From Apostichopus japonicus (lineage: Eukaryota; Echinodermata; Holothuroidea; Aspidochirotida; Stichopodidae), in the NCBI RefSeq assembly GCF_037975245.1, contig NC_092568.1:41591631-41655630 (forward strand): a stretch of DNA of 64,000 nucleotides. Direction: 5' to 3'. The position numbers were made by a program, and so were the translations under genes. Positions 1 through 64,000 of the stretch are shown one piece after another (position 1 is the first letter of the stretch; every line of letters begins with the position of its first letter). Under the pieces are notes generated by a model. That model was not told where the DNA came from. It made no database searches and saw nothing but the letters and a program-made list of their open reading frames with translations.

Positions 1-341
1 TTGTTGACAGCTTGCCATGATTGGCCCTTGCGTACATGAATGTCCTGCTTGGTGGTTGCTATCCAGGTTGAAGCTCATGTAATTTGTTTTCTTGGAATTG
101 ATTTTAAGTCCAACCTTCTCAGCCTCTATTTCTAGTGCAAGAAGAAGTTATTGGGCCTGTTCAGTAGTATCTGATAGAAGTGCCAGGTCATCAGCAAAGC
201 CTAGATCTGTGATGGTCTGTTTCTCAGATCTCCTGGCTTGCCTTGGTTTGATTGTGAATCCAAGTTCCTTGGTTTTATCAGGAGGGATGGCTTGACGGAG
301 GCAGTAATCTAGAACTACAATGAAGATGAATGGAGTGAGTG
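1..341 (-). mobile_element. LINE reverse transcriptase fragment
   Basis: Read on the minus strand, this encodes part of a non-LTR reverse transcriptase. It shows a PFIFIVVLDY segment (palm motif) and the catalytic GFADDLALLSDT motif, followed after one in-frame stop by a typical downstream stretch ending in KINSKKTNYMSFNLDS. The fragment runs off the start of the window. Its upstream part resumes at 1262-1296 beyond an inserted small transposon, where the reading GDTLTPF is restored across the 8 bp target duplication. The stop and the missing remainder say the copy is dead. The clade is not certain; RTE-like is a guess. Confidence 0.8.
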
Positions 342-1261
342 CATAGGCGTACGGGACCATTTCAGCTTGGGGGGGGGGGGGAGACACTTTTGTGCCCGAA
401 AGTTCCCGTGACACTATCTAAGCGGAGCGCCACCATCGGTTGGCGCGTATCGTACAAGAAATTTTTTGGCCAAAAATGCCTCTCAGATTGTCGGAAATGG
501 CCCTTTTGAGGCCTTGCAAGTTGCATCTAAACATTCTTTATTTTATAATCTCACGATTTAGAAATTTACACTTCCCCAAAAATTTTGTAAATTAGAAGAA
601 GAAAAAATGGTAACATCACTTTGAAGGGGAAAAATAGGACAGTATATTTTTTAAGCTCCTATTTAGTTATTTAGTTACCGTATTTATTATGTTAACACAG
701 TACTCAGCTACCTCCAGAAAAACATATATTGTTCAACGACACGTAGGCGGGATAATGTCGCTGTGTCGGGTGAGACTGCAATTTGTCTCAGAAAAAAGTA
801 TAAAAAGTAACAAAGAATACGATAAACCTGTACTTCTAGGCTTGTAGGCAACCCCCCCCCCCCCCCACCATCCATGAACAAGAAAACGTTTCTTATATAC
901 ACTCATGTCGGGGATGTCCAGGATACAGTTGACAAGTTAGACACATTTTTGATAGTGCAAAAAGCGTGGTAGCCCAGATGAGCTGCGCTTACGGTGGTGT
1001 TACACGGAAATATTCGGGCAGCATGATGCTAAATAAAGAAAATCATTAGGCCTATATTAATATTAATGTCACAAAACGAATAACATAAAGCGCTCTGTAC
1101 AGAATTGTCGGGCAAAAATTTGAAAAAGATTCGGGCAAGCTACTGCATATTTATATACATATGTATATTTTTTCTCCTCTTAGGCTGCCCGAATTTCTTG
1201 TCCTCTGGAAATTGGGGTGGGGGGGCAGTCTGCCCCTGCCCCCCCGCCTCGTACGCCTATG
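342..1261. mobile_element. Non-autonomous hAT-like element, 8-bp TSD
   Basis: The ends are inverted copies of CATAGGCGTACG, and the flanks are an exact 8 bp duplication, AGTGAGTG, at 334-341 and 1262-1269. Long G or C runs lie near both ends. The element interrupts the LINE reverse-transcriptase frame and removing one target copy rejoins that frame. No transposase is seen, so it depends on another element. The 8 bp duplication fits hAT. Inside it at about 411-530 is a copy of the dispersed 'AAGCGGAGCGCC...GGTTGGCGC' motif found in other elements of the window. Confidence 0.8.
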
Positions 1262-1291
1262 AGTGAGTGTATCCCCTTATGTTATTTCATG

Positions 1292-1296
<5 letters not shown>
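1262..1296 (-). mobile_element. LINE fragment, continuation
   Basis: Short continuation of the reverse-transcriptase fragment on the far side of the 342-1261 insertion. Minus-strand reading gives a stop and then GDTLTPF, matching the usual QGDxLxPF motif before the palm strand. It ends in a TA microsatellite. Confidence 0.6.

Positions 1297-1352
<56 letters not shown>
1296..1352. repeat. (TA)n microsatellite
   Basis: Uninterrupted TA dinucleotide run of about 57 bases between the LINE remnant and a tRNA-derived SINE. Confidence 0.97.
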
Positions 1353-1356
<4 letters not shown>

Positions 1357-1359
1357 TTC

Positions 1360-1500
1360 GAACCCCTGGAGTTCCTGGACATACAATCGGCGTCCCAAGC
1401 CTACTGGTTAGGGTATCCGCATCTAAGCGTGAGGACCGGGTTCGAATCCCGGTGGAGGCTGGAAGGTTTTCGCTGTTCTGGATTTTCCAACTCACTACAA
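1360..1500 (+). mobile_element. tRNA-derived SINE head
   Basis: Contains an A-box-like TGGTTAGGGTATCCG at about 1405 and a perfect B box GGTTCGAATCC at 1439-1449, in tRNA-like spacing. A T-arm-like stem CCGGG/CCCGG surrounds the B box, but the whole cloverleaf would be only about 63 bases with a poor D arm and anticodon arm. I therefore read it as a SINE promoter region rather than a tRNA gene. Confidence 0.65.
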
Positions 1501-2691
1501 TTTCAATTATGTATATATAAATTAAGACGTCAACTGGATGAGATGGTGGCGTGAAATACTATTTCTATATTACAAGCCTTAATGGACACAGCTGGATGCT
1601 GGCTATGGAGGCTGAAAGACTGAGGGTGTGGAGAGAAGAGATACTGCTGAGGGGAGGGGGGGGGGGAGGGGATTCCGCTATACATCTTTGCTCCCGTGTT
1701 AAGTGGCATGTTCGTTAATGTTAATGAACCGCGCAAATAAAGTATAACAAGTAGTTTTTCGTATCCACAACATTTATTAAACTACACAAATTGATTAATT
1801 CGAATTACAGCGAATATGTTAAACATATATAGAAATAAGAAATTACAGTAGTTGGGTTTTCGAAAATATTTAATTTCGACATTGAAATAGTGGAATAACA
1901 TATGTAAAGATCTAGTTGCTAATACATTGGAAAAATAAAAACATGTAGTTTGAAATAAATGAAAATTACAAAAGGTCGACACAATCGACAAAATATCGGA
2001 CAGAAATGTGGTAATTCATACTGTAATTTACTGTGTATGCACAGAATGTGTAGAATTTGGAAATGAATTTATGATCATAGACCATATTGCATGTTTTATA
2101 CATTTATACGTGTATATACATAGAACGCTTTAACAACAATTCATTTCGGTATAAACAGGCTCTTTGTACTCTGATGTGACGGTAGCCTAGAAGACCAGCC
2201 TCGAAAAGCAGTTGTCAAAAATTTTTAAAATACAATAACATGGTCTTGCAAACTTGAATAATTAAAACAAAAATAAAACAAAATTGAAATAAAAATAAAA
2301 TGAATAAAATACTGTTAGCAAACTGCTTATATCCACCAAAGAGCCTGTGTAAGAGAATGTATATATATTATGTAGGCCTGACGTTTCAATCCTACCAGGA
2401 TCTTCTGCAGAGTCTGAATGACAAGTAACAGTAACAGAAGGGACAAATACAAGCACATAATACAGACAGGTAAATGAGCAGGGTGAACACACGATGAATT
2501 GTAAGGTGTAGGCCTCAACTTCTCGAATATAGTAGTATTAACTTGTAAACATGATGTTATCTAGCCTTGCATAAACAGCGTCATAGTCCCGTGAATATAA
2601 CATATATACTGAACAATATCAACGGTTCCACTGACGTAAATTAATGACAAATCAAATATTCGTAAAAGATTTTAGTCCTTCCCTCTCGGCG
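1501..2691. other. Gene-free, AT-rich region
   Basis: No credible coding exon. It is AT-rich, with a G run near 1657-1670 and A-rich sequence at 2265-2315. About 2370-2500 resembles 8835-8905 (shared words such as ATACAGACAGGT and AATGAGCAG), so it is part of an unnamed dispersed repeat. Confidence 0.5.
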
Positions 2692-3369
2692 TTACTTAGA
2701 ATCTGTCTGCTCTCGGTCTTCTACGCTCTTTTCTCTGTGGCCCTCCTCCTTCTTCCCTTCATCATCCTCTTTCATCTTATTGTCACTGGCGGACGCTGCT
2801 GACTCTCCTTGCTGGATGGGGATATTTCTTTCGACTGGTTCGAGTGCTTTTTGTTCCAACTTTGGAGCTACAATTCTGAGCACGCCATCTTCAGATAATG
2901 TTGACCTTAGTTTCTCAATGTCAATGTCTTTGGAGAGATAGTGCGAACGGGTAAATTGTCGAGATGTGAACTCACCATCTTCTCCTTTCTCTTCATGTTT
3001 TCCTTCGATCATCAGAGATCTGTCAACGAGTCTTACTGATATTTCTTCAGGACTGAACATCTTACCGAGATCCACAGAAACACTAAAATTGTTTGAAGTG
3101 TCTTCTTTGCTTTCAATCGGCTGGTTCGATTCACTCTTGGCAACTGGTGAAGATTCCGACTTACTAAGATGTCGGTCACCAAAGCTCTCGTCGTTGAGAA
3201 ATTCAAATAAGCGAGATGAAACTTCAAATGGGCTCCAACGATGGCGTGGTTGATAACGCGTTCTGAAGGGACCGAGGCGTCGCCGAACGCATCCACAATG
3301 ACTATCTTGTACCGCCGAGGATGATGGCAATTCGAAGTCAAAACTTGGAAGAACTAGCAGGGATGCCAT
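2692..3369 (-). CDS. Small heat shock protein (HSP20/alpha-crystallin)
   Basis: Single-exon gene of 225 residues. An N-terminal arm rich in hydrophobic and basic residues (about 1-94) leads into an alpha-crystallin domain at about 95-171, from FSVSVDLGKMF through DGVLRIVAPK, which carries the family's beta-strand pattern. After it comes an I-x-I type motif, NIPIQ at about 183-185, which in small HSPs docks into a neighbouring subunit. The C-terminal tail is very acidic and basic (KMKEDDEGKKEEGHREK). The family forms oligomers that hold unfolding proteins. The ATG at 3369 is the first ATG of the frame; the longer open frame up to 3450 begins with TTG. Heat shock elements lie upstream. Lack of introns is common for inducible small HSPs. 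Confidence 0.92.
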   Translation of the reverse strand: MASLLVLPSFDFELPSSSAVQDSHCGCVRRRLGPFRTRYQPRHRWSPFEVSSRLFEFLNDESFGDRHLSKSESSPVAKSESNQPIESKEDTSNNFSVSVDLGKMFSPEEISVRLVDRSLMIEGKHEEKGEDGEFTSRQFTRSHYLSKDIDIEKLRSTLSEDGVLRIVAPKLEQKALEPVERNIPIQQGESAASASDNKMKEDDEGKKEEGHREKSVEDREQTDSK

Positions 3370-3579
3370 TGTGTGGTAAGTATGTCGAACGATCTGTAAG
3401 TTCAGAGATAAAATGTTCAAATTTGAGGTATAACCTGGCAATGGGTCCAACTTGATCCCTCTCTCGTTACACGGTGAGGTTTCCTCGAAAGGAACGATTT
3501 TTCAGGAGGTGCTGCACTCTTTAGATCTTTTCGCTATCGAATCCGAGGTAGTGAATGAATAAGGGTGTAGAAAATTTGC

Positions 3580-3710
3580 AGTATTTATCTTACTAGCCGC
3601 AATCTTCTCGAACAGTAGAGTCTTTTCTAGTGAAGACCCGAAAACACAACGTTGTGACTTCACATTTCTGAAGTGTTTAACACATTCAAGATGGACCTGG
3701 AAATTTCTGT
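3580..3710 (-). promoter_or_regulatory. Heat-shock promoter of the small HSP gene
   Basis: On the minus strand an ATAAATA box lies at 3588-3582, about 210 bases before the ATG. Just beyond it is an exact heat-shock dyad TTCTCGAA at 3605-3612 (TTCnnGAA), with another TTC in the same 5 bp register at 3625-3627. A second dyad, GAAATTTC, lies at 3700-3707 (GAAnnTTC). The arrangement fits HSF trimer binding and stress induction. Function is inferred. Confidence 0.65.
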
Positions 3711-4010
3711 GACTCCGCCTATCGGTCTGTTAGCGATTTTAGCTCCGCCCAAACAGAAAGTTAACTTTCGTGCGAAAATCGAAAATTTGGTTCGGAATTA
3801 GAACCATAAAATAATCGATCAAAAATAGTGTATTACATAAGCAAAGAAGTGGAAAATAATGCGAATAAAAAGAAATATCTCATTATAGCCAGAAATATAT
3901 AACGACATTGAGATACAAAATTAATTAAGATCGTATTATTTGGATACAGTATAGCTGAAACTAACAGAGGCGGAGCCAAGTTAGTGTAGATCAGTGGGCG
4001 GAGCCTAGTT
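3711..4010. repeat. Imperfect fold-back element with CTCCGCC boxes
   Basis: Two CTCCGCC-type boxes and a CTGTTAG word at the left (3713-3750) recur as reverse complements at the right (3961-4005: CTAACAGAGGCGGAG and GGGCGGAGCC). GTTAAC also recurs on both sides. This looks like an old inverted-repeat element just upstream of the small HSP promoter. No clear target duplication was found. Confidence 0.4.
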
Positions 4011-4019
4011 AACACGGAT

Positions 4020-5090
4020 CATAACATACAGTCTATTAATGGAACGTAAACAATAACGCTCACGACTGCTACTTTGCTAGTGCTGACCAGAATCTTCGTG
4101 AATGTTCGTAAGGACTCACTTTCAGAAGAATTTCGCCAGTTGTTTCTATCTCGGACGTTTCAGGAATTTCGAACACTCGATTTCTTTCCATTTTATGGTG
4201 TGAGTTCTCATCTCTCCTGTGTGGTCGTTAAAAGTGATAAACAAGGGCGCAATATATTGAAAATGGTCGATGCTTTGGAATTTTTTTTGCATAGCCTAGG
4301 CCCTACAGCTATATGCGCTCATGGCATTAACTATGTGCACGAAATAGTAGGCCTAAGTAGTAGGCCTAGTACTGCATGCTTGGTTATCAACTGTATAGTG
4401 ACGTTACAACAATTAATTCTGTAAAAAGTGTATTATATTATTTCCTAATCACGCAATTAACCTGAATTAGGATTTTTTTGTGGAGGGTGAGGGGAAGGAG
4501 TTTGACATAAAGAAGGGTTGAAGGGTGTTGTTCAATAACAACTTCCTGACATGGACGTTAAATGGATGTGTGCCGAGAGATTGGCTTCGGTCAGCTTGCG
4601 AGTCTACAAGCCTCCATGGCTTCTTTCGCGAGTTCCTGCTTGCGGGAAGATCACATATACATACATACATACATACATACATACATACATACATACATAC
4701 ATACATACAAGGGAAAGGGAGGGTTGATGGGAAGGACTGAATGAAATTAACAAGTTCCATCTGGATCAAGGTACCAGGAATGAGGGGATTCAGGGAATGT
4801 GTTTGTCATTTCTGCTGGGATCCGAAATTAGACAGCATTGTTTAATGCAATCACAAAATTAAGTCTATTTTGACAAGTCAGATATGTCACTTGGAATATG
4901 TTGGGCTGAGATTAATCCCCCTTGGAAATTGTGGGTGGAAATCAGAATGGGATACACTTTGGTGGGCATATCTTCTCTGAGGTTCTGTCTGCTTTTTTCT
5001 TATATATCGATCATGTTTGCGCTGCTGTTAATTATAAATGGCCTCAAGGTAGACTTTAGGCACAAATGAATGTTTAATATGTTGTAAACC
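4020..5090. other. Gene-free region
   Basis: No exon I can support. A 116-codon open frame at 4074-4424 has no recognisable domain and ordinary intergenic composition. A CATA microsatellite lies inside the region. Confidence 0.5.
4655..4709. repeat. (CATA)n microsatellite
   Basis: About 13 copies of the tetranucleotide ATAC/CATA without interruption. Confidence 0.95.
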
Positions 5091-5096
5091 ATTTAA

Positions 5097-5449
5097 AGGC
5101 ATTGTAGACTCGCCCCAAACCGCGTGCCACCGTCTGAAAAAGTAAACTTTCCGTTGCTTGCAAGTGAAGTTTTTTTGTGTCGCTACAAAATGCAGACAGT
5201 AATGAAACGTGATACCTTGTTATCTTTTATCTAGACCTGAGATGTCCATCGCTGCTATGTACACTGTGTTGTGGGTATTGACCGTACATGCATGTATTGA
5301 CTGTGCACTAGTGTCTAATTACCGACGGTAGCAAGCTGTTTGTGTATTTTTTTGGGATCGATGGTGGTGTCTAACACTGTTACACCTAATTCGAAACTAG
5401 GTCAGATTACGGGCATGAGATGTTTCTTTGTGCCGAGTCTTCAATGCCT
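5097..5449. mobile_element. TTAA-flanked inverted-repeat element (MITE)
   Basis: The ends AGGCATTGTAGACTCG and CGAGTCTTCAATGCCT are inverted copies with one mismatch, and both are flanked directly by TTAA (5093-5096 and 5450-5453). TTAA targets are used by piggyBac and Kolobok elements; which one applies here cannot be told. No coding capacity. Confidence 0.75.
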
Positions 5450-5785
5450 TTAAAACATACTGCTATCCTTCCAGGTTGTATTTCTTTACTTTTCTATACT
5501 ATTTCTTTTAATTTTTGATAAATGACCCTTAAACATCTGAAAATCATCAGTCAAAGTGACTGGTTTACTTAGTCTAACACAGACAATCTTAGTGATCCAT
5601 TGATAGAGAAACAAAGACTTCAAAAGCCTCAAATACCATGTTTACCACACCTTTCACATTGTCAAGGACAAATGGTGTTGAATATCATGAATCTAAGGGT
5701 GCTGTGTTGTTCATATGAAGTTAGAAGAATTGCATGTTTTGCTCTATAGTCTTTAATGAAATAATGGATTTACATAGACATTGTG
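5450..5785. other. Gene-free spacer
   Basis: AT-rich sequence between two inverted-repeat elements. I see no exon, repeat or regulatory signal in it. Confidence 0.5.
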
Positions 5786-6293
5786 CTTTCTAGTCACTTC
5801 GCCCAACAACCATTTCGCCCAACTGCCATATCGCCCAACCAGCCTGGTCAATTCGTCTAACCCTTAAAACACTGTTCCATCCTCAAGATTCCTTAATATT
5901 AGGTTCGTATCCTGTAACGTTAAAAATTCTCGAACGTTTCCTTATTAAAGTTATACAAAGTAAAGGACTTCAAGTTTCCTTAATATTTGAACGTTTACTA
6001 TCAAACCTAACCCCAAACACACTGATCCATCCTCAAGTTTCCTTATTATCCGGTTCGTATCCTGTAACAATTCCCGAATGTTTCCTTTTGAAGTATCATA
6101 TTTAATCAAGGTTGGGGGAAATGACCAGGCTGGTTGGGCGAAATGACCAGACTGGTTGGGCGAAATGACCAGGCTGGTTGGGCGAAATGACCAGGCTGGT
6201 TGGGCGAAATGACCAGGCTGGTTGGGCGAAATGGTAAGGTTGGGCGAAATGACAGTTGGGCGAAATGGTTGTTGGGCGAAGTGACCTGCTTCC
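5786..6293. mobile_element. Inverted-repeat element carrying a 22-bp minisatellite
   Basis: The left end reads TCACTTCGCCCAACAACC, and the right end reads its reverse complement, GGTTGTTGGGCGAAGTGA, followed by CCTGCTTCC. The inside holds about five head-to-tail 22 bp units, GGCTGGTTGGGCGAAATGAC plus CA, at about 6115-6232. Relatives lie at about 29395-29875 and 33602-33815. No protein is encoded; open frames across the array are by-products of the repeat. Confidence 0.75.
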
Positions 6294-8289
6294 GACATGA
6301 TTTATGACTGCATCGAGGGCAGATGCCACAATCTCTTTAGCATTAAAGGGGCATTCCAGACATTTAGCATATTGTAAAGATGATTATAATATTTCTATTC
6401 TTCAGTTTGGAAGACATATTTATATACTTGTATACTTTATATTTGTATTCTCTTTCTTTCTAAGTATGACATATCAAGACTAAAGTTGTATCTGAAGTCA
6501 TTTCTGAATTGATAATAACTCGTAGATGGTTTTACTTCTAACCAGATTGTACATAGTCAACCATTGACATTCATCATAATTTATTATCAGTAACCTTCAT
6601 TTTGAGAGCGAACATTTTGTGTCTTGAAGGCTCAAGCCTTTGGAGAAGAATTGGGAAGAGCCTCTTGTGGTACTTCACCTATGTTGAAGCAATATGCAAT
6701 TGGTAATTAAGGAATTTTACATAACATATAGTTACTCAAAATAACGTTTGAATTGATCAAACTAGGGCACCTATTTCTTTTCTCTTTTTGCCAAACGCAA
6801 GGTATTCACAATTACACATTGTTTTCAGTATTTCGTGCCCATATATTTTCCCATAGAAGTATTTATCACGCTATAAAGCAAAAGTGGAAGACGTCAACAT
6901 TTCAAAGTAATTTTGAAGTTCCCATTGTTTGAAATGAAACTCAGTAAGGGCTATGTTACTAAACTTCCATTGCAATGAAATTTCTTTATCAAATAAAATC
7001 ATAAAAGTGATCAAAATCAGCTTCAGATGGCCTTTCAATGTTATGAAATAGGACTCTTGATTACCAATGTTAATCTTATGTTGCCCTGGAATCTCCTTCA
7101 CCCTAATTTCCTTGCTAACGATATTCAATAGTTTTGACATAATTATTGAAACAAGTAACAATTCTCTTTGCATTTTTCCTTTTGTTAACCTTAGTACATG
7201 ATGCTATTAGTTGCAGTCTATGGTTTTAATGATGTTGAATCGATATTTTCTTTTCTAGTGGTAGTACCAGCTGTTTAAATATTGAGCTGCAGTATTATAG
7301 TTATATAAGTTTTCATTTTCAGAATTGTAATTTTAGAAGAAACTACTTGGTTGATTTGCCTTTTGGCTAAATTGCTATTACTGCTAAATAACATACTCAT
7401 TTATAACTATGGAAGAATTCTTCCCAACAGTTTCTCTGTGTAAAAATCTGTAAGTATTAACATCGTTTCCAAGATAAAGATATCTTTGTAAACAAACTAT
7501 AGTGAGAAAATACACAAGAGACATATATATATATATTTTCAATTGTCTTACCTTGTACTTGTCTTTTTTATGTCTTTGTAATTTGTACATTATTTTTCTC
7601 TTGCAATAAGGAGTTTTCTATGCTGTACTTTCATGTCCCGCTTCAAAGCACTTGTATTGTTAGTGCGAGCAAAATGAATATCATGTTTCTATCAGATAAA
7701 GGTTTTAGGAACTGTTCATACTGTCAATACGGGTGCTTTGAAGCATGTGGGAGGACAGTTTAGAGAGGTATTAGCATTAGAAAACTGTCTCAACTTACTG
7801 ATTGCTTTGATGCTCAGTGTCCATATCTTTCGTTTTCCTTGTTCTTTATTATAGAATTTCTTTTACGATTGTCTTTCTAACTTCAAGTTGCACAAAGAGT
7901 TGACATTGCCGCAATACTCAATCAGCATGCCTGGAGGGGGGTGGGGGGGTGGGGATGAGGCAACAACCAAGGTCAACTAGGGCCTGGGAAATATGTAATA
8001 AAGAACACTATACCTTTCTGATATATTTAAGAAACTGGAGATTTCCAAAAGAGGCCATCAGTGACAAACTTGTCCCTGGGGGTCCTGGTTCGGTATGGGT
8101 ACACCAGGATTTGTTACCTCACTTTATTCTACTGGACCAGCAACAGGATGGATTCAGAGGTGGATAATCAGAATTTTACAGTGAATCTATGGATTAAAAC
8201 TAAAACAGTAAATAGGTCTAGGGTCAGCCTACAAGTTGTAACTAAGCAGATCTGTTGGATTGAGGGGTATTAGAGGGGCATGCAATCAC
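6294..8289. other. Gene-free, AT-rich region
   Basis: About 2 kb with no exon I can support. There is a short TA run at 7527-7538 and a G-rich patch at 7934-7953. Nothing else stands out. Confidence 0.5.
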
Positions 8290-8422
8290 AGCATTGTGGT
8301 TAAGGCAGTGGACATGTGATCTAAGGCTTGTAGGTTGGAGTCCTGGCCAGATCATTACGTTGTGTCCTCGAGCAAGGCACTCAATCTCCATTGCCTCTCT
8401 TCACACAGGTGTTTTATACACC
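8290..8422 (+). mobile_element. tRNA-derived SINE, interrupted
   Basis: An A-box-like TGGTTAAGGCAGTGG at 8297-8311 and a B-box-like GGTTGGAGTCC at 8333-8343 are followed by a conserved-looking body (GTGTCCTCGAGCAAGGCAC). The SINE is cut at about 8422 by another element and may resume after 8829 (GTGTAAAAGTAAATGGG). Confidence 0.65.
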
Positions 8423-8829
8423 CAATGGCGGAGCGTCCATACAGTCAGAGGGGGTGGATGCCCCCCCTCCCCCTGACGGACTCAAATGGACTGCTGGTGC
8501 CCTTTTCAGCTTTATACCACTTTTATTCGCGATTATTGACTTTTTTATTGCGCTCTCAAATACCTATTGACATTTGTCACATTTTGTTGGTGTAATGTTC
8601 TGACAAAATGGCGATGACACCTATTTATTCTCCGTTTATCTGCAAATTAGAAAGGCCCGGAAATGGTCATTTCCGGCGATCTATAGGGAGTATCTTTACT
8701 CAAATAATTTCTGTACGCTCCGCGCCAACCTGTGGTGGCGCTCCGCTTAGATAGTGTCCAGAGCCGTGTCGAAAGCGCCCCTACAGACCATTCTCTCCCC
8801 TCTGACCAATACCCCTAGCTCCGCCACTG
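8423..8829. mobile_element. Inverted-repeat MITE inside the SINE
   Basis: The ends CAATGGCGGAGC and GCTCCGCCACTG are inverted copies with one mismatch. The right part includes a reverse copy of the dispersed hairpin motif (GCGCCAACCTGTGGTGGCGC at about 8722-8742). I could not see a clean target duplication, so one border may be off. Confidence 0.6.
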
Positions 8830-10206
8830 AATGTGTAAAAGTAAATGGGCCTGATACAAGCACAGAATACAGACAGGTTAATGAGCAGAGTGAACACAAA
8901 AGAGATGTAAGAGGATTAGTAGACAAGGGAAGGAGAGAAGAAAGAAACCAACAGGGAGGATAGGAGAGGTAGGAGATAAACTGTAAAGAGAGGATTAAGG
9001 GAAGAGGGTGGGGAATAAACTGCAGAAGGATAGAGACAGAAAGGTGTGGAGAAAAAATGGTGGAATTGAGAATAGGGGTGACAGAGGGTAAAATGACCAG
9101 AACGTTCAGCTGGGATTGATCTGCTGTATAAAGTCTTCTGTATCAACCTTAGGGGAATCTGTAAAGTCCCTGCAGGACGCAACATTCCCTCTCCCCCTGT
9201 TTATATAGCGTGCAGATATGGTATATATTTCAAGAGTACGTAATTGAGTTTACTACATATTCAATTTTCGCTCCATAATTTACTGTCATATGGTCAAGAA
9301 AATCTGCAAAGGTATTTACAGGATTGGGAAGTTGACTTTTGGAAAAATCTCTGCAGTACATTAGCTTGTCAAGTTTGACTTTACATAATGAAACAAAACC
9401 CACATTGTTGAATTTTGCAAAAATTTCTTTCACAAGTGATTAATACAGTCAATGTCTGATTAAATGATGTTCAACATCCACCAATAATGCCAGCAAATAA
9501 TTTGCAGGTCATACGAGCAGTCGTGTGCCTTAAATATAAAAAACTTAAGTTCCTTCAGATAGAGAGCTTTCAAGATTTTCTGGTGACTTCAAATGACCAT
9601 TGACATTCTCCAAACTGATAGCAACCTAGTATTCGTTATTGGGAAGTCACGGGTCACATGTCATATCTGTTGACATTCCACTTCTTAAGACATTGATTTT
9701 ACAAGGTAATTTCTATATTTCAATCACTGTTGACCTGAAATGATCTTTGACCTCCATGAGAAACTGTCAAAGTTTACACATCCTAACAACAATGTCCTTT
9801 AAATATGCAGATGCAGAGCTTTAATACAACGTTTTTTACAAAGTTAGCGTCACATACACACGCACAACCACACACACCGACTTCACTGCTTTGGTTACTT
9901 GCCTGCCTGAGGCAAGTTATCAACAATGAATGGACCGGCTTTAGCAATGTCCCATCTTGGAACTGAAGCCATCCGAACCCAAGAAGATAGTAACGTGGAC
10001 TGTCTCACCTAACGACATTATACACATCTAAGATGGAGGGCGCTGCTCCTATGTTAAGATCAGAGCCGTATATACGGCTCTGGTTCAGATCAATGCAATG
10101 ATGTCATGTCGTTGGGGACTATATCCAATTTCATCTGTATTACCATCATAGACGAAAGAATGTAATGGATGTAAGGAAACTCATGATAAGCCATGCAGAC
10201 TGATGT
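8830..10206. other. Gene-free repeat-derived region
   Basis: Holds copies of dispersed repeats: 8835-8905 matches part of 2370-2500, and about 9480-9990 resembles 57400-57990, including a terminal hairpin CTTGCC...GGCAAG near 9899-9918. A perfect 20 bp palindrome, AGAGCCGTATATACGGCTCT, lies at 10062-10081. No exon is supported. Confidence 0.5.
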
Positions 10207-13200
10207 TTATTTCCTGACCCCTACTCCTGATCTAGTTGGTGGAGTTGGGTTTTTCTTTGGTGGTTGGCTGCTACTCTGTCTTCCCCTCCGTCTGTCATTT
10301 TTCGGTGATGAAGAGTCATCTGCACCTCCTCGCCTCCTCTGTTTACCGCCCTTCACAGGTTTCGGGTTCAAACGATCTGAAACATTTCGGAGAACAATTC
10401 ATTCGAATGAAAACTATAGCAAAGCTAGAATCACCCATGCAATTACAAACCTAATTTTCGCAACATAAATAATGATCTCCCTTAACACTTGAAATGATGA
10501 TGTAAGGCAACACTACGCTATCCCTATACCATGATGATATCAGCATGATTCTTGCAGTTTCGTAACCACACTGCCAAACCCTTCCCGGGCCTCACCTCCA
10601 TTTTCCCACTGTGATTTTTTCTTCTAGTAACTAGACAACATATGTTTACAAATAAGAAGCCATGTCAAGTATGAAATAGCTGAGATCTACGAACTAATGT
10701 TACCTTTTAAATATACTACTTACATATTTAAATATGCAGTAAGTATGTGATAATGTGCGATTATCATGTTTGGTCAGTAACATTCTTGAAATTAATGACA
10801 CATTTGTTAACTATCAAGTTCATTCTTGTTTTAAATATAGAAGTAAGTTAGATGTTTAGATTTTTCATTCATTGATGATCTTACCTAAGAATTCTGTTTG
10901 GTTTTCCATTCCGTATAACATAGGTGTATAAGTCACTCGGTCATCCTCACTAGCCTCGTTTCCTGCAAGGAAAATAAACATCACCATAAGGTAACCAACA
11001 TTCAACCGGTGGACAGACAAATTTATCAGTTTCATGGACTAAAGTATCGATAGGCAAAAGTTATAAAGAGCACCAATAAACAATCAATAGAACGAACATC
11101 AATATCAGGCGCGTATCCAGGATTTTCTAACCCGGGGGGCGCGAATTACCATCTAAGCGGAGCGCCTCCATCGGTTGGCGCGGAGCGTACAAGAAAATTT
11201 CTGGTTTTGATACCCCCCAGATCACCGGAAATGGCACTTCTCGGGCTTGAAAATGACCAACCAGATGTACACTTTTGCCTGAGAACCAAGTATTTCCCAA
11301 AGTTTTTTTTCCATCCATAACCTTTTTGAAGATTTTCACCAGGCACACATCATGTTCGACCTCATTGCATGTCCTATGGATCATTGCTTTTGTAGGTGAT
11401 TCTACGTCACGGCCCACAATATCCGAAAGCCCCACTTTTCAAGGTTTTAAGCCCATTATTTCTTGAGAATTTGAAAATTAACATTTTTTGTGAATAAAAA
11501 TCACTTCAAAACATACCCATAATGTTGCAAAAAATTCAATCTATGGACAACCAATATAGAAAAACCTCCTTGAACCCCTAATAGACAGGTCAAAATTGAA
11601 CGAGTAGAAGAAAGTATGGTGAAGAATGTTGGTGAGGAAATTTTCGAAAATTCCGACACAGTTAATTTATTGGTGTAGAAATATTGCAACCTCTAATAAT
11701 GGCTATTATAAAACTTGGTTTCGGAAATGAAAAATAGCAGATATTTCCGATATCAGGTATATCGAAACCGAACACTACACACATAGGCGTAAGTCCCGTA
11801 TTTTTTCCCTTTTTTCGGGCACCTACTGAAAGAAAAATAAATAGCAATGAATAGCTTAAAAATGATCTCCTTGGTAATTAAAATAAAGTTCTAAGCTTGG
11901 CTGACATTACTACTGTAAAAGAGAGTTTTGACATAAATGGATCTGTATGCTTTTTCTCCATCTACATAAGACATTTGGTTGTTTACATTAGCATCCGGCG
12001 GTATACTGTGCAACTTTCACGGACCGTGCGGTACACGATGCCATGCAATGTAATGACCGATGCTTGCTTATATGATATTGGCATCGATATGTTGAACGCG
12101 CGCGCGCGAAGCGCGCAAAAAATTTCGGCTTTTTTTCGGGCAAGTCGTTACAGCCCCAAATCCAATTGGGCTCCTACGCCTTTGACTACACACATAGACA
12201 GTTTTTTGAGGCTGTTCATCGTGGAAATGCATATCAATGCTCACTAATATGATGTTATATCTGCTCTTTGCTTTACAAATTCGAACAGGCGTGTAGCGAG
12301 TAATTGCCAAGGGAGGGGCGAAGCGAAGCGGTTACAGTTGTCCCTCATAAGTTACAGCTATAACATGTTGCTCTGCGTAGGAAGTGACAACTTGCCCAGT
12401 GTGAAATTACTAGCGATGTCGTAAAGAAAATTTGCTCGGTTGCTCGGGGGGGGGGGGGCGGTCGCCCCCTTCCCGAAATGCGTCATGTTCCCCGACGACT
12501 CGGTCGAGTTCAAGACCAGCCACAGTTGGTTCCATATAGCACAATTGTACTACAATTTGTACAATTGTTTAAGGCGTCCATACACACACGCGTCATGATA
12601 GACCATATATAGTATTTATATAGATACATTAGTGAGAGAGGGAAAATGGTAACGTCAAAAATGGAGTTGTCGGTGTAAGGGGTACGGTGAGGCGCACACC
12701 CCCTCCGTAATCCTTGATCTGTCACTGGCTACCCTGTGTATATAATAGGGATCAGCGCTTTAACTATGACTGTTCCTCTTTCTCTTCCCGAGGTCTTGGC
12801 TCTCTTCTACTCCCTCCTTTTCTGCCTTTTTCTCTCTTTCTTCTTTTTCTTTTCCCTTCCTTTCTCTCCCCCTTTTCTTTTTTTTCCCCCTCCTTTTCCT
12901 TTTTTTCTTCTCTTTTTTTCTCTCCTCTTTTCCTTACCCGGGCGGCGCGCGCCCCCAACGCCCCCCCTGGATACGCACCTGAATATAATCACATTAATGG
13001 ATCCTTTGAAGAACATGACAAAAAATTGCTATCCGATACTCAGTAGCAATGATAGTAAGCATTTAATAGGTGAAGTATTCAGTGCGTTGTTTCCTCAAGG
13101 TGTCCGTTCTAATATCTGTGACTTACTTCAACTCTTACAAGAATAAGAGCACCGATAAGCAATCAATAGAACGAACATCAATATAATCACATTAATGGAT

Positions 13201-16200
13201 ACCTTAAAGAACATGACAAAAGATTAGCCGATACTCAGTAGCAATGGTAGTAAGCATTTAATAGGTGTGGAAGTATTCAGTGCGTTTTCTCCCGAAGGTG
13301 TCCGTACTTATATCTGTGACTTACTTCTACTCTTACAAGAATAAGAGCACCAAAAAACAAACAATAGAACGAACATTAATATAATCACATTAATAGATAT
13401 CTTAAAGAACATGACAAAAAATTGCTATCCGATACTCAGTAGCAATGGTAGTAAGCATTTAATAGGTGTGGAAGTATTCAGGGCGTTGTCTCCCCAAGGT
13501 GTCCGTACTTATATCTGTGACTTACTTTCAACTCTTACAAGAATAAGAGCACCAAAAACAATCAATAGAACGAACATCAATATAATCACATCAATGGATA
13601 CCAACATCATACATGACAAACGATTGCTAGCCGATACTAAGTAGCAATGGTGATAAGCATTTAATAGGTGAAGTATTCAATGCGTTGTCTCCTCAAGGTG
13701 TCCGTACTTATATCTGTGACTTACTTTCAACTCTTACAAGAATAAAATTCCCCCTCTCTGTCAAGTAGTTTCTTCCATAGTCTTCAGGGTGGCTCCATAA
13801 ATTAGCAACCTCTCCGTTCTCGTCTGACAAATCGAACGTTTCTGTGGAAAGAAACATTAATCAGGTAAAATACATATAACAGTGTGAATATGGTTCCTTT
13901 AATAATGGTACAGCCAATCTGCATAAAGCCTAATCACGTGATAAAAACATAACGTAGTAAAATGATGCATTTACATGGTGAGCGTATAGTACACACGATT
14001 CTGTAAATCGCTTTGCATTGCTGGTCTAAAAAGTAAAGGCTAAGCTACCGTGTGGTAAGTGACGTGATATATTTATATTTTTACCTTCTATATTGCAGTC
14101 ACATTTTCTCTTGATGTCTCTCAGCAGATTAACATTTCTGCAATTTGGATTGAACAGAGCACTTTGGTCATCTGAAAGCAACAGAAATATATATCTTAGA
14201 CAATTATGTATATCTTTTGTTTTAATATGAATATTCAATATGAACTTTAAACATAACGGCTCTGCCGTGGCTGATAACGAAGAAACAAAAATATCCACTT
14301 TAAAAGTTAAACGCCCTTGAATTTCTCCGACGACCTTTCTCCGTCTCGTGATAATCATGGTACATTGATTTATTGATTTCATGTTCCTAGCTAATGCTCA
14401 CAGTCATTCTTCGGTATCTTTCACTATATATTGATCTTTTCCCCTCTATTCTGAAGTCATTAAATGTAGTTATAAACCATACGTTACTACTCTCAATCGT
14501 TCTACTAACAGAAATATAGCTCACATAGCCTCATAAGGTTGCTAAGTTTACGTAACTCAGGGGCGTATCCAGGGGGGGGGGCGCAACAGGCGCGCGCCCC
14601 CCCCTATTGGCCGTCACCAAAAAAAAAAAGTTTAGGAAAAAAAAAAATTGATGACGACCTTTATGTGAGATGTCAGTGATCGCTCAACCCCCCCCCCCCC
14701 CTCCCGTATGCTTTATTTTTTTTTTTGCCAAAAAAAGGTTCTGGCGAAGTTCGGCGGCATAACAGTTTTAGAAACATAGATGGTAATTGTGTTTGTATTA
14801 TCACTATAAACACTAAATGACATGCCAGCCATACTAAATTGTGCATTTTGTGTCCATATTTACTGGAAATGTTGCTCATTATTAAGGTCGAAAAATGGAT
14901 CACATATGGCCATGGGCGGCGATCCTGGGTGGAGGGGGGATATATCCCCCCATGAAAATGGGTGGAGGGGATGTAATGCACCATATCCCCCCCCCACCAA
15001 ATGCCAGGGATAAGAATATTTTCATGCATACATTTATGCATCTTCGTTAATGTACGGCTCTTTTTTAGCTTCATTTCTCGCCTACCATAAACGCAGTGCG
15101 ATCTTTTCAAATAAAGCGTCTTTATAAAGCAAAAATAGTTGCCTGTAGGCTTCATTGGCCCTATAACAACAAAATGTATTATTGCGCCCACGGTATTGAT
15201 ATAGTACATATATGCACCCTCATAGTATTAATATAGGCCCTTTAGTAGGCCTACACACGTACATGTTCCCTCGAACAGCTGAGAATCTCATGTAACCAGG
15301 GTAATGCTTAATACACGTTTCACCTGGATGCCCTAGCAATCGGTACCTAGGAATGTAACTATGTGTAATTGTGTATTGCATGTGTATAGGCCTATAATAG
15401 CCTGCATGAGGCCATTTTCTTCATCGAATAATATAACAGAGCTCTCGAACATTCTAACGTTGCGCCTGAAACAAGATTGACAGGGGCAATTTTCCCAAAA
15501 TAACACCCGAAATTTAAAAAAAAAGTATTTTGGATCCTGATTATGAGATATTTCGGACATGAAATCCTTATTTTAAAGTTGGGTATATGCCGCTTGGAAA
15601 CCTCGGGAAGTGCCGTTTCCGGCCATCTAGAGGGTTTGTTAATCCCAAAATTTTCTTGTACGCTTCGCGCCAACGCATGGTGGCGCTACGCTTAGATAGT
15701 CAACAAGGTCATATCCCCCCCACTCGGAAGTACGGATCGCCGCCCATGCATATGACACCATTTTGCATTTCAGCTCAGCCCTTCTTTTAAAGCAAAAATT
15801 GTACACCCCTCCCTTTAGACCCATCCCCCAGGACGGCCATCATTCATGCCTGGCGCCCCCCCCCCTATTGGAAAATCCTGGATACGCCCCTGTAACTTGA
15901 GAATTTGTACATATACGTTTACATCCCACCCGAACACTCGAACATATCAGCTATATCCCGGACCCCCCCTCCCTCCCCTGCCTTCCCCTGAACGATCTGT
16001 AGGCAAACACTGCCAACGACGTGCATGGCTTCTTACAAGTGTTGTACACGTCTTCCAAAGCCTCACGGTATCATCAACTGTTCTTTCCACCCCCACCCGT
16101 TCGCTGTCATGTGAAATATTCTGGCAACGCCTATGGTCCGAAAGCACTGGAACCGACTAGGCGGTCTGTGTAGGCTATGGCGCCTGCCAAGTGTTTTGGA

Positions 16201-16504
16201 ATCTGCTGCCATCATTCAATAGTCAAAACGATAATTGATAGAAAGCGCGTTTCATATTATATGCATTCTGATATTATCATAATTCTTATGACTGAAGATT
16301 ACTTGAAACATTTTTTTACAAACTGTAAGGTCTGTGACATATAAACGATCAACAGACATCAATTTTGCATATTTAAGATTACGTTTCCCAACTTGGGTTT
16401 AAGATTTAATTGAACATAGATTAAGGAGCATAAACGTGTGTTATCGACAGTATAAACTTATGAAATATATGCTTACCTCCAAAGCGAACTGTAATGAAAA
16501 CCAT
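10207..16504 (-). CDS. CXorf65/C22orf15-like protein, five exons
   Basis: Coding exons, in order: 16504-16477, 14171-14085, 13841-13725, 10962-10885 and 10376-10207, total 480 bases (159 residues and stop). All junctions are GT-AG and the phases agree. The protein begins MVFITVRFGDDQSALFNPNC, has a compact N-terminal domain (about 1-78: GDDQ...NC...LL..IKRK...DLSDENG...HPEDYG...LTERGNFILVRVER) and ends in a basic, low-complexity tail (KQRRRGG, RRRGRQSSSQ, PPKKNPTPP). From memory the N-terminal pattern matches human CXorf65, a small uncharacterised protein; the related C22orf15 is similar. Molecular role unknown. The introns carry a tandem array (intron 3) and transposons (introns 1 and 3). 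Exon 3 phase can only be kept by using the donor at 13724. Confidence 0.83.
11106..12981. mobile_element. 1.9-kb non-autonomous element, 5-bp TSD AATAT
   Basis: Inverted ends CAGGCGCGTATCCAGG and CCTGGATACGCACCTG, flanked by AATAT at 11101-11105 and 12982-12986. The undisturbed sister units of the surrounding tandem array read CATCAATATAATCAC, so the empty site is present in the same window and proves a 5 bp duplication. A second element (11782-12184) is nested inside. Near its right end is a pyrimidine-rich stretch, 12770-12935. The end sequence and 5 bp duplication resemble the hAT5-type non-autonomous families. No transposase. Confidence 0.88.
11782..12184. mobile_element. Nested hAT-like MITE, 8-bp TSD ACTACACA
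   Basis: Ends CATAGGCGTAAG and CTCCTACGCCTTTG are inverted copies with mismatches. Exact 8 bp duplications ACTACACA lie at 11774-11781 and 12185-12192. It belongs to the CATAGGCGTA family also seen at 342-1261 and 60421-60734, and it inserted into the older 11106-12981 element. Confidence 0.82.
14558..15892. mobile_element. 1.3-kb non-autonomous element, 5-bp TSD TAACT
   Basis: Inverted 16 bp ends CAGGGGCGTATCCAGG and CCTGGATACGCCCCTG, flanked by TAACT at 14553-14557 and 15893-15897. It lies in intron 1 of the CXorf65-like gene. It holds long G/C runs near both ends and a reverse copy of the GCGCCAAC...GGTGGCGC hairpin motif at about 15668-15688. Same family as 11106-12981 and 31873-32237. 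No transposase frame seen. Confidence 0.88.
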
Positions 16505-18289
16505 CTTGGCTCAGGCTGTTAATTGATATCATTGAGCGATGTCTTTTTTATGAAAGGACAAAATAGATACAGGATCCAATTTTCATCGGAAAACAAACAA
16601 AAATATAAAATGCGTCAAACTATTTTCCATTCAGAGGTGAATATAGCGTCTTCTTGATGAATACACTATGTAGGCCAGCCTACTATGTGAATATATTTGC
16701 TGTGTGACTTTTCGACTACTAGTCTGCTCATTCCCCCGGTTGAGTACAAACTGGTACTCGCTTGTCTTTGAACGTGACAATAACTGTTACTGTAAAGTAC
16801 ACTGCCCGAGGCTACTTTAAAATCACGTTGGCAAGCATGTTCCACAACGAGTATTTATTGCTTAGTAGTCTAATCCTCAAATCGAAGATGCCCGTCTGTA
16901 TTATTTTCTTTCTAAGCCTGACAAGACAATGGTTTATTGTTGACTTCCGTTAACTGGATACAGGTGCCATATACGCCACTATCGACCGACTTGGGCATGT
17001 CCTTGTCCACCATTGTTCGTCATTTGTTCCATTGAGCACTGAATAATCCGACCAATCTGTGTAAATCCGTCTGTATGAAGTCTGGCAGCAAATAATGTGT
17101 GCAGTACGTAGAGATGAGCTTTAAAATATCCAAATGTTGGAACTCTAGAAAATCATAATTATCATCTTGTAAGTCCCAACCCGGCAGTTCCAATGGTTCA
17201 GGTGTTTGCAGAGATTATATTGTTCCATGCATGAAAAAAGCGCGGTTGTTATGCTGCCATGGTAGGACCTAGCGCATCTACAGTGGTTATAACAGCGTGA
17301 TAATAACGTGTAGTTGCCTGGTTATTATAACGTGATTCAATTTTAATATTTACAGCGAGATGAAATTTGATCATAATTCTGAAACCCGCGTGATCTCTAC
17401 CGTTGCTATGGTAATCGACGCTAAGCGCGTAATAATCGTTCAACGATTTGCCCACAGAAGAGAATTCGCCTTTTAAATGTTGTAGACTACCAAACTTAGC
17501 TAATAAAATGTAAATTCCACTGATTAAGGGAATTGTAGTGTACAAATAATATTGTTTATACCGAAGACAGAGTATTGAGAGAATGTGAAAGAAACAAATT
17601 TGGTTTACTTCCGTTATGTTTTTCGTCCAACGAAAACCGCGTTTTGTAACTGCTTGTCGTTTACATTTGGTGTTCGAAAGTTAGTCATTGGAACATCGGT
17701 TTGTGTGTAGGTAGATTACAATTATGACTGTCAATTTCAACATATACACGTCCTAAGCAGATGAAACCAACGCCAATACGTCATTATGTTTGAATCGTCA
17801 TCAATAATGAAATTCAACATCAAATATAACATCATATTATGTAGGCTACTGGTTTTATGGCAACCTCATCTACATTTAGAAAAGAAATTGTCTCCGACCG
17901 CTTGTTCGGAGTAACGACTTTCTAAATGTATTTTCTTTGTACTGATATTTTAACGTCTCCCCTGGGTTCCTGACCTTGATCATGTAGGTAGGCCTAATAA
18001 CATTTTACGAGGAAGCGGTTAACCAGCCTGATAAACACAAAGTTTAACCAGGGAGCTGCTACTCTGACTAGCAGCTCGCCTGGTTAAACTTCAACCAACA
18101 TAAAGACTGGTTCCTCTGTGTAAGCCGTCTGGGATTACAAGGCTATTGTCTTAAACCACACGTGTCCCGGAAGACACAACAATTAATTAGTATGGTAACA
18201 TGCAAATAATTTTACTGTTTGCTTGTGCTACTGGTGAACTATCAATCACAATGTACGTAATAATGACCCGTGGCCAGAAATGCTTTTCT
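16505..18289. other. Region upstream of the CXorf65-like gene
   Basis: Contains the presumed promoter of the minus-strand gene, but no clear core element. A strong hairpin lies at 18041-18090. No other gene is supported. Confidence 0.45.
18041..18090. repeat. Strong 21-bp hairpin
   Basis: The arm AGTTTAACCAGG then GAGCTGCTA pairs with TAGCAGCTC then GCCTGGTTAAACT, with one bulged base and a 7-base loop. It may be a fold-back element remnant; a role as an RNA is not shown. Confidence 0.7.
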
Positions 18290-18309
18290 ATAATTCATAT
18301 AATTGTGAC

Positions 18310-20430
18310 CACTCCTAAACCACACCTCCTATACATGGTGCATTTTAGTAGCCTATTAACACACCTCACATACATGGTGCCTTATAGTATCAAGCACAAC
18401 TCCTATATATGGTGCCTTGTAGTATCGAACACACCTCATATACATGGTGCCTACTAGTATCAAACACCCCATACATGGTGCCTTGTAGTATGCAACACAC
18501 CTCCTATACATGTTGCCTTGTAGTATCAAACACACGTAAACATAGTGCCTTGTAGTATCAAACACACCTCCTATACATTGTGTCTTGTAGTATGAGACAC
18601 ACCTCATATATATGGTGCATGGTAGTATCAAACACAACTCATATACATGGTGCCTTATAGTATCAAACACACCTCCTATACATGGTGCCTTGTAGTATCA
18701 AACACACTTCATATACATGGTGCATTGTAGTATCAAACACACCTCCTATACATGGTGCCTTATCGTATCAAACACACCTCCTATACATGGTGCCTTGTAG
18801 TATCAGACACACGTACACATGGTGCCTTGTAGTATGCAACACACCTCCTATAGGCCTACATGGTGCCTTGTAATATCAAACACACATCATATAAATGGTG
18901 CCTTGTAGTATCGAACACAACTCATATGCATGGTGCCTTGAATTGTTAAACACACCACCTATACATGGTGCCTTGTAGTATGCAACACACCTCTTATACA
19001 TGGTGCCTTGTAGTATCAAACACACCTCCTATACATGGTGCCTTGTAGTATCAAACACACGTACACATGGTGCCTTGTAGTATGCAACATACCTCATATA
19101 CATAGTGCCTTTGTAGTATCAAACACAACTCATATGCATGGTGCCTTGAATTGTTAAACACACCACCTATACATGGTGCCTTGTAGTATGCAACACACCT
19201 CTTATACATGGTGCCTTGTAGTATCAAACACACCTCCTATACATGGTGCCTTGTAGTATCGAACACAACTCTTATGCATGGTGCCTTGAGTTGTTAAACA
19301 CACCACCTATACATGGTGCCTTGTAGTATGCAACACACCTCTTACACATGGTGCCTTGTAGTATCAAACACACCTCCTATACATGGTGCCTTGTAGTATC
19401 GAACACAACTCTTATGCATGGTGCCTTGAATTGTTAAACACACCACCTATACAAGGTGCATTGTAGTATCAGACACACGTACACATGGTGCCTTGTAGTA
19501 TGCAACACACCTCATATACATGGTGCCTTGTAATATCAAACACACATCATATACATGGTGCCTTGTAGTATCGAACACAACTCTTATGCATGGTGCCTTG
19601 AATTGTTAAACACACCACCTATACATGGTGCCTTGTAGTATCAAACACCTCATACATGGTGCCTTCTAGTATCAAACAAACCTCCTATACATGTTGCCTT
19701 GTAGTATGAGACACACCTCATATACATTGTGCCTTGTAGTATCACACACACCTCATATACATGGTGCCTACTAGTATCAAACACCTCATACATGGTGCCT
19801 TGTAGTATCAAACAAACCTCATATACATTGTTCCTTGTAGTATCATGAACACCTCATATACATGTTGCCTTGTAGTATCAAACACACCTCATGTACATGG
19901 TGCCTACTAGTATCAAACACACCTCCTATATATGGTGCCTACTAATATCAAACACCTCATACATGGTGCCTTGTAGTATCAAACACACCTCCTGTACATG
20001 GTGCCTACTAGTATCAAGCACACCTCCTATACATTGTGCCTTGTAGTATGAGACACACCTCATATACATGGTGCCTTCTAGTATCAAACAAACCTCCTAT
20101 ACATTGTGCCTTTAGTATCAAACACACCTCCTATACATGGTGCCTTCTAGTATCAAACACACCTCATACATGGTGCCTTGTAGTATCAAACAAACCTCCT
20201 ATACATTGTGCCTTGTAGTATGAGACACACCTCCTATACATGGTGCCTACTAGTATCAAACACCTCATACATGGTGCCTTGTAGTATCAAACAAACCTCC
20301 TATACATTGTGCCTTGTAGTATGAGACACACCTCCTATACATGGTGCCTACTAGTATCAAACACCTCATACATGGTGCCTTGTAGTATCAAACACACCTA
20401 TACATGGTGCCCTCCAGTATCAGACATATT
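18310..20430. repeat. ~35-bp minisatellite, about 2.1 kb
   Basis: Roughly 60 head-to-tail units built on ACATGGTGCCTTGTAGTATC followed by AAACACACCTCCTAT. Many units vary in length (shorter forms CAAACACCTCAT) and some blocks of four to five units recur together, giving a higher-order pattern. No coding meaning is likely, because the unit is not kept in frame. Confidence 0.95.
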
Positions 20431-20931
20431 GTGAGTACATTGGGATTGGTACTTAGAAATGAAGAGAAAAGAGAAATGGTTTAAACTTTCAACTTCCGTG
20501 TATTTATACTATACAAATACTAAATAACTCAAGAATATTTAATTGTTACGTGATCACATCAAGTAATATATGGTTGGAATGCAATGGGAGACCAATCTGA
20601 ATAAGCCTGGGATATGGAATTCTTTCAAAGCTGAATTACACTGCCTGCATAGTATATATGCTTGTTTATCAATTACAATAACTCAGAGTAAAAATAATAG
20701 AAGAAATGTTTGATCCATTTCAACAAATAGCACTGACCAAGGAGGCAAGTAAAGCTATCAGGTTATGTTGGAGCACCCAACTCCCCCCCCCCCCCTCCCC
20801 AGTGAGTGAAGGTATCAGGTCGTGATTGAGCACCAACATGTCATCAACCTCCCTCCCCCCTCCCCCCTGGTGAGTTAAGTACCAGGTCATGATGGAACAT
20901 CATCCAGTCATCAAACATCCCCCAGATATTC
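20431..20931. other. Unique spacer before the inverted repeat
   Basis: No gene. Two C-rich short direct repeats near 20782-20800 and 20850-20868 (CACCAAC... TCCCCCC) are present. Confidence 0.5.
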
Positions 20932-23313
20932 AAACTTTATATAAGTTAGGCTAAAGAATAATATACCCAGCAGTAGAGCATTATACAAGCGGGATGGGAG
21001 AGGAGGGTAATGTGGCTGTTTATGATTGGCTGAATGGTTACTTGATCCTTACGTGCACCAACCTGACCAATAGCAAATGATGTCAGATGGGCTCTGTTTA
21101 CACTCTCTATTCATTGCATATATATGTTCTAAATCATGTGCATAACAACTACAGACAAGCATTCATGGACATAAACAGAAAGAATGGCTTAATGATGCAA
21201 ACAATATTCTGATATGAATTCACATACCTGCAATGAAAGACCTTGTGACTTTGGTGTAAACAAATGAGTGTATGAATAAGTACTACCATTACCACAGCAT
21301 TACTAAGAACAAACTTAACATAACAAACAATTTACACCTTTGACTTTCAACCGTTTCAAAATAGTTCTTGTGAAATATGCAAGAGAAAACCAGTTATAGT
21401 TATACTAGAAGCACACTCTATTCATTGTATAAGTAAGTTGGTGATTTGTGAAACATCTTAGAAAATACTTCAAATATGACAGGCCTCTTTTATATTATAA
21501 TTTATGACATACCAGCATGAATATGCATCAGAGATATTTTAGATATCAAAGCAATGATTTGTAATTAATAAGAATTCAAGGTTGGAGTGATGAAGAAGTA
21601 AGTTGTTACATGGTACATATTAGAATACTTACAACACTGAAAAATATTAGTATTACTTTATATACTAACAACGGCAACAGCCATCTTGTACTAATCTACC
21701 AAATCTAGTAGATAATTTACATATCATAATATATAAGCAATAATAAGAATTCCTGTCTGGGCATCAGTAACCTTCCAGTTGCATTACTTATTTTTAAGGG
21801 TAAATAGCAATAACCCCAAGAAGAGATAACCTGACCAAGAATTATATGTGTGCGACTTACATCAACAGCTCAAGAAAAGTGTCTTAAGTATGAACATCTA
21901 TACCAGAAAAATCCCAAACTGGTTAGAATGAGAAGGGTAGAATGAGCAAGAGGGCAGTAGACCAGATGGGCCAGTCACCAGGTGAGGCCAGTGCTAAAAG
22001 GATCCTGCTCTTCACACAGTAGATTAAGAGTGCAGTTGTTGTGAGGAGACAGGAAAGTGAGATGTGAAGTAAATTCTTAATCTACTGCAGCTTAGTTATG
22101 TACCGATATATTTGTGCAGTAAGCCAGGTATGGTGAATTTACCATTATCCTTATGTGATAAGAAACAGCCTTTAAAATGTAATAAAATAATTTTACAATT
22201 GTTCTCTTGGTAGACATTAATTGCCTGGTATGATAAATTTACCATTACCCCAATTTGATAAGAAACACACTTTGAAAATGTGATCATGTATTTTCACAAT
22301 TATACTCTTGGTAGACATTAGTTGTTTGACTCTTTCGAAACAAAAACAAAAAATCTGAAAATGTTACCAAATTTAGCTAGAGGTTCTCAAGACACTTGCA
22401 ATTGGAAATAATACTAAGACACTCGAATAGGGACATTTGCACTCAATGAATGTTGCTTAGCCAATGATTTCTGACTTCGTTCAATTCTAGAATTTGTCAT
22501 AAATCAAACCTAAAGTCTTTCTTAATTAGCCTTGTGTAAATGCATTCTCCATACTTAGTGTACAGAGTGTAATGTATCTGGTGTCTCATCACAATATGGT
22601 TTGTGAAATGGGCAAAGTACTTTACAAGAGAAACTTCATAACTCTAATTTTCAACACTACATATTTCCTTGAGTATGCATGTTAATATCAGCCCTCCCAG
22701 GAGAGGGATTGACATGGGAAGGATGAGGTAGGCATAACCTATAAACTAATTGTATTCCTATTTAAAGCTGTAATCTGTATTAGATTGAATTTGCATCATT
22801 CTCACCCAAATCATGTAATGTTAGCAAATAGTTGGAAACCCTTCACCCTAAATATGAGATTTGTGTGACTGCAAACACTAAATTTCCAGAATTGTATTCA
22901 CATATAAGTCAAAACCATTCACAGAATGACAGTGGGGGTAATTCATGGTTCAAAAGAACATTTAACTTAACAACTGAATTCTCCTCCCCACCTCTAAACC
23001 CAAAAAATCACAATCTCATTTACCATGACACTAAGAATATTTGTTTATGTAATAATATTTCTCTCCTTTTTTATCATTTAATTGATCTGATCTGATTTTC
23101 ATTGATCAGTGGACAGTAGGGATATCAGGCTTTAAGAATAAACACAAAAACCTAACAAATTCTCATTCCCATCTCTGACCCAACATTCACACTTTCTTCC
23201 CCGTGATTCTACGAAGATTAATAATATTTAATAATATTTCTAAAATATCTCAAAATATAAATGATCTGAGTTACATCTTAGATGTAGTTGTCTCTGTGGT
23301 TGGTTTTCTGTCA

Positions 23314-23376
23314 TTGTAAACATCCAGCTAACATTGCCATCTTTTATGCTTTAAATGAAAGCTTTCATAAACACAA
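23314..23376 (-). promoter_or_regulatory. SECIS element of SelL copy A
   Basis: In the 3' UTR, about 385 bases after the stop. On the minus strand: a short outer helix (TTGTG with TACAA), the ATGA of the SECIS core at 23368-23365 facing GGAT, a helix AGCT-TT-CATT against AATG-TT-AGCT, unpaired AAA, and a small upper stem GCAT/ATGG with loop AAAAG. This is the layout of a form 2 SECIS, which recruits SECIS-binding protein 2 so that TGA is read as selenocysteine. Copy B has the same structure. Confidence 0.8.
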
Positions 23377-23759
23377 CTACAAAAGACTGCCACAGAAGAC
23401 AACTACACTATAAAGTAGTCCATATGCTCTGCTATGGATACAACACGGATAAGCCATCTATCCTCTATACAGCAAAGCATATAAACTAGAGAAAGAAGCC
23501 TCAAATCTGATCTATAACGAGAATCGATACTATGGTTGCTCGGAGACGCTGCTTGACAACCACTCATTCTTCGCTACCTGCAGGTTTGCCCGTCCAGCCA
23601 GTATCACCACTCGATGGAGGTTTCGATCCTAGCTTTCATCAATGTAACTGAAGCAATGAGAGCTTGTATTAAGAGAATCCATCTCCGACCAAAAGAGTAC
23701 TTTGATTGATAAATAAGTCACTGATAAAGTCAATGGTACAAAAGATTCCAAAGAGAAAT

Positions 23760-26700
23760 TCAATGCGATGAGAGAGGATGGACCGACCCACTCTGGAGAT
23801 GAGGACTGTCAAGATTCTGTGAGAAACAAAAACAGACAGATATTAAATAGAGACATAGCTGGTAGAAATAAAATTAATCACTGGTTTGATTTAATATGCC
23901 AGATATGTAACACTGGTTAACTCATAACTGTAACAAGAATGTTTCTAATATTGGCCTGGGAGTTATTTTACAATGCTTAGCAGCCACATGTGTGGGAAGA
24001 ATAACTGCTTATAACTGGCACTTTATGTCTGGTGTGATATCCAATTGCATACTTTTAGCTCATTTTGGATTCTCCTACAGTTCAGAAGATCGCAGTTCAG
24101 AAGACCCACCATATTTTAGCTGACCAGAGCTCACACCTACAAACTTTCCAGATGCTAGGTTTCCAAATGCTAACTTTTGTTTCTAATTTCACCACCTTTA
24201 TCCATTCACCCATAGCACTGGTAACTTAATACTTGATGACAATGAGTATATCAACTGCCCCCCTCTTTTTTTCCTCAAAGTCTGAGATCCTTTCACTAAA
24301 TTCTTAGATTTTTTTCAAAAGTTCTTTTAAATGATTCAGATAAAACGAAGATACAGAGGGATACACAATCAAGAGAAGAGACAGGAAGAATGATCATCTC
24401 TCTCTTACTCTGAACAGGTCCAGCACAAATATACACTAGTCAGGGTTCATCCCTACTGTGAAGGATGTCACACCAAGTTACTACAAAAACAGGTTAGACA
24501 TTTTAACCTTTACAATGATAGTTACTCGGGTCAGACATTTTAACCTTTACAATGATAGTTACCCGGTCTAGAAATTTGAGTCTTTACAAGGATAGTAACC
24601 TGGGTCAGACATTTGAAAGTTACCCGGATCAGACATTTGAACCTTTACAAGAATAGTTACTCGGGTCAGACATTTTAATCTTTTCAAGGAAAGTTAACCG
24701 GTCCAGAAATATCTAATCTGCATCTTATCCTTACCTTGATCACATCGAGGAGTTTTTCAACAGAAGGGCGATCGGTGGATGCCTGACTCACATAGATCAT
24801 GCTGTATCGACCAGCACCGTCCAACACAATGTTACCTCCCATCTAAGAAACAAGAGTACAATATGGTTGTAAATCACTAACTAACAAAGCAGCCTCGATA
24901 ACAGACAACGACTATGTGATACCTTACATTGAACAGCAGAGAGAGAGAGCAGGAGAAGATTGCACCTTTCACAGAACCTCATTAAAACCCTCTATTACAG
25001 CAGTTTAGTTACACTACATGGCACTCCTGATAGGAATTATTAATAAACTAACATCTCACTAGTAAAGTAACTTGCAGTTGCATTATTTTTAAGTGGCAGA
25101 CAAGCATTGCATAAGCAATACAATACAAGCATGTATAAACATTTCTGGAGAAAATATACAGGCAAATATTAACTGCTCCTTTTTTTTGAGGGGGGGGGGG
25201 GAGGTGGGGCATCTTACCTGTTCTTTATCATCTTCAAGGTCGGAGAAGTCCTCCGGCAGTCTCTTCTGGGCCAGTGTTTGCTCTGTGTAGTATTTCAAGA
25301 CTCCAGTGTTCCACACACCAGACACAGTCCTACCCATTCCTGCTGCTTTGTAGATCTGTTGAGAATACATATATATAATTGAAAATGAGCTGCTGAAACA
25401 CTGGGATCTTCCAGTCATTCATTGCAACCTAATGTGTTAAGATCTTGAATGGAAAGTTTTAGGCTCCTTACAAGTCTTTCCTAATGTCAAAGACCCTATG
25501 TATTGTAAAATGTGTTTTTAAATACTTTTTAATCTTGGAAGAACAAATATGTTCATAACAAAGTCATGAATAAGGGGTTAATCAACGGTCTAGCGTGCGT
25601 TACTCACAGGATTAATGCACGATCGGGGGATAATGCAAGCGATGCACGAGGGCGGAGCCCGAATGCATCCAGCGATAGCATTAACACCCGGAGTGCATTA
25701 ATCATGTGAGTAACGCACGCTAGACCGTTGATTAACCCCGTACATTCATACACTACCATTTGTGTGGGGGAAAAATCATAAAACAAAACATAACAAAACA
25801 TTTTTGGTTACATATAACCAAAGATTTATTTAAGTCATGCCCCGTAATTTTACCGTGCATTACTCACAGGATTAACCACGGTCAGCTGACCTGAATGGAA
25901 CAATAGGATTTAGGAATCTTTACTAAGTATGAATGAACAACATCTTATTATTGTCTTTGATCACCTATACAGTATCCACATGCACTATGTTATGGTGGTC
26001 AAACTTATTAGTTGCAACTATAATACCAGGGAGCTGATACCCTACCCTCATTTAATGATTATGATCTGTGAGCAGGGAGCTATTACCCCACCCTCTTTGA
26101 AGGGGCATGGAGCTATTACCCTATCTTAATTGTAGGGGCAGGGAGCTGTTACCCTATCCTCACTGAAGTGGCAAGGAGCTTTGACCCCACCATTGTTGAA
26201 AGGGCAGGGAGCTGTAAACCTACTTCACTGTCGTGGCAAGGAGCTATGACCCCATCCTCAGTGAAAGGGCAGGGAGCTGTTACGCTCATTGACGGGGCAG
26301 GGAGCTATTGCCCTATCCTCATTGAAGGGGCAGGGAGCTATTGCCCTACCCTCATTGAATGGGCAGGGAGCTATGACCCCACCCTCATTGAAGGGGCAGG
26401 GAGCTGTTACCCTATCCTCATTGAAAGCTATCAGCATGGATCTCAGACACAGTCCTCATTGAAAATCCATGAGCATGAGAAGGGAGAAGGAAGCTACTTC
26501 TTACCCTCTTTTAGTGATATCAGCAGTGACTACTCTACATTTAATGCTATAGGAAGGAAGCCTTTACCCTACCTTTCATGAACTTATCCTAGGAAGTGGA
26601 ACACATTAGGTGGTCTGTGATGTCATCATGGTATATTAACTTTGGAAGCTTTTTTGATCATCATTGATTTATCATTGAGGATATATAAATATATATGTAG

Positions 26701-29700
26701 ATAGTTTGCTTAGCTGTTAATGTTTTCTGGTCTTGGAATTATTACCAACATGCAATGTTTTATAACGATATGTTATTTCCCTCCATTGATAAATGATTTG
26801 AATGTTATAGGGCAACAACAAACATTGTCAACTCAATCGTCAGGATGACATCAATATCTCAGTTGTTGCCAGATGATTTCTCAAGATATCATTTAATATG
26901 AAATTCATATCTTCATCAATCATTCAAAATCATATCTGCTACAAGTATCTGATACCACTGAGAATGCAGAAACTTTGTGTTAAGCAATGAACTTCAGCCA
27001 CCAGAAGATCCTTTAAAACCTACGATCCATGAGCAGCTAAAACTGATTGCCATACCTGTCTCTCTTGATCGAGGAGCATGTCATAATCAAATCCAGTCTC
27101 CTTCAGCCATCTTTGAGCACCAGCCATCACACCAAATGAAACAATTACAATTTTTGTACCAAGCTTATTGAAGTCTTCTTCATGCTCTCGTATAGCACGG
27201 ATGTGCTCTCGTCACGGAAGTCATGCAAAATGCCTCAACAACACAAGGACCAAGCTTCTACACCCATCCAGATGTGATCCCAATGTGCTTTCCCTGAGAC
27301 AAAACAATTATTATGATATCAGTGAAATTATAAATTATACAATAACATGTTAACATTTTCAAGAGTCTCAGTATTACCAAAGTTGAGATGAAGGGAAGAC
27401 AAATGTCCATAATTCATCTGAGTCTGGGAGTCAGTCCAGAAGAACTAAAAGAACAATTCCCTGATAGAGGGCTAATATAACAAATATTATGTTAATATCC
27501 TGTGTAGACTCTTATCAAGGACACGCTTTTCTGTCAATTCAGCCACTTTGCACACTGAACATGTTAAGATATCTTGGTTGAAATCTGATTCAGGTTTGCT
27601 CAATGTCAGTGATTTGCCTCATTTCAAGATGACCTATGACCTCTTCTATGGTGTTACAGCTATGCCCCTTCATCCAACCAAATGGTTATGTTCTTAGCAC
27701 TAAAACTTGTAAACACTGACTGATACTTACCATATATTTCTATACTACACATCATATGACATTGTAGTCATAAAGAGCGAATGTTGTTTCCAATAAAATC
27801 AACTCACCTTCCTGTCCTGGCATCTGTAAGTTTCACATTCAATGGTCCCAATCTCCTAATCTGTTGCTTTTTAACGTGGCAATAGTCCACTGGACTTTGC
27901 CAAGTCCGGTCACAATCTACCAGAAAGTGGTCCCAGTCATCCTGTGTAAACAAATTAATTCCATCACTGCATCACAACGAAAAAAAGCTGAACACTACGG
28001 CGAATAATGCAGGAGTAAATTGTGTTAAATATAGTTGTAGGACGACATCCCTCAAACCAACAGTTGATTTTCAGTTACGAGTGCAAGATGATTTTACTTA
28101 TATTAAAAGTAATGTTCAAATTATTATTGATTTTTATTGAAGGTGATGAAAATAAGACTATTCCAATCAAAGATTATTTATTGATCAGAAAGTACTGATT
28201 CCATTCCATTCTAACACATTCTTACCCAGATACTTCTGTTATGTATCACAAATAGTAGTTATGGAAGTAGTGGCACTACAGCACACAGAATTGATCCATG
28301 GATGTGTAACGCTACACAGCTAAAGTCTACCTGACAGAGATGGGTCTATATTGCAAAATGACTTAAAACACATTGATAAATCATCAATATCCTCTAGCTA
28401 ATAGCTATACACACTGTGAGACTGCAGATGGAATCAAATAAGAAACCTGATGACTGCACGCCCAAATATACTACGGATTACTGGAGAAGCATTGGAAAAT
28501 CAAATGACCACTCACTGTAGCCTGCACACACTATTAGGAGCTATGAATGGACCAAACCTTAATTATCACTGTACCTCAACTTCACATAGATCACTAAAAC
28601 AGTCTTGGATCTCTTTGCTTGCATAGTACTTCTGAAAAAGCTTTTCATAGGCAGCCCATGTCAGAACTCCAATGCTGTGGAGAAGGAAGATGTTGCCAAC
28701 AGTATCAGTACGTTGGCCACACATTTGTCCCATTTTAAGGAATTAAGTAATTATGCAAAGTTAAGCTTTGTAATCTGATGAATTCCTGATTGATGCTACA
28801 CTAAATCTTTTGTTTGCATTGTGCAATAAAATTTCCCTTTTGGATATCCTGGGAGCAGTACTTTAAAAGTTGTTTTATGATTTTATTTCACTAACATAAC
28901 AAAGTAAATAAATTTCATTAAGAAAGCTCTTCAAAGATTTCCAAATTTAAAATAAAAGATGACACAACATTTTGTGGGATACCAAATTCATGCGATAAAA
29001 ATTAACTACCTCATTAATTATGAGTTGTTAAATAGCTGTAATCGCATCTGAGCTCCTTTATGCAGATGGTGGAACTGTTTCCCATTGTCTGTTAATATGT
29101 CATGGCATGTTCAGAAAGACACAAAGGAACAAACTCAACATGCAGCAAGAATCAATCAATACTAACCTTCTCAGGGCTTTTTCATATGCACCACAAATTT
29201 TGCTCCCCAAAACACAGTCATCTAGAAAATGTTCTGCAGATCCTGAAAAAGAAAGAAACCAAGTCTGTTGGGTGTATGCAATGCATATGATGAGTACAGT
29301 CGTTGTCACTGACATGCAATCTCAATCTCTTTTTTTACTAATATTCAGTCAGAATAATTATTCTTTTTCTATTTCACTAGTTCAAACAATGGGGAATCGG
29401 TCTCCATATAAACCTATCAAACCTAACCCCTTAAACACTGATCAATCCTACCGACTAACAATTCCCGAATGTTTCCTTACTAAAGTATTATATTTAATCA
29501 AGGCTGGTCGGGCGAAATGACCAGGCTGGTCGGGCGAAATGACCAGGCTGGTCGGGCGAAATGACCAGGCTGGTCGGGGGAAATGACCAGGCTGGTCGGG
29601 GGCTATGACCAGGCTGGTCGGGCGAAATGACCAGGCTGGTCGGGCGAAATGACCAGGCTGGTCGGGCGAAATGACCAGGCTGGTCGGGCGAAATGACCAG

Positions 29701-30330
29701 GCTGGTCGGGCGAAATGACCAGGCTGGTCGGGCGAAATGACCAGGCTGGTCGGGCGAAATGACCAGGCTGGTCGGGCGAAATGACCAGGCTGGTCGGGCG
29801 AAATGACCAGGCTGGTTGTGCGAAATGGCAGTTGGGCGAAATGGTTGTTGGTCGAAGTGACCTGTTTCCGTTCTTATGCTGTAGCCTTAGTAGCTCTACT
29901 GTAGGGCCTTAATTAGGCTAGGGCATCGGCTTAAATTGTACTTGTAGGTCATATCTCTCTCTAACAAAAATCGCTGAAATGTGAAAGAAAAGGAATGGCA
30001 AATGCATTAACGTTCATTTCAGTTTATATATTGGCCAAACTTTCGCACATAACTATACTAAAGAACATATAATTATGTTTTATGTGTAGAAAGTCTGTTT
30101 TAAGTAAGTGTACATGTAGCACAGATACAATCGTAAGTTGCATAACGCAAGAAAAGGAAGTAACACTAACACTGAGTAACAATTAAGTTAGTATTAACCA
30201 TACCTCTCGCAGCAGTTTCTCCTTCTCTACACGCCTCTCGTAAACTCTTTGTGAGTGTTTCTGTTACTTCTACCAAGGCAACTTGTTCTTCCGACGCGAT
30301 GCCATTATCTTTCATCACCGTTTTCGCCAT
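23760..30330 (-). CDS. SelL: Selenoprotein L (diselenide UxxU, Prx-like2), copy A
   Basis: Eight coding exons: 30330-30204, 29242-29167, 28674-28575, 27941-27808, 27293-27056, 25355-25218, 24842-24735 and 23816-23760. They total 978 bases, 325 residues, with agreeing phases. The last domain is peroxiredoxin-like2: LVLVLLRHFA, then TGA-LP-TGA, then REHIRAIREHEEDFNKLGTK, KETGFDYDMLL and MGGNIVLDGAGRYSM. The two in-frame TGA codons (27223-27221 and 27214-27212, residues 170 and 173) sit exactly where the CxxC of the PRXL2/SelU relatives lies. Selenoprotein L is known to carry UxxU with a diselenide bond. A SECIS lies in the 3' UTR. The final TGA at 23762-23760 is taken as the stop. Likely a redox enzyme; substrate unknown. 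Copy A looks intact. Confidence 0.9.
24480..24715. repeat. Short degenerate tandem repeat in SelL A intron 7
   Basis: About five imperfect units of GGTCAGACATTTTAACCTTT plus ACAATGATAGTTACTCG, around 38 bases each. Copy B keeps only traces at the matching place (about 40000-40080). Confidence 0.65.
25574..25739. mobile_element. Fold-back MITE in SelL A intron 5/6 region
   Basis: Arms of about 47 bases, GGGGTTAATCAACGGTCTAG onward, are inverted copies with one mismatch around a 72-base centre. It is missing from arm B at the matching place, so it inserted after the duplication. Related sequence (TACTCACAGGATTAACCACGG) lies at about 25862. No clear target duplication. Confidence 0.8.
26030..26460. 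repeat. ~33-bp minisatellite in SelL A intron 5
   Basis: About 12 units of the type TTGAAGGGGCAGGGAGCTAT plus TACCCTACCCTCA. The same array, reverse complemented, is in copy B at 38760-39170, so it is older than the inverted duplication. Confidence 0.92.
29395..29875. mobile_element. 22-bp minisatellite element in SelL A intron 1
   Basis: About 14 units of GGCTGGTCGGGCGAAATGAC plus CA at 29508-29820, ending in the family's terminal GCGAAATGGTTGTTGG and AAGTGACCTG. Arm B has no copy in its intron 1. One unit reads GGGGGCTATGACC instead of GGGCGAAATGACC. Confidence 0.8.
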
Positions 30331-30707
30331 TTTTGGCTAGCTAAACTACCATACTAGGAGAAGTGTGTATGGCAGCCACTACGTCGCTACAATTCAGTGT
30401 TCACTTCAACGTAACGTGGATATGTTTTCTTATCATTTCGTCGGTGTGTGATCTGTGTTGCACAGTATCTTGATGGTATGCTGCCGGATATAAAAAAAAG
30501 CAAGTCACTGTGGTTCGGCAATTTTACGTGGTGTAAGCTGCCGTGACGTATGTACTACGTCTCAATAATGCACGTTTCGTTCAAGGTGAAAAGAAAACTA
30601 TGTAGGCCAAAATCAAATCATCTTTGCTGTTATAAAATAAGTTCTATGCACATTGCTTACATCGTAGACTATTGTATGTACTGCAAAAATGCTAGGTAGG
30701 ACAGGAC

Positions 30708-33008
30708 TTATGGCAAGCCGTTTTAACAGTTACCTCGTGATAGAACTAATTCCACTTAAGTAGAAAACAATTAAGCTTAAGTGAAATTAATTGCATTTTA
30801 CTTAAGTTTAATTGTATTCTACTTAAGTAAAATTACCACTTTCTTTTAAGCTTAAGTTAAATTCAATTTTAATTCAGCTTAATTGTATTCTACTTAAGTA
30901 AAATACAATTCTACTTAAGTAAAATTTGATTTTCACTTAAGCTTAATGAATTTTACTTAATTGTATTTGTATTTTACTTAACAAGAATACAATAAAGCTT
31001 AATTGAAATTGAATTTAACTTATGCTAAATTGTATTCTACCTAAGTAGCATAAAAATGCACTTAAGCTAAATACAATTGTATTTTACTTAAGTAAAATGT
31101 AATATTGTATTTTACTCAAGAAGAATACAATTAAGCTTAAGTGAAATTGAATTTAACTTAAGCTAAATTGTATTCTGCACTTAAGCTAAATACAATTGCA
31201 TTTTACTTAAGTAAAATTTAATTCTACTGAAGTAAAATACAGTTTAGCTTAAGTGGAATTGAAGGATCGGTCGTATGGCAAGCTGTTTCAACATTTACCT
31301 AGTGCGGAAAGTGGTTGGTCTGGGGGCAATGTTTACATGGGTACCATGCCATGGTACCATGCCTTGTGGTACTACTACTACTACAAGTACCAGTGATTGG
31401 TTGTATGTCGTGTTGTAGTCGTTCCCTTGCCCTCAAAAGTGCCCTTCCAACTGCATCAGCAACAGTTTGCAACGATTGATTGACTGGCTGCATTTTCCGA
31501 ATGTCTAACGTTCAGACTCAGAAATAAACATAGCCTTGCTTCATTTGCTAAGGGTAAGTATCGTGTTATGTTCGTACATACACAACGAAAGCTGGATAAG
31601 TATGGCAGTATGAGGAATGGCCTCAAATAGTTACGTAACTATATACGTCTTGAACGTGACTCTATAGGTCTCGCACCACAATTAATTGTTCTATTTACTT
31701 ACACACTAAACTCGTCACTTTCAAGACCTGCCAAAGCATAGATAGAAGTTTTTAACTGGTATATCCTACCCACCACATGATCGCTGAGATCTTGGCCTAT
31801 CATGGCCATTGCAAACTTCCATATCATGACCGTTTAGATTTTGAGCTAGAAGAGGAGCAAGTTTAGCATACTCAGGGGCGTCGGAGGCTATTTTGGATTG
31901 GTACGGCAGATCAGAGTGTGGCCATTTATCATAATTATCGGGGGGACGTTTGGTAGGTCAAACTACTCTACGCGCCACCATGGTTGGCGCGTAGCGTAAT
32001 GGAGAAAATTGCCTCCCAGACTGCAGGAAATGGCACTTCCCGAGCTTGAAAACAAGACCCCTGCCAAGCCAGAGTAGTCACATTTAGCCTACTTGCTTGT
32101 TTCATTTTGGTTCTTTATTTTTTGCCATTTTTTTTCTTAGTCCTACTTTTCTTTTTTTCTTTTCTTTTTTGCGCCGTGAACATTGGTCCGGCGAACCTGC
32201 GTTCGCCGGACCTGCCGTACTGGCTCCGACGCCCCTGATACTGAACCCCCACCCTTCCATCTGCTCGTTCGGAGTAATATCAACATTTAACCAAAGATTT
32301 TCTAAAATGGTTTATATCACATTCGATCCTCCCTATTTTCACATAATCTATGCTCCTTTATATATGACACATGATATATCGATGACAGTAACTGATAACA
32401 TGCATAAGCAAGCTTTACTTTAGGTATTTTGACTTCTTTTCTCTGACAATGTTTAACCTTTTGAGCGGATGAACACTACGGTACTCTTATTGTGGTGCGG
32501 TACCTATAATAGTATACAAAGACGCATTTCGCGGCAAGTACAGTGACGCAATGAGTAGCATACTGATTGACCAGTCACATTTCACTTAAGCGTAATTCTA
32601 TTTCACTTAAGTGAAATAGATTGACCAATTACATTTCACTTAAGCGTAATTCTATTTCACTTAAGTAAAATGCAATTTAGCTGAAGTGAAATTAAAAAGC
32701 CATTTTCGCATTTTACTTAAATAGAATTGAATTTTACTTCAGCAGAATTGTATTTTACTTAAGTAGAATTGAATTTTCCTTAAGCTTGATTCAATTAAGC
32801 TTAAGCTAAATTCAATTTTACTTAAGTAAAATATGATATAGACAAAAACCGTTTGAAGTTAAGTAAGTGGAATACAAATAAGCTTAAGTAAAATGCAATT
32901 CTACTTAAGTGAAATTAATTTCACTTACGCTTAATTGTATTCTACTTAAGTGGAATTAATTCTACCTAAGTAGAATAGCGAGGTAAGCGTTAAAACGGCT
33001 TGCCATAG
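30708..33008. mobile_element. Inverted-repeat element built of CTTAAG arrays
   Basis: Starts TATGGCAAGCCGTTTTAAC and ends with the reverse complement GTTAAAACGGCTTGCCATA at about 32990-33008. Just inside both ends lie AT-rich arrays (30745-31260 and 32580-32975) of words like TTTTACTTAAGTAAAATT. A second start-like copy lies at 31268 (TATGGCAAGCTGTTTCAAC) and another end at about 34335, so several copies may be joined or nested. A 365 bp MITE is inserted at 31873. Confidence 0.6.
31873..32237. mobile_element. 365-bp MITE, 5-bp TSD ATACT
   Basis: Ends CAGGGGCGTCGGAGGC and GCTCCGACGCCCCTG are inverted copies, flanked by ATACT at 31868-31872 and 32238-32242. It contains the hairpin motif GCGCCACCATGGTTGGCGCG at 31973-31992. 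Same family as 11106-12981 and 14558-15892. Confidence 0.88.
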
Positions 33009-33601
33009 GGACTACATGTAAGTATAAGACTGGAGGGCTTGACGGTATATGATCTGCTTCTCGTCAGGTTTTCCTCATTATAGGAAGGCTGTATACTAAA
33101 CTTTAACCGAGATTTCTCTGAATTAAGTTAACTTTGATTCAATGATTGACACATTTAGTTTTAATATTTAATACTCAATGAAAACAACATCTCCATTGTG
33201 GTTAATATATATATATATTTCTCTATAGAGATTTGAAATACATGCGTACACCTACAGACACGTAGCCTACTATATGTATTTGTAAACTGTTTAATGTTAT
33301 TAACTATATACAACACCGTATTTATAGTGACTGTGAAGGGACACGTGCCTCCTTAAGTTTTTCGAACGGCTTAAATTTCATAAAACACACAAGTAAAGTC
33401 GTAAACACAAATGTAGTTAAAATAATGGTAATGATAGCACCATTTTGCATCTAAGCCCGCTTACCGAAACATCTCAAAGGGAGGGGACACCACTCCCATT
33501 AGAACTTTCCCCAGAAAGTGTGTCAAGCAAATTTTGTGCCTCCCCTCCCCTCGCCCTCACTTAAAAATCAACAGAAGGTAAGCCTACGTGATGCTATGAA
33601 A

Positions 33602-33815
33602 GGAAGCAGGTCACTTCGCCCAACAACCATTTCACTCAACTGTCATTTCGCCCAACCTTACCATTTCGCCCAACCAGCCTGGTCATTTCGCCCAACCAGC
33701 CTGGTCATTTCGCCCAACCTTGATTAAATATGATATTTCAAAAGGAAGCAGGTCACTTCGCCCAACAACCATTTCGCCCAACTGCCATTTCGCCCAACCT
33801 TACCATTTCGCTATG
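33602..33815. mobile_element. Partial copies of the 22-bp minisatellite element
   Basis: Two joined left ends, each starting GGAAGCAGGTCACTTCGCCC (33602 and 33743), with two to three internal units reading ACCAGCCTGGTCATTTCGCC. It is the inverse orientation of the 29.5 kb copy. Confidence 0.8.
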
Positions 33816-34139
33816 AAAAGCTATACTCATATAGCTCATTCACACCACAAAGGCTATACGCCCTGGCTAGACCCTGTATCTGTATAAAGCAGAACCTTTC
33901 AGTGGATGACTACTAAAAGAGGGCGCAACCAAGTATACTTAATTCTGGGTAAGGGCTTCATACACCTCCCCCTGAGAATAAAGTCAAGGGGGATAATCCC
34001 CGGCACCCCCTCCCCCACTGGCAGACAGAATATTACACACACAAATTATAGTGTACAGTAAAAACATAATACATATAAAACATGTTCGTGAGGAACAACC
34101 TAAACAGTCGAAAATACTTCAACATTGTTTAAGACGGTT

Positions 34140-34344
34140 GCAAACTATAGGACGATTAAGCGTAAGCTAAATTGAATTTTATAAAATACGATATTTGACA
34201 AAAACCGATTGAACTTAAGCTAATATGAATTCCGCTTAAGTGGAATACAAATAAGCTTAAGTAAAATACAATTCTACTTAAGTGCAATTAATTTCACTTG
34301 AGTAGAATAGCGAGGTAAAACTTTAAAAGTTAAAACGGCTTGCC
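34140..34344. repeat. CTTAAG-type AT-rich array, end of element
   Basis: Contains AAGCTTAAGTAAAATACAAT-like words and ends in GTTAAAACGGCTTGCCATA at about 34338-34356, matching the end of the 30708-33008 element. No matching start was found nearby. Confidence 0.6.
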
Positions 34345-34670
34345 ATACGGGCATTATTGATACGTAATACATACATCACAGCAGCTTACAACCACTGATC
34401 TGTAGAGATCAGTGCTTACAACACGTGAAATTGCCGAACCACAGTGACTTGCACTTTGTTATATCCGGCATCATCTATCGTTCACAATATTTACCATATG
34501 TGCAATGCAGATCACACACATAGAAAACATATCCAAGTTGAAGTAAACACTAAGCTGCAGCGACGTATTTAGCTGCCATGCACACTTCCCATTGTTTGGT
34601 AGTTTAGCTCGTCAAAAATGGCGAAAACGGTGAGGAAAGATAATGGTATCGCGTCGGAAGAACAAGCTGC

Positions 34671-35589
34671 GGAGTAATTATAGAATACAGGGCCACTCGA
34701 TGATACTATCTGAGCATCCGGATGCGCGGATGCTCACTCTCACCCCAGTACGTATGTGAGTAAAAAATGTCAAAGTCCCAGTTCTTTCTTTTTGAGTGGA
34801 TGCGCGGATGCGTGGATGCGGAGTCAAAAATTTCCTAAATCTTTTGCTAGTACTTCTGTGGTGGAATTTTAGAGGGCGTCACACATGTACGGATGCCTTT
34901 TAAGAACGACACACTATTGATGTGGAATATCTTCGTACATTCGGAACTTTCAGTATTGGAAATACGTGATGGTATATGTCGAAACTTTTCCGAAAATTAT
35001 TTAAGTCAATTCCTAGTACTCCCGGGGTGGATGCGCGGATGCGTGGATGCGGAGTCAAAATGAAATACGTGATAAAATGAAAAATTTCCTAAATCTTTTG
35101 CTAGTACTTCTGTGGTGGAATTTTAGAGGGCGTCACACATGTACGGATGCCTTTTAAGAACGACACACTATTGATGTGGAATATCTTCGTACATTCGGAA
35201 CTTTCAGTATTGGAAATACGTGATGGTATATGTCGAAACTTTTCCGAAAATTATTTAAGTCAATTCCTAGTACTCCCGGGGTGGATGCGCGGATGCGTGG
35301 ATGCGGAGTCAAAATGAAATACGTGATAAAATGAAATACGTGATGGAAATTAGAGGGAGTCAAAATGAAATACGTAATGGTATATGGGGAAACTTTCGAA
35401 AATTATTTAAGTCCATTCCTAGTACTCCCGGGTGGATGCGCGGATGCGCGGATGCGGAGTCAAAATGAAATACGTGATGGAATTTTAGAGGGCGACATAC
35501 GTGTACGGACATGTACAGACACACCGCGCATCCGCGCATCCGGATGCTGGGAAGAGTTAATGAATGGCCCTGTATTCTATAATTGTACC
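34671..35589. mobile_element. 919-bp element in SelL B exon 1, 8-bp TSD CAAGCTGC
   Basis: Ends share AATTATAGAATACAGGGCCA and its reverse complement, flanked by CAAGCTGC at 34663-34670 and 35590-35597. Copy A exon 1 gives the empty site (AACAAGTTGCCTTGG). The inside holds two direct copies of a ~245 bp block (34800-35036 and 35030-35285) and many GGATGCGCGGATGC words. The 8 bp duplication suits hAT. No transposase. Confidence 0.88.
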
Positions 35590-38500
35590 CAAGCTGCCTT
35601 GGTAGAAGTAACAGAAACACTCACAAAGAGTTTACGAGAGGTGTGTAGAGAAGGAGAAACTGCTGCGAGAGGTATGGTTAAAACGATTACTAACTTAACT
35701 GATACTCAGTGTTAGTGCTACTTCCTTTCTTGCATTATGCAACGTACGATTGTATCTGCGCTGTAAGTACACTTAGGCCTACTTAAAACAGACTTGCTAC
35801 ACATAATTCAATAATTCTACGCTCTTTACTATAAGGAGAACATTTTGAAGCCCAGTTTACATAAAAAGAGAAATTTCTCTTGCCAGGTTATGCAGTTTCC
35901 TCATAGATTGATAGAGCTAAGTTATATGCTCAAGTATTGCGTTTGCCCGGTCCCTCATTATGCACACTGGTCATTGAAGTACTGTATGTAGATAACAGGT
36001 TAGTGAAGTACAGAATGGTCTCAAGTATTAAAAGAGACAACTATCTCTATTAAAATAGGAGTAGAATGATCTTTGTCATATCATCATGTTGGTGTTACGT
36101 GCTGTTGCTTGTTTTGTGGTTGATGCCAAAAGATAATCAAGCAAGTTGCATACTTTGTTTATGGATACCCATTTTATGAAGAGTGATTTACCAGGTGCTC
36201 AGCTTTTGTCAGAAAAGTAATAGACTTTTCTTTTGGGTTGTGCTAGTAATTGGCAAGACATCAAGTACAAGTAGATAACTTTTTAAGTATAGTAATGTTT
36301 GAATTGTGAATCACAACAAAGAACTGAGATTGCATGTCAGTGACAACGACTGTACTCATCATATGCATTGCATCCACCCAAGACACTCTGTTTCTTTATT
36401 TTTCAGGATCTGCAGAACATTTTCTAGATGACTGTGTTTTGGGGGCCAAAATTTGTAGTGCATATGAAAAAGCGATGAGAAGGTTAGTAAATTAATTGAG
36501 TGTTCTTGCTGCTTGGAGTTTGTTCCTTTGTGTCTTTCTGAACATGCCATGTCATATTAACAGACAATTGGAAACAGTTCCACCATCTGCATACATATAG
36601 GAGTTCAGATGCAATTACAGCTATTGAACAACTCATAATTAATGAGGTAGTTATTTATTATTATTATTATTTTTGCATGAACTTGGTATACCACAAAATG
36701 TTGTGTCATCTTTCATTTTAAATTTGGAAATCTATAAGAGCTTTCTTAATGAAATTGATGTACTTTTTTAAGTTAGTGAAATAAAATCATAAAACAACTT
36801 TAAAAGTACTGCTCCCAGGAGATCCAGAGGGGAATTTTATTGCACAATGCAAACAAAAAGATTAAGTGTTGCTTCAGTCAGGAATTCATCAGATTACAAA
36901 GCTTAACTTTGCATAATTACTTAATTCCTTAACATGGGACAAATGTGTGGCCGACGTACTGATACTGTTGGCAACATCTTCTTCCTTCTCCACAGCTTTG
37001 GAGTTTTGACATGGGCTGCCTATGAAAAGCTTTGTCAGAAGTACTATGCTAACAAAGAGGTCCAAGACTGTTTTAGTGATCTATGTGAAGTTGAGGTACA
37101 GTGATAATTAAAGTTTGGTCCATTCATAGCTCCTAATAGTGTGTGCAGGCTACAGTGAGTGGTCATTTGATTTTCCAATGTTTCTCCAGTTATCCGTAGT
37201 ATGCTGGGTAGGGGTAATAAGTTTTGTTATTTGATCCCACCTGCATTCTCGACAGTCTCTGCATAGTTTGGGGATATTAATAAGTTATCAATGTGTTTAT
37301 GTCATCTTGCAGTTAAACGCATGTCTGTCAGGTAGACTTTAGCTGCATAGCATTACACATGGATCAAGTCTATGGCTACTATTTGTGATAAATAACAGAA
37401 CTATCTGGGCAAGAATTTGTTAGAATATATTGGAATCAGTACTTTCTGATCAATAAATTATCTTTGAGTGGAAAAATCTTAATTACATCACCTTCAATAA
37501 TAATTTGAACATTACTTTTAATATAAGTAAAATCATCTCGCACTCGTAACTGAAAATCAACTGTTGGTTTGAGGGATGTCGTCATACAACTATATATTTA
37601 ACACAATTTACTCTCTGCATTATTCGCCGTAGTGTTCAGGATTTTGTCGTGGTGATGCAATGATGGAATTGATTTGTTTACACAGGATGGCTGGAACAAC
37701 TTTCTAGTAGATTGTGACCAGACTTGGCAAAGTCCAGATGACTATTGCCACGTTAAAAAGCAACAGATTAGGAGATTGGGACCGTTGAATGTGAAACTAA
37801 CAGATGCCAGGACAGGAAGGTTAGTTGATTTCCTTGTAAACAACATTCGCTCTTTATGACTACAATGTCATGTGATGTGTAGTATAGAAATAAATGATCA
37901 ATATTGTTCAGTCAGTGTTTACAAGTTTAAGAGCTAAGAACATAACCATTTGGTTGGATGAAGGGGCATAGCTGTAACACCATAGAAGAGGTCATAGGTC
38001 ATCTGGAATGAGGTAAATCACTGCCATTGAGCAAACATGAATCAGATTTCAACCAAGATATCTTAACATGCTCAGTGTGCAAAGTGGCTGTATTGACAGA
38101 AAAGAGTGTCCTTGATAGAGTCTACACAGCATATCAATATAAAATTTGTTTTATAAGCCCTCTATCAGGGAATTGTTCTTTTAGTACAGTACTTCTGGAC
38201 TGACTCCCAGACTCAGATGAATTATGGCCCTTTGTCTTCCCTTCATCTCAACTTTGGTAAAACTGAGACTCTTAAAAATGTTAACATGTTATTGTATAAT
38301 TTATAATTTCACTGATATCATAATAATTGTTTTGTCTCAGGGAAAGTACATTGGGATCACATCTGGATGGGTGTAGAAGCCTGGTCCTTGTGTTGTTGAG
38401 GCATTTTGCATGACTTCCGTGACGAGAGCACATCCGTGCTATACGAGAGCATGAAGAAGACTTCAATAAGCTTGGTGCAAAAATTGGAATTGTTTCATTT

Positions 38501-38759
38501 GGTGTGTTGGTTGGTGCTCAGAGATGGCTGAAGGAGACTGGATTTGAGTATGACATGCTCCTCGATCAAGAGAGACAGGTATGGCAATCACTTTTAGCTG
38601 CTCATGGATCGTAGGTTTAAAAGGATGTTCTGGTGGCTGAAGTTTATTGCTTAACACAATTTCTGGAAATAATCTGCATCTCTTAGTGGTATCAGATCTT
38701 TCTTGTAGCACTTTGTGTGGAGAAGATATGAATTTCATATCAAATGATATTTTGAGAAA

Positions 38760-39170
38760 TCATCCCCTTTAATGAAGGTGGGGTCATAGCTCCCTGCCCA
38801 TACAATGAGGGTAGGGCAACAGCTCCCTGCCCCTTTAATGAGGGTAGGGCAACAGCTCCCTGCCCATTCAATGCGGGTAGGTTAATAGCTCCCTGCCCGT
38901 TCAATGAGGGTAGGTTGATATATCCCTGTCCCTTCAATGAGGGTAGGGCAATAGCTCCCTGCCAATTCAATGAGGGTGGGGTTTTAGCTCCTGCACTTTC
39001 AATGAGGATAGGACAACAGCTCCTTGCCCCTTCGATGAGGATAGGGTAACAGCTCCTTGCCCCTTCAATAAGGATAGGGTACCAGCTCCCTGACCTGTCA
39101 ATGAGGGTAGGGTAACAGTCCCCTGCCCCTACAATGAGGATAGGGTAATATCTCCCTGTCCTTTTAATGA
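38760..39170. repeat. ~33-bp minisatellite in SelL B intron 5
   Basis: About 12 units of the type AGCTCCCTGCCCCTTTAATG plus AGGGTAGGGCAAC. Reverse complement of the array at 26030-26460 in copy A. Confidence 0.92.
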
Positions 39171-41240
39171 TGTCCTTGCAAGATTAGAAAGTATGTAAAA
39201 ACACAATTTGACGATACTTAGGGTCTTTGACATTAGGAAAGACTTGTAAGGAGCCTCAAACTTTCCACCTCAAGATCTGAACACATTAGGTTGCAATGAA
39301 GGCTGGAAGATTCCAGTGTTTCAGCAGCTCATTTTCATTATATATATGTATTCTCAACAGATCTACAAGGCAACAGGAATGGGTAGGACTGTGGCTGGTG
39401 GTTGGAACACTGGAGCCCTGAAATATTACACAGAGCAAACGTTGGCCCAGAAGAGACTGCCGGAGGACTTTCCCGACCTCAAAGATGATAAAGAACAGGT
39501 TAGATGCTCTCACAACAAAACAACGAGCAGTTAATGTTTGCCTGTTTATTTTCTTTAGAAATGTTCATACATGCTTGTATTGTATTGCTTATGCAATGCT
39601 TGTCTGCCACTTCAAAATAATGCAACTGCAAGTTACTTTACTAGTGAGATGTTAGTTTATTAATAATTCCTATCAGGAGTGCCATGTAGTGTAACTAAAC
39701 TGCTGTAATAGAGGGTTTTAATGAGGTTCTGTGAAAGGTGCAATCTTCTCCTGCTCTCTATCTCTGCTGTTCAATGTAAGGTATCACATTGTGGTTGTTC
39801 TCTGTTATCGAGGCTGCTTTGTTATTTAGTTATATACAACCATATTGTACTCTTGTTTCTTAGATGGGAGGGAACATTGTGTTGGACGGTGCTGGTCGAT
39901 ACAGCATGATCTATGTGAGTCAGGCATCCATCGATCGCCCATCTGTTGAAAAACTCCTCGATGTGATCAAGGTAAGGATAAGATGCAGATTAGATATTTC
40001 TGGACCGGGAAACTATCCTTGTAAAAGTTCAAATGCCTGACCCAGGTCACTAACCCTGTAAATGTTCATATGTCTGGACGGGTGAGTGGATAAAGTTGGT
40101 GACATTAGGAACAAAGCCTAGTTTCTTGAAGGTTGTAAGTGTGAGCTCTGGCCAGCTAAATAATGGTGGGTTTTACATGCGGTCTTCCGAATTGTAGTAG
40201 AATACAAAATGAGCTAACACTACATGTGAGGATACGCGGGCAATAAGGAGACATGAGAGGGTACTAGTTGCTACCATCGCTTGTTCTGGTGGCCAGGGTG
40301 TTTATTATATTTTCCCTCGATGAGCATGTTTAATTTAGTAACAACAAAAAGGACGGTGTAGTACCTTCAGGTGGCTTTCCTAAACCACGTCTTAAATGCT
40401 GGATCTTCCGGTAAAACTCTACATTTGTAAGTCTACATTTGTAGGTAAGGAAGTTAGTAAGTATGATGTATGTTCATAAGTCATATAATCGACAAAATAT
40501 GTCATTGTGCAGTAACGAATGCCAACAGGGATGAATATACAATTAAAACAGGGCTCCCTGTGGGATCCACTACATATACAATTGGATAGCCCATCAGACA
40601 TAAAGTGCCAGTTATAAGCAGTTATTCTTTCGACACATGTGGCTGATTAGCATTGTAAAATAACTCCCTTCCAGGCCTTTATTAGTTAATGAGTTAATAA
40701 GTGTTACATATCTGGCAAATTAAATCAAACCAGTGATTCATTTTATTTCTACCAGCTATGTCTCTATTTAATATCTGTCTGTTTTCGTTTCTCACAGAAT
40801 CTTGACAGTCCTCATCTCCAGAGCAGTGGATCGGTCCATCCTCTCTCATCGCATTGAATTTCTATTTGGAATTTTTTGTACCATTGACTTTATCAGTGAC
40901 TTATTTATCAATCAAAGTACTCTTTTGATCGGAGATGGATTCTTTTAATACAAGCTCCCATTTCTTCAGTTACCTTGATGAAAGCTAGGATCGAAACCTC
41001 CATCGAGTGGTGATACTGGCTGGACGGGCAAACCTGCAGGTAGCGAAGAATGAGTGGTTGTCAAGCATCGTCTCCGAGCAACCACAGTATCGATTCTCGT
41101 TATAGATCAGATTTGAGGCTTCTTTCTCTAGTTTATATGCTTTGCTGTATAGAGGATAGATTGCTTATCCGTGTTGTATCCAAAGCAGAGTATATGGACT
41201 ACTTTATAGTGTAGTTGTCTTCTGTGGAAGTCTTCTGTAG

Positions 41241-41303
41241 TTGTGTTTATGAAAGCTTTCATTTAAACCATAAAAGATGGCAATGTTAGCTGGATGTTTA
41301 CAA
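41241..41303 (+). promoter_or_regulatory. SECIS element of SelL copy B
   Basis: About 384 bases after the stop. Core ATGA at 41249-41252 faces GGAT at 41292-41295. The helix is AGCT-TT-CATT against AATG-TT-AGCT, the unpaired AAA follows, and an upper stem CCAT/ATGG closes loop AAAAG. The upper stem pairs better here than in copy A (CCAT against GCAT). Outer helix TTGTG/TACAA. Confidence 0.8.
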
Positions 41304-41949
41304 TGACAGAAAACCAACCACAGAGACAATTACATCTAAGATGAAACTCAGTCAATTAAAATGTGAGATATTTTGGAAATATTATTAAATATTATTAATC
41401 TTTGTAGAATCACTGGGAAGAAAGTGTGAATTTTGGGTTAGATATGGTAATGAGAATTTGTTAAGTTTTTGTTTTGTAAACAAATATTCTTAGTGTCATG
41501 GTAAAAGAGATTGTGATTTTTGGGGTTTAGAGGTGGGGAGTAGAATTCAGTGTTAAGTTAAATGCTCTTTTGAACCATGAAATACCCCTACTGTCGTCCT
41601 CTGAATGGTTTAGACTTATATATTAATAGAATTCTGGAAATTTAGTGTTTGCAGTCACATAAATGTCATATTTAGGGTGAAGGGTTTCCAGCTATTTGCT
41701 AACATTACATGATTTGGGTGAGAATGATGCAAATTCAATCTAATGAAGATTACAGCTTTAAATAGGAATAAAATTAGTTTATAGGTTATGCCTACCTCAT
41801 CCTTCCCATGTCAGTCCCTCTCCTGGGAGGACTGATATTAACATGCATACTCAAGGATTTATTTAGTGTTTTGAAGGTTCAGAAATTTCTCTTGTAAAAT
41901 ACATTGCACTTGTAAACCACTTTGCTCATTTCACAAACCGTATTATGAT

Positions 41950-42130
41950 TATTATTATTATTACACCAGTACTTATAGAGGGCAATATCCCGAAGCTCAA
42001 TGCGCTGAACAAACAAGTAAACTATACAGCAATTAACCATAGACTTCCTTGAAGTAATGCTTTTTCAACAAAGACTTAAAGGTAGAAACAGAACATGCAT
42101 TCCGAATGTTTGACGGGAGTTTTATGATTA
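41950..42130. mobile_element. SINE/LINE-tail-like insert in arm B
   Basis: Absent from the matching place in arm A (about 22580). It starts with an ATT microsatellite, has ACTTATAGAGGGCAATATCC and CTCAATGCGCTGAACAAACA, and ends TGACGGGAGTTTTATGATTA. The flank word TATTATGAT/TTATGAT appears on both sides, as a likely target duplication. Confidence 0.6.
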
Positions 42131-43690
42131 TGATGCGACACTAGACACATTTTACCCTGTACACTATATAGATGAGAATGCATATATATAAGGCTAATTA
42201 AGAAAGACTTAAGGGTTGATTTATGACAAATTCTAGAAGTGAACAAAATCATAAATCATTGGCTAAGCAACATTCATTTGGTACAATGTCTGTTTAAGTG
42301 CCTATTAATACTTCTAATTGCAAGTGTCTTGAGAACCTCTAGCTAGATTTGGTAACATTTTCTGAATTTCCTTTTTTTTCAAAGAGTCAAACAATTAATG
42401 TCTACCAAGAGTACAATTTTGAAATACATTATCACATTTTCAAAGTTTGTTTCTTTTCACATCAGGGTAATGGTAAATTCACCATACCAGGCTTACTGCA
42501 CAAATATATTGGTACATAACTAAGCTGCAGTAGATTAAGAAGTTACTTCACATCTCACTTTCCTGTCTCCTCACAACAACTGCACTCTTAGTCTACTGTG
42601 TGAAGAGCAGGATCCTTTTAGCACTGGCCTCACCTGGTGACTGACCCATTTGGTCTACTGCCCTCTTGCTCATTCTACCCTTCTCATTCTAACCATTTTG
42701 GGATTGTTCTGGTATAGATGTTCCTACTTGAGACACTTTTCTTGAGCTGTTGATGGAAGTCGCACACATATAATTCTTGGTCAGATTATCTCTTTTTGGG
42801 TTATCGCTATTTACCCTTAAAAATAAGTGATGCAACTGTATGGTTACTGATGCCCAGGCAAGAATTCTTATTATTGCTTATATATTATTATATGTAAATT
42901 ATCTACTAGATTTGGTAGATTAGTACAAGATGGCTGTTGCTGTTGTTAGTATATAAAGTAATACTAACATTTTTCAGTGTTGTAAGTATTCTAATGTGTA
43001 CCATGTAACAACTTACTTCTTCATCACTCCAACCTTGAATTCTTATTAATTATAAATCACTGCTTTGATATCTAAAATATCTCTGATGCATATTCATGCT
43101 TGTATGTCATAAATTATCATATAAAAGAGGTATGTTATATTTGAAGTAATTTCTAAGATGTTTCACAAACCACCAACTTACATAAACAATGAATAGAGTG
43201 TGCTTCTACTATAACTGATTTTCTTTTGCATATTTCACAAGAACTATTTTGAAATGGTTGAAAGTGAAAGGTGTAAATTGTTTGTTATGTTAAGTTTGTT
43301 CATTGTGTTTCTATGGTAATGGTAGTACTTATTCATACACTCATTTGTTTACACCAAAGTCGCAAGGTCTTTCATTGCAGGTATGTCAATTTATATCAGA
43401 ATATTGTTTGCATCATTAAGCCATTCTTCTTTCTGTTTATGTCCATGTTAATCATGAATGCTTGTCTGTAGTTGTTATGCACATGATTTAGAACATATTT
43501 ATGCAATGATTTGATAGTGTAAAACAGAGCCCCCTCTGACATCATTTATTGGTCGTTACATTGGTGCACTTAGGGATCAGGGCCAATCATAAACAGCCAC
43601 ATTACCCTCCTCTCCCATGCCGCTTGTATAATGCTCTAATGCTGGGTATATTATTCTTTAGCCTAACTTATATAAAGTTTGAATATCTCA

Positions 43691-45875
43691 GTTACCAAAT
43701 ATGGTACAAATATCCTTTGATAATATCCAACTAATGTCACTAAACAAGAAATAAAAGATAGCTTTTTGTCTCATCAATGTTATCACCTTTTCTACAGTCA
43801 CCTTTTATCAACTCCTTCATCGTCTTCAGGGTGAAATTTGTACTTTTTCTTTAGTGGACCCGCTTCAGTGGATGTGGTTTTTCGGTACTTCAAGGTAACC
43901 AGGCCCGGGCGGGCGCACCGGATTGATTTGCTTAGTTATGTGGCTGTCTGGGGTTCTGTATCAGAGTTTAGATCACTGCCCTACCATATGTGGCCATTTG
44001 GTTCACCAGATTTGGCCTGTACTTTCAGCAAATTCGGCGAATGAAGCCATTTGCAACTTGGAAAGATCGCATCTAAGACGGGTGTACTGTAAATTGATTT
44101 TGGGACCGATTAGTGTCTTTGAGACCGACTGCAGAGATTGTCCGACTAATGTTTTTAAAAATGACATTAGCTTTATAATTACAATGTATACGTGTAAGAA
44201 TTATTTCCGATTGTATACACTGTTATTGGCAGGGTATACAGGCGTGCGACTAACATTCATATGAGATATGTAATTATCTCCAAAACAATTAAAAATATCA
44301 TGAGTGGCATTGCTAACCAAACTAAATGCACAGTATAATTTACATATTGTTATATTGCTTGTATGTGAAATACAACATGCTATAAAATGTACAAAATAAT
44401 ACACTGTGTATGGATGGACTTGTGGGTAAGCAAACACTCCAACCTCTCATTCTTTTACCATCTGTGAATACAACGACAAGTTATTCCATACATGAAGAAA
44501 AAATGTACCCAAAACCATATATTCAATGCCACTTCTCACATATAGTTTAAACATGTCACAACAGTACTACAGCATGTAATATATATATAACACTAGATGA
44601 GAACACATGGTAAAGTTACCACATCGTAGAGAGCGACTGACGACCGGAATGCTCAGTAAAATTTACATATAGTAATTATATTACATGTGCGTGATAATAC
44701 AACATATTATAAAGTACGGTATAAACAACTAATATACTGGAAAGGAGATTAGCGATTGTTGCACGCTTTCATTATCTGGTGGCTTAGCAGCTAGCCTTAG
44801 CGGTGTATGGATGGGGTTCCTCATTTAATTTATGCTATAAATGAATCCGGAATGCTTATTTCAATACAGTTGAAAAGTTCCATTTTTGAGCAGATGACAA
44901 TAAAAATATAATAACTACTCATGTCATGTAGCAAAGTACTTTAGCTCCCTTTATGAGATACACGACTCATTATGAGCCTGATAGGCCTAGCGCCTACATG
45001 AGTCAGTCACTAAACCTGGGGGGGGGGGGGACATTTGATATTGTATCCACACCCTTCAGAAAGTTGGGGGGAAGGGCGTGTCCCCCTTTCCCCTGGTGTC
45101 ATGAATTAACATATCGTAAACTAAGTAAGTACTAAGTCACAAACACATATACACACACCCAGTCACATACGCCATCACCATTGCATAAATTCCTTTTGCC
45201 TTTGGCAAGGAATAAACATATATTGAATCAAGAGCTACATTATGCAGCCGTTATAAGACCCTTCTGATTCGAATGCGTGGTTACGACAACTATACACTCT
45301 GTATATAAACTGTATACTATCATGGGATGGTATTCAGAAATTGTTGATTGGTGCAATTAAATACCCTAATATATTATTAGTAACTAGCACTTCCCTCCAA
45401 AGAGCCAATCACAAATGAAGTCAACAAATTTTCTAGTTAGCACCGCCTGCCTACGCGTTCGTCTAGTTTAAACACCTGCGTCCTAACATATTGTTTTGGA
45501 ACGATTAAATTTACGTCATGTGTTTGTGTGTGCAAAGGTATACTGGTACTTTAAGCAAAATTTGCATATCTGTTAAACAACCAAGCAATTAACCCAGTCA
45601 ACAAACAAGCAGTGTAGTAATCTTTGGCCAACTTCGAAGTTCAAGTTTGTCATCTGCTACGTAGATGAAGATAATAACCTTCGCTTCAATGAGCAAAGTA
45701 CCTATATTATTAATACTTGTGTGCGGCCGTAGTTCTGTCAGCAGAATACATCATTAGGTGCCAGTGCTAGACTCAAAGTCATCCATATACCTGGCTATCA
45801 AGTAGGCTACGTGGAGCATTTTGTTAATAATTTTAGTCGATGAAGTCTTCCGAAGTCGAAACGTGATTTCACATT
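43691..45875. other. Gene-free region before the hydrolase-like gene
   Basis: No exon I can support. A G run at 45010-45021, paired with C-rich sequence at 45083-45092, suggests a further small element. About 45140-45220 carries the 3' end of the dispersed repeat seen at 57.9 kb (CCATCACCATTGCATAAATT, then a TTGCC/GGCAA hairpin). Confidence 0.5.
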
Positions 45876-48800
45876 ATGGAGAATTGTCTTCTTGTCGTTG
45901 TGGTTTTGATCCTGTCATCTTTTGGCATTGTTTCGAGTGAAGAGAAAGGTAAATGTTGCTGCGCTTGCTCGACGTATCTGGTTGGGCGATATTTGCTTTT
46001 TAACGTCACGATAAATAGTTCAAAACTTATCGCGATATTTCGATTATTTTTCCTCTAACAGAATCAGCGTAAATGTCGAGTGGACGGAGAAAGACATATA
46101 TACAGGGGACATTCAAAGAGAATATCTGAGTTTGTTATGAACTGTTCCCTTGAAAATAAATAAATAAATAACCACGGAAAATTGTAGTATTTTTGCGTGT
46201 CTGGCGATAAAAAATTCGAAGTTGACGATTCAAAGTACTGACAACATTTTAAATTTAAATTGTCACGAAACTGATGAAAACTTTAAAATGACAAGTTAGA
46301 GTAGCTATATTATGTGATAAAATGAAAAGAATTTAATCTGTCTTACAATCTTTATAAAGTTTAACTTACAAAACTTTCGATATTATGAAACAAACTATGT
46401 TCGGTAAAGACCCGTTTCTAGACTGCCTAACAATGAACAGCGTGCACTATACGTACATCAGTTTACAACTGCAGTGTTTACCCCTACTTAAATATCACGG
46501 TAGGCTACATGTGCTGCGAATTTTCCCAGGTACCTTGCCAAACAACCCCCATGTCTAACACCTGTGTGTTAACATTTTTGGCACGTTTCCAAAAAACTTT
46601 TCATGGAGTAAACTATTTTGGCTCCACTCTAGAATTAATTAGGTCAGTCAATAAAGGATCGGTAAAGTTATGCGAAATATTATCTTAGACGTTCAAGAAA
46701 AGTAGGTAAATATCCCCGTAACATTAAGGTAAGTAAAACACACCTCAAGCCAACCGACTCCTCCGCATGAACAAAACAATATATTCCCCATGTTACACGA
46801 GGCACAGTCTATACCATACAGACTAAGCACGATATCAAGGCCCCAATAGTTACAGTACGGCCATCTTTATGGAAGAAAACCTTTTAATCCCATGTTTTAA
46901 GACACTTGGCATGATTAACTAAATGCTAAATATTGTTTCCATGTTCTTGTAGAAAACGTCAACTTTGCAAAATACAATAAGTTGTGTTTTTGTTGTTACG
47001 TCGAGATCCGTAACCGACGAAGTGGTTAGGCTATTTACTATAGACTTAACTATGGTAGGATATTATTTTTTCCCTTTTTTTTTTTGTGGAAATTCTAGAA
47101 AATACTTTCTTTTCCCCCCGCATAACACCAGATGTGGTCTTATGGTTTATTCATAAATGGGTGAACTAGAGCCTTGTTTACATGACATTAGTTGCATTTA
47201 GCACGATATGCCAGTTTCGCGTGAATTTTTCGAAAGTATTTTGCTCGATCTTTCGTAAAATTTGAAAGGTTTAACAACTTACTGTTCGTTCACAATTGGT
47301 AATTTCTCTACTGATTTTCAGAGTTTTTTCCTCTATACAGTCAATGTTGTAAAGGACGGTTTTTTTTTACGAAGTTCAAAAGTCAGTAAATGAAGTTGAT
47401 AAACTTTATTTCTTTTCAACTTTCTTAACCATGGAATGCTAGAATAACATTTACACATAAAACGGAAAGAGGATAATCGCATTTTTTTCCACATTTATTT
47501 CAAATTTCTTTCACAAGAAATTATCGTCATATGTTCAATCCTCAAAAAATATCGTCTTGAAAAAAAAATTATCGCGATAATAATAATTTTCGATAACTCG
47601 CCCAACCCTATTTAAAACAGTATGATTTATACCGCGGATTCACGTGTTCTTGATCGGAATGGTAGCCTTTTGCCTCCTGTATTAAATGCTAGTCCTGTTT
47701 TGGTTACATATGTTGCCTTACTGTAGAGATTAATCATGATGTTAACCAATTCTCTCTCTAGATGTAAACATTTTTCCGTTGTGATGCTATTGTTATGTAT
47801 TCATGTTGTACATGTGTACCCCGGCATACACCTGGTGTTGTGAGTTAGACTAGAACTCACTGATATTTACTTATATTTTATAATCTCTAGTAGTATATCC
47901 CTCTCATTCCACAGTAATGAATAATCATGTCATGATTCGTAGTGGATCAGACGCCGCAGTTGCCTTGAAAGTCAGTAAAACAGGGTCATATGAAATATCT
48001 GTTGATGATGTTACCTGGTTTGAGAGTCATGACACATATTTTACAATTAATGGTGTAACATACTCAATGATGGCTGGAACTCTCAATCTGGTTGAAGGCC
48101 CAACTCTGAGCAAACAATGGAGTTCTCGTCTGGGCCCTATGCAACAAATCAGTCTTACATGGCAAGCATCAGACAAGATGAAAACGAGGATAATTACTGC
48201 TTTCCAACTATTTGAAGAAAATCCTGCCATTGTCTTCACTCAGGTAAGTCACAAAGTGGCAGTATCATGTGCATCTACTGATTGTTCATTGGCAGACCTA
48301 CCTGATCACGGGAGCTCAAGACCTATGGTGGGGTAGGTCTGCAGCTCACTATCGGGGGGGGGGGTGGGTTGGGGTTCATTCTGCAGATCACTGCAGTAGC
48401 ACAAGGGGTTGATGATAAAATGGTGGTGTAACATGTAAAAATGTATAATTGTTATCATGATTATGATTATTATTATTATTGTCAAACATTACCAACTTTT
48501 TGGAGCAAGCGTCTCCATTTACAGGGGTTACTGCACAATAACTTCCCACAATCAATGCATGTACTTTGTGTTTGAAACATCTTTGCTGTAATTTTGCTGT
48601 TATCACAGAACTTCAGTCTTGCTGGTCTGTCTAATAGCAGTGTTGGTAATGCAAATCATTTGTGCACAAGCTTCCCAAGCTTCACAGTCTCCAGTGATGT
48701 GAGAAAACATCTTGGCTATCTCAGTTTTGATCAACTATTTATGCGAGTTCAGACAGTTGCAAGGTATGTAATATGCATGATCAATTAATTTCATCTTCTA

Positions 48801-51800
48801 CCAACAGAAATGATCATCAAATTGTAAAATTAATGGAAATAAGTAGAGATTCCACAATAATTTCCAAATTAGGCATAACTCTAGCCAGAAAAAAATATCA
48901 CGTTTACGTACTAATGAAAATAACAGATGTAGAATACCAAATTCAGTATGGACTATTAGTGCAAATTTAATTTTTAATCCAATTTTGAAACTGGCAATTC
49001 CAAAAGGAACATGTGTGATGAAATTGCTGAAAACTGACTAAAAGCCAAAAGGTGTTTTTATAATAACTAGATCATGTATTAACTTTAGAATCCCTGTCTT
49101 AATGTTATATTTCAGCTGGAACTTGCCTGTTAAATACATTTCCACTGAAACTGACTAAAAACCAATGAGTATTTATATAACAACTAGATCATTTGTAAAC
49201 TATAGAATATCTGTCTTAATGTTACATTTCAGCCCTGTCTTAATGTTATATTTCAGCTGGGACTTGCCTGTAAAACACATTTCCAATGATTTGTACTCAG
49301 CACCATTGACAATCTTCAATGAAACCAAGTATACAATGGTTTTGTCCTCTTTCAAAGAGTTTATGGTCTCATCAATGTTCTATGATGGTAAAAGTGATGC
49401 CGTACAGCAAGGCATTATGGGTATGATTACAGAGATTCCAAAAGGTTTCATTCAACAGTCAGTAATGCAGTTTGGAGCTGGTATCAAAGAAGTAAGTTAT
49501 TCTTAATCAAATGCTCTCATTTGATAAAAAATATGAACAAAGACAAGAATAGCATGTAGCTTATACCTTTGAGGGAATACTAATTGATATCAATCCCAAG
49601 AAGCTAAAATGTAATGGGTAATTAGCTCATGGTGCAATGCCTTACACCCTATGGAGATGCCTTAAAAGGGTTATTAGGTTATTAGGTAAAGTTGATTGCT
49701 GAACAAAATTGCTGAAAAGTTTTGAATCTCACTATGAAAACTACATCCTCATACCATTTGGTATTACAAAGATATGAGATTTTAAAATTTAGTGATACTT
49801 TGTAAATGCTTCTGACAAGAGCAGAATGGATGTCACCAGGGCACTGAAACTGTCATTGTTTTTCTATTTAATTTGTCAATAATTTCATGAACAAAATACT
49901 ATTTCTACAAAAAAAGATGAAATTCTATGTAAAGAGAACTTTGGCAGCTATGCAAACATTCCAAATGTATCAGTTTTCATGGATAAATCAACAAGAAGAT
50001 TATAATAGCATAAGTAAAGCATTCAAAGAGCATTTGCCCAGATGACATCACAGACCCCCTACTCTGATCCAACATCCTGGAGTAGTTGAAGGTTCAGCCA
50101 GTCAAAACAGGTTACATTCAACCAACCACATCTCGAGTTAGGGGTATACTATTGAGATCGGGTTTTCAACTAGCAGTGTTGACTATTGTTCTATTCAATA
50201 TAGTTTGCAATGTTTGTCACCAGAATATCCCTGTATGTTTATACCACAAATAAATAAAAATAAGATGTTTATTTTTTCTAAACCATCAAATATTAATAAG
50301 TAACTATGGTACTTTTGCACAAATGTTGACATATGCATGTGTTTGTAACAGTAATGAAGAAGTGAGTAGCAAAAAAGCTGTAAGCAGGAAGCAAAGATTT
50401 GGAAAGATGGCAAAATACCATTTTATTTTGTCATTCCTTAGACAGTCCTGCAATGGGGTAAAATGCTTCGAAAGCAGTACAACACCAAACGTTACACAGA
50501 CAATGATCTAACACTGAAGTACATTGGTTATTGGACAGATGCTGGGGCATTTTACTACTACAATACAGAAACAAACATTACTTATGAACAAACTTTGATA
50601 GATGTCAAGAATGAAGCTGAAAAAAATTACATTCCTTACAAGTAAGTACTTATTAATATATTTATATCATTGGTGCAAAAGGCTCTACAAAATAGTGAAC
50701 ATAGGTTAAGTTGATATGTTGTTCTCCTCCTTGTGGCTGTTAGCTTTCTGATACATGAGGTTTTCTGACAACAGTGGATGCTGCCCATTTGTTCTGTTTC
50801 CTTGGAGTACTTGGATGATTAAAATAAATTAGCAAGCCTACAGTATACATCAATCTGGTTGTTTGGTGTTACAATCTCCGCAAAGAAATCCATTAACTTT
50901 GCAACTGGTAAATAGACAAAGCTGAACAAAAGTTGGATTGAATTTAGTCAATTTAACTAAACTTTGGGACTAATCATTAGGGACAGTAAATTATATGTAA
51001 GTCACTGGTGTTGGCCCCAAACTTTAGCAGGCTGAGAGTTCTTAAAGTTAGTACTCTCCTTGAGGCTCTAATCCTACAGGGTATGCCAAGGCATTGAGGT
51101 GAATGAACAATTAAATATCTCATTATGGATAGCTAGATAGATAGAGGGGCAGTAAAATACTTGTAAAATTTGAGATTTTGTGACGATTATATGGATCTCT
51201 AGCATATTTGGGAGCAGTACCAACAACCTTTAACACTAATAACCAATTTAGCCACATTTAACCACTGTCAGTACTTTGAGCATGTTCTAAAAGCTTAAAA
51301 TATTCTTTTCAGTGCAGACATTTTATTTTGTGCCATTAGATGATAGGTATCATAATGCAAAGCTTATAAACTGTACACCAGTTACTCCATTCAAATTGCA
51401 GGCTTAATGAGAACTAGCAGTCTAATTTCAAAATCTTTGCAAACTGAATTAAACAATTACAGTGATGTATAACCAAATATAAATTTATATAAGTAAAGAA
51501 ATTACAGAAAGCTGACTGAAAAAAAAATTTAATGACCCAGTGGTCACTGGTTCAAACCCATTCTAACCATACGTTTATTTGCTCTTAATTGAAAATTCCA
51601 AGTATATCATTATAATTTCATTCATGGCAGGTATTACCAAATTGACTCTTGGTGGTATTACAAAGGATTAATAAGTTCTGGTGTCAAGAACTGGACTGCC
51701 ATGCCCTCTGTATTTCCCCATAACTCAAGGTAAGAAAATTATAAAGATATCAAGAATGTGATTTACAGCTGAAAGTGCTCGATGAATTACCCATGTGCTA

Positions 51801-54800
51801 CCAGCTTGTGGTGTTTATTGCAGGACACATTTAAGGGCTAATATTAACTGAACATGCAATTAATTTGACTGCATCAGCCGCTTACTTTGTTACAGAGCTC
51901 ATACAAGTTGGATGTCTAACCATCCTATATTTACATTGTGTGTCTGTTTGTTTCATAACCTTTATCAATTTTTCAAGGAATCTGTTAGTGTTGAATTTTT
52001 GGTTTCTGCACTGCTACATTTAAAACAAATTTCTTTGCCTTCTTACAGCTATGTTTATAAAAACTTAGGCTATCCAATTGCAGCACACAACAAGTACTGG
52101 TAAGTGTCATGACATTTATGTTATAAATTAATCAATTTGAGATATTTGATTGTCATTAATAAATCTTTACATTGAAATCTTGATTTTGAGATCCAAATTT
52201 AATTCGTTGAACTTTATTGCTTCATCTATCATCAACCAAACAGTTTCTCCATTGCTCCTAATAAGTCTACTTACTAAATAGTGCTGTTACATATAGTGCT
52301 GCGGTGAGAATACACACGACCTAAAAATTATGTCTTCCTGCATGCAAGCTTGAACAGATTTACACAGGTCATTACGGGAACAGAGGCAGGACATGACAGA
52401 AACTGTGGATGAAATGTCAATTTTAAGAGTATCTTACAGCAAACTGAAATTTGGAAAAAAATAAATTGGTAATTAGGCAGAGAGAAATGAGCAATTTATT
52501 TATACTTCATACCAAGAGAGAAGTAATATACTTTATGAAATACTTGTTTGAATCTCTCACATCTCAGTTTGTATACTTTATACTACAGTGATCCAGCAAC
52601 AGGTTATGACTTTATTTACTTTCTACTGCAGGGATCCAGTAACAGATTATGAGTTTGTTTACTTTATACTACAGTGATCCAGTAACAGATTATGAGTTTG
52701 TTTACTTTATACTACAGTGATCCAGCAACAGATTATGACATTATTTACTTTATACTACAGTGATCCAGCAACAGATTATGACATTATTTACTTTCTACTG
52801 CAGGGATCCAGTAACAGATTATGAGTTTGTTTACTTTATACTACAGTGATCCAGTAACAGATTATGAGTTTGTTTACTTTATACTACAGTGATCCAGCAA
52901 CAGATTATGACATTATTTACTTTATACTACAGTGATCCAGCAACAGATTATGACATTATTTACTTTCTACTGCAGGGATCCAGTAACAGATTATGAGTTT
53001 GTTTACTTTATACTACAGTGATCCAGTAACAGATTATGAGTTTGTTTACTTTATACTACAGTGATCCAGCAACAGATTATGACATTATTTACTTTCTACT
53101 GCAGGGATCCAGTAACATATTATGAGTTTGTTTACTTTATACTACAGTGATCGAGCAACAGATTATGACATTATTTACTTTCTACTGCAGGGATCAGTAA
53201 CATATTATGAGTTTGTTTACTTTATACTACAGGGATCCAGTAACAGATTATGAGTTTGTTTACTTTATACTACAGTGATCCAGTAACAGATTATGAGTTT
53301 GTTTACTTTATACTACAGTAATCCAGCAACAGATTATGACATTATTTACTTTCTACTGCAGGGATCCAGTAACAGATTATGAGTTTGTTTACTTTATACT
53401 ACAGTGATCCAGCAACAGATTATGACATTATTTACTTTCTACTGCAGGGATCCAGTAACAGATTATGAGTTTGTTTACTTTATACTACAGGGATCCAGTA
53501 ACAGATTATGAGTTTGTTTACTTTATACTACAGTGATCCAGCAACAGATTATGACATTATTTACTTTCTACTGCAGGGATCCAGTAACATATTATGAGTT
53601 TGTTTACTTTATACTACAGGGATCCAGCAACAGATTATGACATTATTTACTTTCTACTGCAGGGATCCAGTAACAGATTATGAGTTTGTTTACTTTATAC
53701 TACAGTGATCCAGTAACAGATTATGTGTTTGTTTACTTTATACTACAGTGATCCAGCAACAGATTATGACATTATTTACTTTCTACTGCAGGGATCCAGT
53801 AACATATTATGAGTTTGTTTACTTTATACTACAGGGATCCAGTAACAGATTATGAGTTTGTTTACTTTATACTACAGTGATCCAGTAACAGATTATGAGT
53901 TTGTTTACTTTATACTACAGTGATCCAGCAACAGATTATGACATTATTTACTTTCTACTGCAGGGATCCAGTAACATATTATGAGTTTGTTTACTTTATA
54001 CTACAGGGATCCAGTAACAGATTATGAGTTTGTTTACTTTATACTACAGTGATCCAGCAACAGATTATGACATTATTTACTTTCTACTGCAGGGATCCAG
54101 TAACAGATTATGAGTTTGTTTACTTTATACTGCAGGGATCCAGTAACAGATTATGAGTTTGTTTCCTTTATACTGCAGGGATCCAGCAACAGATTATGCT
54201 AAGAAAAATGGGGGAGCATTTGACTTTATAGTGGAATTTATACGAGCAATACCTCAAGATGAGGTGAGAGTTCTATGATCACATATCACGACAGGTTACA
54301 ACTAAATTAACCAATGTTCACATGTAGCTCAGTATTGCGAGATGTATGTTTGAAACTCAATTTGCCAACTTTTACAAATTTTAACATCAAATTCTACATC
54401 AATTGTGAATGAATGGTATTTATAAACAGTAATTCACTACAATATGGAAAGTCATCCCTGCAGTTAGTCTGTTATTCGTATGGTTACATGTGCTATTGAG
54501 CTCAGGTTTAAAAGTTGACATGTGTTTGGTAATTTTCCATTGAAAGCTAATCTATATTGTCAGATTAAAATTGCTTCAATCTCATAAACTCAAGCTTGAT
54601 AGAGATATATGCAAATAACATTGTTTCATAATTCTGTATGATTGTTTACACTGTCAGGAATTTTGGAATTTCCTGTTGTCATCAGCCAAGAAGGATTGGG
54701 GGCTTATTCTTTATGAACAGGTACAACTTTTTCACATCAGCAAAACAAAATCTGTTTTATAGATTTATAGCTCTGTAATTTGTTACATATTTATAACCAA

Positions 54801-57800
54801 ATACATCAATTATTTGCTGTTTGCACATACAGTAATTCTTGATGACGTTTTATTAGGCAGGGAAATCTATGCAACTTACATAATCTTTTATAATTATAAT
54901 ATCACTGTTTAATATTGATCCAGAGTTCATATTTTCTTACTTTCTCAAGCGAGTGTCCTAATCAATCAACCTTTCATGCTTTTGTTATGTTTCCTTTTAA
55001 AGCTTTGACAATACAAATATTATATCAACAATTAAGTGTAATATATGTAACATGTATGTTACTGCATAACAATTTTTTTACGAATTTTTACGAAGACTGA
55101 CATACGAATTTTGGCATGATCATAATCCAGTTATGTTACAACTTTCAGGATGGGAAAAATATAACTGACATAAAATTGTTCTTGAATATGTTTCAAGTAG
55201 TTTTCAATACTTTAGATATGAATTTAGTAAATAGATTATGAACTTGAACTGGTGCTTTCATGTGTTATTAGGATTGGCTAAACTATCAGTTTGAGGATAT
55301 GAGCTGCACCCTAGAAAACGTAACTGTAGCCCGTAAATGGTTGATGGACATGGGTAAAGGAGCCATGAGAAACGATCTTCCTATACAGTACTGTATGCCA
55401 ATGGCGAGACATTTACTACAGACAGTGGAGATACCACATGTAACACAGGTAAGATGTTCCTGGGGAGGAATACAAGTTACTTAAGTTAATTATTACTCAT
55501 TCATTATTAATATTTAACTTTTGAAATTGCAGACCTTTCCAATTGTGTTCTAATCAAGACATAATATTCACACTAAATCTAAAGAGAACAGATCTATGAT
55601 CTTAGTGCAGGACTGATGGCCAATGAATCTTATACAGAGCAATTACTGTCCCACAAAGTACTGTATATGCATGTTATATTTGTATAATTCTTTTTTTTGA
55701 AGCATACAAGACATGTTGAGCTTTAAATAGAGTAATATTTTTTGGGAATACCAGATTAAATGATCTGTATATACCTGTAACAGAACAATTGTTCTTTTAT
55801 AAATAACTTAAATCAAATCTAGTAAAGTTTCAATGCTTTGGTTTTAGGCATTGATTCATAACAATCTTGCATACATATAATGACTTATGTAACTCATTGT
55901 GAGAGTTTGAATAGTTAGTTATTTGACTTTCTCTTCTACACAATGCTTATCATCTTCATTCTTCTTCTCTTCAAGGCGAGAGCTAGTGATGATTACCATC
56001 CAGGAAATGACCAGTGGAAGATTGGTCTTACTTCTATCATTCACCACGCCCTGGACATCAGACCATTCAAGGATAATTTCAGAACAAACCCAGCAAATGA
56101 TCATAGTCGTAAGACAAATAACATAAAGCTACTTAGTTGCAATTGTTTAACCCTTTTATGGTATCCTGAGGATTGGATCCAAGATTTTATACTTTGGGTA
56201 AAAGGAAGGGGCATGGTGGGGGGGGGGGGGATGAATGCCCTCCTGTTCAACTAACACAAAAATCAAAAGAAGCTAGTAGCACAACCTTGTGCTTAGACCT
56301 TATTGATATCAACTATATATGCCCAAGAATGCACCATTTGATGTCTAAAATTTTAAGTTTGCTGCAGGAGAACTCCCAGACCATTTTTTTGGGACGACTA
56401 CTGGACTCCACCAATTCCTGAGCCACACCCCCTCCCAGCCTCCCTATATATCCTTGCTTCACCCATGGTGCCATTATATGTATACTGCTGAAAAGATGCT
56501 CCATTCGTTAGTTTAATGATATTCTTTTGTGCTTGTGCTTGCTTTACATGGAGACCAAACCGAAGAGTAAGCTCAAGTTACTGGTACTCCAAAGTAGTGT
56601 ATTACCAGGATAATTTTGTGATTACTAATAACTGGGCATTAATGGTAATGTTCATGATTTACGTCCTTGTTTCACTTTCAGTTTATGGAAGCTGTGCTGC
56701 TTAAGGGACAAGGCAGCACTTAAATTGAAAATATGAGACTGAATTGTCATGTGATGAATGTTTCTCTAGAGACAGAAAATGTTATGTACAGTTCCATGAA
56801 CATCTTTGAAAGTAATTTTCACAATGTTGATAGAGAAAGTGTATATTTCTTTTCCCAATTAAGCAAAATACCAACCAGAGCCATATCCTGGATTACAAAC
56901 AGTCATTGCAATATACAGTACTGGTCCAGTAGGTCCCAGTGACAGGATTGGATTTGAAAATGTAACTCGAATCAACAGGTAATCATCATTCGCTGATGTT
57001 ACTCATCCCTAGAGTAAACACACAGACTTACAGCTTGAGAACGTTTGCATACAGTGCACCGTGCATGTGGAACTCACTTCCAGAACATGTAAAAATGTGC
57101 AATACTGTGAACGGTTTCAAATCAGCACTCAAAACGTAACGTTCACCAAAGTATATATGTTATAATTGTTATTATTTTGTTAAGCGCTACGAGAATTATT
57201 TCATAGTTTGTTTGGCGATATATAAAAATTATGTATGATTATTATTATTATTCATAAAATATGGGAAATCCAGAAAACCAGTTTTCAATCCAAAAGCAGA
57301 TTTCATTACCTGGATGCCAGGTATGTTTTGTTGAAGACCTATTGAGCCTTTTGCACAGAACTAATTTGAACTGAATTTGACCAAACAATGTTCACCAAAA
57401 GAATATCCTCACATTGGAGAATTCGCAGATTAATTGTAGCCTTAATTTGGAGTTATCATGTTTAAAAATTGTCAGACTTTGATGCCTGTTGACCTCGTGT
57501 GACCTTTGACTTCTACCAATTTCAATAGGATCTTGCACTCACCAACATGGATCTACATACTAAGTATGAAGTTCAAGAAAGATGCACTTCTTGTGTTGTC
57601 GTGTTTACAAGATTTTCAGACTTGCACTTCAATGTTGACTGCAAATGACCTTTGACCTTCACCAATTTCGATATGATTCATGTACACAACAAGCTAAATT
57701 AGCATACTATGCATTAAGGTCAACAAAGATGTACTTTTCGAGTTATCGAGTTCACAAAGTTTTCATACTTTGACCCCAAATGACCAGTGAACTTCACAGA

Positions 57801-60800
57801 AAACAATAGGGTTCTTGTACTCAATAAGATGTATCCACATACCAGTATGAAGTTAATCCACCATTAACCTTTTGAGTTACCATGTTTACAAGTGTCACAT
57901 ACATACACACGCACATCTACACACACATGCCATCACCATTGCATAAATTCCTTTGCCACCGGCAGAGAAATACAAACATAAAATAAAATTAACGCATTAA
58001 ATATTCCTGCTAGCTTGATATGCAAGCTGTCACTGAAAAATTTCTGTCCAATTTAAGGAACTATAGTTATCTCATAATATTCCAAATAAAGTATTCTTAA
58101 TAATTTCTTGTTTAAAAAAAAAAAAAACACAATAAAAAACAGCAGCTATTGGAAAAATTAATCAACTAAAGATAGATTCATATCAATGAAATAATTATAA
58201 CTCATCTATCACCATTCATTTAATATCGTTAAGTTTAGCTCAAAATGATAAATGTTAACTTCTAAAAACAAGGACATTTTGAAACGATATTCATCGGTGA
58301 ACAATATTCATTTGATCTCTGCATTCATTACATTCACTTGATCTGGTGTACTTCTCTAGTTTGATACTTATTAACACAGTGACCCAGGAAATAGACTATA
58401 GGAACAAATATATGTTAACGTGATTTCAACCCGAGAAAAGTTAACTTTCCATACTCTTTTTCTCATTTAGAACAATAAATTCTGACGGCCTTCTTCTTCA
58501 ACCATCACGACCAATGATGGCAGCAGATGATTACATCCTTGGTGTAAGATTCCTTTGATTTTGTTTATACATGACAAAACATTTATGAAATTTGTTTCTT
58601 CTGTAATGCATTCATAACTCTTTAAACATTTTCACTAGTCTATTACGAATATGGTCAATTAAAGTTTAAATAGTTGCTTGACCTAGGTGAAATCTGTAAC
58701 CCTATTGCCTTAAACTTTCCATTTTTGTTAATTTTATAGACAGCATTTGCTGGTAAAGGACTTGGTGTAAGTGAGAGGGTTTGGTCAACATACAGCAATG
58801 TGAGTGGTTTCATCTTTGGTGCAATTATGGCAATTGATGTGGCCAAACCAATCCAAGTTACTCCAGAAAATGTGGAACTAGAAATGGTAGGTGAAAATTC
58901 TTGTTGCATCTGTCACTGTTCATTCCAGTAATGTTGAAGTGTTTCTAAATGTCAATAAAATTTAGTTTTGCAAATATTGTTGATTTATTGATTAGTGCTA
59001 CCCCTTCAACCCCCCCCCCCTCCCCCTCCAAGTGAAAGGATTGTTCCTGATGTGTCAGGTTCGATACAAGAACTAATATTTACAATGGTTCTGAGAGCTG
59101 ATTCCAGTCTTGATTGCGGTTATAGTATAACTGCTCTGCTACATACCTGATAAATGCTGGACGATACCAATAGGTATATTCTAGCCTGCAGAATTAATCA
59201 CCTCCAAGGACAGATCATTACAGTACTTACCACTCTACCAAATTATAGCTGTATATAAGGATCCATGACATATTAGAGAACTTCCCCCCAAAATATGTCT
59301 AAATTTTTTCCTTCTAGACTGGTACTTCATATACGTACATGGATGAAGCACCAGTATTTTCAACCAAACTCTTTGATAAAGATCACCCTTTGACAGTTGG
59401 ACCAAACCCAGAAGAACACTATCAGCTGTGGCATACTGCTCCAATCTTTAAATTCAAGTAAGATACAGTTAATGTTACTATAGCCTTGAATACTGTAAAA
59501 CATGTTGATAAAATGAGAAACCTGCTAAGCATGAGCACTACTGAAGAGCAAACTTGGTGTATTTGCAGGGAACAGTTAGGTACATTTCCACCACTTAATT
59601 ACAGGTCATCAGAATAACAACATGGTATAAATGTTAGAGTTAAAATAATCAGTAGATCTGCATGTTGTTATTAAGTGTCTCACAGTCAGCATTTATTTCC
59701 TTTTTCATTTCCATTTCTAGCTTCATTGTCATTTCAGTTTTGAAGCATTCTGAATCTTCTGAAGTTCAAGTTTCACCATTTACTCTAAAGATGTTACAGG
59801 GTTGTTTGCATTGTATGTTATTAGACTCTAAGTGTACATACCCCTGAAACTTACTCCAAACATCATTGGAAAGCTAAATTAAAACTTAAAAAATAATTAT
59901 TTACGTCTGTAGATCTATCTTAATAAGTATCTTAAATAAATATTGTTTAAACTTTACAACAACAGCAGCAACATACTGTTTCCAGATGAATTCATCACTG
60001 ATTTAATTTCAAGACTGGAGGAAACAGATTTTGATACCAATCTCATCCACTAACTGCAACCTACATGAACTGTTAAAGGACTATTTTCTATATCTAGCTT
60101 GAACTCCAATTCAAATTCAGTTTATATATTCACAATGTTCATCAATCTATTTCAAGTGAGCCAACATGGTTAGCTTATCTATTTTATATGATGTACTTTA
60201 TCCGTAACCTCTGCTATTGCAAAATACAAATTGCCTATAAAGTCCATTTCTATTTTACATGTCTGTTTTATGATTGATTTATTCTGGGTGTGATTGCAAA
60301 CATTGACTGTAGTAACTACACACTATAAAACAACAATTGGCGTCACTAGCTGATGATTTCACTCCATATAGAGATGTCATCCTATACAAGCAATCTATAT
60401 AGTGATATATGATAGCTGAACATAGGCGTAGGAGCCCAATTTGATTTGGGGGGGGGGGGGGCTGTAACGACGTGCCTGAAATGCTCCGCATGAGTTCAAC
60501 ATGTTAATGTGCATATTATATACTGTAGGCATGCATTGGTTATTACAACGCATGCCAATTACATACAATCATTTGCCGTGTTATTACCCTAATAATGATA
60601 ATAATAATATAAGTTGAACCATTAAAAACAGATTGCAATTTATTTTTCTTTAGGTGCCCGAATAATTCTCAGCATATTGCTCGAATTTTCACAAAAATAT
60701 TTTTTTGTGCAGCCCCCCCCCCCCCCCCCCTACGTAGCTGAGTATCAGGTTATTCTCTTCTTGGACATGAGCTACAAAGCTTTCAACTTGTTATTATATT

Positions 60801-61053
60801 TTCTAGCAATGAGAGTTGGGCAATTCTTGGTGAGACGTCTAAACTGGTACCAGTGTCTCCAAATCGATTTCATAGCATTTTAGTGGCATCTGAAGGCATT
60901 CACCTTGAACTGCACACTGGTGCGAGAGAAGTCATTAAAATGATGGTTCAGACAGGAGATACAACGTGGGAGCTGGAGTGTGCAGGACTGGAGGCCGGAG
61001 GAAGACTTGTTATTGAAATCAAAAACATTAATGTATTTGCTTGTGTGACATGA
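45876..61053 (+). CDS. Secreted glycoside-hydrolase-like protein, 16 exons
   Basis: Coding exons: 45876-45948, 47915-48243, 48609-48763, 49257-49491, 50442-50641, 51631-51729, 52049-52099, 54179-54263, 54658-54720, 55272-55448, 55976-56108, 56864-56978, 58471-58543, 58740-58886, 59318-59457 and 60807-61053. Sum 2322 bases, 773 residues, all phases consistent. Residues 1-21 form a signal peptide (MENCLLVVVVLILSSFGIVS). A beta-rich N-terminal part precedes a likely TIM barrel with YIGYWTDAGAFYYY (about 292-305), YYQIDSWW (332-339), YEQDWL (428-433) and ARASDDYHPGNDQWKIG (490-506). Acidic residues D431 and D494/D495 are candidate nucleophile and acid/base, by analogy with clan GH-D (alpha-galactosidase-like) enzymes. 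I recognise the conserved pattern but not a characterised member, so substrate is unknown. Confidence 0.8.
49020..49256 (+). repeat. Tandem duplication of the exon 4 acceptor region
   Basis: The block ACTGACTAAAA...TAGATCAT...CTGTCTTAATGTTA, TTTCAG is present twice (about 49028-49115 and 49150-49232), and a shorter third copy carries the real acceptor at 49256. After the first copy, 49116-49150 reads like the start of exon 4 (WNLPVKYIST) and then hits a stop. Decoy exon start. Confidence 0.8.
52568..54178 (+). repeat. 43-bp minisatellite made from the exon 8 splice acceptor
   Basis: About 37 units of ACTTTATACTACAG followed by TGATCCAGTAACAGATTATG and AGTTTGTTT. The last unit merges into the true acceptor (TACTGCAG) and exon 8 (GGATCCAGCAACAGATTATG). 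So each unit holds a copy of the polypyrimidine/CAG acceptor and the first ~20 coding bases. Two unit types, CTACAGTGATCCAG and CTGCAGGGATCCAG, alternate in blocks, showing later expansion of multi-unit blocks. Entering any decoy leads to a stop within one or two units. Confidence 0.93.
57003..57260 (+). mobile_element. LINE 3' end in intron 12
   Basis: The frame SLRTFAYSAPCMWNSLPEHV, then KMCNTVNGFKSALKT and stop, is the conserved C-terminal tail of CR1/L2/Jockey-type LINE ORF2. It is followed by an AGCGCTACGAGAATT 3' UTR and a TTA microsatellite tail, as usual for 5'-truncated insertions. Confidence 0.85.
57400..57990 (+). repeat. Dispersed repeat with 3' hairpin
   Basis: Internal sub-repeats of GACCTTTGACTTCTACCAAT type (about 57500, 57650, 57790) lead to ACATACACACGCACA, CCATCACCATTGCATAAATT and a terminal hairpin TTCCTTTGCC/GGCAGAGAA. 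Similar ends lie at 9830-9920 and 45140-45220. It might be a Helitron-like 3' end; family not settled. Confidence 0.55.
59966..60053 (+). CDS. Alternative terminal exon of the hydrolase-like gene (candidate)
   Basis: Follows the acceptor ACAACAACAG and keeps the phase left by exon 15 (two bases AA). It reads N-SNILFPDEFITDLISRLEE, then TDFDTNLIH and stop at 60051-60053. The acceptor is a CAGCAG pair (59965 or 59968), which would add or drop one residue. It would replace the 82-codon last exon at 60807-61053 by a 28-residue end. No transcript is available to confirm use. Confidence 0.45.
60421..60734. mobile_element. CATAGGCGTA-family MITE in the last intron
   Basis: Left end CATAGGCGTAGGAGCCC, right end worn to CCCTACG. 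Flanks TAGCTGAA (60413-60420) and TAGCTGAG (60735-60742) form an 8 bp target duplication with one mismatch. G and C runs of 14 and 19 lie near the ends. The element ends about 70 bases before the exon 16 acceptor. Confidence 0.7.
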
Positions 61054-61468
61054 TATATGTGTTTAAAGTTTAAGCATGATTCCAATATAAACTCAATTAT
61101 GTACTGATGCTCAAAGATTAAAACCGAATTTTTTTTAATCAAGGTTAACAATATTTCTTTTGCAAGAACCTTTCAGACTTTTTACCAATGGCATAAATTT
61201 CATATCCTTTCCAAAGACTTTTCTGCAATGAATGCGAGTTTAATCCATGTCCAATGTTTATACTAAGTATTTGCATTGTAGAGTGCTCTGTTGCTGTGAC
61301 TGCCATAACTATATGAAGTTTAATTTTTTTGCTCAAAACTACATGGCCAGAAATATAGGTAAGGAATTCTGAGACAGGATTGCAAATGACACTAAACAAT
61401 AGTGACATTTATATCTATGTTTTACACTGGATATTTTTATAATCTTACCAAAGATGAAGCTTTGTAAT
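61054..61468 (+). other. 3' flank/UTR of the hydrolase-like gene
   Basis: AT-rich sequence after the stop codon. No clear AATAAA signal was picked out and no exon is seen. Confidence 0.4.
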
Positions 61469-61897
61469 CAGGGGGGTAGGAGCAGGGGGTAGGAGCCAGG
61501 GCGGCACTGGGGGAAGTGCCCCCACTTTTTTCAAAAATAGCAAATGTGCCCTACTGGCAAATAAAATGTGCCCCTTTGATGAAGAACTGTCTTTTGGATA
61601 TCATAAGCCTTTGTTGATTCAAATATTTTATTTTAATTATTTCTTTTTAGTCTGTACATGCTATTTTATAAATGGCATCCCATATCTTTTTGCAGCACGG
61701 TTAACAATATACAATCTCAATAAATGAAAAATCAATGTTGCAGCGCACCATAATAGTATTGATAGCATACCAACACATCAGTGATATGGCCGGTGTGTAT
61801 CGGTTTATACTGTAGCATAATGAGTGGTGGTTGTGGAATGAGAAAGTGCCCCTCTGATGTTGTGCCCCCCACTTTTTGGAAGCTTCCTACCCCCCTG
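61469..61897. mobile_element. 429-bp hAT-like MITE
   Basis: Ends CAGGGGGGTAGGAGC and GCTTCCTACCCCCCTG are inverted copies. Flanks TTTGTAAT (61461-61468) and TGTGTAAT (61898-61905) match at 7 of 8 positions. GTGCCCC words occur near both ends. No coding capacity. Confidence 0.78.
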
Positions 61898-64000
61898 TGT
61901 GTAATCACACAAAATCATACTCGTCAATTATAACTAAAGATATAAATATGGTTGCAACCTGTTGCCTGCTTCTTATTAGCAAGTTACTACCCATTTTAAA
62001 TAGTCTAAATACAGATAAAGTTGTGTCCCACATTTAACTTTTTTTGTTGCTGTTTGCAAATCTTTTGAATAATTTGCCAAATGTCATCATTTCTGGTCCA
62101 ATTTTGGTTGACTAACACATAACAGATGTTAAGGTATCTGATCTTTCTGTCTTGGTAAAGTATGTTACCACCAAATTATCTACAATGCATCTCAAAATGA
62201 ATCTTGATGTGACTGCCATATCACCCAGATATTAGAAAACAAGGTGAGGACTTTAAAGATAACAAATGTAGATTGTATGCAAAACTATCATTGCATTTCA
62301 TACATATTCATAAGATTTCAACTGTTGTCATCAGCATATAAGAAAATGTTCTGTGAGATAATACAGAATTTGAAAGCATTTTTCTTTTTTGAGTTTTTTG
62401 TTACTAGAATGCCGATTCAAGGTTTAAGGGTGCATTTTCATTGGACTTATGAAAGTTATTAATTACAAACTGAAGAAGAAACCAAATCTCTATGAATTGA
62501 TGTTTTTCTCTAGTTTTGCTAATTGTTTGGCTTAAGAACAGAATTTGCTTGCATGCTGATCCCCATAATTCATAAAGTTTATGCCAAAGATCACATTAAA
62601 GCAAGTGGGTGCATAAGTGTAAGAGCTAATGGGAAAGGGGGGGGGGGGCATGTCAACTGCCAAGCCCTGCTCCCTGATATCATAAGAAAAATAAGACTAT
62701 GCACTACTGCGATAATAAACACAATTAAATTCTGAATATATGCAGCTAGAAATGTCTGTGTGCTTCAAGGAATACATTATTATTCTATTTCGATTGTGTT
62801 TAGAGCAAAACAGGAACTGAGAGGGACCTGCTTTGTCCAAACCTTTAATTCATCTTGGTGTCCTGCATTTGCTTTCCTGAATTTTGCATACTTTATAGAT
62901 CTTACTAAAAGGTAATGTTTTCAAGCTGCCTGAATTACAATGCAAAATAATGCACCAACCAACAGTATCCAATATGTAAACAAAAGCAATTTTGGTACTA
63001 CAGTAATTCTAGACGCAGGAAGATCTGAAAGAAAAATTACTTTCAATGGCTAGAACTAAAACTAACTGCAAAAAGTCAATTAAGAAATAGTTCTTATAGT
63101 TACACCTGAATGAGGAAGTAGAAGAGGACTGTTTAACAGTATTTGGAACGGCATTCTAGGAGAGGATATACCTGATATTATGTTGAGAAAGGGTTTCTTG
63201 GTATCATGGTATTATATAGTCAGAGCAATATCTAGTACTGTTCCCATGTATAGGTCAACACAAAAATACAGAAAAGGAACTTAGCAGGGTATTTTGAGAA
63301 GCGAAAATAGCAATTTGATAACAATCAGGGACATTGAGGATGTTGAATCTCTTAAAACTTGGCTTCATATGTTTATATCGAGACCATCAATTATGAGGTA
63401 ATACCTCCTTTTTGTATGCTGTGTAGTTTTCTTTAAGTATGTGAAACTTGCATGGTCTCAAACAACTGGACAATAGGAATGATCACATTGAGACTTCCCA
63501 TCAATTATGAGGTATGATGTGTAGCTTTTGTAAGTGTGTGCAACTTGCATGGCCCCAAACAATAGCACAATAGGAAATAAAGGGTTCAAGAATATCTTCA
63601 AGTATCTCAATAAAACATTAGGGCAGTATATGACTCCAACAATAAGTTTGTCTTTTCTTATTTACACCTCAACAAACAGAGAGTCACACATGCTTTCACA
63701 AAACCCACACAAGGTATCTGTGATTAGAAATAGATATTTGTTGATGATGTGCAGACCAACTCCCCATCGATGTTCTGAGAACGATCAAGATAATATGTCG
63801 TAGTAATGTTTGCTAAGGCTTCTGTAGTTGCAGTGAAAATAGACAACTCTTATTCAATTCAGTAGTATTCTAGAATAAACAATCATAAATTTCTTTCCAT
63901 GTAGTAAATGTAATTTCAATAGAAAAGAACTTAAGCAAACAGTAAAGGTACCTGAGCATTTCACTTTGATTTCATAAGACCTGCAGGAAGTAACAACCTG
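61898..64000. other. Gene-free end of the window
   Basis: No exon supported. An imperfect direct duplication lies at about 63385-63470 and 63498-63580 (ATCAATTATGAGGTA ... AACTTGCATGG ... CACAATAGGAA). A G run lies at 62636-62648. Confidence 0.5.

What the first reader, a model, noticed from the sequence alone, without database searches (positions are those of the whole stretch)
23314..41303. Inverted pair of diselenide (UxxU) selenoprotein L genes
Both arms encode a peroxiredoxin-like2 protein in which the redox motif reads TGA-Leu-Pro-TGA followed by Arg-Glu. Seen directly: both TGAs are kept in both copies, the frame is open on each side, exon phases agree across eight exons, and a SECIS-like hairpin sits in each 3' UTR. 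Known: SelL is the family with UxxU and a diselenide bond, in aquatic organisms; relatives of the PRXL2/SelU group have CxxC at this place. Inference: these are two real selenoprotein genes that a standard annotation would split or call pseudogenes.
Basis: partly seen in the sequence, partly recalled or inferred. Interest (0 to 1): 0.92.

Follow-up and report, generated by a model that had tools for sequence, protein, structure and literature searches.

The report
Twin selenoprotein L genes, one interrupted
An unidentified, probably animal, genome carries two mirror-image copies of a known two-selenium redox protein gene; one copy looks intact, while the other has a jumping-gene-like insert in its first exon.

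Summary
The TGA-Leu-Pro-TGA motif is real in both arms, and sequence evidence favours selenocysteine over stop. Left gene (minus strand): eight exons, GT-AG introns, 325 codons, SelL-related NCBIfam match (123.3 bits, cut-off 120), SECIS in the 3' UTR. All 61 bacterial homologues read have Sec or Cys at both sites (CxxC 23, UxxC 22, UxxU 16); four Chloroflexota ones share the exact stretch LRHFAULPUREH.

Right exons 2-8 and the SECIS are intact, which suggests that the copy was functional for most of its life and was hit recently. It may be dead now, or may start inside the element; the window cannot decide.

So: one apparently functional SelL gene plus an inverted, disrupted paralogue; a new member of a known kind. 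By-product: UxxU is not one clade in the bacterial and window rows (p-AU 0.002, pattern first seen in a smaller tree) and CxxU was not seen, which suggests repeated switching at the second Sec. Organism, expression and a possible haplotype misjoin are untested.

The parts
20924..30538 (-). left arm of the inverted duplication
   Evidence: blastn of the arms, pieces 75-92% identical outside tandem repeats; inverted repeats
34414..43688 (+). right arm of the inverted duplication
30204..30330 (-). left SelL exon 1 (ATG at 30330-30328), intact
29167..29242 (-). left SelL exon 2
28575..28674 (-). left SelL exon 3
27808..27941 (-). left SelL exon 4
27056..27293 (-). left SelL exon 5, holding U170-L-P-U173 (TGAs at 27223-27221 and 27214-27212)
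25218..25355 (-). left SelL exon 6
24735..24842 (-). left SelL exon 7
23760..23816 (-). left SelL exon 8, coding part, ends in TGA stop
23313..23377 (-). left SECIS element
   Evidence: Rfam RF00031, 34.0 bits, gathering score 35; the 65 nt alone fold as a SECIS-shaped hairpin, -9.6 kcal/mol
34618..34670 (+). right SelL exon 1, 5' piece, ending in the first target-site copy (34663-34670)
34671..35589 (+). 919-bp element inserted in right exon 1; ends match inverted at 22 of 25 bp; 254-bp internal tandem duplication with 100% match; in-frame TAA near its start
35590..35671 (+). right SelL exon 1, 3' piece, beginning with the second target-site copy CAAGCTGC
36407..36482 (+). right SelL exon 2
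36996..37095 (+). right SelL exon 3
37686..37819 (+). right SelL exon 4
38341..38578 (+). right SelL exon 5, holding UxxU (TGAs at 38411-38413 and 38420-38422)
39361..39498 (+). right SelL exon 6
39864..39971 (+). right SelL exon 7
40798..40857 (+). right SelL exon 8, coding part, ends in TGA stop
41240..41304 (+). right SECIS element
   Evidence: Rfam RF00031, 35.2 bits, over the gathering score; the 65 nt alone fold as a SECIS-shaped hairpin, -12.0 kcal/mol

Best explanation
The locus is an inverted, head-to-head duplication of a SelL gene (two-Sec peroxiredoxin-like protein). The left gene makes a 325-residue protein in which both in-frame UGAs are read as Sec under one 3'-UTR SECIS; the two Secs of U-L-P-U are expected to act as a reversible diselenide/selenol pair in a thioredoxin-fold oxidoreductase. 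After the duplication, and rather recently, a small DNA-transposon-like element landed in exon 1 of the right copy, so that copy no longer makes the native protein from its own start codon. Shown: gene anatomy, motif, SECIS matches, homology, insertion. Inferred: expression, Sec insertion, diselenide chemistry, order and recency of the events.
For: SelL-related model over cut-off (123.3 v 120); AhpC-TSA_2 49.8 v 27. SECIS matches in both 3' UTRs at matching places. Of 22 genome-collection matches to the TGA-TGA pattern 12 read as homologues, 11 of them matching with the motif masked (E 4e-15 to 2e-7); the other 10 have no significant match. In 8 of 8 genomes tested (of those 12) the SelL-related match over cut-off has 2 TGA inside; selB over cut-off in 6 of 8, in 2 of 14 controls. 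Sec or Cys only at both columns in 61 of 61 bacterial rows. Left v right dN/dS 0.35, bootstrap 0.19-0.62. Right exons 2-8 have no frameshift against the left where 4.4 were expected at the rate of introns 2, 3, 4 and 6. The element has an exact 8-bp target duplication and inverted ends and a 100% matched internal repeat, while those introns differ at 146 of 1950 sites: hence recent.
Against: No transcript or protein evidence. The left SECIS is 1 bit below the gathering score, and a 91-nt left stretch prefers another fold (z -0.6; right z -2.5). The family score is only 3 bits over its cut-off and the right protein was not scanned. 2 of 8 UxxU genomes (incomplete assemblies) show no selB over cut-off. 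dN/dS of a pair cannot say which copy is constrained. No eukaryotic SelL sequence could be aligned with these tools.
Confidence: 0.87

Rival explanations
1. The right copy still makes a selenoprotein from a start codon inside the inserted element, with a new N-terminus fused to the rest of exon 1.
For: The frame of the exon 1 remainder is open back to 35344 inside the element, with in-frame ATGs at 35365, 35377, 35452 and 35560; 0.6% of 3000 dinucleotide shuffles of the element are open as far, 33% give at least one in-frame ATG. Exons 2-8 and the SECIS are intact.
Against: Noted after looking; the element has internal repeats that shuffles do not model. A transcript from the native promoter would meet the native ATG and TAA first. 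No transcript data.
Confidence: 0.2
2. The two arms are two diverged haplotypes of one gene, wrongly joined head to head by the assembler.
For: Divergence of aligned introns 2, 3, 4 and 6 is about 7.5%, within what I recall for very heterozygous marine invertebrates; no reads and no own genome are held.
Against: The copies lie in opposite orientation around about 3.9 kb of spacer that matches only through AT-rich and tandem repeats, and no match over 100 bits extends beyond 20924 or 43688 in the 0.9 and 1.3 kb of flank compared; a misjoin would need an inversion as well.
Confidence: 0.15
3. The TGAs are true stops and both copies are decayed relatives of a Cys-containing peroxiredoxin-like gene.
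For: No expression data; TGA is a stop by default.
Against: Both TGAs sit on the redox Cys columns and are shared by bacterial homologues, most of whose tested genomes have selB; both copies keep SECIS matches and splice sites; dN/dS below 1.
Confidence: 0.02

Closest known systems
Selenoprotein L (SelL/SELENOL) of aquatic organisms
   Same: Two-Sec redox motif, SECIS in the 3' UTR, peroxiredoxin-like domain. PMC3473315 Table 1 lists one SelL each in Amphimedon, Trichoplax, Nematostella, Capitella and amphioxus, none in Lottia; also Ciona ESTs, fishes, with a single SECIS for both Secs, marine bacteria. All seen as passages.
   Different: Two copies in an inverted pair, one interrupted by an element.
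Bacterial SelL-related proteins (NCBIfam NF040769), mostly from Chloroflexota and from the phyla of a Myxococcales and a Silvibacterium MAG
   Same: Same domain and motif; L008, L014, L016 and L021 share LRHFAULPUREH with the window.
   Different: Uninterrupted bacterial frames; UxxC and CxxC forms also occur.
PRXL2B-type prostamide/prostaglandin F synthase (PDB 9us9)
   Same: The two Secs align with its CxxC.
   Different: Weak similarity (E 0.0017); Cys at both sites.

Membership tests
Selenoprotein L (SelL) | UxxU in a peroxiredoxin-like domain | tested here: met
   TGA-LP-TGA in both copies; Pfam AhpC-TSA_2 and AhpC-TSA over cut-offs for the left protein
Selenoprotein L (SelL) | match to the curated SelL-related model NF040769 | tested here: met
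   left protein 123.3 bits, cut-off 120; right protein not scanned
[quoted passage not shown]
   right 35.2 bits, over the gathering score 35; left 34.0 bits, 1 bit under it, E 1.1e-4 for 1.2 kb
Selenoprotein L (SelL) | diselenide bond between the two Secs | not testable with these tools
   needs protein; reported for SelL by Shchedrina 2007, seen here only through citing papers
Selenoprotein L (SelL) | coding frame complete apart from the two UGAs | tested here: inconclusive
   met in the left copy (325 codons); not met in the right copy, exon 1 interrupted
Selenoprotein L (SelL) | aquatic host | not tested
   organism unknown; no own genome held
PRXL2/SelU group | AhpC-TSA_2 domain with CxxC or a single Sec at the redox site (recalled definition) | tested here: not met
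   domain met, but the site reads UxxU

The most novel reading that the evidence does not exclude
Within the SelL family the second Sec has been gained (or lost) repeatedly, always in proteins that already have the first: the window's lineage and a Chloroflexota group reached the same U-L-P-U diselenide motif separately from UxxC ancestors.
Probability: 0.4. Interest if true: 0.55.

Novelty: new member of a known kind. Interest (0 to 1): 0.36.

Why it matters
It gives a clean SelL gene pair of a kind that ordinary annotation is likely to mishandle, with a disrupted paralogue next to an apparently intact one. The family survey gives a testable order of events for how a two-selenium redox site arises (first Sec, then second).

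Tried and rejected
Window's own genome: none held. Relatives by back-translated peptides in genome contigs: 7 stretches matched a pattern, none confirmed. Plasmids by tblastn: no match. Phylum of a Colwellia MAG: 0 of 349 genomes at E <= 1e-30, but the 14 controls also rang nowhere, so absence is not shown. Splicing out the element: among GT-AG pairs near its ends and within exon 1, four keep the frame with only the two UGAs as stops; each also deletes native residues; no evidence that any is used. Polarising left/right differences with 30 bacterial homologues: of 12 sites, 5 favour left, 6 right, 1 neither; uninformative. Other copies of the element in the window: only its own internal repeats and short weak matches. 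Other open frames: 8 of those listed were scanned with Pfam, one gave a match (HSP20). Window pair + the ten-row Chloroflexota UxxU group as one clade: not rejected (p-AU 0.19), which weakens the case for separate origins.
Full report
What was checked. The finding claims two inverted SelL genes with UxxU, open frames, matching exon phases and SECIS elements. The arms are real: pieces of 20924-30538 match the reverse of 34414-43688. Introns 2, 3, 4 and 6 align with 146 mismatches in 1950 sites; introns 1, 5 and 7 differ much in length or align poorly (56-78% identity in a global alignment); exons 2-8 are 90-98% identical, the 3' UTR 95.6%, the SECIS match 64 of 65.

Gene models. I placed exon borders by matching the two arms and checking splice sites. 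Both copies have eight exons; 14 of 14 introns are GT-AG; exon lengths are 127, 76, 100, 134, 238, 138, 108 and 57 (left), the same for right exons 2-7, and 60 for right exon 8. The left gene gives 325 codons with in-frame stops only at the TGAs of codons 170 and 173 before the end. By these coordinates the second UGA lies about 840 nt upstream of the SECIS in the mRNA, if the 3' UTR has no intron.

The missed insertion. Right exon 1 is interrupted. At 34663-34670 and 35590-35597 stand two copies of CAAGCTGC; between them are 919 bp whose ends match each other inverted at 22 of 25 positions. The native frame reads 19 codons and then TAA. The left copy lacks the element. An 8-bp target duplication with short inverted ends is typical of several cut-and-paste DNA transposon superfamilies (recalled); I do not assign one. 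A 254-bp stretch inside the element is doubled in tandem with 100% match, which fits a young insertion, as do the identical target copies.

State of the right copy. Exons 2-8 (854 bp) have no frameshift against the left copy. At the rate of frame-breaking indels in introns 2, 3, 4 and 6 (20 in 1950 aligned sites, both lineages together) 4.4 would be expected on the right lineage if neutral since duplication. So the right copy was probably constrained for most of its life. The pair's dN/dS is 0.35 (bootstrap 0.19-0.62; dS 0.110, dN 0.0385, with right exon 1 compared without the element); this cannot say which copy is constrained. A restart is possible: the frame of the exon 1 remainder is open through the last 246 nt of the element with four in-frame ATGs; 0.6% of 3000 shuffles are open as far and 33% offer at least one ATG. 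This was noticed after the fact.

Sec or stop. The SECIS_1 model matches both 3' UTRs at matching places: right 35.2 bits, the only Rfam match over a gathering score in the window, left 34.0, one bit under it. Alone, both 65-nt stretches fold into a SECIS-shaped hairpin with AUGA unpaired (-9.6 left, -12.0 right), but a 91-nt left stretch prefers another fold (z -0.6; right z -2.5). The left protein meets NCBIfam NF040769 SelL_rel_redox narrowly (123.3 v 120) and Pfam AhpC-TSA_2 clearly (49.8 v 27). Against solved structures the best match is a prostamide/prostaglandin F synthase (E 0.0017), where the two Secs fall on CxxC.

Independent relatives. One pattern scan of the genome collection (one genome for each of 84,980 species) for (R/S)HF(G/A)-TGA-xx-TGA-(R/S)E gave 22 matches. 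Twelve read as homologues; with the ten motif residues masked 11 match the left protein over 143-172 aligned positions at E 4e-15 to 2e-7. The twelfth, L007, is a fragment whose frame stops just after the motif. The other 10 have no significant match. Eleven of the twelve are from records titled Chloroflexi, SAR202 or Dehalococcoidia, one from a Bacillota MAG. Eight of the 12 genomes were searched further: 8 of 8 have a SelL-related match over cut-off with 2 TGA inside (controls over cut-off 0 of 14), and 6 of 8 have selB over cut-off (controls 2 of 14).

Family survey. With NF040769 I sampled phyla: 21 of 301 genomes over cut-off in that of L008 (titled Chloroflexi), 34 of 235 in that of a Myxococcales MAG, 0 of 349 in that of a Colwellia MAG, where the controls also rang nowhere, 2 of 249 in that of the Bacillota MAG, itself one of the two, 19 of 199 in that of a Silvibacterium MAG. 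I read the 52 loci returned, 2 of which repeat earlier ones, plus the 11 pattern homologues (L007 left out): 61 rows. At the two columns they read CxxC 23, UxxC 22, UxxU 16, and nothing else; no CxxU. Eleven of the 16 UxxU rows were chosen by a TGA-TGA pattern and the 52 loci are the best-scoring ones, so these are not frequencies. The 20 loci alone read UxxU 3, UxxC 10, CxxC 7.

Tree. With the two columns left out and any other Sec written as Cys, UxxU (16 bacterial rows and the 2 window copies) needs 6 changes on the tree, 2 of them forced by well-supported branches, and UxxU as one clade is rejected (p-AU 0.0022). The question was put after a smaller tree had shown the pattern. The window pair sits in a supported group (95/85) with UxxC and UxxU bacterial rows (L023-L027, L061, L062) and apart from the ten Chloroflexota UxxU rows of the pattern scan; but the window pair and those ten as one clade are not rejected (p-AU 0.19). 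Counts of changes do not separate gains from losses. No other eukaryote is in the tree.

Against what is known. SelL with two Secs is in print for fishes, ascidians, other invertebrates and marine bacteria: passages of PMC2397514, PMC2874816, PMC3473315 and PMC3316567; SELENOL is also named among algal selenoproteins (PMC7539508, passages), so the host need not be an animal. PMC3473315 Table 1 lists one SelL in five of six invertebrates. The founding paper (Shchedrina 2007) is not held. UxxU in Prx-like sequences of the GOS marine data is reported in PMC2398784 (passages) and a prokaryotic UxxC/UxxU Prx-like family in PMC13188914 (passages). Literature searches, seen as listings that show part of the papers found, gave no title about a SelL inverted pair or repeated origin of UxxU; this covers only the open-licence library.

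How it most likely works. Shown here: sequence anatomy and homology. From established knowledge: SECIS-binding protein and the Sec elongation factor use the SECIS to insert Sec at both UGAs, and SelL forms a diselenide in its redox motif. Inferred: the left gene does this in the source organism; the right one does not from its native start. Not known: organism, partner proteins, substrate, expression.

Verdict. The gene is a new member of a known family; the disrupted twin is an ordinary though neat duplicate-gene story; the second-Sec switching is the part worth following.

Noticed in passing
window 2695-3501 (-): Open frame with an HSP20/alpha-crystallin domain (61.5 bits, cut-off 20.8), a likely small heat-shock protein gene.
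   Followed up: partly
window 6110-6233, 29501-29827, 33662-33719: Much the same 22-bp unit (about GGTTGGGCGAAATGACCAGGCT) forms tandem arrays at three places, one in left intron 1 and one in the spacer between the genes.
   Followed up: no
window 18321-20426 and 52566-54198: Long arrays of 35-bp (61 copies) and 43-bp (38 copies) units; the first lies about 0.5 kb outside the outer end of the left arm.
   Followed up: no
window 30787-31263, 32565-32976 and 34208-34283: AT-rich repeats around TTACTTAAGTAAAAT, partly palindromic, lie in and beside the spacer between the two genes; they may have played a part in the inverted duplication.
   Followed up: no
window 26072-26425 and 38764-39170: A 33-bp minisatellite in intron 5 of both copies, so probably older than the duplication.
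   Followed up: no
61 bacterial SelL-related rows from L004-L074: CxxC, UxxC and UxxU occur but no CxxU, as if the second Sec is gained only after the first.
   Followed up: partly
L007:6575-6781: UxxU homologue whose frame ends in a stop soon after the motif: a broken copy or an assembly frameshift.
   Followed up: no
window 40970-41032 (+): A second, weak SECIS_1 match in the right 3' UTR (21.4 bits, well under the gathering score 35), probably chance.
   Followed up: no
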